From an uncultured Clostridia bacterium (GTDB lineage: Bacteria > Bacillota > Clostridia > Oscillospirales > Ruminococcaceae), in the NCBI GenBank assembly GCA_944386445.1, contig CALXBD010000144.1, positions 1 through 43,712 of the forward strand: 43,712 nt of DNA. Direction: 5' to 3'. The notes beneath the pieces were generated by a model. It searched no databases, was not told the origin of the DNA, and was given only the letters and a program-made list of their open reading frames with translations. Within the stretch, counting starts at the first letter, position 1, and each line of letters starts with the position of its first letter. A program made the position numbers and the translations under genes. Below, piece by piece: positions 1 through 43,712 of this stretch.

Positions 1-22
1 GGGGAAGGCTTACAACACGAAA

Positions 23-57
23 CATCCCCGCAGGATACTAGGTATCCCACAGGGATG
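23..57 (-). terminator. Nested hairpin after lepA, probable terminator
   Basis: Immediately beyond the lepA stop lies a two-tier inverted repeat. The outer arms are CATCCC (23-28) and GGGATG (52-57); the inner arms are GGATAC (33-38) and GTATCC (42-47) with a 3-nt loop, separated by 4-nt internal loops. On the lepA strand it is followed by a short T-rich stretch rather than a clean U-run, so termination is plausible but not certain. Confidence 0.5.
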
Positions 58-60
58 CTA

Positions 61-1872
61 TTAATCATCATCCAACTTGAGCACTGCCATGAAGGCCTGC
101 TGAGGGACTTCCACAGACCCCAGTTGACGCATTCGCTTTTTGCCCTCCTTCTGTTTTTCCAGGAGCTTCTTTTTCCGGGTGATATCGCCGCCGTAGCATT
201 TAGCCAGCACGTCTTTGCGGACGGCCTTCACCGTTTCCCGGGCAATGATCTTGCGGCCGATAGCCGCCTGGATCGGAACCTCAAACAGCTGGCGAGGAAT
301 ATTCTCCTTCAGCTTTTCACAGATTCTGCGTCCCCGGGCGTAAGCCCGCTCCTCAAACACAATAAAGGAAAGGGCATCCACGATTTCACCGTTCAAAAGG
401 ATGTCCAGCTTGACCAGCTTAGACTCCCGGTAACCCAACAGCGAATAGTCAAAGGACGCATACCCTTTGGTGCGGGATTTCAGGGCGTCAAAAAAGTCGT
501 AAATGATCTCATTGAGCGGTATTTCATAATGCAGCTCCACCCGGTTGGCATCCAGGTACTGCATATTTTTGAATTCGCCCCGGCGCCCAGTGCAGAGATC
601 CATGATATTCCCTACAAAATCCACCGGGGAAATGATATCCGCCCGGACAATGGGTTCTTCGGCCTTCTGAATCTGTCCCGGATCCGGATAGTTGGTGGGA
701 TTATCGATCTCCACTACGGTCCCGTCGGTTTTTGTGATGCGGTACACAACTGACGGCGCTGTCGTCACCAAATCCAGATTAAACTCCCGTTCCAGCCGCT
801 CCTGAATGATTTCCATGTGGAGCAGCCCCAAAAATCCGCACCGGAATCCAAATCCCAGCGCAATTGAGGTCTCCGGCTCAAAGGACAGGGAAGCGTCGTT
901 AAGCTGCAGTTTATCCAGTGCATCCCGCAAGTCGGGATACTTGGCCCCATCGGCCGGATAGATACCGCAAAACACCATGGGATTCACCTTCCGGTAGCCA
1001 GGCAGCGGTTCGGCGGCCGGATTTTCCGCATCAGTAACAGTATCGCCTACTCGGGTATCGCCGATATTTTTAATGGAAGCCGCGATATATCCGACCTCGC
1101 CGGCCTTCAGTTCCTCACAGGGAACCAGATTCGTCGCTCCCAGGCAGCCAATTTCCACCACATCAAACTGGGCACCGGTGGCCATCATCCGGATTTTGGA
1201 GTCCTTCCGAAGGGTACCCTCCTTGACCCGGATATAGACGATAACGCCCCGATAGCTGTCATAATAGGAATCAAAAATCAATGCCTTCAGCGGCGCGTCG
1301 GGATCCCCTTTGGGGGCGGGAATATCCGTCACGATCCGTTCCAAAACCTCATGGATATTGATTCCCTGTTTAGCGGAGATCCGGGGGGCGTCCATGGCAG
1401 GAATTCCGATGATATCCTCGATTTCATGGCAGACCCGTTCCGGGTCCGCTGCCGGAAGGTCAATTTTATTCACGACCGGGACTACTTCCAGGCCATGGTC
1501 AACCGCAAGATAGGTATTTCCAAGGGTTTGCGCTTCGATCCCCTGGGAGGCGTCTACCACTAGGACTGCCCCCTCACAGGCAGCCAGCGACCGCGATACC
1601 TCATAATTAAAGTCCACATGGCCGGGGGTATCGATGAGGTTGAACTCATAAAGCTCCCCGTTATCAGCGGTATAATTCACCTTCACTGCCCGGGCCTTAA
1701 TGGTGATCCCCCGTTCCCGCTCGATATCCATATTATCCAGCAGCTGTTCCTCCATGTCACGGGGGGCCACGGCGCTGGTCTGTTCCAGGATGCGGTCAGC
1801 CAGAGTGGATTTTCCGTGGTCGATATGGGCAATGATGCAGAAATTGCGGATATGGTCCTGATTGTACGGCAA
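61..1872 (-). CDS. lepA: Elongation factor 4 (LepA), ribosomal back-translocase GTPase
   Basis: 603 residues, the usual LepA length. LepA is a translational GTPase that acts on the ribosome and affects translocation and initiation. The G1 loop AHIDHGKST lies at about residues 15-23, followed by the ERGITIKA switch region, the DTPGH G3 motif and the NKID G4 motif. The C-terminal LepA-specific domain ends in the basic stretch around [17 protein letters not shown]. The start is TTG at 1872-1870, preceded by GGAGG about 7 nt upstream, and the protein begins at the expected place just before the G1 region. It lies 66 nt downstream of the phosphodiesterase gene on the same strand and is probably co-transcribed with it from the promoter at 2475-2503. 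The family call is firm. Confidence 0.97.
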
Positions 1873-1938
1873 ATGTGTATCCTCCGTTTCTATTGATCGG
1901 CTTTCAGCGATTTTTTCTCCTTTATTTTCTAACCCCTT

Positions 1939-2415
1939 TTAAATTTCCACAATAAACGTAACGATTCCGGCGCTGGTGATATCGATGATTCCATAACTGG
2001 CACGCCCGTTTCGAGGCATGGAGGGGCTGCCCGGATTCATCACATAGATTCCTTCCTCGTAGTGGGTGTCGCTTTTGTGGGTATGGCCATATAATGCAAT
2101 ACGGCAGCCGTTTTCCCGGGCAAGCCGAACCAGCAGTGAGGTTGAGCTTTTGACGCCCAAATCATGGCCATGGGCCATAAAGATACGCGTATTTCCGGCC
2201 ATAGCCACGCGGCTTTCGGGAGACTCGCCAGAAAAGTCGCAGTTTCCGCGAACAGTCAGCAGGGGTAAATCCGGATCCATTTCCCGGATCCTGGACACCT
2301 CATCTTCTCCGTCGCCCAGATGCAGAAACAATCCGGCTTCCTGGCGATGTTTTTCCACGATCCGGTAAAGTGTCCGAAAATCCCGATGGGTGTCTGCAAT
2401 TACAATCACGCGCAT
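1939..2415 (-). CDS. Metallophosphoesterase of the YfcE/MJ0936 family
   Basis: 158 residues, typical for the small single-domain YfcE-type phosphodiesterases that hydrolyse phosphodiester model substrates with Mn or other divalent metals. The metal-binding motifs appear in order: ADTH (D-x-H) near residue 8, GDGE, GNCD and GHTH. The ATG at 2415 follows AAGGAGG at a 7-nt distance. A near-consensus promoter (2475-2503) lies just upstream, and lepA follows after 66 nt, so this is probably the first gene of a two-gene transcript. The physiological substrate cannot be read from the sequence. Confidence 0.9.
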   Translation of the reverse strand: MRVIVIADTHRDFRTLYRIVEKHRQEAGLFLHLGDGEDEVSRIREMDPDLPLLTVRGNCDFSGESPESRVAMAGNTRIFMAHGHDLGVKSSTSLLVRLARENGCRIALYGHTHKSDTHYEEGIYVMNPGSPSMPRNGRASYGIIDITSAGIVTFIVEI

Positions 2416-2474
2416 GGCGGTATCCTCCTTAAAAATGGGATAGAGCCGGGCATAAAGCGGTCTTCCGTAACATA

Positions 2475-2503
2475 AGTATAGGATATCCCGGATTTCCCGT
2501 CAA
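2475..2503 (-). promoter_or_regulatory. Sigma-A promoter for phosphodiesterase-lepA
   Basis: On the minus strand TTGACG (2503-2498) and TATACT (2480-2475) are separated by exactly 17 nt. It ends 60 nt upstream of the phosphodiesterase start codon. Confidence 0.75.
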
Positions 2504-2558
2504 TGGCTTTTTGAAATTTTCCGGCGGGACCGGGTCCGGAGAAAGGCAGGCGGTCCCT

Positions 2559-2819
2559 ATGAATCTGGACAGCAATAACCCCAATGTAGCAAAACTTCTT
2601 ACCATGGTAGGAAAACGGCTGGGTACAGACCCAAATGTTCTGCGGCAGCAGCTGGAAAACGGAAAATTTGATGCCGTATTACAAAAAATGGATCCGGGCA
2701 GTGCTTCGAAGCTACAGCAGCTGGTCAATAATCCCACATTGGCCCAACAGCTTATCAGCACACCTCAGGCAAAAAAAGTCCTGCAGGATGTACTGAACCA
2801 GGCAAATCAGCAAAAATAA
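2559..2819 (+). CDS. Uncharacterised small helical protein (86 aa)
   Basis: I do not recognise a named family. The product is short, mostly alpha-helical by composition, and has no cysteines, signal peptide or membrane segment. It is rich in Gln, Asn and Leu, with repeating Leu-Gln-Gln and Gln-Leu patterns suggesting a helical bundle. I chose the ATG at 2559 over the longer in-frame TTG at 2511 because the TTG has no ribosome binding site, whereas the ATG has a modest AGG 8 nt upstream. It is the first of three tightly packed plus-strand genes (gaps of 16 and 20 nt) that probably form one operon. Codon use resembles its neighbours. Confidence 0.7.
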   Translation: MNLDSNNPNVAKLLTMVGKRLGTDPNVLRQQLENGKFDAVLQKMDPGSASKLQQLVNNPTLAQQLISTPQAKKVLQDVLNQANQQK

Positions 2820-2835
2820 GGAAGGGGGCGGATTT

Positions 2836-3201
2836 ATGGACGACTTGACCTCCCGTGTGCAGGAGATCCTCGGCAGCGAGGAGGGCATGAAGCAGCTTCA
2901 GGAAATGGCCAAAGCATTGGGCCTTTCCACGGAAGGGGACACCTCTCCCCCTGTTCAGACATCCGCCCCTCCGCCTGACGGTGGCCCGACGCTGAACCCG
3001 GCCGACCTGATTAAGATCCAGCAATTATTCAGTCAAATGGAAACCAATACCCCTGCCACACAGCTGCTTCAAGCGCTGCGGCCTCTTTTAAAAGAAGAGC
3101 GCCGTCATAAGGTAGACGAAGCCTTACGGATGATGCGGTTGTTCAATCTGTGGCCGGTTCTCCAGCAAAGCGGCCTGCTGCAGGGCCTGCTGGGGGGATA
3201 A
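2836..3201 (+). CDS. Uncharacterised small protein (121 aa) with Pro-rich linker
   Basis: The family is not recognised. An N-terminal helical stretch (about residues 1-35, Leu/Gln/Met rich) is followed by a Thr/Ser/Pro-rich linker (about 36-52) and a second helical region (about 55-115) with a basic patch near KEERRHK. No signal peptide, membrane segment or metal motif is visible. The ATG at 2836 has a strong purine-rich site (AAGGAAGGGGG) upstream, and the gene sits 16 nt after the preceding one. It is probably co-expressed and functionally linked with both flanking small genes. Confidence 0.75.
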   Translation: MDDLTSRVQEILGSEEGMKQLQEMAKALGLSTEGDTSPPVQTSAPPPDGGPTLNPADLIKIQQLFSQMETNTPATQLLQALRPLLKEERRHKVDEALRMMRLFNLWPVLQQSGLLQGLLGG

Positions 3202-3221
3202 TCTTTGAAAGGGGGATTTTC

Positions 3222-3593
3222 ATGCCTTCCAGCAGCCGCAACAGCGGCTATTCCGCTTCGGAGCTTTCCTCCATGCAGCGTGACGCCATGGAGCGTGTTC
3301 GGGAAATGCAGCGGCGTGCCCGCCAGCGCATTGAAGAAACCAACCGTATGGTCACGGAATCTCCCACAGTCCCGGCGCCTCACCGCAGTATGCAGCAGCC
3401 CGCTAATAACAACACTACCACCCATAAGCCTGCTGCCACATCCCGGCCTGCGCAGCCCGCCCCACTGCAGGGGATTTTGGACAGGCTGAACTTGGATGGA
3501 GACACCGTTCTCATCCTGATTTTGCTGTTATTGCTGATGAACGACGGCAGCGATCAATCGCTGATTCTCGCTCTGGTATGGCTGCTGATTTAG
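3222..3593 (+). CDS. Uncharacterised small protein with hydrophobic C-terminal tail (123 aa)
   Basis: The protein has a basic helical N-terminal half (about residues 10-45, rich in Arg, Met and Glu), a Pro/Thr/Asn-rich linker (about 45-90) and a very hydrophobic C-terminus. The tail consists of two Leu/Ile-rich segments separated by NDGSDQS, able to form a hairpin or tail anchor in the membrane. I chose the ATG at 3222, which has AAAGGGGG 6-7 nt upstream, over the longer frame opening at 3150 inside the preceding gene. Its stop (3591-3593) overlaps the stop of the convergent patatin gene by 3 nt. It closes the three-gene small-protein group. Function is unknown; the tail suggests the group acts at a membrane. 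Confidence 0.72.
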   Translation: MPSSSRNSGYSASELSSMQRDAMERVREMQRRARQRIEETNRMVTESPTVPAPHRSMQQPANNNTTTHKPAATSRPAQPAPLQGILDRLNLDGDTVLILILLLLLMNDGSDQSLILALVWLLI

Positions 3594-4435
3594 TTTTCCC
3601 CGATCCAGCTGCAGCTACCCAGCACTTTTTGAGCGTCCGCCATACCTTCCTCGTAGAGGGCTTTTAGTTTACTTAGATCCTTTTCAAACCGGCTCAATTC
3701 CACCGGTTTCCCAGGGGCGATCACAATCGCCTTCCCCTCTTTTTCCAGCTGGAAAACAAACTGCCGGGTCTCATTATAAACCTCGTGGCGATGATCCAAC
3801 GTTTCTACCATTTTGGGGTACTGCCGATAGAGATTCTTATAAATCGCCCGGAATTTTTCCGCATGCTTCACATAATCCCGGTGCTGGGTCAGCACTACGA
3901 TCACCCGGTCACAGCCGTCTGCCGACGCTCTGCGCACGGGAATCGGGTCTGAAGTGCCCCCATCCAGATACAGATTTCCGCGATAACGGACGATGGGTGA
4001 AAACACCGGTATTGCAGAAGAGGCACGGATGACCGTTGTATCATGGTCCAGACATTCCTTTGGGAAATACTCCGGCTTCCCGGTCCACACATTGGTAACG
4101 CCGGTATAAAATTCGCAGGGATTAGCCAGGAACGTATCGTAGTCAAAGGGGTCCAGCTTGTGGGGAATGGTGTCAAAAATAAAGTCCATCCCAAACATGG
4201 AGCCTGTTTTCAGAAGATTTCCGATCCCTACATATTTTCCGTCGTCCAGGTAGGCCGTATTGACCCGATAGCTGCGCCCCCGCTGCTTGGACAGGAACGA
4301 GGTAGCATGGCAAGCGCCTGCCGAAACGCCGATGCAGTAATCGGGCGTATAGTGATGATCCAGCATCCAATCCAGCACGCCGGTTGTATAGATTCCACGC
4401 ATTCCGCCGCCTTCCAGCACAAGTCCGGTTTTCAT
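3590..4435 (-). CDS. Patatin-like phospholipase family protein
   Basis: 281 residues, close to bacterial RssA/YjjU-type patatins. Patatins are serine acyl hydrolases with a Ser-Asp dyad acting on lipid acyl esters. Visible motifs are the oxyanion-hole glycine run GGGMRG near residue 10, the nucleophile elbow GVSAG (about residues 38-42) and the catalytic Asp in the DGG motif (YLDGGTSDP, mid-protein). No signal peptide is seen, so it is cytoplasmic or membrane-associated. The ATG at 4435 has an AAAGGGG site about 11 nt upstream. The NUDIX gene lies only 7 nt upstream, so the two form an operon. The stop codon overlaps the stop of the convergent small gene. Confidence 0.92.
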   Translation of the reverse strand: MKTGLVLEGGGMRGIYTTGVLDWMLDHHYTPDYCIGVSAGACHATSFLSKQRGRSYRVNTAYLDDGKYVGIGNLLKTGSMFGMDFIFDTIPHKLDPFDYDTFLANPCEFYTGVTNVWTGKPEYFPKECLDHDTTVIRASSAIPVFSPIVRYRGNLYLDGGTSDPIPVRRASADGCDRVIVVLTQHRDYVKHAEKFRAIYKNLYRQYPKMVETLDHRHEVYNETRQFVFQLEKEGKAIVIAPGKPVELSRFEKDLSKLKALYEEGMADAQKVLGSCSWIGEN

Positions 4436-4442
4436 ACGATGA

Positions 4443-5036
4443 TTAACCCCTTTCTGCCTGATCCCGCAATGCGGGAAGTACGATTTTTACAAATTCATCC
4501 GGATGCACGCACCATTCCTCCTGTCGAACAGGAAATTCCCTGCCTGCGGCGTCATGGGCTGTTATGATATCCGCGCCTTCCATTTCCTTGCGGACAAGCT
4601 CTTCCAGAGAAACCCATATCATCCGGGAGACCTCTTCCCCCGGCATAAATGCCGGTTCGGGATTTTCGTACAAATAGACATATCCGACTTCCCGATCGAA
4701 AAAGCCCTGCAAGCGGATTTCCTCCTTGGTATATCCCAAGTAACGAAGCTGTTCCGAGGGGACTTTCAAACCGATTTCCTCACGCATTTCCCGGCAAGCC
4801 GCGTCATCACGGCTTTCTCCGGCATCAATGTGGCCGCCTACGGCGATATCATAATAATCCGGAAAATCCTTTTTGGTGTGGGCGCGCTGCTGGAACCAGA
4901 TCCGGATGCCGCCCTTCTGCCGAGAGACCACCCAGCAATGGACAACCCCGTGCAGCAGCCCTTGTTGGTGCGCTTCTTCCCGGGATACGGCACCCAAAGG
5001 CTTCAAATTTTCGTCTAACCAGGTCAGCATTTCCAT
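4443..5036 (-). CDS. NUDIX hydrolase
   Basis: 197 residues. NUDIX enzymes hydrolyse nucleoside diphosphates linked to another moiety, using the Nudix box to bind Mg. The full consensus G-x5-E-x7-RE-U-x-EE-x-GU is present at about residues 68-90, with GHIDAGE followed by REMREEIGL. The N-terminal part resembles the isopentenyl-diphosphate isomerase-like NUDIX branch (YfcD type), but the substrate cannot be assigned. The ATG at 5036 is preceded by AAAGGCGG; a second ATG two codons in is possible. It is first in the NUDIX-patatin pair, transcribed from the promoter at 5071-5099. Confidence 0.92.
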   Translation of the reverse strand: MEMLTWLDENLKPLGAVSREEAHQQGLLHGVVHCWVVSRQKGGIRIWFQQRAHTKKDFPDYYDIAVGGHIDAGESRDDAACREMREEIGLKVPSEQLRYLGYTKEEIRLQGFFDREVGYVYLYENPEPAFMPGEEVSRMIWVSLEELVRKEMEGADIITAHDAAGREFPVRQEEWCVHPDEFVKIVLPALRDQAERG

Positions 5037-5070
5037 TTTACAGCCGCCTTTCCGATAGGATCACTCTTTT

Positions 5071-5099
5071 ATCATACACCCAATTTTTTAAAATGGCAA
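5071..5099 (-). promoter_or_regulatory. Sigma-A promoter for NUDIX-patatin operon
   Basis: On the minus strand TTGCCA (5099-5094) and TATGAT (5076-5071) are 17 nt apart, with the NUDIX start codon 35 nt downstream. Confidence 0.6.
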
Positions 5100-5121
5100 T
5101 TATCCAAATGTAAACCGTGCA

Positions 5122-5155
5122 TAAAAAAATCTCCCCACTTTGAAAGCGGGGAGAT
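5122..5155 (-). terminator. Rho-independent terminator after rplL
   Basis: ATCTCCCC (5129-5136) pairs with GGGGAGAT (5148-5155), with a further CTTT/AAAG inner pairing. On the minus strand the stem runs straight into a U-run (complement of A5123-5128). It lies 16 nt beyond the rplL stop and cleanly ends the ribosomal cluster. Confidence 0.92.
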
Positions 5156-5170
5156 CAAAACCTTCAAAAC

Positions 5171-5548
5171 TTACTTGAGCTCGACCTTTGCGCCGGCATC
5201 TTCCAGTTTCTTCTTCATTTCCTCAGCATCAGCCTTGGAAACGCCGGTCTTGACGGCTTTAGGAGCATTATCAACGATCTCTTTGGACTCTTTCAGGCCC
5301 AGACCGGTGATCTCTTTAACAGCCTTGATAACAGCGGTCTTAGCGTCGCCGACTTCAGCCAGAACAACGTCAAACTCAGTTTTCTCCTCTTCAGCAGGAG
5401 CAGCAGCGCCGCCGGCAGCAACGGTAACGGTAGCAGCAGCAGCGGAAACGCCGAATTCTTCTTCCAGAGCTTTTACCAGCTCGGAAAGCTCCAACACGGT
5501 CAGAGCTTTTACTTCTTCAATCATAGCCAAAACTTTCTCAGAAGCCAT
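5171..5548 (-). CDS. rplL: 50S ribosomal protein L7/L12
   Basis: 125 residues. L7/L12 forms the ribosomal stalk on L10 and recruits translational GTPases. The N-terminal dimerisation helices (around [17 protein letters not shown]), an Ala-rich hinge (about residues 35-55) and the C-terminal domain ([18 protein letters not shown]) are all present. The start is the ATG at 5548, which has GGAGG about 8 nt upstream and gives the usual MA-rich N-terminus; five upstream in-frame codons were excluded. It is the last gene of the rplJ-rplL transcript, 78 nt after rplJ. A strong terminator follows instead of rpoB. Confidence 0.98.
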
Positions 5549-5626
5549 GGTAAGTACCTCCATATCAAAAATTTAGTTTCAAAAATTGCAGGACACGTCC
5601 TGCGCTGTACGGGAATTTGCGGAAAA

Positions 5627-6130
5627 TCAGCAAGCTTCCTTCTGTTCGCGGATCTGATCCAACACAACGGCGAAGTTGCGGATAACGCCATTGAAGCCAC
5701 CCAGAACACGGGCAATAAGGACCTCTTTGGAAGGAATGTCAGCCAGTTCATTCACGCCAGCAACATCCAGCAGTTTGCCTTCAACGAAGCCGGCTTTCAC
5801 ATTAAAGCCTTCCTTAACGTCTTTGGCATACTTAGCGATGATACGGGCAGGAGCCACTGCATCTTCAGAAGAAATCGCGAAAGCAGTTGTACCTTCCAAA
5901 TGTTTTGCGAGATCAGCAAAGGGAGTTCCCTCGATGGCAAACCGGATCACAGAGTTTTTGTAAACGCTGTAATCGACGCCGGCCTCACGGAGCTCTTTAC
6001 GGAGCTTTGTATCATTTGCTACATCGATACCTTTGTAATCGACCATAACACCGGAGACTGCCTTTTCCAGTTTTTCCTTCAGTTCAGCAACCAACTTCTG
6101 CTTTTCGAGCAACACTTTTTCGCTTGGCAA
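5627..6130 (-). CDS. rplJ: 50S ribosomal protein L10
   Basis: 167 residues. L10 anchors the L7/L12 dimers to the 50S subunit. The N-terminal globular domain contains the conserved VMVDYKGI and the KNSVIRFA segment; a C-terminal helix binds L12. Translation begins at TTG (6130-6128), with GGAGG about 9 nt upstream. The upstream 170 nt hold a sigma-A promoter, an L10-leader-like RNA and an intrinsic terminator, which indicates autogenous control of rplJL separately from rplKA. Confidence 0.97.
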   Translation of the reverse strand: MPSEKVLLEKQKLVAELKEKLEKAVSGVMVDYKGIDVANDTKLRKELREAGVDYSVYKNSVIRFAIEGTPFADLAKHLEGTTAFAISSEDAVAPARIIAKYAKDVKEGFNVKAGFVEGKLLDVAGVNELADIPSKEVLIARVLGGFNGVIRNFAVVLDQIREQKEAC

Positions 6131-6158
6131 AATTTTTCACCTCCAGCATGGAATTCAT

Positions 6159-6296
6159 AAAAAAGCCCTTCCCGCGACAGCAGGAAGGGCAAACGACTCA
6201 TCTCAAACGAGAGAACGACTCAATTTGTAACTTCCTCGGCGGGCGGAATAAATTCCGTTAGGCGGATAAACGCACCAGCTGTCTCAGGATTTCAGC
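6159..6296 (-). promoter_or_regulatory. Ribosomal protein L10 leader with attenuator
   Basis: The minus-strand transcript between the promoter at 6303-6331 and rplJ carries the hallmark L10-leader core, including CAGCTGGTG (around 6275) and the CCGCCTAAC and GCCGAGGAAG segments (about 6228-6267). It is followed by a perfect GCCCTTCC/GGAAGGGC stem (6165-6172 with 6183-6190) and six U (6164-6159), an intrinsic terminator. L10, or its complex with L12, binding such leaders represses rplJL; a covariance-model match to Rfam L10_leader would confirm it. Confidence 0.85.
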
Positions 6297-6302
6297 TTTT
6301 CA

Positions 6303-6331
6303 ATTATAGCATATTCAAAAGAGCCTGTCAA
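6303..6331 (-). promoter_or_regulatory. Consensus sigma-A promoter for rplJL
   Basis: Perfect TTGACA (6331-6326) and TATAAT (6308-6303) hexamers with a 17-nt spacer on the minus strand, placed between rplA and the L10 leader. Confidence 0.93.
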
Positions 6332-6348
6332 GCCCTCTGAAAACGATC

Positions 6349-7041
6349 TTAGGCACCATACCGGGTAGGATTGATGCGGACACCAGGGCCCATAGTTGTA
6401 GCGACAACACAGGATTTCACATACTGGCCCTTAGAAGTAGCGGGTTTTGCTTTTACGATCGCACTCATCAATGCATCGAAGTTTTCCAGCAGCTTTTCAG
6501 CGCCGAAAGAAGCCTTACCGATGGGGCAGTGAATAATGTTGGTTTTATCCAAACGGTACTCAATCTTACCAGCTTTTGCTTCGGTAACAGCCTTAGCAAC
6601 ATCGGGGGTAACGGTACCGGCTTTAGGAGAAGGCATCAAGCCGCGGGGACCAAGGATCTTACCGAGACGGCCAACAACACCCATCATATCGGGGGTTGCG
6701 ATTACCACGTCAAAATCCATCCAGCCTTCGGACTGGATCTTCTGAACATATTCTTCGCCGACATAGTCAGCGCCGGCAGCCTGGGCAGCTTCCACATTGT
6801 TGCCTTTGCAGATAACCAACACCCGAACTGTTTTACCGGTTCCGTTAGGCAGAACGACTGCGCCGCGGACCTGCTGGTCTGCGTGACGGGAGTCAACGCC
6901 CAACCGGATATGGACTTCTACAGTCTCATCGAATTTTGCTTTTGCTGTTTTAACAGCGGTTTCCAAAGCCTCAGCCGCTTCGAACAGGTTGCTGCGGTCA
7001 TAAGCTTTGAGGCTATCCGTATATTTTTTTCCGTGTTTCAT
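6349..7041 (-). CDS. rplA: 50S ribosomal protein L1
   Basis: 230 residues, standard for L1, which forms the L1 stalk near the E site. Family landmarks include GTGKTVRV, the [15 protein letters not shown] signature near residues 125-140, and the C-terminal SSKGQY-like segment (here TSKGQYVKS). The ATG at 7041 has GGGAGG about 10 nt upstream. It follows rplK by 59 nt, and the rplJ promoter sits immediately downstream. Confidence 0.98.
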
Positions 7042-7100
7042 AACAAATATCCTCCCTTAAAGTGGTTGATAGCGGAATGTTCCTCCCACAGATCGGGGGG

Positions 7101-7526
7101 TTACTCCACGACCTCGATGCCCATAGAACGTGCGGTACCAGCGATCATACGCATTGCGGATTCCACATTTGCCGCGTTCAGGTCAGGCATTTTGGTTTCG
7201 GCGATTTTCTGGACCTGCTCTTTGGTGATCTTGCCGACTTTTTTCTTGTTGGGCTCACCGGAAGCGGTTTCCAGACCAGCTGCTTTCTTAATCAGAACAG
7301 CTGCGGGAGGGGTCTTGGTGATGAATGAAAAGGTGCGGTCTGCATAAACGGTAATCACTACCGGGATAACCATACCGATTTCATTTTTTGTGCGTTCATT
7401 AAATTCTTTTGTGAACGCCATGATATTCACACCGTGCTGACCGAGGGCGGGGCCTACGGGCGGCGCGGGAGTTGCCTTGCCGGCGGGGATCTGAAGCTTA
7501 ATGTAGCCTGTAACTTTCTGAGCCAT
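7101..7526 (-). CDS. rplK: 50S ribosomal protein L11
   Basis: 141 residues. L11 binds 23S rRNA at the GTPase-associated centre. The N-terminal segment [19 protein letters not shown], the [11 protein letters not shown] signature and the C-terminal rRNA-binding domain (DLNA...[12 protein letters not shown]) are all present. The ATG at 7526 has GGAGG about 8 nt upstream and gives the expected N-terminus; 20 upstream in-frame codons were excluded. The 131-nt gap to nusG contains three hairpins. Confidence 0.98.
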
Positions 7527-7559
7527 GATAAGCACCTCCAAAATAACGTGGTAATTGGC

Positions 7560-7633
7560 GGGACAAATTGATTGTCCCTCCCACATTCAAATTGGAACGG
7601 TCTATTCCAATCTGAAAGCCGTCCAAACGGACG
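7560..7633 (-). other. Three consecutive hairpins in the nusG-rplK gap
   Basis: GGGACAA/TTGTCCC (7560-7566, 7572-7578), ATTGGAA/TTCCAAT (7591-7597, 7605-7611) and CGTCC/GGACG (7620-7624, 7629-7633). None is followed by a U-run on the minus strand, so they are not intrinsic terminators. They could be an rplK mRNA leader structure, a protein-binding target or RNA processing sites. Confidence 0.6.
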
Positions 7634-7657
7634 ATTCAATGTCTTTTGCCAATGGGA

Positions 7658-8182
7658 TTATTCCCGAACCAGTTCCACCTGGCCCAACTGCAGTTCTGCC
7701 AGCGTATCTCGTCCGAACATGGACACAGTAACCTTCACCATATCCTTATCGGCATCCACTTCTTCCACCCGGCCGATAAAGCCTTCCAGGGGGCCGTGGA
7801 TAATCCGAACGCTGTTGCCCACCGCGTAATCCACCTGTACAGTCCGCACCTCTACGCCCAGATCCTCAATTTCCTTTTCAGTCAATGGGATCGGCTTGCT
7901 GGCGGGGCCGACGAAGCCGGTTACACCGCGGATATTTCGAACCACATACCAGGAATCATCCGTCAAGATCATTTTGACCAAGACGTATCCGGGAAAGATT
8001 TTGCGTTCCACTTCCCGCTTCTTGTCATTTTTATATTCCACGACGGTTTCCGTTGGGATTTTGACCTCAAAAATCAAGTCGCCGAACCCCTGGTTCTCAA
8101 CGACCTTTTCTATATTTTGTGCAACCTTGTTTTCATATCCCGAATACGTGTGGACAACGTACCATTTTGGCGTTTCTGCCAT
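7658..8182 (-). CDS. nusG: Transcription termination/antitermination factor NusG
   Basis: 174 residues. NusG binds RNA polymerase and modulates pausing and termination. The N-terminal NGN domain (WYVVHTYSGYE, then FPGYVLVKM and TGFVG) is followed by a C-terminal KOW domain (VRIIHGPLEGFIGRV). I chose the ATG at 8182, with GGAGG about 8 nt upstream, over the TTG six codons earlier, which lies inside the ribosome binding site region. It is third in the rpmG-secE-nusG transcript, 52 nt after secE. Confidence 0.97.
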   Translation of the reverse strand: MAETPKWYVVHTYSGYENKVAQNIEKVVENQGFGDLIFEVKIPTETVVEYKNDKKREVERKIFPGYVLVKMILTDDSWYVVRNIRGVTGFVGPASKPIPLTEKEIEDLGVEVRTVQVDYAVGNSVRIIHGPLEGFIGRVEEVDADKDMVKVTVSMFGRDTLAELQLGQVELVRE

Positions 8183-8234
8183 ACTTGAAACCTCCGACAA
8201 TCAGCAATTTGGAAACGGATAAAACAGGACGCAT

Positions 8235-8486
8235 TTACGCCCCAAGCAGAAGCCCTCTCAACAATGTAAGCAGGGCATCCAACACCCAGATAACGACGCC
8301 GACCGCGGCCATTGCGACGAACACTGCCACGGTATTTTTGAACACCTGTTTCCGGGTGGGCCACACGACCTTTTTGACTTCGCTTCTCAAATCCTTGAAG
8401 AAACGGGACGCTTTTTTCACAAAGCCGTCTTTTTTCTTAGCGGGCCTGGCTTTTTCCGGAGTTTTCTTCTCCATCTGTTCTGCCAT
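8235..8486 (-). CDS. secE: Preprotein translocase subunit SecE
   Basis: 83 residues. SecE clamps SecY in the Sec translocon. This is the short Gram-positive form: a basic cytoplasmic N-terminus, the conserved amphipathic helix with EVKKVVWPTRKQV, and one transmembrane segment (about residues 53-75). The ATG at 8486 has AAAGGGG upstream. It lies 18 nt after rpmG and 52 nt before nusG, the classic Firmicutes order. Confidence 0.97.
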   Translation of the reverse strand: MAEQMEKKTPEKARPAKKKDGFVKKASRFFKDLRSEVKKVVWPTRKQVFKNTVAVFVAMAAVGVVIWVLDALLTLLRGLLLGA

Positions 8487-8504
8487 GCGGGCACCCCTTT
8501 CTTC

Positions 8505-8654
8505 TTACTTGGTTTCCTTATGAGTCGTGTGTTTTTTGCAGAAACGGCAATACTTGCTCATTTCCAGTCTGTCGGGATCGTTTTTCTTGTTCTTCATGGT
8601 GTTGTAGTTGCGCTGCTTGCACTCCGAGCAAGCCAAGGTGATTTTTACTCTCAT
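8505..8654 (-). CDS. rpmG: 50S ribosomal protein L33 (zinc-binding form)
   Basis: 49 residues, [19 protein letters not shown] at the N-terminus. L33 is a small 50S protein near the E site. Two Cys pairs (C-x2-C near residues 9-12 and 37-40) mark the zinc-binding C+ form. The ATG at 8654 has AGGAGG about 8 nt upstream. It heads the rpmG-secE-nusG operon, transcribed from the consensus promoter at 8811-8839 with a leader of about 150 nt. Confidence 0.96.
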
Positions 8655-8810
8655 GTTCGGCACCTCCTGTATAATCGGACTGTTCTGCCTCCCTCAAAAA
8701 GGAAGAACGCTCATGGTCTTTCCAAAGATATTCTCTTCAGAAAGGCTTGGCCGGGAAGCTGTCCGGCCAGATTTTTGCACAAAAAAATAAACCCTTTTAG
8801 AGGTAATAAC

Positions 8811-8839
8811 AGTATAGCACACTCTCCCCACACTGTCAA
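8811..8839 (-). promoter_or_regulatory. Consensus sigma-A promoter for rpmG-secE-nusG
   Basis: TTGACA (8839-8834) and TATACT (8816-8811) with a 17-nt spacer on the minus strand. The transcript would have an untranslated leader of about 150 nt before rpmG. Confidence 0.9.
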
Positions 8840-9042
8840 GCATTTTTTTATTTTCCCAAGCCGTTTTCTCATTCCGCAGGAAAATTTTCCCGTGCATTAG
8901 CATTCCCCGCTTCTTCCCGATTATAACTTTGACAATTCAAAACAAAATGTCTCGATTTCCGTGCGCTCTCGAGTGTGAAAGCTCTGATCGTCCTGGAAAG
9001 AGTGGGAAAGTACAACTGATTCTCACCAGCGCTCAAACGGAA

Positions 9043-9080
9043 GAAAACAGGGAGGAACGCATCTGTTTCTCCCTGTTTTC
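9043..9080 (-). terminator. Terminator hairpin after the DUF4091 gene
   Basis: A perfect 12-bp stem GAAAACAGGGAG (9043-9054) with CTCCCTGTTTTC (9069-9080) begins 22 nt past the stop codon. The downstream U-tract on the minus strand is short. Confidence 0.65.
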
Positions 9081-9101
9081 AGTTAGTCTCATCTGTTTCG
9101 G

Positions 9102-10769
9102 TTACCGGCACAGTTCCTTGATTTCCGCGTTGACTTTATTGCGAAGATCCAGCAAGTAAGACGCGTTCCGAGGATACTCAAAGAAGGTGATCTCTTGGGA
9201 CAATCCGCCTTCCATCAGTTCCAGCACATGCTCCCGGGAGGTCAGAGATTCCAAGAGCTGGAATGCGCGCAGATCCAAAAGTGCTTCAGAAAATACCCGC
9301 AGCCGGATCGAATCCCACGGGGTACCATCCGGGCCAGGATACACCATAAATGCATCGCCGGAGGGGAAGGCGCTGTCTCCGTCGGTCACAGCAAAGGGAT
9401 TCAGGTGGCGCACCGACCAATAGCTATTGTAGAAGTTAAAGCCCCACTGAAGGAATCCCGCGATTTGATACTTATAAAATTGCGTTCCGATGATCCGGTT
9501 CCGAGCTGACGGCATGGCAAAAAACCGGTTGCTGACCTGGTTGCCCTGTCCGCAGCAGTAATAAACCCAGAGATTTTTGATGTCGGCTTCCAGGAAGGGA
9601 GTCACTGCTGAGGTACACACTACAGGATTCAGGCAGACGCCCTGCTGATAGAAATTAAAATCGCTGAGGGCATCCATAATGGTATAGCCTTCCAAATAAG
9701 GCGCCACCTGCTCCTTGCAGGCCTGATACTGGGGCAGCTGCTCCCCATGAGGCTCATCGGAGATATGGAAATAGACCTGCTCTTTGGTGAGGCCCAGACG
9801 GTCCAGTTCAGCGGTCAAAGCCGGCAGGAAAACCTTCAAAAATTCCCGATAATCCTCTCCTGTAGCGTCAGTATCCCAACCGAAAATCCGACGATACTCG
9901 CCATCCACCGTAGCCATGACTTTCGGGCAGTGAAGGGCGCCCCACTGGGTATAAAGATGAGCCATCTCAAAGTATCGGATGCCGCATTCCAGACACATTT
10001 TTACCCAGCGCTCCAACTTTTCAAAGCCAAAGGAGTAGGTGCCGTTATCTACGCGGATATCCACCAATTGAATGGTCGTACGTTCGCCGCCCACCGCAGT
10101 ATCCAGAGCAGGTGTAACAATTGGAGTCAGCAGCATATTAATGCCATACTTGACTGCGCAGAGAATTTGTTTGCGGAGGATTTCCCAATGGGCTTCGCTG
10201 AAGACCTCCACATGGTAGTAATCCGCCAGGCAATCGCCATGGAACCATTCGGTCCGGATTAACTTCTGAGGCGGCAAAACAGCCGGGATCACTTCCACCA
10301 TTACGGTAGCGGAAAGGACAATCGGCTCCGGTGCCTTGACGGTAACGGTTACGGTCACAGGAAACTCTCCTGCAGGTGTGTCTTTATCGGAGCAGATCTG
10401 GATCCACAACGCGTTCCATCTGCCCATTGTAAACCGGACGCCATCCTCCTGAGGCGGTTCCAACAAGTCCGGATACAGTCCCGGTGTCGTCCGCAGGTAG
10501 TAGCCGTCGGATGCCTCCATCACGGGGTGGGCGCTGGGCATTTCCTTTACTTTGGTCACATTCAGCCATTTTTTCAGCGGGGATTCCACTTCCACGTCAG
10601 CGGAATGGGTGACATGCACGGAAGGTGTGTCAGGGATATCTGAGAACAACGCCAGCTGGAATGAGAGCTGATCGTCCCGCAGCATGGAGAACCGACCGGA
10701 ATAGGGGGTAGGGCACTGATCGGAAAAAACCTTCTCCAGGCTGGAAAGCACAAGAACTCGATTTGACAT
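9102..10769 (-). CDS. DUF4091 (GH123-like) glycoside hydrolase family protein
   Basis: 555 residues. DUF4091 proteins share a beta-rich N-terminal domain and a TIM-barrel-like catalytic region related to GH123 N-acetylgalactosaminidases. Here a beta-sandwich region (about residues 1-170) precedes the barrel; HISDEPHG at about residue 348 supplies the adjacent Asp-Glu pair expected of the GH123 substrate-assisted mechanism. No signal peptide is seen, so it probably acts on imported glycans in the cytoplasm. I chose the ATG at 10769, with AGGAGG about 8 nt upstream. It is monocistronic, divergent from the GNAT gene. Substrate is unknown; the DUF4091 assignment is from sequence pattern only. Confidence 0.8.
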   Translation of the reverse strand: MSNRVLVLSSLEKVFSDQCPTPYSGRFSMLRDDQLSFQLALFSDIPDTPSVHVTHSADVEVESPLKKWLNVTKVKEMPSAHPVMEASDGYYLRTTPGLYPDLLEPPQEDGVRFTMGRWNALWIQICSDKDTPAGEFPVTVTVTVKAPEPIVLSATVMVEVIPAVLPPQKLIRTEWFHGDCLADYYHVEVFSEAHWEILRKQILCAVKYGINMLLTPIVTPALDTAVGGERTTIQLVDIRVDNGTYSFGFEKLERWVKMCLECGIRYFEMAHLYTQWGALHCPKVMATVDGEYRRIFGWDTDATGEDYREFLKVFLPALTAELDRLGLTKEQVYFHISDEPHGEQLPQYQACKEQVAPYLEGYTIMDALSDFNFYQQGVCLNPVVCTSAVTPFLEADIKNLWVYYCCGQGNQVSNRFFAMPSARNRIIGTQFYKYQIAGFLQWGFNFYNSYWSVRHLNPFAVTDGDSAFPSGDAFMVYPGPDGTPWDSIRLRVFSEALLDLRAFQLLESLTSREHVLELMEGGLSQEITFFEYPRNASYLLDLRNKVNAEIKELCR

Positions 10770-10816
10770 GATAATTACCTCCTGTCTCACCGCACCAAGC
10801 GCGGATTATTGACTTC

Positions 10817-10825
10817 ATTATACCA
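10817..10825 (-). promoter_or_regulatory. Extended -10 promoter for the DUF4091 gene
   Basis: TGGTATAAT on the minus strand (10825-10817) is a perfect extended -10; no good -35 hexamer lies at the standard distance. The start codon is 48 nt downstream. Confidence 0.55.
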
Positions 10826-10911
10826 CATTTCCCCTGCAAAGGCAGAAACATGAATAAAATTCCTTCATTTCCTGAATTTTTTCCTGAAAAAACGGAAGTT
10901 TGTCCCTGCCA

Positions 10912-10940
10912 TTGCAAAAAGGCTTTTTTTGTGTTACCAT
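10912..10940 (+). promoter_or_regulatory. Possible promoter for GNAT-lipoprotein-oxidoreductase
   Basis: TTGCAA (10912-10917) and TACCAT (10935-10940) are 17 nt apart, 33 nt before the GNAT start codon. Confidence 0.45.
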
Positions 10941-10973
10941 TAAGATGGAATTCCGGATAAAGAAGGGGATTGC

Positions 10974-11462
10974 ATGAATATTCTGATTGAAACTGCAGCT
11001 CCGGCAGTTCTGCCGGAAATTGCTTCTTTGGCGGCTGAAATTTGGCATGAACATTACGATGCTCTGCTGGGGCCGGCACAGGTGGATTATATGTTAGAGC
11101 ATTACCAGAGTGTCGATGCCCTTACCCGGCAGCTTCAGGAGGGTTATACTTACCTTACCGCCCGGCAGGACGGAAAGCTCATCGGTTTCTGCGGGTATCA
11201 TCCCGAAGAAGAACGGCTGTTTTTGAGTAAGCTCTATGTGGAAAAGGCTTTCAGAGGCCGCGGAATCAGCCGGATGTTCCTTGAAAAGCTTCGGACTGCC
11301 GCCGCCGGAAAATCCGCAATTTATCTGACTGTAAACAAGGAAAACGAAGGCTCTATTGCCGTTTACCGAAAGCTCGGTTTTCGCACAATAGACGCCGTCA
11401 CCACCGATATCGGACAGGGGTATGTAATGGATGACTATATTATGGAATTGTCCCTGTGCTGA
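10974..11462 (+). CDS. GNAT family N-acetyltransferase
   Basis: 162 residues, a single GNAT fold that transfers acetyl from acetyl-CoA to an amine. The acetyl-CoA pyrophosphate-binding motif A is FRGRGISRMFLEKL (about residues 92-105), preceded by the beta-strand LFLSKLYVEK and followed by LTVNKENEGSIAVYRKLGF, the usual motif B. The acceptor cannot be predicted; the layout resembles the spermidine/amino-acid acetyltransferase branch. The ATG at 10974 has an AGAAGGGG site upstream. The lipoprotein gene follows after 20 nt. Confidence 0.9.
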   Translation: MNILIETAAPAVLPEIASLAAEIWHEHYDALLGPAQVDYMLEHYQSVDALTRQLQEGYTYLTARQDGKLIGFCGYHPEEERLFLSKLYVEKAFRGRGISRMFLEKLRTAAAGKSAIYLTVNKENEGSIAVYRKLGFRTIDAVTTDIGQGYVMDDYIMELSLC

Positions 11463-11482
11463 TTCAGAAAGGCAGGTTCTTT

Positions 11483-12175
11483 ATGAAACACAATAAAATC
11501 TGGCTCTCCCTGGCCGCTCTGCTGTTGGTTGCCGCTCTCTCCGCCTGCGGAGGAAATCCCTCCTCACAGCCGGAAGAAAGCTCTGAGCCTTCCAGCATAG
11601 AATCCTCTTCACTGCCGGAATCTTCTGAGGAAAGCTCCGTACCCGAGGAGACGATTTCTGCTGAGGAAGCGGAAGATCTGGCTCGGGAACGTGTGCCTGT
11701 AGACTTTGATAACGGCTATACCCTTTCCCCCGAGGCGGAGGATTTAGAAGAAGACGGCAAACGTTATTACCAATTCACCGTGACCGGCGGAGAGGAGGAT
11801 TTTACGGTTCTGGTAGACCAACAGGACGGCAGCGTCCTGACCCGTTACCCCGATGGGAATACTTATACTGTGGAAGAGGATCCGACTTTCCAGCTGACTC
11901 CCAGCCAATGGGGCGGAATTTATGCCACCGACAACGGAAATATCCTGTCCATCGAACTGATGGACAACAATTCCTTTGAGTTCACCCTGACCGCCGGCAA
12001 CGACACGTTAGAAGCGGAAACCGGTCGGATCGTTTCCGGAAACTCCTCTCAGGCGGAATATACCGGGGCAGATGGTCTGCGGCTGCGGTTTTCTCACGAC
12101 GGTGAATCCATCCAGGTAATCGCAGAAGATTCCGCAGGCGGGGCCTTTGAAGGAACATATCATCCGGATCGCTGA
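11483..12175 (+). CDS. Secreted lipoprotein with PepSY-like region
   Basis: 230 residues. The signal peptide ends in the lipobox LSAC with the acylated Cys at residue 22. A Ser/Glu/Pro-rich linker (about 23-58) leads to a segment beginning ISAEEAEDLARERV that looks like a PepSY-type domain (to about residue 130), then an all-beta C-terminal region (about 135-228) that may be lipocalin-like. It would be anchored to the outer face of the membrane. I chose the ATG at 11483 over the longer frame at 11456 because the signal peptide starts there; the ribosome binding site is modest (AAAGG). Function is unknown. Confidence 0.82.
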   Translation: MKHNKIWLSLAALLLVAALSACGGNPSSQPEESSEPSSIESSSLPESSEESSVPEETISAEEAEDLARERVPVDFDNGYTLSPEAEDLEEDGKRYYQFTVTGGEEDFTVLVDQQDGSVLTRYPDGNTYTVEEDPTFQLTPSQWGGIYATDNGNILSIELMDNNSFEFTLTAGNDTLEAETGRIVSGNSSQAEYTGADGLRLRFSHDGESIQVIAEDSAGGAFEGTYHPDR

Positions 12176-12208
12176 TTCCTATTTGGGCCTGACTTAAGGA
12201 GAAAGTGT

Positions 12209-13198
12209 ATGAGCTTTAAAATCTGTTCCATCGGATGCGGAGGAATGGCCCAGGCAGGCCACGGTCCGGCTTTCCGTAAATACGCCCAGATGAATCCCGA
12301 TATCAAGCTGGCTGCCTGCTGCGATATTGACGCCGCCCGGGCGGAAAAATTCCGCAGCGAATTCGGATTTGCACGTTCCTACACAGAATGGGAGGAAATG
12401 ATCCGGCAAGAAAAGCCGGATGCCGTCAGTCTCATTGTTCCTGTAACCTTGACGGAGAAACTGACCATCCAGATGCTGCGCCGCAAAATCCCCGTAATTC
12501 TGGAAAAGCCCCCGGGAATGAACCGAGAGCAGACTTTACGGATGGCTGATGAAGCCCAGCGCACAGAAACACCGAATCAGGTGGCCTTTAACCGGAGGTA
12601 TATGCCGATCATTCGGCGGTTTGCCCAACTGCGTCAAGGCCGTACAGCCAATCTGTGGCAGTACGACTTTTTCCGGGTTAATCGCAGAGATCAGGACTTT
12701 TCCACCACCTGCATCCACGGTATAGACACGGTCAGGTTTCTGGCTGGTTGTTCCTATCGCCAGGTAAAGTTTACTTACCACCCGATTGCCGACGCCGAAG
12801 ACTGGGTAGCTGACATTATTCTGGACTGCGAATTTCGGGACGGCGCAGCGGGCCGAATCATCTTCTCGCCTATGACGGGAATTGTAGCGGAACGCTGTAC
12901 TATGCATGGAACCAATCAATTGATTTCCTGTACTTTGCCATACCACGGAAGCACCAAGCCCGCAGATGGCCCCGGAAGGATCCTGCTGGCCCAAAATGGC
13001 AGAATCCTGCTGGAGGAGACCACCCCAGCTGAGGAAGAGGATTTTGTTTCCAATGGTTTTTATGGCGAAAACGCAGCCTTCTTTGACTGCATTCGGGCAG
13101 GCGGACGTCCGGATGGAGATATTCTCTCCGGCCTACAGTCAGTGGAAATTGCCGACTGCATCCGACATCGGAAAGCATTATATGAAGCGGTTCTTTAA
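12209..13198 (+). CDS. Gfo/Idh/MocA family oxidoreductase
   Basis: 329 residues. This family oxidises or reduces sugars, inositols and related polyols with NAD(P). The N-terminal Rossmann fold opens with IGCGGMAQAGH (about residues 7-17), the family motif EKPPGM lies near residue 97, and a GIDTVRFLAG helix carries the usual His/Asp region of the C-terminal domain (CIHGIDTVRFL). The ATG at 12209 has AAGGAG about 8 nt upstream. It ends the GNAT-lipoprotein-oxidoreductase run, whose members have no obvious shared pathway. The substrate cannot be named. Confidence 0.92.
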   Translation: MSFKICSIGCGGMAQAGHGPAFRKYAQMNPDIKLAACCDIDAARAEKFRSEFGFARSYTEWEEMIRQEKPDAVSLIVPVTLTEKLTIQMLRRKIPVILEKPPGMNREQTLRMADEAQRTETPNQVAFNRRYMPIIRRFAQLRQGRTANLWQYDFFRVNRRDQDFSTTCIHGIDTVRFLAGCSYRQVKFTYHPIADAEDWVADIILDCEFRDGAAGRIIFSPMTGIVAERCTMHGTNQLISCTLPYHGSTKPADGPGRILLAQNGRILLEETTPAEEEDFVSNGFYGENAAFFDCIRAGGRPDGDILSGLQSVEIADCIRHRKALYEAVL

Positions 13199-13214
13199 AA
13201 CTATTGCTTGATCG

Positions 13215-13258
13215 AAAAACAGGCGTCTTTCCGGAAACACCCGAAGACGCCTGTTTTT
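13215..13258. terminator. Bidirectional terminator between convergent genes
   Basis: A 14-bp perfect stem AAAACAGGCGTCTT (13216-13229) with AAGACGCCTGTTTT (13244-13257), flanked by A and T runs on both sides. It can end both the oxidoreductase (+) and the nhaC-type gene (-). Confidence 0.9.
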
Positions 13259-13273
13259 GAAACGATTCAATTG

Positions 13274-14827
13274 TCAACCGACCTGCCGAGACTTCCGATT
13301 GCTTGAAACATGGAGCAGGAGGACGGCTCCCACCATGACAACAACGCCTGTACCCAACGTCAGCAGGAGATTTCCCTCTGTAAAGCCCGCGACCACATAA
13401 CCGCAGAAGCTGGCGATTGCCGCCAGGAGCGCATACGGCATCTGGGTTGAAACGTGCTCCAGGTGATTGCAGCCGGCGCCGGTAGAAGACAAGATCGTGG
13501 TGTCCGAAATGGGGGAGCAGTGGTCGCCGAAAACAGAGCCGGCCAAAGTTGCTGCCAAAGCAACCGTGAGCAGCCTTACGTCGGTGATCGTGCCCATCAC
13601 TTCCATTACAATGGGGATCAGGATCCCGAAGGTTCCCCAGGCAGTGCCGGTTGAGAAGGACAGCAATGCCGCTACTACAAAAATGATAGCCGGCAGGAAA
13701 TAGAGGGACAGGTCAAAATGACGGACCAGTTCTCCGACGTACTCACCGGTACCCAGCAGATCCCGGCACACGCCGCTGATGGTCCAGGCTAAGGTCAGAA
13801 TGATGCAAGCCGGCACCATGGATTTGATTCCCTCGCCGATGCCGTCCATAAATTCCCGGAACTTTACGACCCCTCTGGGAATAAACAGCAAAAACGCTAC
13901 TACAATGCCGCCGAATCCGCCCAGAACCAGAGATGCCGAAGAATCACAGTTGCCGAACGCATCTGCGATGGACACGCCCTCGCCGCTGAAAAAGCCGCCT
14001 GTATAGAGCATTGCCAAAACGGAAAAGATGATAAGGCCCACCCCTGGGATAATCAAGTCATATACCCGGCCCTTACCGGCGGAAGGAGCATCCTTTTCAG
14101 CAGCAGTCATATCAATTGCGCCCAGGTTTCCGGTTTTTTCTGCCACATCCTGGACTTTTTTCATGGGGCCGAAATCCAGATTGCTGCAGCAGAGGATCAC
14201 TACCAGCAAAATGGATAACAGGGCGTAAAGGTTATATGGGATCGAAGAGACGAATGCTCCCATGGCGCTGTCAAAGCTGCCGGTATCCTGCAGGTTGGAG
14301 CCGACTGCTGCTGCCCAGCTGGAAATAGGTGCAATAATACAGACCGGCGCTGCAGTGGCATCGATGATATAGGCTAACTTAGAACGGGAAATCTTATGCT
14401 TATCCGTAACCGGCTTCATAACCGTACCGACGGTCAGGCAATTAAAATAGTCATCGATAAAAATAATGACACCCAACGCTGCTGTAGCCAGCTGGGCGGA
14501 ACGTTTCCCCTTCAGCTTTCGGCTGGCCCAGGCGCCGTAAGCCGCAGAGCCGCCGGCCTTACTGACCACTGCCACAAGGGCGCCCAACAAACAGAGAAAG
14601 AGAATAATTTTTACATTTTCTCCCAATTTTTCCGCCATAAGGGTGAAGGTATTCTCCACTGTTTTCACGGCGATCCCCGCGCCGGAAGCCGTATAGCAGG
14701 AATAAATGAGGGTTCCTGAAAGGATTCCCACCATCAAGGAGGAAATGACCTCCTTTGTCAGAAGTGCCAGTACGATTGCGATGATTGGCGGCAAAATCGA
14801 CAGCCAACCGACCTCGACCATGTCCAT
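13274..14827 (-). CDS. NhaC-family Na+/H+ antiporter
   Basis: 517 residues with about 11-13 predicted hydrophobic segments, matching the NhaC superfamily of sodium/proton or amino-acid-linked antiporters. Conserved-looking elements include the repeated Gly-rich membrane motifs (GTAWGTFGILIP near residue 395) and SVFGDHCSPISDTTILSSTGA near 435, a hallmark of the family. The ATG at 14827 has GAAGGA about 5 nt upstream; an in-frame ATG two codons later is possible. It is monocistronic with its own promoter (14882-14910). The exact substrate (sodium, or malate/lactate exchange) cannot be read. Confidence 0.9.
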   Translation of the reverse strand: MDMVEVGWLSILPPIIAIVLALLTKEVISSLMVGILSGTLIYSCYTASGAGIAVKTVENTFTLMAEKLGENVKIILFLCLLGALVAVVSKAGGSAAYGAWASRKLKGKRSAQLATAALGVIIFIDDYFNCLTVGTVMKPVTDKHKISRSKLAYIIDATAAPVCIIAPISSWAAAVGSNLQDTGSFDSAMGAFVSSIPYNLYALLSILLVVILCCSNLDFGPMKKVQDVAEKTGNLGAIDMTAAEKDAPSAGKGRVYDLIIPGVGLIIFSVLAMLYTGGFFSGEGVSIADAFGNCDSSASLVLGGFGGIVVAFLLFIPRGVVKFREFMDGIGEGIKSMVPACIILTLAWTISGVCRDLLGTGEYVGELVRHFDLSLYFLPAIIFVVAALLSFSTGTAWGTFGILIPIVMEVMGTITDVRLLTVALAATLAGSVFGDHCSPISDTTILSSTGAGCNHLEHVSTQMPYALLAAIASFCGYVVAGFTEGNLLLTLGTGVVVMVGAVLLLHVSSNRKSRQVG

Positions 14828-14881
14828 AACAGTCCTTCTTTCATTTGCGTAATTTGATGAAGCGTCAAAGTGTCTGGATTA

Positions 14882-14910
14882 ACTATATAACATTTCATCT
14901 TTTTTTGCAA
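14882..14910 (-). promoter_or_regulatory. Probable sigma-A promoter for the NhaC-type gene
   Basis: TTGCAA (14910-14905) and TATAGT (14887-14882) at 17 nt spacing on the minus strand, 55 nt upstream of the start. Confidence 0.5.
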
Positions 14911-15033
14911 GAAAATTGTAAAAAAATCTTTATTTTTTACCTTCTGACAAATTTCGACAGCCAAAATTGACATTGTGAATAGAAGAAGGGCTTTTTCATT
15001 CCATTAAATTCATTATAAAGGAGCAATTGAACC

Positions 15034-15696
15034 ATGCCGGAAAAACAGTTTGTTCTGGTTCATCAGGATGGCGGCTATTTCAGCGTCAACGACGGCAGCC
15101 ACTGGATCCGGGTTGCCGATCCTCTGGCCGCTACGATTCTCTCACAAACCAAAGCCAACAATATTCTGACCAACATGATCAAGCCTAAAGAGCGGAACGG
15201 CTGGTCTGTTCAGCCATGGCAGCCGCCAGACACCGCACTCGAGCAAAGCAGAAAAAAGTCCCAAGCGAAGGACGCCCTTTATGCGCAGGCAGAAGCTGAA
15301 CAAAAAGAAAAAGCCGCCTTTTTAGACGAATGGCTCGCCAAGGCGGAAGAAATGAAGCATTATTATGAATCCCTGCTGGAACGCAAGCAGCAACTCATTG
15401 AAGAACTGCGCAATGTCAGCGCCGAACTTTGCGACATCGAGCATTATGTAGAATTCACCTCCCTGAACGCTTCCGGAGGCTACCGGGCATACCGGATGCT
15501 CAAAGAGAGGCTTCTGCGCCGCCGCAGGATTAAAGATGAGCTGCTCTGCATTTCCATCTTTCTGAAAGCCGAACCGCGCAACATTCTCAACGGAAATCTT
15601 GCTCGTCAAATCACAGGCCTGGGTACCAGAGAATATGGGCCTCGTGTATTAACGGAACTTTTTGACGATGAAGCTTCCTCTACCTCCACAAAATGA
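15034..15696 (+). CDS. Uncharacterised coiled-coil protein (220 aa)
   Basis: The family is not recognised. The N-terminal 65 residues look like a small globular domain (FVLVHQDGGYFSVNDGSHW). A long, highly charged helix (about 70-140, rich in Glu, Lys, Ala and Gln) is probably a coiled coil, and a basic segment RLLRRRRIKDEL lies near 160. No signal peptide or membrane span is present. The ATG at 15034 has AAAGGAG about 10 nt upstream. Its 3' end overlaps the convergent zinc-ribbon gene by 17 nt. Codon use and base composition match the neighbours. Confidence 0.75.
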   Translation: MPEKQFVLVHQDGGYFSVNDGSHWIRVADPLAATILSQTKANNILTNMIKPKERNGWSVQPWQPPDTALEQSRKKSQAKDALYAQAEAEQKEKAAFLDEWLAKAEEMKHYYESLLERKQQLIEELRNVSAELCDIEHYVEFTSLNASGGYRAYRMLKERLLRRRRIKDELLCISIFLKAEPRNILNGNLARQITGLGTREYGPRVLTELFDDEASSTSTK

Positions 15697-16021
15697 TGCA
15701 GATAACACCCAACGCGAACAGAACTCCGCCGATTATCTGACAAAAGGTATTCGCCCCGCCTTTTCCCCGGGGCAGTACCACCAAAATCAATCCTTCCAAC
15801 GCAGCAGCGCCGCCAATAAACCAGAAGGCTTTATCTAGTGCTCCTGCTGCCCAGAAGACAATGCCCAATAGCAACAAGGCGCCTGCCAGCGCCGTAACGA
15901 TCCAAAATGGGATCCGGGTTCGGGCAGCCAAATGCGTGGCGGCTTCTCCGCGTTTCCGGCAGCGTTCGCTGCAATAGGTCCCTTCACCGGCAAGTTCTCT
16001 GCCGCAATATGCACATTTCAT
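15680..16021 (-). CDS. Small zinc-ribbon membrane protein (113 aa)
   Basis: The N-terminus MKCAYCGREL...YCSERCRKR holds a C-x2-C...C-x3-C zinc-ribbon-like knuckle (residues 3-23). Three hydrophobic segments follow (about 37-59, 63-82 and 90-111), with the short basic loop PRGKGG between the second and third. I chose the ATG at 16021 with AAAGGAG 10 nt upstream; the frame extends upstream to 16090 but that part overlaps the -10 region. The promoter is at 16082-16110. A membrane protein with a cytoplasmic metal knuckle; function unknown. Confidence 0.75.
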   Translation of the reverse strand: MKCAYCGRELAGEGTYCSERCRKRGEAATHLAARTRIPFWIVTALAGALLLLGIVFWAAGALDKAFWFIGGAAALEGLILVVLPRGKGGANTFCQIIGGVLFALGVICIILWR

Positions 16022-16081
16022 CTTGACCGCTCCTTTCAGCACCCGGAAGGGGCTACTTTCAGTATTTGCGTTTTCTTTTTT

Positions 16082-16110
16082 ATCATACACTATTTTCCCG
16101 GATTAGGCAA
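16082..16110 (-). promoter_or_regulatory. Sigma-A promoter for the zinc-ribbon membrane protein
   Basis: TTGCCT (16110-16105) and TATGAT (16087-16082) on the minus strand, spaced by 17 nt, 61 nt before the start codon. Confidence 0.6.
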
Positions 16111-16241
16111 GGCTTATAATTCTTACTTTTATGCGAACAAACTAATAACACCGCCGGATTTTAACCTGATTTCCCGAAACAGATGTAGCATTTAGCTCTC
16201 AAACCGTAGTATATGGGTGAAGCCGGAAAGGAGGCGGTGAG

Positions 16242-16802
16242 ATGACAGATGATGAAAAAATCATAGAGTTGTTTTTTGAGCGCTCTGAGCAGGCCATAGG
16301 GGAACTGGACTTGAAATACGGAAAAACCTGTCATAACCTGTCATACAACATTGTGAACAACAGGCAGGATGCAGAGGAATGTGTCAATGATGCCTATTTA
16401 GGCGCATGGGATACCATTCCCCCGACCAAACCTAACCCCCTGCTGTCCTACATTTTAAAAATCGTTCGGAATATTTCAGTCAAATGCTATTGGAGTAAAA
16501 AGGCCGCCAAACGGAACAGCCTTTATACCGCTGCCATGGAGGAAATAGAAGGCTGCCTTGCGTCCTCCGACACCGTGGAAGAGCAAATCGAAGCCAAGGA
16601 GCTTGCCCGTATTATTGAGGAATTTTTGGATACGCTGACCCTCGAAAACCGCGTCATTTTCATACGCCGTTACTGGTTTGCCGACAGCTACAAGGACATA
16701 GCCCAGTTTGTAGGGCTGACTGAGAAAAACATCTCCGTCCGGCTGGCCCGCATCCGCGAGAAGATGAAACAACACTTGATAGAAAGAGGGGTGTTCGTAT
16801 GA
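16242..16802 (+). CDS. ECF-type RNA polymerase sigma factor
   Basis: 186 residues, the usual ECF size. Region 2 (about residues 20-90) includes the DAEECVNDAYLGAWDTIP segment that contacts the -10 element and core polymerase; region 4 (about 120-182) includes the helix-turn-helix around DSYKDIAQFVGLTEKNISVRL. The ATG at 16242 has a strong AAAGGAGG site. It overlaps the next gene at ATGA (16799-16802), implying translational coupling with a probable anti-sigma factor. A TATAAT hexamer at 16115-16120 on the plus strand may be part of its promoter, but no good -35 accompanies it. Confidence 0.9.
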   Translation: MTDDEKIIELFFERSEQAIGELDLKYGKTCHNLSYNIVNNRQDAEECVNDAYLGAWDTIPPTKPNPLLSYILKIVRNISVKCYWSKKAAKRNSLYTAAMEEIEGCLASSDTVEEQIEAKELARIIEEFLDTLTLENRVIFIRRYWFADSYKDIAQFVGLTEKNISVRLARIREKMKQHLIERGVFV

Positions 16803-17347
16803 ACGCAAAGAAGTTTTCCGATGCGATGAGTGAACTTGACAGCAAATATGTTGCGGAAGCTCTTTCTTATGACAAATCGCATATATCAAAGATAAGGTCT
16901 CAAAAGTTAGGTATCTTAATTGCCGCTGCCATAGCTGTATTAGCTCTTTGCGGTTTTGCGGCGTATGAGCTTGGATTATCTGACCCGTGGTTCCAGAAGC
17001 CATCTGCTGACCCAGTTCAAACTGTTCAAAGTGCGATTGAAGGACAAGCCGATAAAGAGTACACGCTTTCTGTGCGTGTGGATGAAATCAAAGTGGACGA
17101 AAGTGAAACAGAGCGTATTATCCAAATGTACTCCGGCAGCGACCTTGCAAAAGCAAGAGGATGGACAGACGAATACCTTGCAGAACATTTTGTTGTGGTA
17201 TGGGCAAAATACTATGTGGAGTACGACCATACAAAAACATTTATAGACGACGGTTATACAGAACAGTATTTCTACCTGACCCAAGATACAAAATCTGGTA
17301 AATGGACGATTTCTGATAATACGTCTCCTAACATACGTACAGAGTAG
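16799..17347 (+). CDS. Probable membrane-bound anti-sigma factor
   Basis: 182 residues. The cytoplasmic N-terminus (about 1-38) contains the short SDAMSELDSKYVAEAL segment typical of proteins encoded right after clostridial ECF sigma genes. One transmembrane segment follows (about 39-58), then an extracytoplasmic domain (about 65-180) that resembles DUF4829-like sensor domains. It overlaps the sigma gene by 4 nt, the arrangement expected for a cognate anti-sigma. This gene is visibly more AT-rich than the surrounding genes, which suggests a separate origin. No zinc-binding anti-sigma motif (HxxxCxxC) is present, so the anti-sigma role is inferred from position and topology. Confidence 0.75.
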   Translation: MNAKKFSDAMSELDSKYVAEALSYDKSHISKIRSQKLGILIAAAIAVLALCGFAAYELGLSDPWFQKPSADPVQTVQSAIEGQADKEYTLSVRVDEIKVDESETERIIQMYSGSDLAKARGWTDEYLAEHFVVVWAKYYVEYDHTKTFIDDGYTEQYFYLTQDTKSGKWTISDNTSPNIRTE

Positions 17348-17412
17348 ACATTCAGCTGCTAATAACTAAATATTCAACCAACGGCTGCCTTCTTTTGCCT
17401 TCCAAAAAACAC

Positions 17413-17438
17413 AAAACCCCGGCATAGCCGGGGTTTTT
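17413..17438 (+). terminator. Terminator after the sigma/anti-sigma pair
   Basis: An 11-bp GC-rich stem AAAACCCCGGC/GCCGGGGTTTT (17413-17423, 17427-17437) with a 3-nt loop and a T-run on the plus strand. Confidence 0.9.
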
Positions 17439-17455
17439 CATTAGATAAACAGAAC

Positions 17456-17481
17456 AAGCCGCCCTGTATTTTGGGCGGCTT
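17456..17481 (-). terminator. Terminator after the 2-oxoacid oxidoreductase operon
   Basis: AAGCCGCCC (17456-17464) pairs with GGGCGGCTT (17473-17481), 10 nt beyond the gamma-subunit stop. The following minus-strand sequence is T-rich but not a pure U-run. Confidence 0.75.
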
Positions 17482-17490
17482 GCCGGAAAA

Positions 17491-18030
17491 TTATTCTGCG
17501 TAGTCGTAACCCAGCTTCAATGCCTTGAGGTTGGCATCCAGCAGGTGGGCTTTCTTTGCCGGAACACATTTTTTCATTGCCTCACAGAGAATGTCAAAGG
17601 TAGTGAAGCCGGTTTCTTTAAGGACCTTGCCCAACATGATGATGTTGGCCAAACCTGAAAGGTCATCATCCTTTGCCATCTGGGTGCAGGGAATGTAATA
17701 GGCGTCGATATCCGTGCGTATGCATTTGGCTTCGATCAGGGAGCTGTCGATGAAAATCTTACCGCCCGGCTGGACCGCATCTACGAACTTATCGTAAGAG
17801 GGAGCATTCAGCACCACCAAAGTCTCCGGTTCCAGAACGATGGGGCAGCCAATGGGCTCATCATCGATGCAGACGGAGCAGTTTGCAGTACCGCCGCGCA
17901 TTTCTGGGCCATAAGAAGGCAGCCAAGAAACGTATTTTTCCTCAATCATTGCCGTATAGGCGGCAACCTTTCCCATAAACAGGACGCCCTGTCCGCCGAA
18001 ACCGGCAATCAGCATATTCAGTACCATCAT
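17491..18030 (-). CDS. 2-oxoacid:ferredoxin oxidoreductase, gamma subunit
   Basis: 179 residues. In four-subunit enzymes the gamma subunit takes part in assembly and CoA/electron handling. The glycine-rich FGGQGVLFMGK (about 11-21) and the YGPEMRGG segment (about 40-47) are the family landmarks. The start overlaps the beta-subunit stop by 4 nt (18027-18030), with AAAGGGG about 8 nt upstream, so translation is coupled. Whether the enzyme uses 2-oxoglutarate (Kor) or branched-chain 2-oxoacids (Vor) cannot be decided here. Confidence 0.9.
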   Translation of the reverse strand: MMVLNMLIAGFGGQGVLFMGKVAAYTAMIEEKYVSWLPSYGPEMRGGTANCSVCIDDEPIGCPIVLEPETLVVLNAPSYDKFVDAVQPGGKIFIDSSLIEAKCIRTDIDAYYIPCTQMAKDDDLSGLANIIMLGKVLKETGFTTFDILCEAMKKCVPAKKAHLLDANLKALKLGYDYAE

Positions 18031-18782
18031 GCATGCACCCCTTTCTCGGTGACGTCTTTATAGACGCCCAGCGGATAGTAGGGGATCATCTTATCGTCGA
18101 TCCACTTCAGTGCTTCCTGAGGAGTCATGCCCCAGTTGGTGGGGCAGCCGGAAAGTACTTCCACGATGGAAAAGCCCTTCTTTTCGATCTGAGCAGTCAG
18201 TGCCTTTTTGATGGCAGCCTTTGCCTTGCGGATATTGGGCACATTGTTGACGGCCACACGTTCGGCATAAGCCACGCCGCTCAAAGTAGACAGCATTTCG
18301 CAGACCCGAACCGGATAGCCGGAATAGTTGACATCACGGCCATAAGGGGTGGTCTGGGTGACCTGGCCGGGCAGGGTAGTAGGAGCCATCTGACCGCCGG
18401 TCATGCCATAGATTGCGTTATTTACAAAGATAATGGTGATATTCTCGCCGCGGGTAGCGGAATGGACGGTTTCAGCGGTACCGATAGCTGCCAGGTCGCC
18501 GTCGCCCTGATAGGTGAATACCACATTATCCGGACGGGCGCGTTTGATACCGGTTGCTACTGCCGGAGCACGGCCGTGAGGCGCCTCCACCATGTCGCAG
18601 TTAAAATAGTCATATGCCATAACGGCGCAGCCTACCGGTGCAACACCGATGGCGTCTCCCAAAACCCCCAGTTCTTCCAGGCATTCCGCCACCAGCCGGT
18701 GGATAATGCCATGGGTGCATCCGGGACAGTAGTGGGTTTCTTTATCAGTCAATCCCTTGGTTTTCTGAAAAACGATGGCCAT
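18027..18782 (-). CDS. 2-oxoacid:ferredoxin oxidoreductase, beta (TPP-binding) subunit
   Basis: 251 residues. This subunit binds thiamine pyrophosphate and, in this family, an Fe-S cluster ligand set. The CPGCTHG motif lies near residues 19-25, and the TPP-Mg motif GDGD...NN with NNAIYGMTGGQ spans about 94-130. The reaction is CoA-dependent oxidative decarboxylation of a 2-oxoacid with ferredoxin as electron acceptor. It is separated from the alpha gene by 2 nt and overlaps gamma by 4 nt. Confidence 0.94.
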   Translation of the reverse strand: MAIVFQKTKGLTDKETHYCPGCTHGIIHRLVAECLEELGVLGDAIGVAPVGCAVMAYDYFNCDMVEAPHGRAPAVATGIKRARPDNVVFTYQGDGDLAAIGTAETVHSATRGENITIIFVNNAIYGMTGGQMAPTTLPGQVTQTTPYGRDVNYSGYPVRVCEMLSTLSGVAYAERVAVNNVPNIRKAKAAIKKALTAQIEKKGFSIVEVLSGCPTNWGMTPQEALKWIDDKMIPYYPLGVYKDVTEKGVHA

Positions 18783-18784
18783 GA

Positions 18785-19846
18785 TTATTTGGCACCTCCT
18801 GCCATTTTCTCAATTTCTGCCAGAACCTCAGCAGGGCTGGGCACGATGCCGCCGGTACGGCCAAAGAATCCTACCGGGCAGGCGCCATTGGCTGCCAGCC
18901 GGACATCCTCCACCATCTGGCCCATGCTCATTTCCACTGTCAGCATAGCTTTTACCTGTTTTGCAGCAGCGGCAATTTCTTTTTCCGGGAACGGCCACAA
19001 CGTAATCGGCCGGATCAATCCCACTTTAATGCCCTTTGCACGGGCTTTGGAAACTGCGGATTTCACCACGCGGGCGGTTGCGCCATAGGCGACCACTGCA
19101 AATTCCGCATCGTCCATATACTGCAGTTCCACCTGAACCTCTTTCTCACGGATGATATCATACCGTTTCTGACGTTCGATAATGGTGCGTTCCAGCTCCT
19201 GAGGCTGGAGGTAAAGAGAGTTCACAATATTGGGTTTCCGCTGGCCCTTAGTGCCGGTCAATGCCCACGGTTTCTCATGGGGAGTCGGCACGACTTCCGG
19301 GAACTCAACCGGTTCCATCATCTGTCCCAGCATACCATCTGCCAGGATCATAGCAGGCATCCGGTAAGTCTCAGCCAAATCGAAGGCCTGTCCGATCAGA
19401 TTAACGATCTCCTGAACGGAAGATGGTGCAAATACCAGAACCTGGCCATCGCCGTGGCCGGGAGCCTTTGTCGCCTGCCAGTAGTCTGCCTGAGAGGGCT
19501 GGATACCGCCCAAACCAGGGCCGCCGCGCATCACGTTGATGATCAGGCAGGGCAAATCAGATCCGATAATATAAGAAATGCCTTCACCTTTCAGGCTAAT
19601 TCCAGGGGAAGAAGACGAGGTCATGGCCCGGGCGCCGGTAGACGCACAGCCCAGCACCATATTAATAGCAGCGATCTCGCTTTCTGCCTGCAGATATGTA
19701 CCGCCAATTTTCGGCATCCGTTTTGCCATATAAGCGGCCACTTCGGTCTGAGGGGTGATCGGATAGCCGAAGAAATGCTTACATCCATTCCGGATTGCAG
19801 CCTCGGCCAGGGCTTCATTCCCCTTCATTAAAAATTTTTCTCCCAT
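18785..19846 (-). CDS. 2-oxoacid:ferredoxin oxidoreductase, alpha subunit (VorB/KorA-type)
   Basis: 353 residues. The N-terminal pyrimidine-binding domain shows GYPITPQTE (about 27-35) and SSPGISLKGEGISY (about 77-90), both characteristic of KorA/VorB proteins; the C-terminal domain includes VVAYGATARVVKSAV. I chose the ATG at 19846, with GAGG 8 nt upstream; the frame opens 30 codons earlier, but that part overlaps the ferredoxin gene. It follows the ferredoxin gene by 22 nt. Confidence 0.93.
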   Translation of the reverse strand: MGEKFLMKGNEALAEAAIRNGCKHFFGYPITPQTEVAAYMAKRMPKIGGTYLQAESEIAAINMVLGCASTGARAMTSSSSPGISLKGEGISYIIGSDLPCLIINVMRGGPGLGGIQPSQADYWQATKAPGHGDGQVLVFAPSSVQEIVNLIGQAFDLAETYRMPAMILADGMLGQMMEPVEFPEVVPTPHEKPWALTGTKGQRKPNIVNSLYLQPQELERTIIERQKRYDIIREKEVQVELQYMDDAEFAVVAYGATARVVKSAVSKARAKGIKVGLIRPITLWPFPEKEIAAAAKQVKAMLTVEMSMGQMVEDVRLAANGACPVGFFGRTGGIVPSPAEVLAEIEKMAGGAK

Positions 19847-19868
19847 GGTGTTTTCCTCATTCCTTCCC

Positions 19869-20075
19869 TTATTTCTCCACCGTAATGACGCAGTCCGGGC
19901 ACATCGTAGCGCACATTGCGCAGCCGATACAGTCATCCGGGTTAACCGGTGTGGCGGGATTATAGCCTTTACGGTTCAATTTCCCGGTATCCAAAGCCAA
20001 AACCTTTTTGGGACAGACTGAAACGCAGAGGCCGCAGCCCTTACAGCGGTCCTGATTAATGGTAACTTTTGCCAT
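19869..20075 (-). CDS. 2[4Fe-4S] ferredoxin, delta subunit of the 2-oxoacid oxidoreductase
   Basis: 68 residues with two complete cluster motifs: CKGCGLCVSVCP (about 11-22) and CIGCAMCATMCP (about 49-60). It is the electron-transfer subunit that passes electrons from the TPP centre to free ferredoxin. The ATG at 20075 has AGAGGG about 8 nt upstream. It lies directly upstream of the alpha subunit in the order delta-alpha-beta-gamma. Confidence 0.95.
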   Translation of the reverse strand: MAKVTINQDRCKGCGLCVSVCPKKVLALDTGKLNRKGYNPATPVNPDDCIGCAMCATMCPDCVITVEK

Positions 20076-20146
20076 TTTGATTCCCTCTTTCCTTTTGCGG
20101 CGCCAGCCGCTGCTCTCTCATACCGTTGGGTATGCTGTTTCTTATA

Positions 20147-20821
20147 TTATTCCTCTTCGGCCGAATCCCAAGGCTTTTTCACAAAAATCTCCACTGGAAA
20201 AGGATCCGGCACCTTTAATGGAGCCAATTTCTTATCATAGGCGGTACATTTCACCGGGATTCCTGCCAGATCGGCCACCTTTTGGGCAAAGGGCACTGAC
20301 TGTTCCACAATTGCGGTGGTTGTCTCCTCCCCCAGGTTGGAGCAGTTGACCACTCCTGTAGGCTGGAGCCGCGCTACCACTTGGATCTCTCTCAATACTG
20401 AAAGGGCTTCCTCCGGGGTTTGGGTCAGATACCGGCAGCAGTTCACCACATACCAAAACTCATAGTTATGCCGTGCAATTGCGGGGGCATACCGTCCCAA
20501 AGCGATTGCGCCGGCGTCATCGCCGCCCACATCCATTATAACACAATCTCCGCCATTGTCAAAAACCGCGTCCACGGCGCCGCTCAGGGCGGGGATATCC
20601 AAATTGGAGTTTGCGTACATCGGAGACACCATCCGTATTCCGGCATCTGCCAGCATAGGGGCGAAATCCGCGCTGCGGAAATAGGGATTCACGATATCCA
20701 GGTCCACCAAGGTGACCGTTTTTCCTGCTGCACGCTCCCTCAGGGCCAAATTTACAGCCAGATTTGTTTTCCCGCTGCCATAATGGCCGGTAATCAAATA
20801 TATTTTCCGGTTGGGTTCCAT
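20147..20821 (-). CDS. P-loop ATPase (CobQ/ParA-like) linked to the oxidoreductase operon
   Basis: 224 residues. Walker A GHYGSGKTN (residues 12-20), a switch-like VDLDIVNPYFRS (about 38-49) and a Walker B-like hydrophobic stretch ending DVGGDDAG (about 95-103) mark a deviant-P-loop SIMIBI ATPase. I do not know a specific partner. It is 71 nt upstream of the ferredoxin gene on the same strand, so it probably shares the transcript and might help mature or regulate the oxidoreductase, as other SIMIBI ATPases do for metalloenzymes; this is inference. The ATG at 20821 has AAAGGAG 6 nt upstream. Confidence 0.82.
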   Translation of the reverse strand: MEPNRKIYLITGHYGSGKTNLAVNLALRERAAGKTVTLVDLDIVNPYFRSADFAPMLADAGIRMVSPMYANSNLDIPALSGAVDAVFDNGGDCVIMDVGGDDAGAIALGRYAPAIARHNYEFWYVVNCCRYLTQTPEEALSVLREIQVVARLQPTGVVNCSNLGEETTTAIVEQSVPFAQKVADLAGIPVKCTAYDKKLAPLKVPDPFPVEIFVKKPWDSAEEE

Positions 20822-20885
20822 AAACGCTCCTTTCTGTCCGGCGCGGCGAAAAGTTCATAACAGCTGCCGGATGAATATTGTTTAT

Positions 20886-20894
20886 ATTTTACCA
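20886..20894 (-). promoter_or_regulatory. Extended -10 promoter for ATPase-oxidoreductase operon
   Basis: TGGTAAAAT on the minus strand (20894-20886), 65 nt before the ATPase start; no clear -35 hexamer. Confidence 0.4.
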
Positions 20895-21093
20895 CAATAC
20901 AGCGAGAAAAGATAGTCCTTTTTCAAAAAAGATTATGACAAATATGCGGACACGCGCGCGATTTTTTTGTTTATATTCTAAAAAATCGGCTTTTTTATCA
21001 ATAATAAGCGGAATTTTCTAAAAAAAGAAATTTTCTTTCCTTTATTTCCCTTTGGTCAAACAATTGATTTTCACTCAACTATAAATACATTCA

Positions 21094-21131
21094 ATATAAT
21101 AATACCCCCTGCCGTATGAGGACAGAGGGTA
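21094..21131 (-). terminator. Terminator after spo0A
   Basis: TACCCTCTG/CAGGGGGTA stem on the minus strand (21131-21123 with 21111-21103, one G-U pair) followed by a UUAUUAUU tract. Confidence 0.8.
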
Positions 21132-21164
21132 TATTTACTGTCTATGTTCTTTAGCCATTCGAGG

Positions 21165-21953
21165 TCATTTGCTGTTGGCATCTTCCTCATCGCCTTGGAT
21201 CTGCATCCGCAGCTTATCGGCGATCATGGCGATAAATTCGGAATTGGTAGGTTTGCCGCGGCTATTCTGAACCGTATAGCCGAAATAAGCATCCAAAGTA
21301 TCTACATCGCCGCGATCCCATGCCACTTCAATGGCGTGGCGGACAGCGCGTTCCACTCTGGAAGAAGTGGTCCCAAACTTTTTAGCAACAGCCGGATAAA
21401 GTTGCTTTGTAACAGAGTTGATCATTGCAATATCTTTAACGGAAAGCAGGATTCCCTCCCTTAGATAGTGGTAGCCTTTAATATGTGCCGGGACTCCAAT
21501 CTGATGGATAATTTCTGTGATCATCACTTCCAAATCGTGATCACTGTAACGCTTGCGGGCAGTCGCTTTCGCCTGAGGCATTTCAAAGCCGAACATCATA
21601 TCGATCCGATCATAAAGTTCCGGCAGGCTAAACGGTTCCAGCATATAAAAACATTTTGGGGACTGCATGATCTCCTTTGAGATCATCGGATTATCAAATG
21701 CAGATGTAACTATAAATCGGGGTGCGTCCTCTCTTCCCTTGAGGCTGCGAATGATGCCCAAGGCGTCTACATGAATCATAAGTGCGTTCATGACGACCAA
21801 ATCAGGTTTTTCAGAAGAAATTGCGGAAAGGATCTCAAAGCCATCTCTTTTGCGAAGCAATACCTCGTACCCTTTTTCCCGCAAAGCCTTTTGACAAATT
21901 GCCCCGAAATCAGCAGAATCATCGCTGATAAGGATTTTCTTGTGCGAATCCAA
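21165..21953 (-). CDS. spo0A: Sporulation regulator Spo0A with a degenerate receiver domain
   Basis: 262 residues. Spo0A is the master response regulator of sporulation entry. The C-terminal DNA-binding domain is well conserved: [38 protein letters not shown] and [12 protein letters not shown]. The receiver keeps the acidic pair (D11, D12) and the Thr/Ser switch (near T83), but the phosphoacceptor position is Asn (VVMNALM, N56) and the conserved Lys is Glu (MLEPF, E106). Start choice: TTG at 21953 has GGAGG at an 8-nt distance and gives a normal N-terminus; an ATG at 21968 would add five residues but lacks a good site. It has its own promoter and terminator and is not next to spoIVB. Confidence 0.93.
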
Positions 21954-22005
21954 ACATGCTTCCTCCATTCCGTTTAAACTATCGCCGTGTTTGCGATTTA
22001 TTCAT

Positions 22006-22034
22006 ATCTTATCACAAATTCTTCAAAATTTCAA
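22006..22034 (-). promoter_or_regulatory. Probable sigma-A promoter for spo0A
   Basis: TTGAAA (22034-22029) and TAAGAT (22011-22006) with 17-nt spacing on the minus strand, 52 nt before the TTG start. I found no clear sigma-H promoter or Spo0A box in the upstream region. Confidence 0.55.
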
Positions 22035-22170
22035 CATTTTTTCTGCACAAAAAACGACTTATAAAAAGGTCTGTATTTTTCATTCCTTTGTTGAATTTTA
22101 GCGAATTTTTAATTTCTGAATATACAATTGGTGAAACAGCAATTTTAGAGCATTTTTCTGCCTGTGACGC

Positions 22171-22222
22171 CAACAAAAAGGCGTATTCTGTTGCCGCACA
22201 AAGCAACAAAATACGCCTTTAT
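22171..22222 (-). terminator. Terminator after the galactose-binding-like gene
   Basis: A long stem, AAAGGCGTATT (22177-22187) with AATACGCCTTT (22210-22220), extended by GTTGC/GCAAC inside and followed by TTGTTG on the minus strand. It lies about 22 nt past the stop. Confidence 0.85.
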
Positions 22223-22242
22223 ACAAAGACAACTTTCGAATA

Positions 22243-23298
22243 TTATTCACCTTCCAGCTGGGCCTTGGTCACCTGGCGGTAATCCAGCCAAATATAATGC
22301 CCTTCCTCTATTTCCAATTTTTGTTCCGGAATTTCGTCATGATACAGCAGAAGCGACAAATCGAGCATTGCCTTGGCGATTCCATCCCCATCGTTCAGAA
22401 CAGTGCCGCTCATTGTACCTGCGCGGACGGCCTCCTGTGCAGGAGCAGTGGCATCTACTCCAACAATTATGGGGTATTGTTGCGTTGTGACTCCTGCTTC
22501 CTGAAGGCTGTCGATGGCACCCAACGCCATGTCGTCGTTATTGGAGAAAACGACCTCAATTGCTTCTCCGAATTTTTCCTGCCACTGGCTCATTTTAGCC
22601 GCAGCCTGACTTCTGTTCCAGTTAGCTGTATCGCTGGCAAGCTTTTCAACCCGCACGCCCGCATTTGTCAACACCTGGATGCAGCTTTCCGTCCGAATCA
22701 AGGTATCCTGATGACCGGGTTCCCCCTCCAGTATCACATATTGAAGGATCCCGTCCCCATTTTTATCTACCCGTTCCTGCTCATTTTCCCATAAATCCAG
22801 CACGATTTTTCCCTGCAGGCTCCCGGATTGCTCCGCGGGCGCTCCGATATAATAGGCAGATTCCCATCGCTGCAAATCCTCTGCCACCGGCTGCCGGTTA
22901 AAAAACAAAATTGGGATTTCCGCATCCGCTGCCATGTCAATTAAGTAAGCAGCTGCGGTACGATCCACAATATTGACGCACAGAACATCATAATTAAGTG
23001 CGATAAATCGCTGAACTTGCTCATTTTGAATCAGCTGGGAGCTTTTTCCATCCATTGTGCTTACATTGATGCGAAGGTTCTCTCCCGCTTCCCGTTCCCG
23101 GGCCATACGCTCTAAGCTCTGCACAAGGTAGCCGATAAATGTGTCTTCCTGGCTGTACACTGCAACTCCTATTCTCAAGGTAGGCGGTTCCTGATCCCTT
23201 GTACGCACTCCAAAAATGTAGATAATCAGTAATATCACCGCCGCAGCCAGCAGGCTAATGGCCAATGGGAAACAGAATTTTTTGATTTTCGATCTCAT
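22243..23298 (-). CDS. Membrane-anchored galactose/glucose-binding (MglB-like) protein
   Basis: 351 residues. The fold is a periplasmic-binding-protein type 1 sugar receptor. The calcium-binding loop DKNGDGILQ (178-186) followed by EGEPGHQD and the segment NNDDMALGA are characteristic of galactose/glucose-binding MglB. Instead of a lipobox it has an uncleaved-looking N-terminal transmembrane segment (about 9-30). I chose the ATG at 23298, with AGAGGAG upstream; the frame extends 40 codons further but overlaps the previous gene. It overlaps the preceding binding-protein gene by 44 nt. A membrane anchor and the kinase neighbourhood suggest ligand sensing rather than transport. Confidence 0.85.
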   Translation of the reverse strand: MRSKIKKFCFPLAISLLAAAVILLIIYIFGVRTRDQEPPTLRIGVAVYSQEDTFIGYLVQSLERMAREREAGENLRINVSTMDGKSSQLIQNEQVQRFIALNYDVLCVNIVDRTAAAYLIDMAADAEIPILFFNRQPVAEDLQRWESAYYIGAPAEQSGSLQGKIVLDLWENEQERVDKNGDGILQYVILEGEPGHQDTLIRTESCIQVLTNAGVRVEKLASDTANWNRSQAAAKMSQWQEKFGEAIEVVFSNNDDMALGAIDSLQEAGVTTQQYPIIVGVDATAPAQEAVRAGTMSGTVLNDGDGIAKAMLDLSLLLYHDEIPEQKLEIEEGHYIWLDYRQVTKAQLEGE

Positions 23299-24181
23299 AC
23301 ATCTCCTCTTTTCTGACCAAAACGGATTCCACCACTGGTTCGGAAAGCTCTTTTCCCAAAACGGCACTTGCCGCCTGTTCCACTGCCTGATACCCAACGC
23401 CATATCCGCTCCAGGCAACTACTCCCCTGATAACACCATATTCAAGCCCTGCCAAAATTCTTTCCTCGGTACCCGCTACGTAAAGCGAACTCGTTTTTCC
23501 GTTTTGATCCAGAAGCTGCAGTGCATGTACAGCGGATTCCGGTTCCGGAAAAATCACAGCATCGACCCCTTCTATCGTTTCAACTGTAAAGTCTGCGCCG
23601 CATCGCAAAACGGTAAATCCCTTTTCCGTCAAGGATTCTTCGGCCGCTTCCAGTCGGGCACGAATCCCGCTGCTGCCCGGAGCCGCATCCACAAGCAGTA
23701 CATGTCCTTCCGAAAAATCCTCTTCGATTGCTGCGGCCAGTTGCTCTCCTACCCACACGTTATCGGGCATCACAGAGATGCAAGCCCCTTCCAGGCTGCT
23801 TTCCATCGTAACGACGGGAATCTTCGGGTTATCCTTGACAATGACTTCCAGTGCCTCCGTTTGCGCCGGCACTACTACCAGCCCATCCGCACCGTTTTTT
23901 ATTTCCTGCCGGATCAATTCCGTTTGTTCCGATACGGAATTGCTTTCACCCAAAGCCAAAAAACGCAGCTCCACGCCATAATCCGCAGCCGCTTTTGCCA
24001 TTCCCTGACGGGCTTCCGACCAGATGGAGCTGTCCGATTCCCGTACAATAACAGAAATTTCCACCCGTCTCTCTGCCTTTTCAGGCCAGGATATATCCCT
24101 TATGAACAGGGAAAGGATTACCAAAAGGCTAAGAATCGCCAATATTCCCAGCTGGATCAGGTTTTTATGCTTTCGTTTCAT
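23255..24181 (-). CDS. Membrane-anchored sugar-binding (RbsB-like) protein
   Basis: 308 residues. An N-terminal transmembrane segment (about 9-27) is followed by a type 1 periplasmic-binding-protein domain: ISVIVRESDSSIWSEARQGM, the GADGLVVVPAQTEAL strand-loop and the GIRARLEAAEESL helix. No lipobox is seen, so it is anchored with the binding domain outside. The ATG at 24181 has AAGGAGGG at 9 nt and lies inside the 3' end of the kinase gene (17-nt overlap), so the two are translationally coupled. This order resembles the XylFII-LytS-YesN xylose sensor of Clostridium beijerinckii, where a binding protein activates the kinase; the ligand here is unknown. Confidence 0.85.
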   Translation of the reverse strand: MKRKHKNLIQLGILAILSLLVILSLFIRDISWPEKAERRVEISVIVRESDSSIWSEARQGMAKAAADYGVELRFLALGESNSVSEQTELIRQEIKNGADGLVVVPAQTEALEVIVKDNPKIPVVTMESSLEGACISVMPDNVWVGEQLAAAIEEDFSEGHVLLVDAAPGSSGIRARLEAAEESLTEKGFTVLRCGADFTVETIEGVDAVIFPEPESAVHALQLLDQNGKTSSLYVAGTEERILAGLEYGVIRGVVAWSGYGVGYQAVEQAASAVLGKELSEPVVESVLVRKEEMYEIENQKILFPIGH

Positions 24182-25990
24182 AACCTGTTCCCTCCTTCTG
24201 GTAGGCAGCAGCCTGTTCTTCGTTCAGCGCGGGCAGATGAATCCGTACTAAAGTACCTTCATCCGGCTCACTGAAAAATTCCAGCCCGTATTCCGGCCCG
24301 AAAAACAGTTGGATCCGCCGGTGGATGTTTCGTACACCGATTCCGGAACCTTTACTGTGTTTCAGCGGCTGGCTCTCATCCAAAAGGTGATCCAGCATTT
24401 CCCCAGGGATCCCCAGGCCGTTATCCTGTACATCAATATAAAGGTCGCCGCCCTTTCTCCACGCATGAACAGTAATTTCCCCGTCCTCATCCATTGCCGC
24501 CATGCCGTGATAAATGGCGTTTTCCAATATTGGCTGAACGATCAGCTTCAATGTATACAATCCTTCTGTATCCGGTTCAGCTGTGATCCGAATTTCAAAG
24601 CGTTCCTTATACCGGATTGCCTGTATGGTACCATAATGGCGGACATGCTCCAGCTCATCTTTCAGCGGGATCACAGTTTTCCCCCGGCTTAAGGATATGC
24701 GGAACAATTTCCCCAGGGCGTTTACCATACGGGTAGCGTCTTCATAGCGTCCGTTTTCCGTCAGCCAGATCACCGAATCCAGAGTATTATAAAGAAAATG
24801 GGGATTGATTTGGGACTGCAGTACCTCCATTTCCAGCCGGCGCTTATTTTCTTCCTGCTCGATGATATCATCCATCAGATGCCGCAGCGTCGATACCATG
24901 GACTGAATGGAATGGGCCAGATGCTGTACCTCCTCACAGCCCTCCTCTTGAAATTCCACATTTTCCTTTCCTGCTTCCATGGCCTTGACCGCCAGATTCA
25001 GCCGGCTTAATGGTCGGGAAATATGTTCAGACAGGTGGGTATTCACAAATGCCAGCAAAAATACTGTAAACAGCAACAATGCCACTCCAAACCACTGCAG
25101 CTCGTCAATATCAGCCGCAAGATTTTTGACCGGTATCACACCCACCAGTTTCCATCCGGTATAGCCTACCGTCTTTACCAAAACCAGCTGAGGGATACCG
25201 TCTATCACTTCTTTATGAATCCCATCGCTCAGGCTGGCATCTGCCACTGGACTCTCTTCTGTCAAGCCCGCATAGATCAACTGCTGATCGGGGTGATAAA
25301 TTACTTCACCGCTGCGATCAGCAATATACATGTACCCCCCCCACCGGGGATCCCTTCGTTCCGACACACTTTTTCCAGCCCTGAAAAGCTCATATCCAGA
25401 AGAAGCACGCCTCTCCTCGTTTCCCCGCCATACGTCAGCTCTACATGGCGGCTCAAGGATATAACCCATGGCCATTCCGCACCGGTTTGAAAAAGATTCT
25501 GCACATAAGGCGCGGAAAAATGCTGATTTTCAATCTGATCCAGCGCACGAATAAACCACTGCTGCTCCTGCGGACGTACGTCTGTTTTCAAATCCAAGGC
25601 CGGAGCAGCCGCAACCAGGCTCCCGCTCTCCTGAAAAATTGCAATGGAAATCAATTCATTCCTGTTTTCTTCATAGAGCAGTTCCAAACTTTCAGAAGGG
25701 GATGATTCTTCCAAATCGATGTTTTTCAATACTCGATAGCAAATGGTATCTGACAGCTGCATCATATCCCGCAAATAGGTATCCAATTCCTGATTGACCT
25801 GTTCGAGAATACGGGTGCCGGTATCCTCCTGCAGCCGCTGGGTGGTTTTGGAAAATCTCAAAACCAGCATTCCGCACAGCAAAGCCATTCCGATCACCGT
25901 TACGGCGGTAAACGAAATGGATATCATCATCTGGATTCCCATTTTGCGATACGCACGGATGATTTTTTGAAAAAAAGATCGAAAAATCAC
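24165..25990 (-). pseudogene. YesM/LytS-type sensor histidine kinase, frameshifted in a G8 run
   Basis: Two overlapping frames together make one complete kinase. The upstream frame (GTG start at 25990 to 25301) encodes a transmembrane segment (about 20-45) and most of an extracellular Cache-like sensor domain. The downstream frame (about 25342 to 24165) encodes the end of the sensor, a second membrane segment, HAMP-like linker, and the His_kinase domain with QINPHFLYN (phospho-His), ENAIYHG (N box), DNGLGIP and GSGIGVRNI. The frames are joined at eight consecutive G on the minus strand (25342-25335); adding one G (or removing two) restores a continuous protein of about 608 residues. It could be a real mutation, phase variation, ribosomal slippage or a sequencing error. 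Confidence 0.85.
25335..25342 (-). repeat. Homopolymer of eight G at the kinase frameshift
   Basis: C8 on the plus strand (G8 in the kinase mRNA), flanked by a GGT codon and TAC. The length is one short of (9) or two over (6) a run that keeps the reading frame. Confidence 0.9.
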
Positions 25991-26014
25991 GCAGCCACCC
26001 CGTTTCCTTTTTTG

Positions 26015-27601
26015 CTACCGATCTCCTGAACGGTACTTGGATGGTGACATCCCAAAATACCGCTTAAACACATAGCTGAAATAGTTGGCATCCACATATC
26101 CTGTCTGCTGCGCGATCAAATAGGTTTTTTCTTCCGTATTCCGCAGCAGCTGAGCTGCCGTCTCCATTCTGACTTTGGTGACATAGGCGGTAAAGCTCAT
26201 CCCGGTATTCTTTTTAAAGAGGGTAGAGAAGTACGCCGAAGAAAGATGCAGATGACTGCACAGTGTATCCACAGACAGCTCGCTGTCCGAGTAATTTTGC
26301 TGGATAAACTCTTTTGCCTGATCTACCAGGTTGCCGGTACTGTCGCTGCGGCGTCTGCCCAATAGTTTCCATAGATGGAGACAATGCTCACAGCACCAGT
26401 TTCCCATCTGTCCCGGGGAGCCGAAACTGGACAGCTGATTTAATTTCACGCCTTCTTCTCCGAACAGTTCCTCCGATGGGATCTGCCCATCCCGGGCAAT
26501 TTTAACCAGGCAGTTCATCCAGTCCATAAAAAACAGCTGGCACTGATTCAGCGAAGCGCTCCGAACTTTTTCAATCAGGCTGCTGACTACCTGGCGGACC
26601 TGCTCTTCCGTGCCTACCTTCAGCGCACTGGTCAGATCCTGCTCATCGTTCTCATCAAAGCTGATATATCGGCTTTTCCGCGGTTCCACATCCCGGATAT
26701 AGATGGTCCGTCCGGAGCCAAGCAGCACCCGATATTCCAACGCATCCCGGGCGCACTTTGCAGAAGCGGACAATTCCCATGGCTTTTCATATTGTTCCCC
26801 AACTCCTACTGTCAAGCGCAGGCCGGTTTCACTTTCCGTAATCCGCCGCACCCGCTCCAGCTCGTTGAGCAAGGCATAAATAGATGTCTCCTGTTCAAAA
26901 GAAAAAACCGCTGCCAGATTATCCTTATAAAGAAACATGTGCATAACACATCCAGCCAGTTCAAAATTCCGGCTGAATACATTCTGGATTGTCAGAAAAA
27001 TCAACTCATCCGGCACATCGCCGCTCTGCCCGCCGTCAATCATGGCAGCTGCCCATCTGCAGCCGCTTAACGTCAGTTCATATCGTGCTGCGCGGTCATA
27101 AACGCGTTCCGGCCGAAGGCTCCCGTCCAGCAGGCGGCTGTAAAACATCCCGCGCAGCACAGGAAGGTTTTCCTCATATTCCCGCCGCAGCCGTTCCGCA
27201 TTTCTCAGTTCCGCATGACGGCTGTCCATCTCCTCATGAAGCCGCACCAACACATTAGAAAGTTCTTCAGCGTTTACTGGTTTCAGCAGGTATTCAAATA
27301 CATTGATGCTGACTGCCTGCCGGGCATATTCAAAATCGTCAAATCCGCTAAGGATCAGCAGTTTTGCAGCCGGAAGACTCTGACGCAGCCGCCGGCCCAA
27401 TTCCAATCCGTCCATAAACGGCATCTTAATATCGGTAATCACCACATCCGGCTTCAGATGTTCGCACAGCTCCAGCGCTTCCACGCCATTCTGAGCCTCT
27501 CCCGCTAAACGATAGCCCAGATGCTCCCAATCGATTTTCCGGCTGATCCCCATCCGGATTTCTTCCTCATCGTCTACCAGCAGGACCCGATACTCCTCCA
27601 T
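26015..27601 (-). CDS. YesN-type response regulator with AraC HTH
   Basis: 528 residues. The receiver domain (about 1-120) has the acidic pair near 10-12, phosphoacceptor D57 (ITDIKMP) and K107 (LLKPV), all intact. A middle region (about 130-420) is typical of YesN proteins. The C-terminal AraC-type helix-turn-helix pair (about 428-526) includes YFSTLFKKNTGMSFTAYV and the ANYFSYVFKRYFGMSPSKYR segment. The ATG at 27601 has AAAGGGGG upstream. It lies 24 nt upstream of the kinase gene, so regulator and kinase form a pair; the likely target is a nearby sugar transporter such as mgl. Confidence 0.93.
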   Translation of the reverse strand: MEEYRVLLVDDEEEIRMGISRKIDWEHLGYRLAGEAQNGVEALELCEHLKPDVVITDIKMPFMDGLELGRRLRQSLPAAKLLILSGFDDFEYARQAVSINVFEYLLKPVNAEELSNVLVRLHEEMDSRHAELRNAERLRREYEENLPVLRGMFYSRLLDGSLRPERVYDRAARYELTLSGCRWAAAMIDGGQSGDVPDELIFLTIQNVFSRNFELAGCVMHMFLYKDNLAAVFSFEQETSIYALLNELERVRRITESETGLRLTVGVGEQYEKPWELSASAKCARDALEYRVLLGSGRTIYIRDVEPRKSRYISFDENDEQDLTSALKVGTEEQVRQVVSSLIEKVRSASLNQCQLFFMDWMNCLVKIARDGQIPSEELFGEEGVKLNQLSSFGSPGQMGNWCCEHCLHLWKLLGRRRSDSTGNLVDQAKEFIQQNYSDSELSVDTLCSHLHLSSAYFSTLFKKNTGMSFTAYVTKVRMETAAQLLRNTEEKTYLIAQQTGYVDANYFSYVFKRYFGMSPSKYRSGDR

Positions 27602-27621
27602 CTTCCAGCCCCCTTTGGCTC

Positions 27622-27630
27622 AGTATACCA
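27622..27630 (-). promoter_or_regulatory. Extended -10 promoter for the response regulator
   Basis: TGGTATACT on the minus strand (27630-27622), 21 nt before the start codon, just past the mglC terminator. Confidence 0.45.
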
Positions 27631-27641
27631 TATTTCCCCAA

Positions 27642-27689
27642 TAAAAGGAAGCAGGTATCCTCCGCTTTCCAGCGAACAGACACCTGCTT
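27642..27689 (-). terminator. Terminator after mglC
   Basis: AAGCAGGT/ACCTGCTT stem (27649-27656 with 27682-27689) with an inner CGCT/AGCG pairing; on the minus strand it is followed by CCTTTTATT. Confidence 0.7.
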
Positions 27690-27707
27690 GTCGCAATGTC
27701 GAAGGAA

Positions 27708-28796
27708 TTATCTCTTTACCAGGTATTTCCGCATATCCAATGCGCAGGCGAACAGGATAATGCCGCCTTTGATGAGATACTGAAGGTCCTGGTCGATACT
27801 TACCATGTTCAGGCCGATGAAGATCAGCCGGAGCATGAGGACACCAATGATGATGCCTCGGATCTTTCCGATACCTCCGACAAAGGAGACGCCGCCGATA
27901 ACGCAGGCCGCGATGGCATCCAATTCATAGTTAAGACCGGTGTTGGCGTTATTGGAGGCAACGCGAGCGCCTTCGATAAAGCCTGTAAATGCGTACATGG
28001 CACCGGCCAGGGCAAAAACCATGATCGTCGTCATCAGGACGTTTACTCCGGAAACTCTGGCAGCTTCCTCGTTGGAACCCAAAGCAAACATATTCTTGCC
28101 GAAGGTCGTTTTGTTCCAGATAAACCACATAACGGCTGCCAAAATCAAAGCTATCCAGACATAGTTTGGAATAGCAGTACCGGCGATGGTCAGGAAAGAA
28201 CCTTTAACGAAATTGCTGTAAGATGCATCCAGGCTGGAGATTGCCATGCCGTTGTTATTGCCCTGTTTGATGTAAAGCAGAAGCAGAGTATAAACAATCA
28301 GCTGGGTGCCCAGGGTTACAATAAAGGGATGCAGTTTGAATTTGGCAACGAAGAATCCGTTAAAAGCGCCAAATGCAGCACCGATAATGACTACCAGCAA
28401 GATAACCACCGGGATGGGGACTACCCCAATTTGGGGCCACATCTTAGTAGAGCTGCCCACAGCCTGCAGCAGTGAGGCAGAGACACAGGCGGTTAAGCCG
28501 ACGATTCGTCCGGCAGACAGGTCGGTACCGGTCAGGACGATACAGCCTGCAACTCCCAAAGCCACCGGCAGGTAAGCTGCGGTCTGGGAGATAATATTAA
28601 TAATAGAAGTGGGACGAATAAAATTGGGGTTTTTGATCGCAATGATAATAATGGCAATGAGCATCAAAATAAACAGCGCGTTATTCAAAAGCCCATTCCC
28701 GATCCGTTTCAAAGTCGTTTTCCGGTTTTCCGGTTTCCACGCATTCTTAAAGCTGTTCCGGAACCCGTTCAGACGGGCAGTTATGGCATTACTCAC
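27708..28796 (-). CDS. mglC: Galactose-type ABC transporter permease MglC
   Basis: 362 residues with about 8-10 hydrophobic segments, matching the RbsC/MglC permease family of sugar importers. Characteristic pieces are PTSIINIISQTAAYLPVALG, TGTDLSAGRIVGLT near residues 85-98, GAFNGFFVAKFKLHPFIVTLGT and AACVIGGVSFVGGIGKIRG near 290. The start is GTG (28796-28794), with AAGGAGG at 8 nt. It follows the truncated mglA by 12 nt. With mglA broken and mglB absent nearby, the permease would need an ATPase and binding protein from elsewhere in the genome. Confidence 0.9.
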   Translation of the reverse strand: MSNAITARLNGFRNSFKNAWKPENRKTTLKRIGNGLLNNALFILMLIAIIIIAIKNPNFIRPTSIINIISQTAAYLPVALGVAGCIVLTGTDLSAGRIVGLTACVSASLLQAVGSSTKMWPQIGVVPIPVVILLVVIIGAAFGAFNGFFVAKFKLHPFIVTLGTQLIVYTLLLLYIKQGNNNGMAISSLDASYSNFVKGSFLTIAGTAIPNYVWIALILAAVMWFIWNKTTFGKNMFALGSNEEAARVSGVNVLMTTIMVFALAGAMYAFTGFIEGARVASNNANTGLNYELDAIAACVIGGVSFVGGIGKIRGIIIGVLMLRLIFIGLNMVSIDQDLQYLIKGGIILFACALDMRKYLVKR

Positions 28797-28808
28797 GGAA
28801 ATTCCTCC

Positions 28809-29648
28809 TTACACGTATTTGGCTGCCAGCATGAGGATCTCCTCCTGGCTGGTATTGGCGGCATCCACTTCTCCAGCAATCCGCCCGCCCGACATGACCA
28901 GAATCCGGTCACAGATTCCCAGCAGCTCCGGCATCTCGGAAGAAACCACAATAACGCCCTTGCCCTGGTTTGCCAGGTCGATGATCAACTGATAAATTTC
29001 ATATTTTGCACCAACGTCAATTCCCCGGGTCGGCTCGTCCAGCAAAAGCACCTCCGGTTTTGTGAGAAGCCAGCGCCCGATAATAACCTTCTGCTGGTTG
29101 CCGCCGGACAGAGAACGGATCTGTGTTTTCCGGCTGGGGGTCTTGATGTGCATAGACTGAATCGCCCAATCGGTTTTTTCGTGCATCATCTTATTGCTGA
29201 GGCAGAGTCCGCCTTTCAGGTAATCCTTCAGGCTGGATATCACGGTGTTATCCTCGATGCTGCGAATGGCAAAGATACCTGTGGCCCGCCGTTCCTCTGT
29301 CAGAAGGGCAAAGCCGTTTTTGATGGATTCCCGGGGACTTTTATTGCGGATCTGCTTTCCGTGAAGGGTAATGGTTCCGCCCTCCCGGGTCATGGAACCA
29401 AAGAGATTTTCCAGCACCTCTGTTCGCCCGGAGCCGTCCAGGCCGGCAATACCCAAAATTTCTCCCTTCCGCAGCTGGAAGGTGGCATCTTTCAGACGGG
29501 TGTATTTTCCCTTCATATGTTGGACATCCAGAATCGTCTCGCCAGGTTTGTTGGTCTTGGGCGGGAAACGGTTTGTCAGTTCCCGTCCTACCATCAGCCG
29601 GATGATTTCATCCATCGTCAGGGTGTTGGCGGGACGAGTGGCTACCCA
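28809..29648 (-). pseudogene. mglA: mglA (sugar ABC transporter ATPase), 5' half missing
   Basis: Full-length MglA has about 500 residues in two fused ATPase domains; only about 280 remain. The preserved part starts at WVATRPANTLTMDEIIRLMVGREL (the linker after domain 1), then carries domain 2 with a degenerate Walker A (GLDGSGRTE), signature LSGGNQQK and Walker B VLLLDEPTRGIDVGAKYE. At about 29646-29650 the homology stops and a plus-strand recombinase relic begins. A TTG at 29672 could in theory start a short product, but it has no ribosome binding site and would lie in foreign sequence. The ATPase is almost certainly non-functional unless the missing half is supplied in trans. Confidence 0.9.
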
Positions 29649-30831
29649 CGCCGGGGAACACCTCTGCTCCAATCCGCCCTATGGGTATCAGAAAGACCCG
29701 GCGGACAAAAAGAAGTGGATCGTGGACGAGGAAGCCGCCGAGATCGTCAAACGGAATTTCAACCTCTGCAATGCGGGGAAAGGCCCCATGCAGATTGCCA
29801 AACTGTTGACTGCCGAACGTGTCCTGACCGTCAAGGCTCACTACGCCCAGCGGGACGGAAAACTACTGCGGGAGAACCCGTACAAGTGGAGCCCCAAGAC
29901 TGTTGCGGGAATTTTGGAGCGGCCAGAGTACACCGGCTGCACGGTGAACTTCAAGACCTATTCCAAGTCCCACAAGCTGAAAAAGCGGTTGCATAACGCC
30001 CCGGAGAACCAGCGGATTTTCCCCAATACCCAGCCCGCCATTATCGATGAACAAGTCTTTGCACGAGTGCAGGAGTTGCGGGAAAACAAGCGCCGCCCGG
30101 CCAAGCAAGCCGAACGGCAAGGGCTGTTTTCTGGCCTGCTGTACTGCGCCGATTGTGGAAGCAAACTGCATTTCGCCACAGGCAAAAACATGACACCGCA
30201 GCAAGACTGCTATCGTGTTCCCGGTATAAGAGCAATACGGGCGACTGTACCATGCACTTCATCCGGAAAGAAACGCTGAAACGGTTCGTATTGCAGCGGA
30301 TTTTCGATGTGACGGCGCTGTTCTTTGACGATGCCATGGCATTTGAGGAAGCGGCGAGAAAGCAACGGTTCCAAGAAGCCGAAAAAGACACCAAGAAGCG
30401 TAAGCGTGAAATCGCCCAGGCGGAAAAGCGCATTGCCGAACTTGACCGGATTTTCAAACGTATCTATGAGGATGACATCAGCGGGACGATCAGCCATGAA
30501 CGGTTCTTGAAACTTTCTGCCGACTATGAGGCGGAGCAAAAAAAAACTGACGGAGCGGGTCAAGACATGGCGGGAAGCGGTAGAAAGCTTTGAACAGGAT
30601 CAAGCCGATTTCGCCAGCTTTGCAGCCATTGTGCGGAAGTATGTGGGCATCCGGGAACTGACGCCCACCATCGTCAATGAGTTTGTGAAGAAGATCATCG
30701 TCCATGCGCCAGATAAGTCCAGCGGCCACCGCAGGCAGAAGATTGAACTGGTCTGGAACTTCATCGGAGAAGTCAACCTGCCGGGCGACGATCAGACTGT
30801 GGAACGGCAAAGAAAAGGCAGGACAGCATGA
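29649..30831 (+). pseudogene. Large serine recombinase relic (Recombinase/zinc-ribbon part)
   Basis: The translation matches the C-terminal two thirds of a large serine recombinase: the Recombinase domain (NPPYGYQKDP, KWIVDEEAAEIVKR, GILERPEYTG), the zinc ribbon (LYCADCGSKLHF) and a DUF4368-like coiled-coil tail. The N-terminal resolvase catalytic domain with its Ser nucleophile is missing. Two further breaks are visible: one base lost near 30214 (CYR then out of frame; the expected Cys-Ser-Arg-Tyr follows in the next frame) and one extra A in the A9 run at 30538-30546. The tail then reads through to a stop at 30829-30831. It is a dead remnant of a mobile element lying against the mglA break. 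Confidence 0.85.
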
Positions 30832-30937
30832 CCTTTCGGCCATGCCGCCCTGCGACAATTAAATTACTTCCTTATGGGGGCGCACCTTTAGCTGCACCGC
30901 CTTCACAAATCGACGCTAATTGAAATACAATCCGTCT

Positions 30938-31963
30938 TCAGCTATGTCGACGCTCTTGTTCAGAACAAATCCCGGAAAGGATATGAAACAGGTTTTCGCC
31001 CATCACTACATGGCCAAAATCCGTAGGATGAATAAGATCCGCACCCAAGCAAGCCAGGTTATCTAAGATCTGTGTTCCTTCCACTAAATGGAGATTGGAA
31101 TAAGGCAGAGTGTCTGCCAATTCCCGAAGGATCCGACAGTAGCCGTCTTCCCGCTCCTTTAACAGGGTAGGGCTGGGACAAAGGGGTTCAATGTTGGGAA
31201 AAATAGTCGTCATGACTACCGGCTTATCCGGATGAGAAACACAAACTTCTTCAATCAAAAATTTTGCCCGATGGCCAAATTCCTCTTCCGAAAAAAAGCC
31301 CCGCATATTAACGCCCAGTTCCAGAAAAGCCATATCCCAATTTACATCTTTTGATATAAATTTTGCCATTTCCGGCTCACAGTAGCAAGCGCCGGACAAG
31401 CCGAAATTATACACATCCCACCCCAACCGCATCGCTGCATATTGAACATAAGACAAGCTGTTGTTCTGGGCATAACATCCTTGGGTGATGGAGGATCCAT
31501 ACGCCATTAAGGTTTTTTCAGGACGTTCTTCCTTTTTAGGCGGACGAATACTGCTTCCATAACTTTCTACATGGCGTATGGCAAACTGCATCGGAGGAAG
31601 CTGAATACGCCAGACATTTCGTTTCCATACCGGTTCATCCCCGAAATTTAAGGAGTCCCACGCTTCAGGGAGTTCCAGATGCAGCGTTAGGGTTCGTCCA
31701 CCTTCAGCATAAGCAGACGCATATTGATGGGGGCCTCGAAAGACTTGGATCCATCCGCTGCCATACAGACATTCCAGAACTATTTCTGTACACCATCCAT
31801 CTGTACAAAAACGGATCTCCACTCCGGCGCAGTTCTCCGCTCGGAAATTCCGCCGCTTCTCCAAGGCGAGCCGCACTTTTTCCGGAAACCTCTGCAAAAT
31901 TGCGCCGCAGCCGGTCTCCTGGACATCCCAGACATTATGCAGCTCCAATCCGCGATAAATCAC
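30938..31963 (-). CDS. SGNH/GDSL-type hydrolase
   Basis: 341 residues. An N-terminal beta domain (about 1-150) precedes an SGNH esterase domain: block I YGSSITQG (about 155-162, GSS in place of GDS), the block II Gly (GLSGA), block III-like LGVNMRG with its Asn, and block V DLIHPTDFGH with the Asp-x-x-His pair. These enzymes deacylate sugars or other esters. There is no signal peptide. The start is GTG at 31963, overlapping the TGA of the upstream isomerase gene and preceded by AAGGAG at 8 nt. It is last in the ABC-transporter operon and probably processes the imported sugar derivative. Confidence 0.85.
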   Translation of the reverse strand: MIYRGLELHNVWDVQETGCGAILQRFPEKVRLALEKRRNFRAENCAGVEIRFCTDGWCTEIVLECLYGSGWIQVFRGPHQYASAYAEGGRTLTLHLELPEAWDSLNFGDEPVWKRNVWRIQLPPMQFAIRHVESYGSSIRPPKKEERPEKTLMAYGSSITQGCYAQNNSLSYVQYAAMRLGWDVYNFGLSGACYCEPEMAKFISKDVNWDMAFLELGVNMRGFFSEEEFGHRAKFLIEEVCVSHPDKPVVMTTIFPNIEPLCPSPTLLKEREDGYCRILRELADTLPYSNLHLVEGTQILDNLACLGADLIHPTDFGHVVMGENLFHILSGICSEQERRHS

Positions 31964-32790
31964 CGGCAAATCTCCTTCCAAATCTGATTCATAAAGGACA
32001 CGTATGCAGGAAATGCCTCTTCAGGGTCAGGAATATCCGGATGCCAGCGCTTTTCCCACTCAAAGGAGTAGAAGCCAGGATACCCGTCACCTGCCAACTC
32101 CGCGATGATCTCCGGAACATTGATCTGCCCATCTCCCAGCTTTTCAATCTTCAGTTCTCCGTTTTCTATCCGGCAGTCCTTGACATGGACATGACGGATA
32201 TACGGTCGGATGAGATGGTAAAATTCGCGATAATCCCGACCATAAGCGCGGAAACTATGTTCTATGTCCCAGATCAGCCCAAAAGACGGATGGCCTGCCA
32301 TTTGGGGCAGCAGCTTGGAATATACCTCGATCGTGTTGAAATCTCCGTGAACTTCCAGAAGCACCTGAACAAACCCGGCGGCTTCCGCTTCGCTGCACAG
32401 GCTGCTAAGTCCTTCCGCTGCCTGCCGAATGATCTCATCTCTGTCGCCGGCGGCAAGGCTATCACCAAAAACGCGGATGGCGCCGATTTTCATATCCCGG
32501 CACAGTGCCAAGGCCGTCCGCCCTTCCGCAAGAGACGCTTCTAAAGCTCCTGCATCGTGAAAGCAGCAGGAGGTATTAAGCCCGCAGATCCGAACGCCAT
32601 AACGTTTTAGCAGTTCCCTGGTTTGCCGGCGGTTTTCCGGCAGAAAACAGGGGAGTTTCTCCGCACGCAGTTCTTGGCCGATCCCCCGTACTTCAATGGC
32701 AGAAAAGCCCATTTCTGCTGCGTTTTTCACGATGGTTTCAAAATCCCAGGCTGGACAGCCCAAGGTGGAAAATGCAAGATTTTTCATCAT
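31960..32790 (-). CDS. Sugar phosphate isomerase/epimerase family (TIM barrel)
   Basis: 276 residues of the xylose-isomerase-like TIM-barrel (AP endonuclease 2) superfamily. Metal ligands appear as E in LLEVHGDFN (about 148), D/H in IWDIEHSF (about 176-179), H in HVHVKDC (about 202) and E in SFEWEKRW near the C-terminus. Such proteins isomerise or epimerise keto-sugars or inosose-type compounds. The ATG at 32790 has AAGGAG at 7 nt, and the stop overlaps the SGNH start. The context (dehydrogenase, importer, hydrolase) suggests one catabolic pathway for an imported sugar or polyol derivative. Confidence 0.9.
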   Translation of the reverse strand: MMKNLAFSTLGCPAWDFETIVKNAAEMGFSAIEVRGIGQELRAEKLPCFLPENRRQTRELLKRYGVRICGLNTSCCFHDAGALEASLAEGRTALALCRDMKIGAIRVFGDSLAAGDRDEIIRQAAEGLSSLCSEAEAAGFVQVLLEVHGDFNTIEVYSKLLPQMAGHPSFGLIWDIEHSFRAYGRDYREFYHLIRPYIRHVHVKDCRIENGELKIEKLGDGQINVPEIIAELAGDGYPGFYSFEWEKRWHPDIPDPEEAFPAYVSFMNQIWKEICR

Positions 32791-32801
32791 CAGATCACTC
32801 C

Positions 32802-33803
32802 TTACCCCTTTGCCGTCATAAATTTTACTGCAGCCGGGGCAACTTCATAAACCAACGGTTCCCCGTCCCTCAGCCGGCGAATTTCCTCCGCCACAGTTTC
32901 CCCGCAGAAAGCATAGCGATCTCCGGTTGGACCGCCCATATGTGGGATCAGGATTACGTTTGGCAGCTTCCGTAGCGGAGAATTCTCCGGCAGAGGTTCT
33001 GTTTCAAAAACGTCCAACACCGCATGAAAACGTCCCGTCCGCAGTTCGTCGATCAGCGCATTCTCATCGATAAGCCCGCCCCGGGCCGTATTCACCAGCA
33101 ATGCGCCGGACTTTAGCTTTGAAAGCAGTTCCCGGTTGACAATGCCCCGGGTTTTGTCGGTCAGCGCGTTATGAAGGGACACGATACTGCATTGGGAGAA
33201 GATTTCTTCCATACCGGCCTTCCTAACCCCCAGCTTGGCGCACTCCTCTTCTGTGGTGTGGGATGAATAGAGGAGTATTTCCGTATCGAAAAGTTTGAGC
33301 ATCGGAATCAGCCACCGGGTAATTGCACCGTATCCCGTCAAGCCGACCTTTCTGCCGAACACCCCCCCATTATCAAAATGATTCGTCCTCCACCCTCCGC
33401 CTTTGAGACATCTGTCCCAATACGGGATCTGCCGCAGTCCCGACAAAATATAAGCCAACGTCCCTTCGGCCACAGACTGGGCGTAAATTTCATTGCAGCA
33501 GGTAACACGGACGCCTTTTTCCATAACTTCCGGCGTTAAGTAAGGTGCCACTGTCCCACCGGTATGAGCGATCAGCTTTAACGGGCTGCCTTCCAGCATT
33601 TCCCCGGTAATTTTGGGACATCCCCAACCGGTGATCACCACGTCTGCCTCTTTTAAAACAGCACGCAGTTCCTCATTGCTGTACTGTCTGGAGCCTGTAT
33701 TGATGATTACCAGCTCCCCCAGCTGTTCCAGCCGCCGGAGGTTCTCTTCCGGCAGGAACTGCGCCCGGATATCGTCGTCCGGCATTAATACCCATATTTT
33801 CAT
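32802..33803 (-). CDS. D-2-hydroxyacid dehydrogenase family protein
   Basis: 333 residues. The catalytic triad of the family is visible: Arg in NTARGGLID (about 234), Glu in DVFETEPL (about 263) and His in LIPHMGG (about 283). The nucleotide-binding loop reads GLTGYGAITR rather than the ideal GxGxxG but in the correct place (about 147-156). Members reduce 2-keto acids to D-2-hydroxyacids with NAD(P)H. I chose the ATG at 33803; an upstream in-frame extension overlaps the hairpin. The ribosome binding site (GGGAGG...AAGG) lies just after an intrinsic terminator, so expression depends on read-through. Confidence 0.9.
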   Translation of the reverse strand: MKIWVLMPDDDIRAQFLPEENLRRLEQLGELVIINTGSRQYSNEELRAVLKEADVVITGWGCPKITGEMLEGSPLKLIAHTGGTVAPYLTPEVMEKGVRVTCCNEIYAQSVAEGTLAYILSGLRQIPYWDRCLKGGGWRTNHFDNGGVFGRKVGLTGYGAITRWLIPMLKLFDTEILLYSSHTTEEECAKLGVRKAGMEEIFSQCSIVSLHNALTDKTRGIVNRELLSKLKSGALLVNTARGGLIDENALIDELRTGRFHAVLDVFETEPLPENSPLRKLPNVILIPHMGGPTGDRYAFCGETVAEEIRRLRDGEPLVYEVAPAAVKFMTAKG

Positions 33804-33825
33804 TTTCCTTTTCCTTCCTCCCATA

Positions 33826-33857
33826 AAAACAGGGAACCTGTTTCCAGGTTCCCTGTT
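33826..33857 (-). terminator. Intra-operon terminator/attenuator after the solute-binding gene
   Basis: A 13-bp perfect stem AACAGGGAACCTG/CAGGTTCCCTGTT (33828-33840, 33845-33857) with a 4-nt loop, followed by UUUUU on the minus strand. The dehydrogenase start codon is only 25 nt further on. Confidence 0.85.
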
Positions 33858-33870
33858 CCGTGTCAAGGAA

Positions 33871-35514
33871 TCAGCCTTTATAGCGCTCGTATGCGCTGTT
33901 GTAGGCGGCGACGACCTCGTCCAGTCCCATGGCTTTCAGAGAAGCAATGTGATTGTCCCAAGTGGCGTCGATATCCTGTACTCCCATCAGTACGCTCTGC
34001 TCATATTCTTCAATGGCAGTATTCAGATTGGTCCAGTTGTCATCAATGGCGTCGCGTTCTTCCTCCGTAAAGCTGAGGGTGGGGAACTGCGGCTGGATCC
34101 AATCGCTGTTTTCATACATCTCAAAGCCTTCCCGGGCTTCCTTATTCATTGCGGCCAGCTCGCCTTCCAGGCTGCCGTAGCTGCCAATCTCATAGCCGGC
34201 GCCGATGCTGCGCAGATAGTTGGGATAACCGGCGGGGTTGGACAGGGCGGCTTCGGTAGGAGTCTTTTCGCCGTTTGCGTCGATGGTGTAGTCGGCGCCT
34301 TCAATGCCCCAGCCCATCAGATCCTTGGCAACGTCAGAGAAGAAGAAGTCCATATACTTGATTGCTGTTACCGGATCTTCGCAATCTTTGGAAATTCCCC
34401 AGGCATAGGAATGGATGGAAGAACGGCCCTGAAGGAATTTTACTTCGCCGTTAATATCGGCAGGAGGAGCAATTGCCACAAAGTTGATATCCGGAACCTG
34501 TTCCCGGACGGTATCATTCATAGCACCGGTGGAGGAGAACCAGTCAATGGTAGATCCACCCAAGTCGTTGCCCAGCAGGAACTGTCTTGCCTGAGAGCCT
34601 CGGGTAAAGACTTCCGGGTCAATGACGCCGTCGGCATACCACTGTGACAGCTCTTTTAAAGCAGTTTTATACTCCTCTTCGACTTTTCCATAATACACCT
34701 TGTCGTCGTCTTCGTCAACATACCAGTTTTCATGGGCGCCCCACAACTGAACCAACGGCCAGATGCCTTTATCACGGTAGAAATACGGGACCTCATCCTT
34801 TTCACCGTTTCCGTTGGGGTCGTCGTTACGGAAGGCATACAGCACATCTTTATACTCTTCCAAAGTGGTGGGAACATCCAGGTTCAGTTTGTCCAGCCAG
34901 TCCTGGCGGATGAAGAAGCCCATAGAAGGCAGTTGCTTGCCAGGTTCTCCGCCCAGGGTACCGGTGATCATGTACATATGCCCGTCAGCGCCCCTGCCTG
35001 CGTTGACAGCATCCGGGTAATCCTCTAAGAACTTTTGAATGTTGGGAGCATACTGTTCAATCAGGTCGTCCAAATTTATGAAAGCGCCCTGAGAGACCAA
35101 CGGTTCCAGATTGGTACGGAGCCTCTGAATCAGGTCAGGCAGATCACCGGAAGCGATCATGGTGTTCAGGGATTCCAGTTCATCAACGATGGAGGGATTG
35201 GCCACATTTTCCATGGTCACGCCGGTGATTTCGGATACCTTCTGCCAAACGGGCGTGTCGCCGGTAGGCGCGCCGTTGCCGCCAAAGGTATAAAAGAGGG
35301 TAATGGTCGTCCCTTCCTCGGAAATTTTCAGATTGTCTTTCCCGTCATAGCCACCTGCCTCTTCCGCAGCAGAGCTTTCGCCGTCTGCAGACGCCGTGGA
35401 AGAAGTCCCAGTGGTGCTGCTCTGGTCAGACGTTGTCTTTTCCTCGCCGCATCCGGCAAACATTGTCAATGCCATCGCCGCAGCAATTGCCAGGGTAAGT
35501 ATGCGCTTGTTCAT
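33871..35514 (-). CDS. Extracellular solute-binding lipoprotein (LplA-type)
   Basis: 547 residues. A signal peptide ends in the lipobox TMFAGC (Cys about residue 22), followed by a Ser/Thr-rich linker and a large type 1 extracellular solute-binding domain (LPDLIQRL, GKQLPSMGFFIRQDWLDKL and GNGEKDEVPYFY are typical of the LplA/YtcQ group for oligosaccharides). It would be anchored at the cell surface and deliver substrate to the two permeases encoded just upstream. The ATG at 35514 has AAGGAGG about 9 nt upstream. The ATPase for such importers (MsmK-like) is usually encoded elsewhere and is not in this window. Confidence 0.92.
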   Translation of the reverse strand: MNKRILTLAIAAAMALTMFAGCGEEKTTSDQSSTTGTSSTASADGESSAAEEAGGYDGKDNLKISEEGTTITLFYTFGGNGAPTGDTPVWQKVSEITGVTMENVANPSIVDELESLNTMIASGDLPDLIQRLRTNLEPLVSQGAFINLDDLIEQYAPNIQKFLEDYPDAVNAGRGADGHMYMITGTLGGEPGKQLPSMGFFIRQDWLDKLNLDVPTTLEEYKDVLYAFRNDDPNGNGEKDEVPYFYRDKGIWPLVQLWGAHENWYVDEDDDKVYYGKVEEEYKTALKELSQWYADGVIDPEVFTRGSQARQFLLGNDLGGSTIDWFSSTGAMNDTVREQVPDINFVAIAPPADINGEVKFLQGRSSIHSYAWGISKDCEDPVTAIKYMDFFFSDVAKDLMGWGIEGADYTIDANGEKTPTEAALSNPAGYPNYLRSIGAGYEIGSYGSLEGELAAMNKEAREGFEMYENSDWIQPQFPTLSFTEEERDAIDDNWTNLNTAIEEYEQSVLMGVQDIDATWDNHIASLKAMGLDEVVAAYNSAYERYKG

Positions 35515-35568
35515 AAAAGTGCCTCCTTAAGTCTTGAATATTCCAATAGCCTCCAAACGGAGGGCTTA

Positions 35569-36438
35569 TTAGCCTTTGATTGCGCCGACCATGATTCCTT
35601 TTACGAAGAACTTCTGCAGGAATGGGTAAAGGATCAGCATCGGCAGTACCGCAATCACAATGGTCGCGTATACGATGGTCTGTTCTGTCATAACGCTGGC
35701 GCTCATATCCACAGCCTCATTTACCGTGTAGGAAACCTCCACAATGAGCTTCTTCAAAAGCACCTGCAGCGGCACTTTGTTTTGATCCTTCAGAAGCAGC
35801 ATTGACCAGAAATAAGAGTTCCACCGTCCTACAAAATAGTACATGGTCACCGTGGCAATCGCCGGGACAGACAAAGGCAGATAGATGTTGATGAGAATCC
35901 GCCAATCGTTGGCGCCATCCAGCTTAGCAGATTCCTCCATAGAATCCGGGACATTCTCAAAAAAGGTCCGCATCAAGATCACATTAAAGGTATCGACGGC
36001 TCCGCACAGCAGGATCGCCGCCCGGGTATCGTACAGGTGAAGGTCCTGATAGTTTAAGAAGGTCGGCATCATGCCCGCATTGAACCACATAGTGATCAGG
36101 ATAAACAGCATAAACAGCTTACGTCCCCTCAGTCTCCGCTTGGAAAGAGGGTATGCGCCCAAAATTGTCAGAACCATATTAATAAATGTTCCCACAACAG
36201 CATAGAAGATGGTGTTGCCATAGGCCGTCCAGATGTTATCCATCTCAAAGACCTTTTTAAAAGATGCCAACTCAAATCCGATGGGCAACACAGTAACACG
36301 GCCGGTGGACACTGCCAGAGGGTCTGAGAAGGAAGCAATTACCGTGTACCACAATGGATACAGGGTGATCAGGCAGACTCCCAGAAGAATAAAGAAATTA
36401 AAAACGGTAAAGACCCGTTGCCCACGTGTCAGTTTCAT
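35569..36438 (-). CDS. Carbohydrate ABC transporter permease (YtcP/LplC-type)
   Basis: 289 residues with six hydrophobic segments. The EAA-type cytoplasmic loop that docks on the ATPase is MEESAKLDGANDWRILINIYLP (about 185-206) and is in the normal position. I chose the ATG at 36438, with AAGGGGGG about 9 nt upstream, giving a typical basic N-terminus before the first membrane segment. It partners with the LplB-type permease, 13 nt upstream. Confidence 0.92.
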   Translation of the reverse strand: MKLTRGQRVFTVFNFFILLGVCLITLYPLWYTVIASFSDPLAVSTGRVTVLPIGFELASFKKVFEMDNIWTAYGNTIFYAVVGTFINMVLTILGAYPLSKRRLRGRKLFMLFILITMWFNAGMMPTFLNYQDLHLYDTRAAILLCGAVDTFNVILMRTFFENVPDSMEESAKLDGANDWRILINIYLPLSVPAIATVTMYYFVGRWNSYFWSMLLLKDQNKVPLQVLLKKLIVEVSYTVNEAVDMSASVMTEQTIVYATIVIAVLPMLILYPFLQKFFVKGIMVGAIKG

Positions 36439-36451
36439 GCAATATCCCCCC

Positions 36452-37381
36452 TTAAAAGATGCCGACATCCCCGATTTTACGTGAAACATAGTTGGAACTT
36501 GTCACCAAAACCAAGGATATTACGCCGTTGAACAATCCTACAGCTGTGGAAAGGGAGTAGTTGGCCTGCTCAATACCCAGCCGGTAAACATAGCTTCCGA
36601 TTACGTCTGCGGTCTCATAGGTAACAGGCTGGTAAAGCAGGATGATCATCTCATATCCTACATTCATCAGGTTGCCGATCTGCATGATCAACATGATTGC
36701 GATCGTCGGAAGAAGACCGGGCAGCGCCACATGCCAAATCTGTTTCCATCGACCTCCGCCGTCGATCATCACCGCTTCGTACAGCTGGGTGTCAATGGAG
36801 CAGAGGGATGAGTAGTAAATGACCGACCCAAAGCCTGCGCCAGCCCAGATTCCCTGAAGGACGTAAATCGGGCGGAAAAAGTCCGGCCGGGTCAGAAAAT
36901 AAATTGGCTCTCCGCCGAACATCTTGATGAAGGTATTGATTACGCCAGACGAAGGTGACAGAAAGTTGACTACCAAACCAGCTATAACGACGGTAGAAAT
37001 GAACCGCGGCATATAGGAAATGGTCTGTGCTAGGGTTCGCAGTTTGGAATTCCTCACTTCATTGAAAAGCAATGCTAGGATGATCGGCACAGGGAAACCG
37101 AAAATTAAATTATAAATATTTAGCAGCAGGGTATTTCGTATTAGCCGCCAAAGATATGGCCCCGTAAAAAAGGTCTGGAAATTCTCCCAACCGACCCATT
37201 CGCTGCCTGCAATTCCCAAAAGCGGCTTATAATCCTTGAAAGCTAAAACCAGGCCGCCAAAGGGTTTATAACAAAAGATAATATAATAAAGCAAAAACGG
37301 CACCAGCATGAGATACAAGTGCTTATCCCGCAGGATGCCGAGCCATGCTTTATGAAATGAGGCTCTTTTTGTCTGCGTCAT
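36452..37381 (-). CDS. Carbohydrate ABC transporter permease (LplB-type)
   Basis: 309 residues with six membrane segments, starting with the usual LYLMLVPFLLYYIIFCYKP segment. The EAA-like loop reads LYEAVMIDGGGRWKQIWHVALP (about 213-234). It is the first gene of the importer/catabolic operon; the ATG at 37381 has GGGGAG upstream. Together with the YtcP-type permease it should form the membrane channel for an oligosaccharide or sugar-derivative importer. The promoter is probably in 37400-37480 (a TTGAAG with a TATGCC 17 nt on is the best candidate), but it is weak by eye. Confidence 0.92.
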   Translation of the reverse strand: MTQTKRASFHKAWLGILRDKHLYLMLVPFLLYYIIFCYKPFGGLVLAFKDYKPLLGIAGSEWVGWENFQTFFTGPYLWRLIRNTLLLNIYNLIFGFPVPIILALLFNEVRNSKLRTLAQTISYMPRFISTVVIAGLVVNFLSPSSGVINTFIKMFGGEPIYFLTRPDFFRPIYVLQGIWAGAGFGSVIYYSSLCSIDTQLYEAVMIDGGGRWKQIWHVALPGLLPTIAIMLIMQIGNLMNVGYEMIILLYQPVTYETADVIGSYVYRLGIEQANYSLSTAVGLFNGVISLVLVTSSNYVSRKIGDVGIF

Positions 37382-37538
37382 TTATCTCTCCCCTTTTCTA
37401 TATTTTTGATCTTTGAAGGATGTTTTCGGCATAATGCATATTTTTTTGACCTTCAAGCGTTAATAATTCCACTTCCCTTGATTTATTCAGAAAAACGACC
37501 TGTATTTTTTCCGATTTGGCTCATCGGAATTTTTGAGG

Positions 37539-37567
37539 TTGAATTTTAAGGTGCTTCATGTGATAAT
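37539..37567 (+). promoter_or_regulatory. Promoter for the membrane AraC-type regulator
   Basis: TTGAAT (37539-37544) and GATAAT (37562-37567) are 17 nt apart, with an additional extended -10 TG two bases before the -10 (TGTGATAAT). Confidence 0.65.
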
Positions 37568-37608
37568 AAAATTACTGTAACGGAAACTTGAAATAAGAGG
37601 TGTCTGTT

Positions 37609-39777
37609 TTGCATTATTATAGGAAGCTGTTGAGAGCTTTTTTGACGGTAGCCTTGATTTATACCCTGGTTTTGGATTGTACTTTTTTGGCCTGGTATCA
37701 GATTTCCAGTCGGGATGACCAGGAACAGGCCTTTCACGCAGAAGCAAGCCGTATCACCGAGTATGTAGATTTTCAGTTCCAATCCATCAAGGAGATTTCC
37801 CATTTGCTTCGCATCTCTGAATATGCGCAAAAATATCTGTTGGAGGATCCTGCTTCTCCGGATCGGTACAGCCGCTTAAAGTTGTACCGGTTTATCAGCA
37901 GCATTTTCGGGATCGCGCCCTCTCAAAAAAATGCGATTGCCGTCACCAAAATTGTAGATGACTACGCTATATTGAATAACAGCACCGGAAACCTAGAAAC
38001 CGTCTTCCGCGAATTCCATATTACCCGTTCCCAACTGGAAGAGGCTATTGCGGAGTTTCAGGATCGCTTTGATCCTAACCTGAAAATTATCCGCTCCGCA
38101 GATGGGGAAGAGACTTTCTATACTGTCATCTGCCGGGAATGGATGGGGCAGGAGCATCCGCTTTACATATTGATTTCTTATACGGAAGCTCAATTGCTTC
38201 CAGTTGATCCATCCAACGGTGCCTTCGCCATAATTAATCAAGACGTTCCGGTGGCAACTACGGGAAGTTTTAATATCAAACAATTCCAAAACATGGAGGG
38301 AACTCCGGCGGGTTATTGGAATATAGAAACTGCATCTGTCATATCCGGCTTTTCCTACCAGTATTTGGCTCCGGAATTTCAACCTGCCGTTTTTTCTTTT
38401 GTACTTCTTTCCTTAGCAGGAGTCGTCCTGATCAGTTTGAGCATACTGAGCATGTACCTGGTGGCTCGCCGCATGTATAGCCCTATTGCCGAAACATTGG
38501 TGGACAGCGGTATCCAGGTCACCTACGGCAACAAGTTTTCTGAAATAAAGAAGGCATTTAGCACCCTCTCCAGCGATGTGGAAACCATGTCCAACGCCCT
38601 ATCTCAATACCGCATATCATCGGAAAACAAATTCTTCCATGACCTTTTCACCGGCGTTCTCATGCCGGAACAGGCTGCCGAACAAATGCGCAATCTGGGA
38701 CTATCTCAGGAAGTCTCTCCTTTCACAGCGGTCCTGATTCGATATGTAAAAGCAGATGAGCCCGCAGGCAACTTATCGGACAGCCTGGTATACGACGCGC
38801 GCAACCAGTTGACTACGGCGCTCTACAATCTTCCTTCTCTTCCGATCTACCGAGTCATTGACTTGAATTTTTCCACCCAAGGATTGATCATCCGCACTGC
38901 GGATCGAAAAACACTGGAAGAACGCTTGCGTAATCTCCTATTTAAAATAGAACCTGATTATGGGATCGAAATGATCGCTTGTATCGGTGAACCAGTAGAC
39001 CGTCTTTCCCGTATCCCGGATTCCTACCGGGTGGCTGCCAGACTGTCGACCCAAAATGAGTTTTCACCTGTCCGTGAAAAAGTTATCACCATGAGGAAGG
39101 ATGCAGCTGACGAGCATTCCTTTGTTTACTACCCTATGAACCTGGAGCAATCGATCATCAGTTCTGTGCTTCACGGAAAAACCTCCGTGTGGCAGACTTC
39201 TCTGGAAGAACTGATGGCTGCAAACTCCAGCCCGGACAAGCTGCCCCAGCTGGCCTTTATGCTTACTTCCACTGTCAACCGCATCATCGATGGTGTCAAC
39301 GAAACCGTGGAGAACATCTTTCCGGATGGTACAATTATTTATTTGGAATTCCGCACCTGCGCCTCTCCGGACGAGTTCACACAAAAAGCCTACTCCATCT
39401 TTTCTACCATCGCGGATCATCTGGAACGGCGGGAACGGCAGTCCGCCAAAAGCTTGGAGCAGCGCATGACCGGCTTCCTGGAGGAAAATTACAGCCGGGA
39501 TATCAGTTTGTTGGATCTCGCAGAGTACCTGAATATGTCTAAAAACTATGTTTCCACCCTCTTTAAGAATCTGTCGGGGAAAAATTTCAAGGACTATCTG
39601 AGTGAGTTCCGTTACAAAAAAGCTTGCTCCCTAATCGCTGAAAATCCCGACAAAAAGATCCGGGAGATTGCTGAGGCGGTTGGATGCAGCCCCGATATTC
39701 TGCATCGGCTATTCCTCAGATACGGCGGTATCACTCCCAGTGACTATCAGAGAAATTGCCGGTCACCCAAAAGCTGA
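37609..39777 (+). CDS. Membrane-bound AraC-family transcriptional regulator
   Basis: 722 residues. Two membrane segments (about 8-30 and 260-288) flank an extracellular sensor region of about 230 residues. A cytoplasmic stretch follows, ending in an AraC-type helix-turn-helix domain (about 620-718) with ISLLDLAEYLNMSKNYVSTLF and the SPDILHRLFLRYGGITPSDYQ segment. Such YtdP-type regulators sense an extracellular sugar and control the adjacent importer. It is divergent from the LplB-YtcP operon, the expected target. The start TTG at 37609 is preferred because AGAGGTG lies 6-7 nt upstream; a GTG at 37600 has no site. It has its own promoter and a strong terminator. Confidence 0.87.
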   Translation: MHYYRKLLRAFLTVALIYTLVLDCTFLAWYQISSRDDQEQAFHAEASRITEYVDFQFQSIKEISHLLRISEYAQKYLLEDPASPDRYSRLKLYRFISSIFGIAPSQKNAIAVTKIVDDYAILNNSTGNLETVFREFHITRSQLEEAIAEFQDRFDPNLKIIRSADGEETFYTVICREWMGQEHPLYILISYTEAQLLPVDPSNGAFAIINQDVPVATTGSFNIKQFQNMEGTPAGYWNIETASVISGFSYQYLAPEFQPAVFSFVLLSLAGVVLISLSILSMYLVARRMYSPIAETLVDSGIQVTYGNKFSEIKKAFSTLSSDVETMSNALSQYRISSENKFFHDLFTGVLMPEQAAEQMRNLGLSQEVSPFTAVLIRYVKADEPAGNLSDSLVYDARNQLTTALYNLPSLPIYRVIDLNFSTQGLIIRTADRKTLEERLRNLLFKIEPDYGIEMIACIGEPVDRLSRIPDSYRVAARLSTQNEFSPVREKVITMRKDAADEHSFVYYPMNLEQSIISSVLHGKTSVWQTSLEELMAANSSPDKLPQLAFMLTSTVNRIIDGVNETVENIFPDGTIIYLEFRTCASPDEFTQKAYSIFSTIADHLERRERQSAKSLEQRMTGFLEENYSRDISLLDLAEYLNMSKNYVSTLFKNLSGKNFKDYLSEFRYKKACSLIAENPDKKIREIAEAVGCSPDILHRLFLRYGGITPSDYQRNCRSPKS

Positions 39778-39833
39778 ATATATAGCAAAACCCGCACAGA
39801 GTAGCTGTGCGGGCCTTTGTATATTCAGCTTTT
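39769..39833 (+). terminator. Nested terminator hairpin after the AraC regulator
   Basis: An inner 9-bp GC-rich stem CCCGCACAG/CTGTGCGGG (39791-39799, 39805-39813) sits inside a 14-bp outer stem AAAAGCTGAATATA/TATATTCAGCTTTT (39769-39782, 39820-39833) that includes the stop codon of the regulator. Confidence 0.8.
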
Positions 39834-39972
39834 ATTTTGAACTGCACTGCCAATGTTCCCATGGAAAATTTCGCATCATAAATTTGGAATATATGCTCTA
39901 CAGTGTTTGCGCCAAAACTTCCCGATTTTCCCGAGAAACCAGTTACTATATAGAGAATTTCTGAAACTATGT

Positions 39973-39998
39973 ACGGCAGCCTCTAGGCTGCCGTTTTT
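39973..39998 (+). terminator. Terminator hairpin oriented to the plus strand
   Basis: ACGGCAGCCT/AGGCTGCCGT stem (39973-39982, 39985-39994) followed by five T on the plus strand, abutting the spoIVB stop. On the minus strand it may also close spoIVB. No plus-strand gene lies between it and the previous terminator. Confidence 0.75.
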
Positions 39999-41224
39999 CA
40001 TCCTGCCAGCTGTTCCTCCAGATTTTCGCAGTTATCCAGCATATTCTCCGCGAAAATCCCGTAACCGCGGGTAGGGTCGTTGACAAACACATGGGTTACA
40101 GCCCCCACCAGCTTGCCGTTCTGAAGGATGGGGCTGCCACTCATTCCCTGCACGATGCCGCCGGTTGTTTCAAGCAGTTCCGGGTCTGTAACCCGAATCA
40201 CCATATTCTTGGTAGCTGTATTGTCGCCGACGTTGATTTTTTCAATGACAATGTCATATCTTTTTGGGGAAGTACCATTTACCGTTGTCAATATTTCCGC
40301 GGCGCCTTCCTGAACATCCTGCCTCAGGCAAAGGGGAACCGCGCTATTTCCGGCGGCAGGATTCTGTGAAAGGACTCCGTAAACGCCGGTTTCATTATTC
40401 AAATACAGTGTACCGCAGGAAAATGCCGAAGTAAAACTGCCCTGAAGCTCGCCTGGTGTACCGACCTCGCCTTTCTGGACACCGTGGATTTGCACGGGGA
40501 CTACCTCTCCAGAGGCCAAAGGCATCGTTTCACCGGTATCTACGTCGCAGACAGCATGGCCCAGCCCGCCGAAAATCCCGGTGGCGGGATCATAAAAGGT
40601 TACCGTTCCGATTCCTGCGGAGGAATCCCGCACCCAAATCCCACAGCGGTATTCTCCGTCAGAAAGGCTTTCCTCCGGTGTGATCCAGATACTCATCTCC
40701 ATCCCGTCACGCCGGACCGTCAGTTCGACTTTGTTTCCGCCGGCGGCACGAATACAATTTGTCAATTCATCGTTGGAAGAAACAGTCTGGCCATTTACTG
40801 CTAAAATCACATCGCCTTTACGCAGCCCCGCGTCGCGGGCAGGGTCAGCTGTACCTGAAGAAGTCTCCACCGGGTTCAATGCGACCACAACTACTCCGTC
40901 TGTCAGCATTTTCAAGCCAAAAGGAGTTCCGCAGGGTATAACATACTGTTCTTCCACCTGATGCAAATAGGTGCTTTTAATGGGAATAATCCCCAATAGT
41001 TTTAGCGACGCCTCTCTGGAAAGGGAAGTGTTGGTCCCTACCTGGTATTCCGTTTGGCCAGAAGTTTCGGCTTCCACGGAAGGCAACTGACGAATGGAAA
41101 ATTCTTTTGTCTCAAACACATAAAAGCTGTCGGGAATCTCAAAATTCAGATAAGTAACGTATCCCATTACCGTTATGGCGACTACCGCGGCAAATAGGGA
41201 AACGGTACGAATTAACTTACGCAT
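39998..41224 (-). CDS. spoIVB: SpoIVB peptidase (S55 family)
   Basis: 408 residues. SpoIVB is a forespore-secreted serine peptidase that signals activation of pro-sigma-K processing in the mother cell. It has an N-terminal membrane/signal segment (about 5-27), a PDZ domain (about 115-190, DAGLRKGDVILAVNG) and the S55 peptidase domain with GLGHAV (catalytic His region) and VQGMSGSPI (nucleophile Ser), followed by GAVTHVFVNDPTRGYG. The ATG at 41224 has a purine-rich GAGGGAGAG site. In Bacillus and many clostridia spoIVB lies directly upstream of spo0A; here they are 18 kb apart. Confidence 0.96.
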   Translation of the reverse strand: MRKLIRTVSLFAAVVAITVMGYVTYLNFEIPDSFYVFETKEFSIRQLPSVEAETSGQTEYQVGTNTSLSREASLKLLGIIPIKSTYLHQVEEQYVIPCGTPFGLKMLTDGVVVVALNPVETSSGTADPARDAGLRKGDVILAVNGQTVSSNDELTNCIRAAGGNKVELTVRRDGMEMSIWITPEESLSDGEYRCGIWVRDSSAGIGTVTFYDPATGIFGGLGHAVCDVDTGETMPLASGEVVPVQIHGVQKGEVGTPGELQGSFTSAFSCGTLYLNNETGVYGVLSQNPAAGNSAVPLCLRQDVQEGAAEILTTVNGTSPKRYDIVIEKINVGDNTATKNMVIRVTDPELLETTGGIVQGMSGSPILQNGKLVGAVTHVFVNDPTRGYGIFAENMLDNCENLEEQLAG

Positions 41225-41259
41225 ATGATCTCTCCCTCTGCGCCCATAAGCGCATTCAT

Positions 41260-41286
41260 AATATATGGAGCAGGGGGAAAAATATC
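41260..41286 (-). promoter_or_regulatory. Possible sporulation-sigma promoter for spoIVB
   Basis: GATATT (41286-41281) and CATATATT (41267-41260) on the minus strand resemble the -35 and -10 of mother-cell sigma factors, with 15 nt between the ATA and CATA cores. spoIVB is normally forespore-expressed, so this match is tentative. Confidence 0.22.
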
Positions 41287-41316
41287 AAAGGAAAGATACG
41301 GTGTTGTTTTTTCAAA

Positions 41317-41357
41317 TAAAAAGACAGCGTTTCAAAAAAACTCCAAAACGCTGTCTT
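41317..41357 (-). terminator. Terminator after the phosphofructokinase gene
   Basis: A 12-bp stem AAGACAGCGTTT/AAACGCTGTCTT (41321-41332, 41346-41357) followed on the minus strand by a U-run. Confidence 0.9.
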
Positions 41358-41367
41358 AGTATGCCCA

Positions 41368-42585
41368 TTATTCAAAAATCACATAATCATTTAAGCCAAA
41401 TTCATTTTTAAACTGAGGGACTTCCCCTTTAATAAGCGGCAAAATGTATTGACAAATCTCCGCTTGAACGCCGGGATCGTCCAGATCCCACCATTTTTCC
41501 GGCACAAGCTGCTCTTTGTTTGCCACATCGGCGACTTCCACCGTTTTTAGACGAATCGCGTAAGGGTTATTCGAAATCCTTTCCACCGCAATCATCTTTC
41601 CGCTTTCCCGCCGCAGTGCCGCAGCAACGCCTTCTTTCCCAATGGCAAACCCCTCTTCCAGATCCTGGAAGGACGCTAAATGGGCCGAGCACCTTTGCAT
41701 CAAATTCAGCTCGATCGACCGCACCTTGCAGCCAATTTCCTGCTTGACCAGGTGCTCCAGATGTTTTCCCACACCGCTTAAATAAGAATGCCCAAAAATA
41801 TCCACTGCACCGCTTTTGGTGTGGGCGCCGACATATTCACCATTGGAATCCCGCAGGCCCTCGCTGACCACAGCAAGCACATTAGGAGATCGCTTGTGTG
41901 CGTCTCTAACCTTCTGAAGAAACTCTTCTTCAGAAAAGGGCACTTCCGGGATCGCAATGATATCCGGTTTGCTTCCGCCCACAAAGCGGGGAAGGGCCGC
42001 CGCCAAGGTCAGCCATCCGGCATTCCGCCCCATTACTTCCACAATCGTAACCGCAGGGACCGCATAGATGGCTGTATCACGAATAATTTCGCCGATAGTC
42101 ACAGCCAGATACTTTGCAGCGCTGCCATAACCGGGCGTATGATCCGTAAAAGGCAAATCATTGTCGATCGTCTTCGGAACTCCCACAACGGCCGGAGCGT
42201 CCGCCTCACCTGCAAAAATGGCAGACAGCTTCCCAACCGTATCCATGCTGTCATTTCCACCGATATAAAGGAACGAACCTATTTCGTACTTTCGCATGGT
42301 ATCCCGGATTTTCACGTAGTCCTCAGCGCCCGGCTGAGTAATCGGCGGCAGCTTATAACGGCAAGAACCCAACGCCATGGCAGGTGTTGCTTTCAGTTTC
42401 TCATAATCCGTAAAGCCGCTGAGATCCACCAGAAGCCCCTTTATGACTCCCTCAATGCCGTGCTTGGCGCCATAGACCCGTCCGATCTTATCGGATTTCC
42501 GGGCAGCAGCAATGACGCCTGCCAACGTGGCATTGATTGCAGCGCTAGGGCCTCCTGACTGTGCGACCAACAAATTTCGTTTCAT
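41368..42585 (-). CDS. PPi-type 6-phosphofructokinase
   Basis: 405 residues, longer than ATP-dependent PfkA (about 320). It phosphorylates fructose 6-phosphate in glycolysis. The phosphate-donor signature indicates pyrophosphate: the ATP-enzyme motif GGDGS is GGNDS here (Asp112 in place of Gly), and PGTIDND is PKTIDND (Lys138 in place of Gly), the two changes that separate PPi- from ATP-dependent enzymes. The ATG at 42585 has AGGGGG about 6 nt upstream. It lies 59 nt downstream of the signal-peptidase-like gene, with a hairpin between. Donor use is predicted from residues only. Confidence 0.9.
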   Translation of the reverse strand: MKRNLLVAQSGGPSAAINATLAGVIAAARKSDKIGRVYGAKHGIEGVIKGLLVDLSGFTDYEKLKATPAMALGSCRYKLPPITQPGAEDYVKIRDTMRKYEIGSFLYIGGNDSMDTVGKLSAIFAGEADAPAVVGVPKTIDNDLPFTDHTPGYGSAAKYLAVTIGEIIRDTAIYAVPAVTIVEVMGRNAGWLTLAAALPRFVGGSKPDIIAIPEVPFSEEEFLQKVRDAHKRSPNVLAVVSEGLRDSNGEYVGAHTKSGAVDIFGHSYLSGVGKHLEHLVKQEIGCKVRSIELNLMQRCSAHLASFQDLEEGFAIGKEGVAAALRRESGKMIAVERISNNPYAIRLKTVEVADVANKEQLVPEKWWDLDDPGVQAEICQYILPLIKGEVPQFKNEFGLNDYVIFE

Positions 42586-42606
42586 AAAATCCCCCTAAAC
42601 AGCAAA

Positions 42607-42632
42607 CAGGTGGGCGTTGCAGCGTCCACCTG
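42607..42632 (-). terminator. Hairpin between the signal-peptidase-like and phosphofructokinase genes
   Basis: CAGGTGG/CCACCTG stem (42607-42613, 42626-42632) with a GCG/CGC inner pairing, followed by TTTGCTGTTT on the minus strand. Probably a terminator with some read-through into the phosphofructokinase gene, for which no separate promoter is visible. Confidence 0.65.
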
Positions 42633-42644
42633 CCCATGAAGTGA

Positions 42645-43295
42645 TTATTCTCTGTCTGAAGTATTGGAAAGTGTTACCGGTGTATCAAAAGACAATGGCT
42701 CCCCAGTCAGGGCGTCAATCGGGCCCTGAGGCTTCAAGGGTTTCCCGAAAATCATTTTCCACAGCACGTGGATCAAAATTGTAAAGCCCAGCAGAAAAAC
42801 TGTAACGCCGGCAGTCCAGCCGAAGAAAATCATTCGCCCCTCTTCCGTTTGGAGGAAAACGACAGCTTTTCCCAGTGCCGCGCTCTTAGAAGTAGCTTTT
42901 CCTAAAAAGCGGCAGGTATCCGCCGAAATCTCCATGGTTGTGCCTTCATTGTCCGCGACGGTATAGGTAATCCCATTAATTGCTTCGATCCGCCGAATCA
43001 ACAAGTGTTCCTCGCCGTCTTCTTCCACATAAAAAGCGACCAGATCCCCTTCCGCCAAATCCGAGAAGGGCATGTGCTTGACCACAACCAATTCATTCTT
43101 GGAAATATCCGGTTCCATCGCATTGCTCTTGTTCAAATGGAAGCTATGCCCGAATAGGTTAAAAGTACCTGTACGGTTTGCATTTCCCACGCCGACACCT
43201 AAAAAGACCATCCCAACAATACAACTCAGGATCAGCAGCAGCAACAGTACGCTTATAATGATCCGAACAACATGTCCGGCTGTGGTGGCTTTCAT
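42645..43295 (-). CDS. Signal-peptidase-I-like (SipW-type) protein lacking catalytic residues
   Basis: 216 residues with an N-terminal membrane segment (about 9-34) and a C-terminal one (about 170-195), the topology of ER/SipW-type signal peptidases of family S26. The conserved GDLVAFY box and the VADNE segment (normally GDN) are present. However, SGSMEP is SNAMEP here: the nucleophile position is Ala59. The general-base position, His in SipW (THRI) or Lys in bacterial enzymes, is Arg101 (IRRI). The protein is therefore probably proteolytically inactive. I chose the ATG at 43295, with AAAGG about 9 nt upstream; the frame extends 45 codons upstream but passes through the promoter. Confidence 0.8.
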   Translation of the reverse strand: MKATTAGHVVRIIISVLLLLLILSCIVGMVFLGVGVGNANRTGTFNLFGHSFHLNKSNAMEPDISKNELVVVKHMPFSDLAEGDLVAFYVEEDGEEHLLIRRIEAINGITYTVADNEGTTMEISADTCRFLGKATSKSAALGKAVVFLQTEEGRMIFFGWTAGVTVFLLGFTILIHVLWKMIFGKPLKPQGPIDALTGEPLSFDTPVTLSNTSDRE

Positions 43296-43341
43296 AATGA
43301 CATCCTTTCCTGCGGCTACCGCAGCGATAATATTTACTTCC

Positions 43342-43370
43342 ATTATATAATAGACTGTGACGAAAATCAA
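43342..43370 (-). promoter_or_regulatory. Sigma-A promoter for the signal-peptidase-like gene
   Basis: TTGATT (43370-43365) and TATAAT (43347-43342), 17 nt apart on the minus strand. A 7-bp inverted repeat covers the -35 hexamer. Confidence 0.7.
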
Positions 43371-43378
43371 GTGATTTT
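43363..43378. repeat. Inverted repeat over the -35 element, possible operator
   Basis: AAAATCA-AG-TGATTTT (43363-43369, 43372-43378) is a perfect 7-bp dyad overlapping the -35 hexamer of the minus-strand promoter. Confidence 0.45.
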
Positions 43379-43394
43379 GTCGAGCAAAAAAACG

Positions 43395-43413
43395 CCTTTT
43401 TTTCAAAAAAAGG
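43395..43413. repeat. Perfect A/T-tract palindrome upstream of the tRNA promoter
   Basis: CC-T7-C-A7-GG, centred at 43404, directly abuts the TTGACA of the tRNA promoter at 43414. It could work as an AT-rich UP-like element or a bent-DNA site. Confidence 0.5.
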
Positions 43414-43442
43414 TTGACAAACGCTGACATCTCGTGTATAAT
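43414..43442 (+). promoter_or_regulatory. Consensus promoter for the tRNA cluster
   Basis: Perfect TTGACA (43414-43419) and TATAAT (43437-43442) hexamers with a 17-nt spacer, 29 nt before tRNA-Asp. Confidence 0.93.
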
Positions 43443-43471
43443 AATACTCGTTCACTAATTCTGAACAAAAT

Positions 43472-43548
43472 GGCCTGCTAGCTCAGTTGGTTAGAGCGCT
43501 AGCCTGTCACGCTAGAGGTCGTGGGTTCGAGCCCCATGCAGGTCGCCA
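43472..43548 (+). tRNA. tRNA-Asp (GTC)
   Basis: 77 nt with encoded CCA. The acceptor stem GGCCTGC/GCAGGTC (one G-U), D arm AGCTCAGTTGGTTAGAGC, anticodon stem CTAGC/GCTAG with loop CTGTCAC (anticodon GTC) and T arm GTGGGTTCGAGCCCCAT are all present. Confidence 0.96.
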
Positions 43549-43554
43549 TTTTAT

Positions 43555-43630
<76 letters not shown>

Positions 43631-43633
43631 TAC

Positions 43634-43709
43634 GCGGACTTAGCTCATCTGGTAGAGCGCCACCTTGCCATGGTGGAGGTAGCGAGTTCGAGCCTCGTAG
43701 TCCGCTCCA
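43634..43709 (+). tRNA. tRNA-Gly (GCC)
   Basis: 76 nt with encoded CCA. Acceptor stem GCGGACT/AGTCCGC is perfect; anticodon stem CCACC/GGTGG with loop TTGCCAT (anticodon GCC); T arm contains AGTTCGAGCCT. It follows tRNA-Phe by 3 nt, and the cluster may continue past the window. Confidence 0.96.
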
Positions 43710-43712
43710 TTA

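Follow-up and report, generated by a model that had tools for sequence, protein, structure and literature searches.

A genus-wide pseudo-receiver in the sporulation regulator Spo0A of Candidatus Merdivicinus

We analysed a 43,712-nucleotide contig (the window) from an uncultured Clostridia bacterium, taken to belong to the genus Candidatus Merdivicinus (NCBI: Clostridia, Oscillospiraceae), and found that its Spo0A joins an intact DNA-binding domain to a receiver that lacks both the phosphoacceptor Asp and the conserved Lys. Both residues are absent from every Spo0A found in the genus, the constraint on the receiver has moved to another part of the domain, and spore markers and the layout of early sporulation promoters are retained. 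We favour, with a probability of roughly 60%, a working orthologous Spo0A whose repurposed pseudo-receiver is activated by abundance, dimerisation or a partner or ligand, and not by Asp phosphorylation. An earlier note on the same DNA had described the substitutions; the genus-wide state, the recurrence of receiver erosion through the order group and the shifted receiver constraint go beyond it.

The window encodes a Spo0A-family protein

The minus strand is open throughout the spo0A gene, where the plus strand has in-frame stops (Table 1). An alternative in-frame ATG lies at 21968; we prefer the TTG at 21953 because a promoter alignment places a GGAGGA box and a TTG or GTG at the matching position in all six spo0A genes of the genus. 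Two conserved blocks further upstream, TGTTGAAA and TGTGATAAGAT, are the putative spo0A promoter.

Table 1. Features of the window discussed in the text
Feature	Position	Strand	Description
spo0A	21165..21953	-	262 aa, TTG start; pseudo-receiver and intact Spo0A_C DNA-binding domain
Codon 56 (AAC)	21786..21788	-	Asn replacing the phosphoacceptor Asp; from sequence
Codon 106 (GAA)	21636..21638	-	Glu replacing the conserved Lys; from sequence
Codons 11 and 12	21918..21923	-	Kept acidic pair; from sequence
GGAGGA	21961..21966	-	Likely ribosome-binding site; aligned in 6/6 genus members
TGTTGAAA (22029-22036) and TGTGATAAGAT (22006-22016)	22006..22036	-	Blocks conserved in 6/6 genus members
spoIVB	39998..41224	-	Peptidase_S55, 283.6 bits; about 18 kb from spo0A here, directly upstream of it in several relatives
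P-loop protein	20147..20821	-	Pfam matches weak and sub-threshold; neighbour conserved on the downstream side of spo0A
vorB and two more 2-oxoacid:ferredoxin oxidoreductase subunits	17491..19936	-	Conserved downstream synteny

The predicted protein matches the Spo0A equivalog model TIGR02875 over its full length (260 bits against a cut-off of 200), with 152 bits for the DNA-binding domain against Spo0A_C and just 37 bits for the receiver against Response_reg, above the cut-off of 30.2. Its DNA-binding domain is 63% identical to 1lq1_C over 111 columns. T196, R199-A203, R205 and H206 of Spo0A_C are invariant among the 62 sequences compared; they fall in the stretch T196-H206, taken to be the recognition helix. 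The full-length match and the kept helix place the predicted protein within TIGR02875.

The host assembly is a 2.77-Mb draft, 85.86% complete, with the window as one contig. The second, intact spo0A that would have made this gene a paralogue was not found in this draft genome, where one protein scores above the TIGR02875 cut-off. A paralogue or an assembly artefact, with the real Spo0A in the missing part of the assembly, would be compatible with that completeness, but we give this reading hardly any weight: the phosphoacceptor is lost in five other assemblies as well, three genus members at 96-98% completeness (G002, G003 and G004) each hold a single full-length Spo0A, and the ancestral synteny is kept. 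A second Spo0A_C match in the host genome (L002, 76-81 aa) was rejected as a spo0A copy and is a small separate protein. At L002 1498-1725 (plus strand), a stand-alone protein of 76 aa corresponds to the second part of Spo0A_C (38 bits) and adjoins a helix-turn-helix protein.

The ancestral position of spo0A in the genus is next to spoIVB: a SpoIVB motif precedes spo0A by at most 500 nt in G001, G003, G004, G006 and the outgroup G036. The two genes are not adjacent in the window or in G002, where no SpoIVB motif lies within 4 kb upstream of spo0A. Downstream, the set at 17491-21953 (spo0A, the P-loop protein gene and the 2-oxoacid:ferredoxin oxidoreductase operon) stays together in G001-G004, G036 and Marseille-P2935 (L053). 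The TIGR02875 score, the spoIVB linkage in the genus and the downstream synteny argue for true orthology, and because model, domain, synteny and targets agree we place the protein in the Spo0A family.

The stretch that separates spoIVB from spo0A in the window (22243-39777) is about 18 kb long and carries genes for sugar uptake and regulation; spoIVB and spo0A adjoin each other in four further members of the genus. Within it, at 28809-30279, an ABC ATPase gene, of mgl type by position, seemingly lacks its front half and abuts a serine recombinase piece on the opposite strand, a junction that is either an insertion or an assembly join. Upstream of spo0A in G002 is a gene for a 1215-aa TIR-domain protein (L060 4473-8120).

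Loss of the phosphorylation residues

Read from the TTG start, the five receiver positions are D11, D12, N56, S84 and E106. Of the residues of a canonical receiver, the acidic pair is present while Asp and Lys are replaced, and the domain matches Response_reg without the phosphotransfer residues, as a pseudo-receiver does. Codons and profile matches thus confirm what had been described from the window alone, a receiver with N56 and E106 and the acidic pair kept beside an intact DNA-binding domain. S84 is no anomaly, since Ser occupies this position in 81 of the 90 Spo0As of a class-wide sample. The N/E combination is found in four assemblies (G000, G001, G003 and G004); the receivers of the last three are 62-67% identical to that of the window and 82-96% identical among themselves. 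Because N/E recurs in assemblies whose receivers differ in sequence, a base error is ruled out.

Conservation in the clade, a check that the earlier note had proposed, extends beyond the N/E pair: Asp is absent from all six Spo0As of the genus (five Asn, one Ser), and so is Lys (five Glu, one Gln). The acidic pair is retained in five of the six, G002 having lost D12 and carrying Ser at position 56. Ser84 and an aromatic residue at K-3 occur in all six; Phe stands at K+2, and D+4 is a residue other than Pro.

Outside the genus, Asp is lost in 16 of the 51 Spo0As of the order group. The rest of the family keeps it in 20 of 28 (otherwise six Glu, one Asn and one Ala) and the other families in 15 of 23 (otherwise five Asn, two Glu and one Ser), 'family' and 'order' being the groupings of the genome search, not NCBI's. 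The nearest Spo0A outside the genus (G036) has an intact phosphorylation site, and that of G044 has an N/M receiver. These order-group counts cover 57 Spo0As from 55 of 61 relative genomes; the other six (G005, G015, G022, G023, G040 and G046) have no Spo0A above the cut-off and stand outside the residue counts, the match in G046 being partial and ended by a contig edge. Of the 89 readable Spo0As in the class-wide sample, 85 have Asp (four have lost it), and 77 combine Asp, the two acidic residues and Lys. The sample was drawn from 128 searched genomes, 109 of them with a Spo0A_C match, of which 90 were taken (one in the family of the window). The 19 left out comprised seven near duplicates or genomes already included and 12 with a weaker or partial best match, so diverged Spo0As may be under-counted in this sample. 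Most compared genomes are draft metagenome assemblies, and duplicate loci (L001, L026 and L032-L035) were dropped from the comparisons.

On a tree of the DNA-binding domain alone, the 24 Asp-less rows among 145 imply at least 19 changes; because this tree was built on little more than 110 columns, we claim merely that the losses are scattered. By these residue counts, erosion of the Spo0A receiver recurs across the order group, with Merdivicinus as the genus-wide case.

Constraint on the receiver has moved

The receiver of the genus evolves with a dN/dS of 0.08-0.27 in the four pairs with dS below 1, the remaining pairs being near saturation. Purifying selection on both domains disfavours the earlier suggestion that the protein is inactive. 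At a DNA-binding-domain identity of 0.80-0.90, receiver identity is 0.57-0.60 within the genus and 0.55-0.58 among intact receivers; for the same divergence of the DNA-binding domain, the genus pseudo-receiver has changed no more than intact receivers have. In other atypical lineages, receiver divergence exceeds that of intact receivers at a DNA-binding-domain identity of 0.70-0.90.

Compared with intact receivers, those of the genus are more conserved in beta1, alpha1, beta2, alpha2, beta4 and beta5 and less conserved in beta3, the beta3-alpha3 loop, alpha4 and the beta5-alpha5 loop, with little difference in the other elements. A further test compared segments picked in the light of this result, and a 14-element conservation profile repeats that test without such a choice. 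The profiles of the six genus sequences and of the intact receivers correlate with r = 0.007, as against a mean of 0.77 and a minimum of 0.34 in 554 overlapping control groups of six intact receivers drawn from 51 distinct sequences, none of them as low as the genus. Relative to intact receivers, constraint has shifted away from the phosphorylation pocket and alpha4 and towards alpha1-beta2-alpha2. AlphaFold2 predicts a normal receiver fold (mean pLDDT 91.3) with a loose linker, and the nearest matches among solved structures are the Spo0A DNA-binding domain, ordinary receivers and response regulators. The receiver is kept yet apparently used through another face.

The same data bear on the idea that the receiver still takes phosphate, at a different residue (D11, D12, S84 or the target of a Ser/Thr kinase), or that N56 deamidates to Asp. 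We consider this very improbable. The acidic pair in five of six genus members, with Ser84 and an aromatic K-3 present in every one, would suit it, but Lys is lost too, G002 has neither D12 nor Asn at 56, and the pocket-forming beta3, the loop that follows it and the beta5-alpha5 loop are less conserved than in intact receivers.

Early sporulation promoters retain a Spo0A-type layout

No consistent arrangement emerged when the regions upstream of spoIIE, spoIIGA and spoIIAA were searched for the strict 0A box (TGNCGAA). Alignment of genus promoters (footprinting) revealed a CGAC block at a fixed distance ahead of TATAAT, and the block and its wide spacing were then tested as a pattern. With one mismatch permitted in the hexamer, GAC-N21-23-TATAAT lies upstream of spoIIE in 21 of 26 genomes (1.45 expected from shuffles, 3 on the opposite strand) and upstream of spoIIGA in 24 of 25 (0.96 expected, 2 on the opposite strand), after removal of two spoIIGA regions (L129 and L133) in which no start was recognised. 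Two of the 14 genus promoters run off their contigs; the 12 examined all have the pattern, and ten of them have CGAC. The pattern was derived from genus promoters and partly tested on them, so the independent part of the test is the 39 non-genus promoters, of which 33 carry it. Upstream of spoIIAA, TCCGACC is found in all six genus members examined.

Over-long spacers of this kind are a property of Spo0A-activated promoters in B. subtilis. In the 0A box TGTCGAA, whose core GTCG is complementary to CGAC, G2, C4 and G5 are the contacted bases according to excerpts of PMC3485338; the same paper describes Spo0A of C. difficile binding early promoters that have no perfect 0A box. By pattern, the early sporulation promoters of the genus appear to carry 0A-type sites. 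The layout occurs with intact and with broken receivers alike and so seems to have been retained after the loss of Asp; being shared with intact-receiver relatives, it speaks for retained targets and says nothing on the way Spo0A is switched.

Kept promoters also weigh on a reading in which Spo0A is constitutively on as a regulator of something other than sporulation, for instance metabolism, while spore genes are driven otherwise. The conserved linkage to the 2-oxoacid:ferredoxin oxidoreductase operon favours it, as does the control of other processes by Spo0A in other species (excerpts of PMC3485338); against it stand the 0A-type promoters of spoIIE and spoIIGA, and we judge it improbable.

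Spore markers and kinases

SpoIVA, SpoIIE, SigE and SpoIIAB were each found in all seven genus genomes and SASP in six, the exception being G001 (77% complete). None of the 61 relatives, including those with an intact receiver, has a SpoIIE match that reaches the model cut-off, and genus SigE is slightly under its own (337-345 bits against 348.6), as it is in 40 of the 61 relatives. Judged from these five marker families, sporulation would be retained in the genus.

Among relatives at least 90% complete, with marker presence scored by hand from the search tables, all five markers occur in 13 of 13 genomes with an intact receiver, in 11 of 14 that keep Asp and have lost an acidic residue or Lys, and in 11 of 15 without Asp; G002, G003 and G004 of the genus are among these last 11. 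Receiver erosion thus accompanies marker loss in part of the order group, but not in Merdivicinus. Eight relatives at this completeness have no SASP, seven with an eroded receiver and one in which no Spo0A was found. Seven genomes at least 91% complete (G014, G018, G020, G024, G026, G031 and G042) keep SpoIVA, show no SASP and have eroded receivers; they are possible recent losers of sporulation. In G023 (96% complete), Spo0A, SpoIVA, SpoIIE, SigE and SASP are all missing together, which looks like real sporulation loss.

Such counts would be expected if sporulation were being lost in the lineage, the receiver going first and the DNA-binding domain persisting. Complete marker sets in every intact-receiver relative but not in every eroded one, the state of the SASP-less relatives and the greater divergence of the other atypical receivers all fit decay. 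So does G044 with its N/M receiver, if it is Ethanoligenens harbinense, a tentative identity. That species is listed as a non-spore-former carrying Spo0A in the accessible part of PMC3533761. In the genus genomes, however, markers and promoter layout persist, and the receiver matches intact ones in conservation when divergence of the DNA-binding domain is equal, its constraint being moved and not lost. G023, with the look of a true loser, is missing the five genes named above together. We regard decay of sporulation in Merdivicinus as unlikely.

A Spo0B-like domain (SPOB_ab) was found in none of the seven genus genomes and in one of the 61 relatives, there below the cut-off. Each of the eight HisKA matches in the host genome, of which one falls below the cut-off, has a response regulator as neighbour; the genome thus shows no orphan kinase of HisKA type. 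In G003, also of the genus, ten of 15 HisKA kinases were examined: one stands apart from any visible regulator and one is a hybrid. Of the relatives with an intact Spo0A, G010 has three without a regulator and two hybrids (ten of 12 examined), and G036 has none without a regulator and six hybrids (ten of 14). The count covers the HisKA type alone, and single receivers such as Spo0F are not distinguishable by family search; as evidence on Spo0A control, the kinase arrangement is suggestive only. The proposal that the lineage has lost phosphorelay-controlled sporulation therefore stands in part: the missing Spo0B-like domain and Asp agree with it, whereas the retained spore markers and Spo0A-type promoters do not.

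A proposed mode of action

On the favoured reading of a working, repurposed Spo0A, the protein of Candidatus Merdivicinus would still activate early sporulation genes, and cells would presumably still form spores. Its pseudo-receiver would be unable to accept a phosphoryl group at the usual Asp, and its DNA-binding domain would recognise the predicted 0A-type boxes at the -35 position of spoIIE and spoIIGA. The receiver, modelled as a normal (beta-alpha)5 domain and kept by selection, would act via another surface, alpha1-beta2-alpha2, and probably keeps the protein dimer-competent or binds a partner or ligand. Spo0A activity would then be set by amount and interaction, not by a histidine kinase. 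Of the possibilities raised beforehand, control by another signal or activity without phosphorylation fits best, and we infer it from the patterns above.

Several findings count against this reading. One genus member, G005 (95% complete), has the spore markers and Spo0A-type promoters, but the genome search found neither spo0A nor its P-loop neighbour there, owing to either an assembly gap or loss. Phe at K+2, present in the genus, favours the inactive form in CheY (available text of PMC12632262). The absence of orphan kinases is not general either, given the HisKA kinase of G003.

A bolder version is tentative, and we lean against it: that Merdivicinus Spo0A starts sporulation outside two-component signalling, its pseudo-receiver reading a new intracellular partner or ligand via the alpha1-beta2-alpha2 face, and that the order group broke the phospho-switch many times, so that phosphorylation would be no universal requirement for entry into sporulation.

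Relation to known systems

With Spo0A of Bacillus and Clostridia (TIGR02875), the window protein shares domain order, DNA-binding domain, neighbours and, as far as sequence goes, target promoters; it differs in the replacement of Asp and Lys and in a receiver constraint shifted towards alpha1-beta2-alpha2. It would best be classed as a member of the Spo0A family and not as a canonical phosphorylated receiver. Clostridial Spo0A is activated by orphan kinases, for example in C. perfringens, and the lack of a detected Spo0B-like domain is a likeness to that system; C. perfringens-type Spo0A is phosphorylated on the conserved Asp (part of PMC11210211), which the window protein lacks.

Pseudo-receivers and aspartate-less receivers (ChxR, GlnR, HP1043 and others) likewise have a receiver fold without phosphorylation residues. 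Several of these regulators dimerise without phosphorylation, and a 2025 review lists routes of the abundance, dimerisation and partner type while calling the activating mechanisms a mystery (PMC12632262, in the text available). A natural Spo0A case is absent from that available text, in which 'spo0' occurs 0 times. In PMC4395418, Spo0A appears as a laboratory mutant example and in two references, with no natural pseudo-receiver case, and the accessible portion of a chicken-gut paper (PMC8035907) mentions neither Merdivicinus nor sporulation. A literature search, mainly of titles and open-licence PubMed Central, recognised no report of a natural pseudo-receiver Spo0A, a weak negative.

Teaching presents Spo0A phosphorylation as the gate that generally controls sporulation. 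Should sporulation of gut bacteria be driven by a phospho-dead Spo0A, this gate can be rewired, and the genus would offer a lineage in which selection indicates which face of the receiver took over. Genome and metagenome surveys use the presence of spo0A as a marker of spore-forming ability and, in their accessible parts, do not consider receiver status (PMC8340488, PMC11536998). If decay is instead at work, receiver status would be a sharper genomic predictor of sporulation than the presence of spo0A.

A possible cultured test case is the named strain Marasmitruncus massiliensis, whose Spo0A (L046 5971-6786, plus strand) keeps Asp and has one acidic residue and the Lys replaced.
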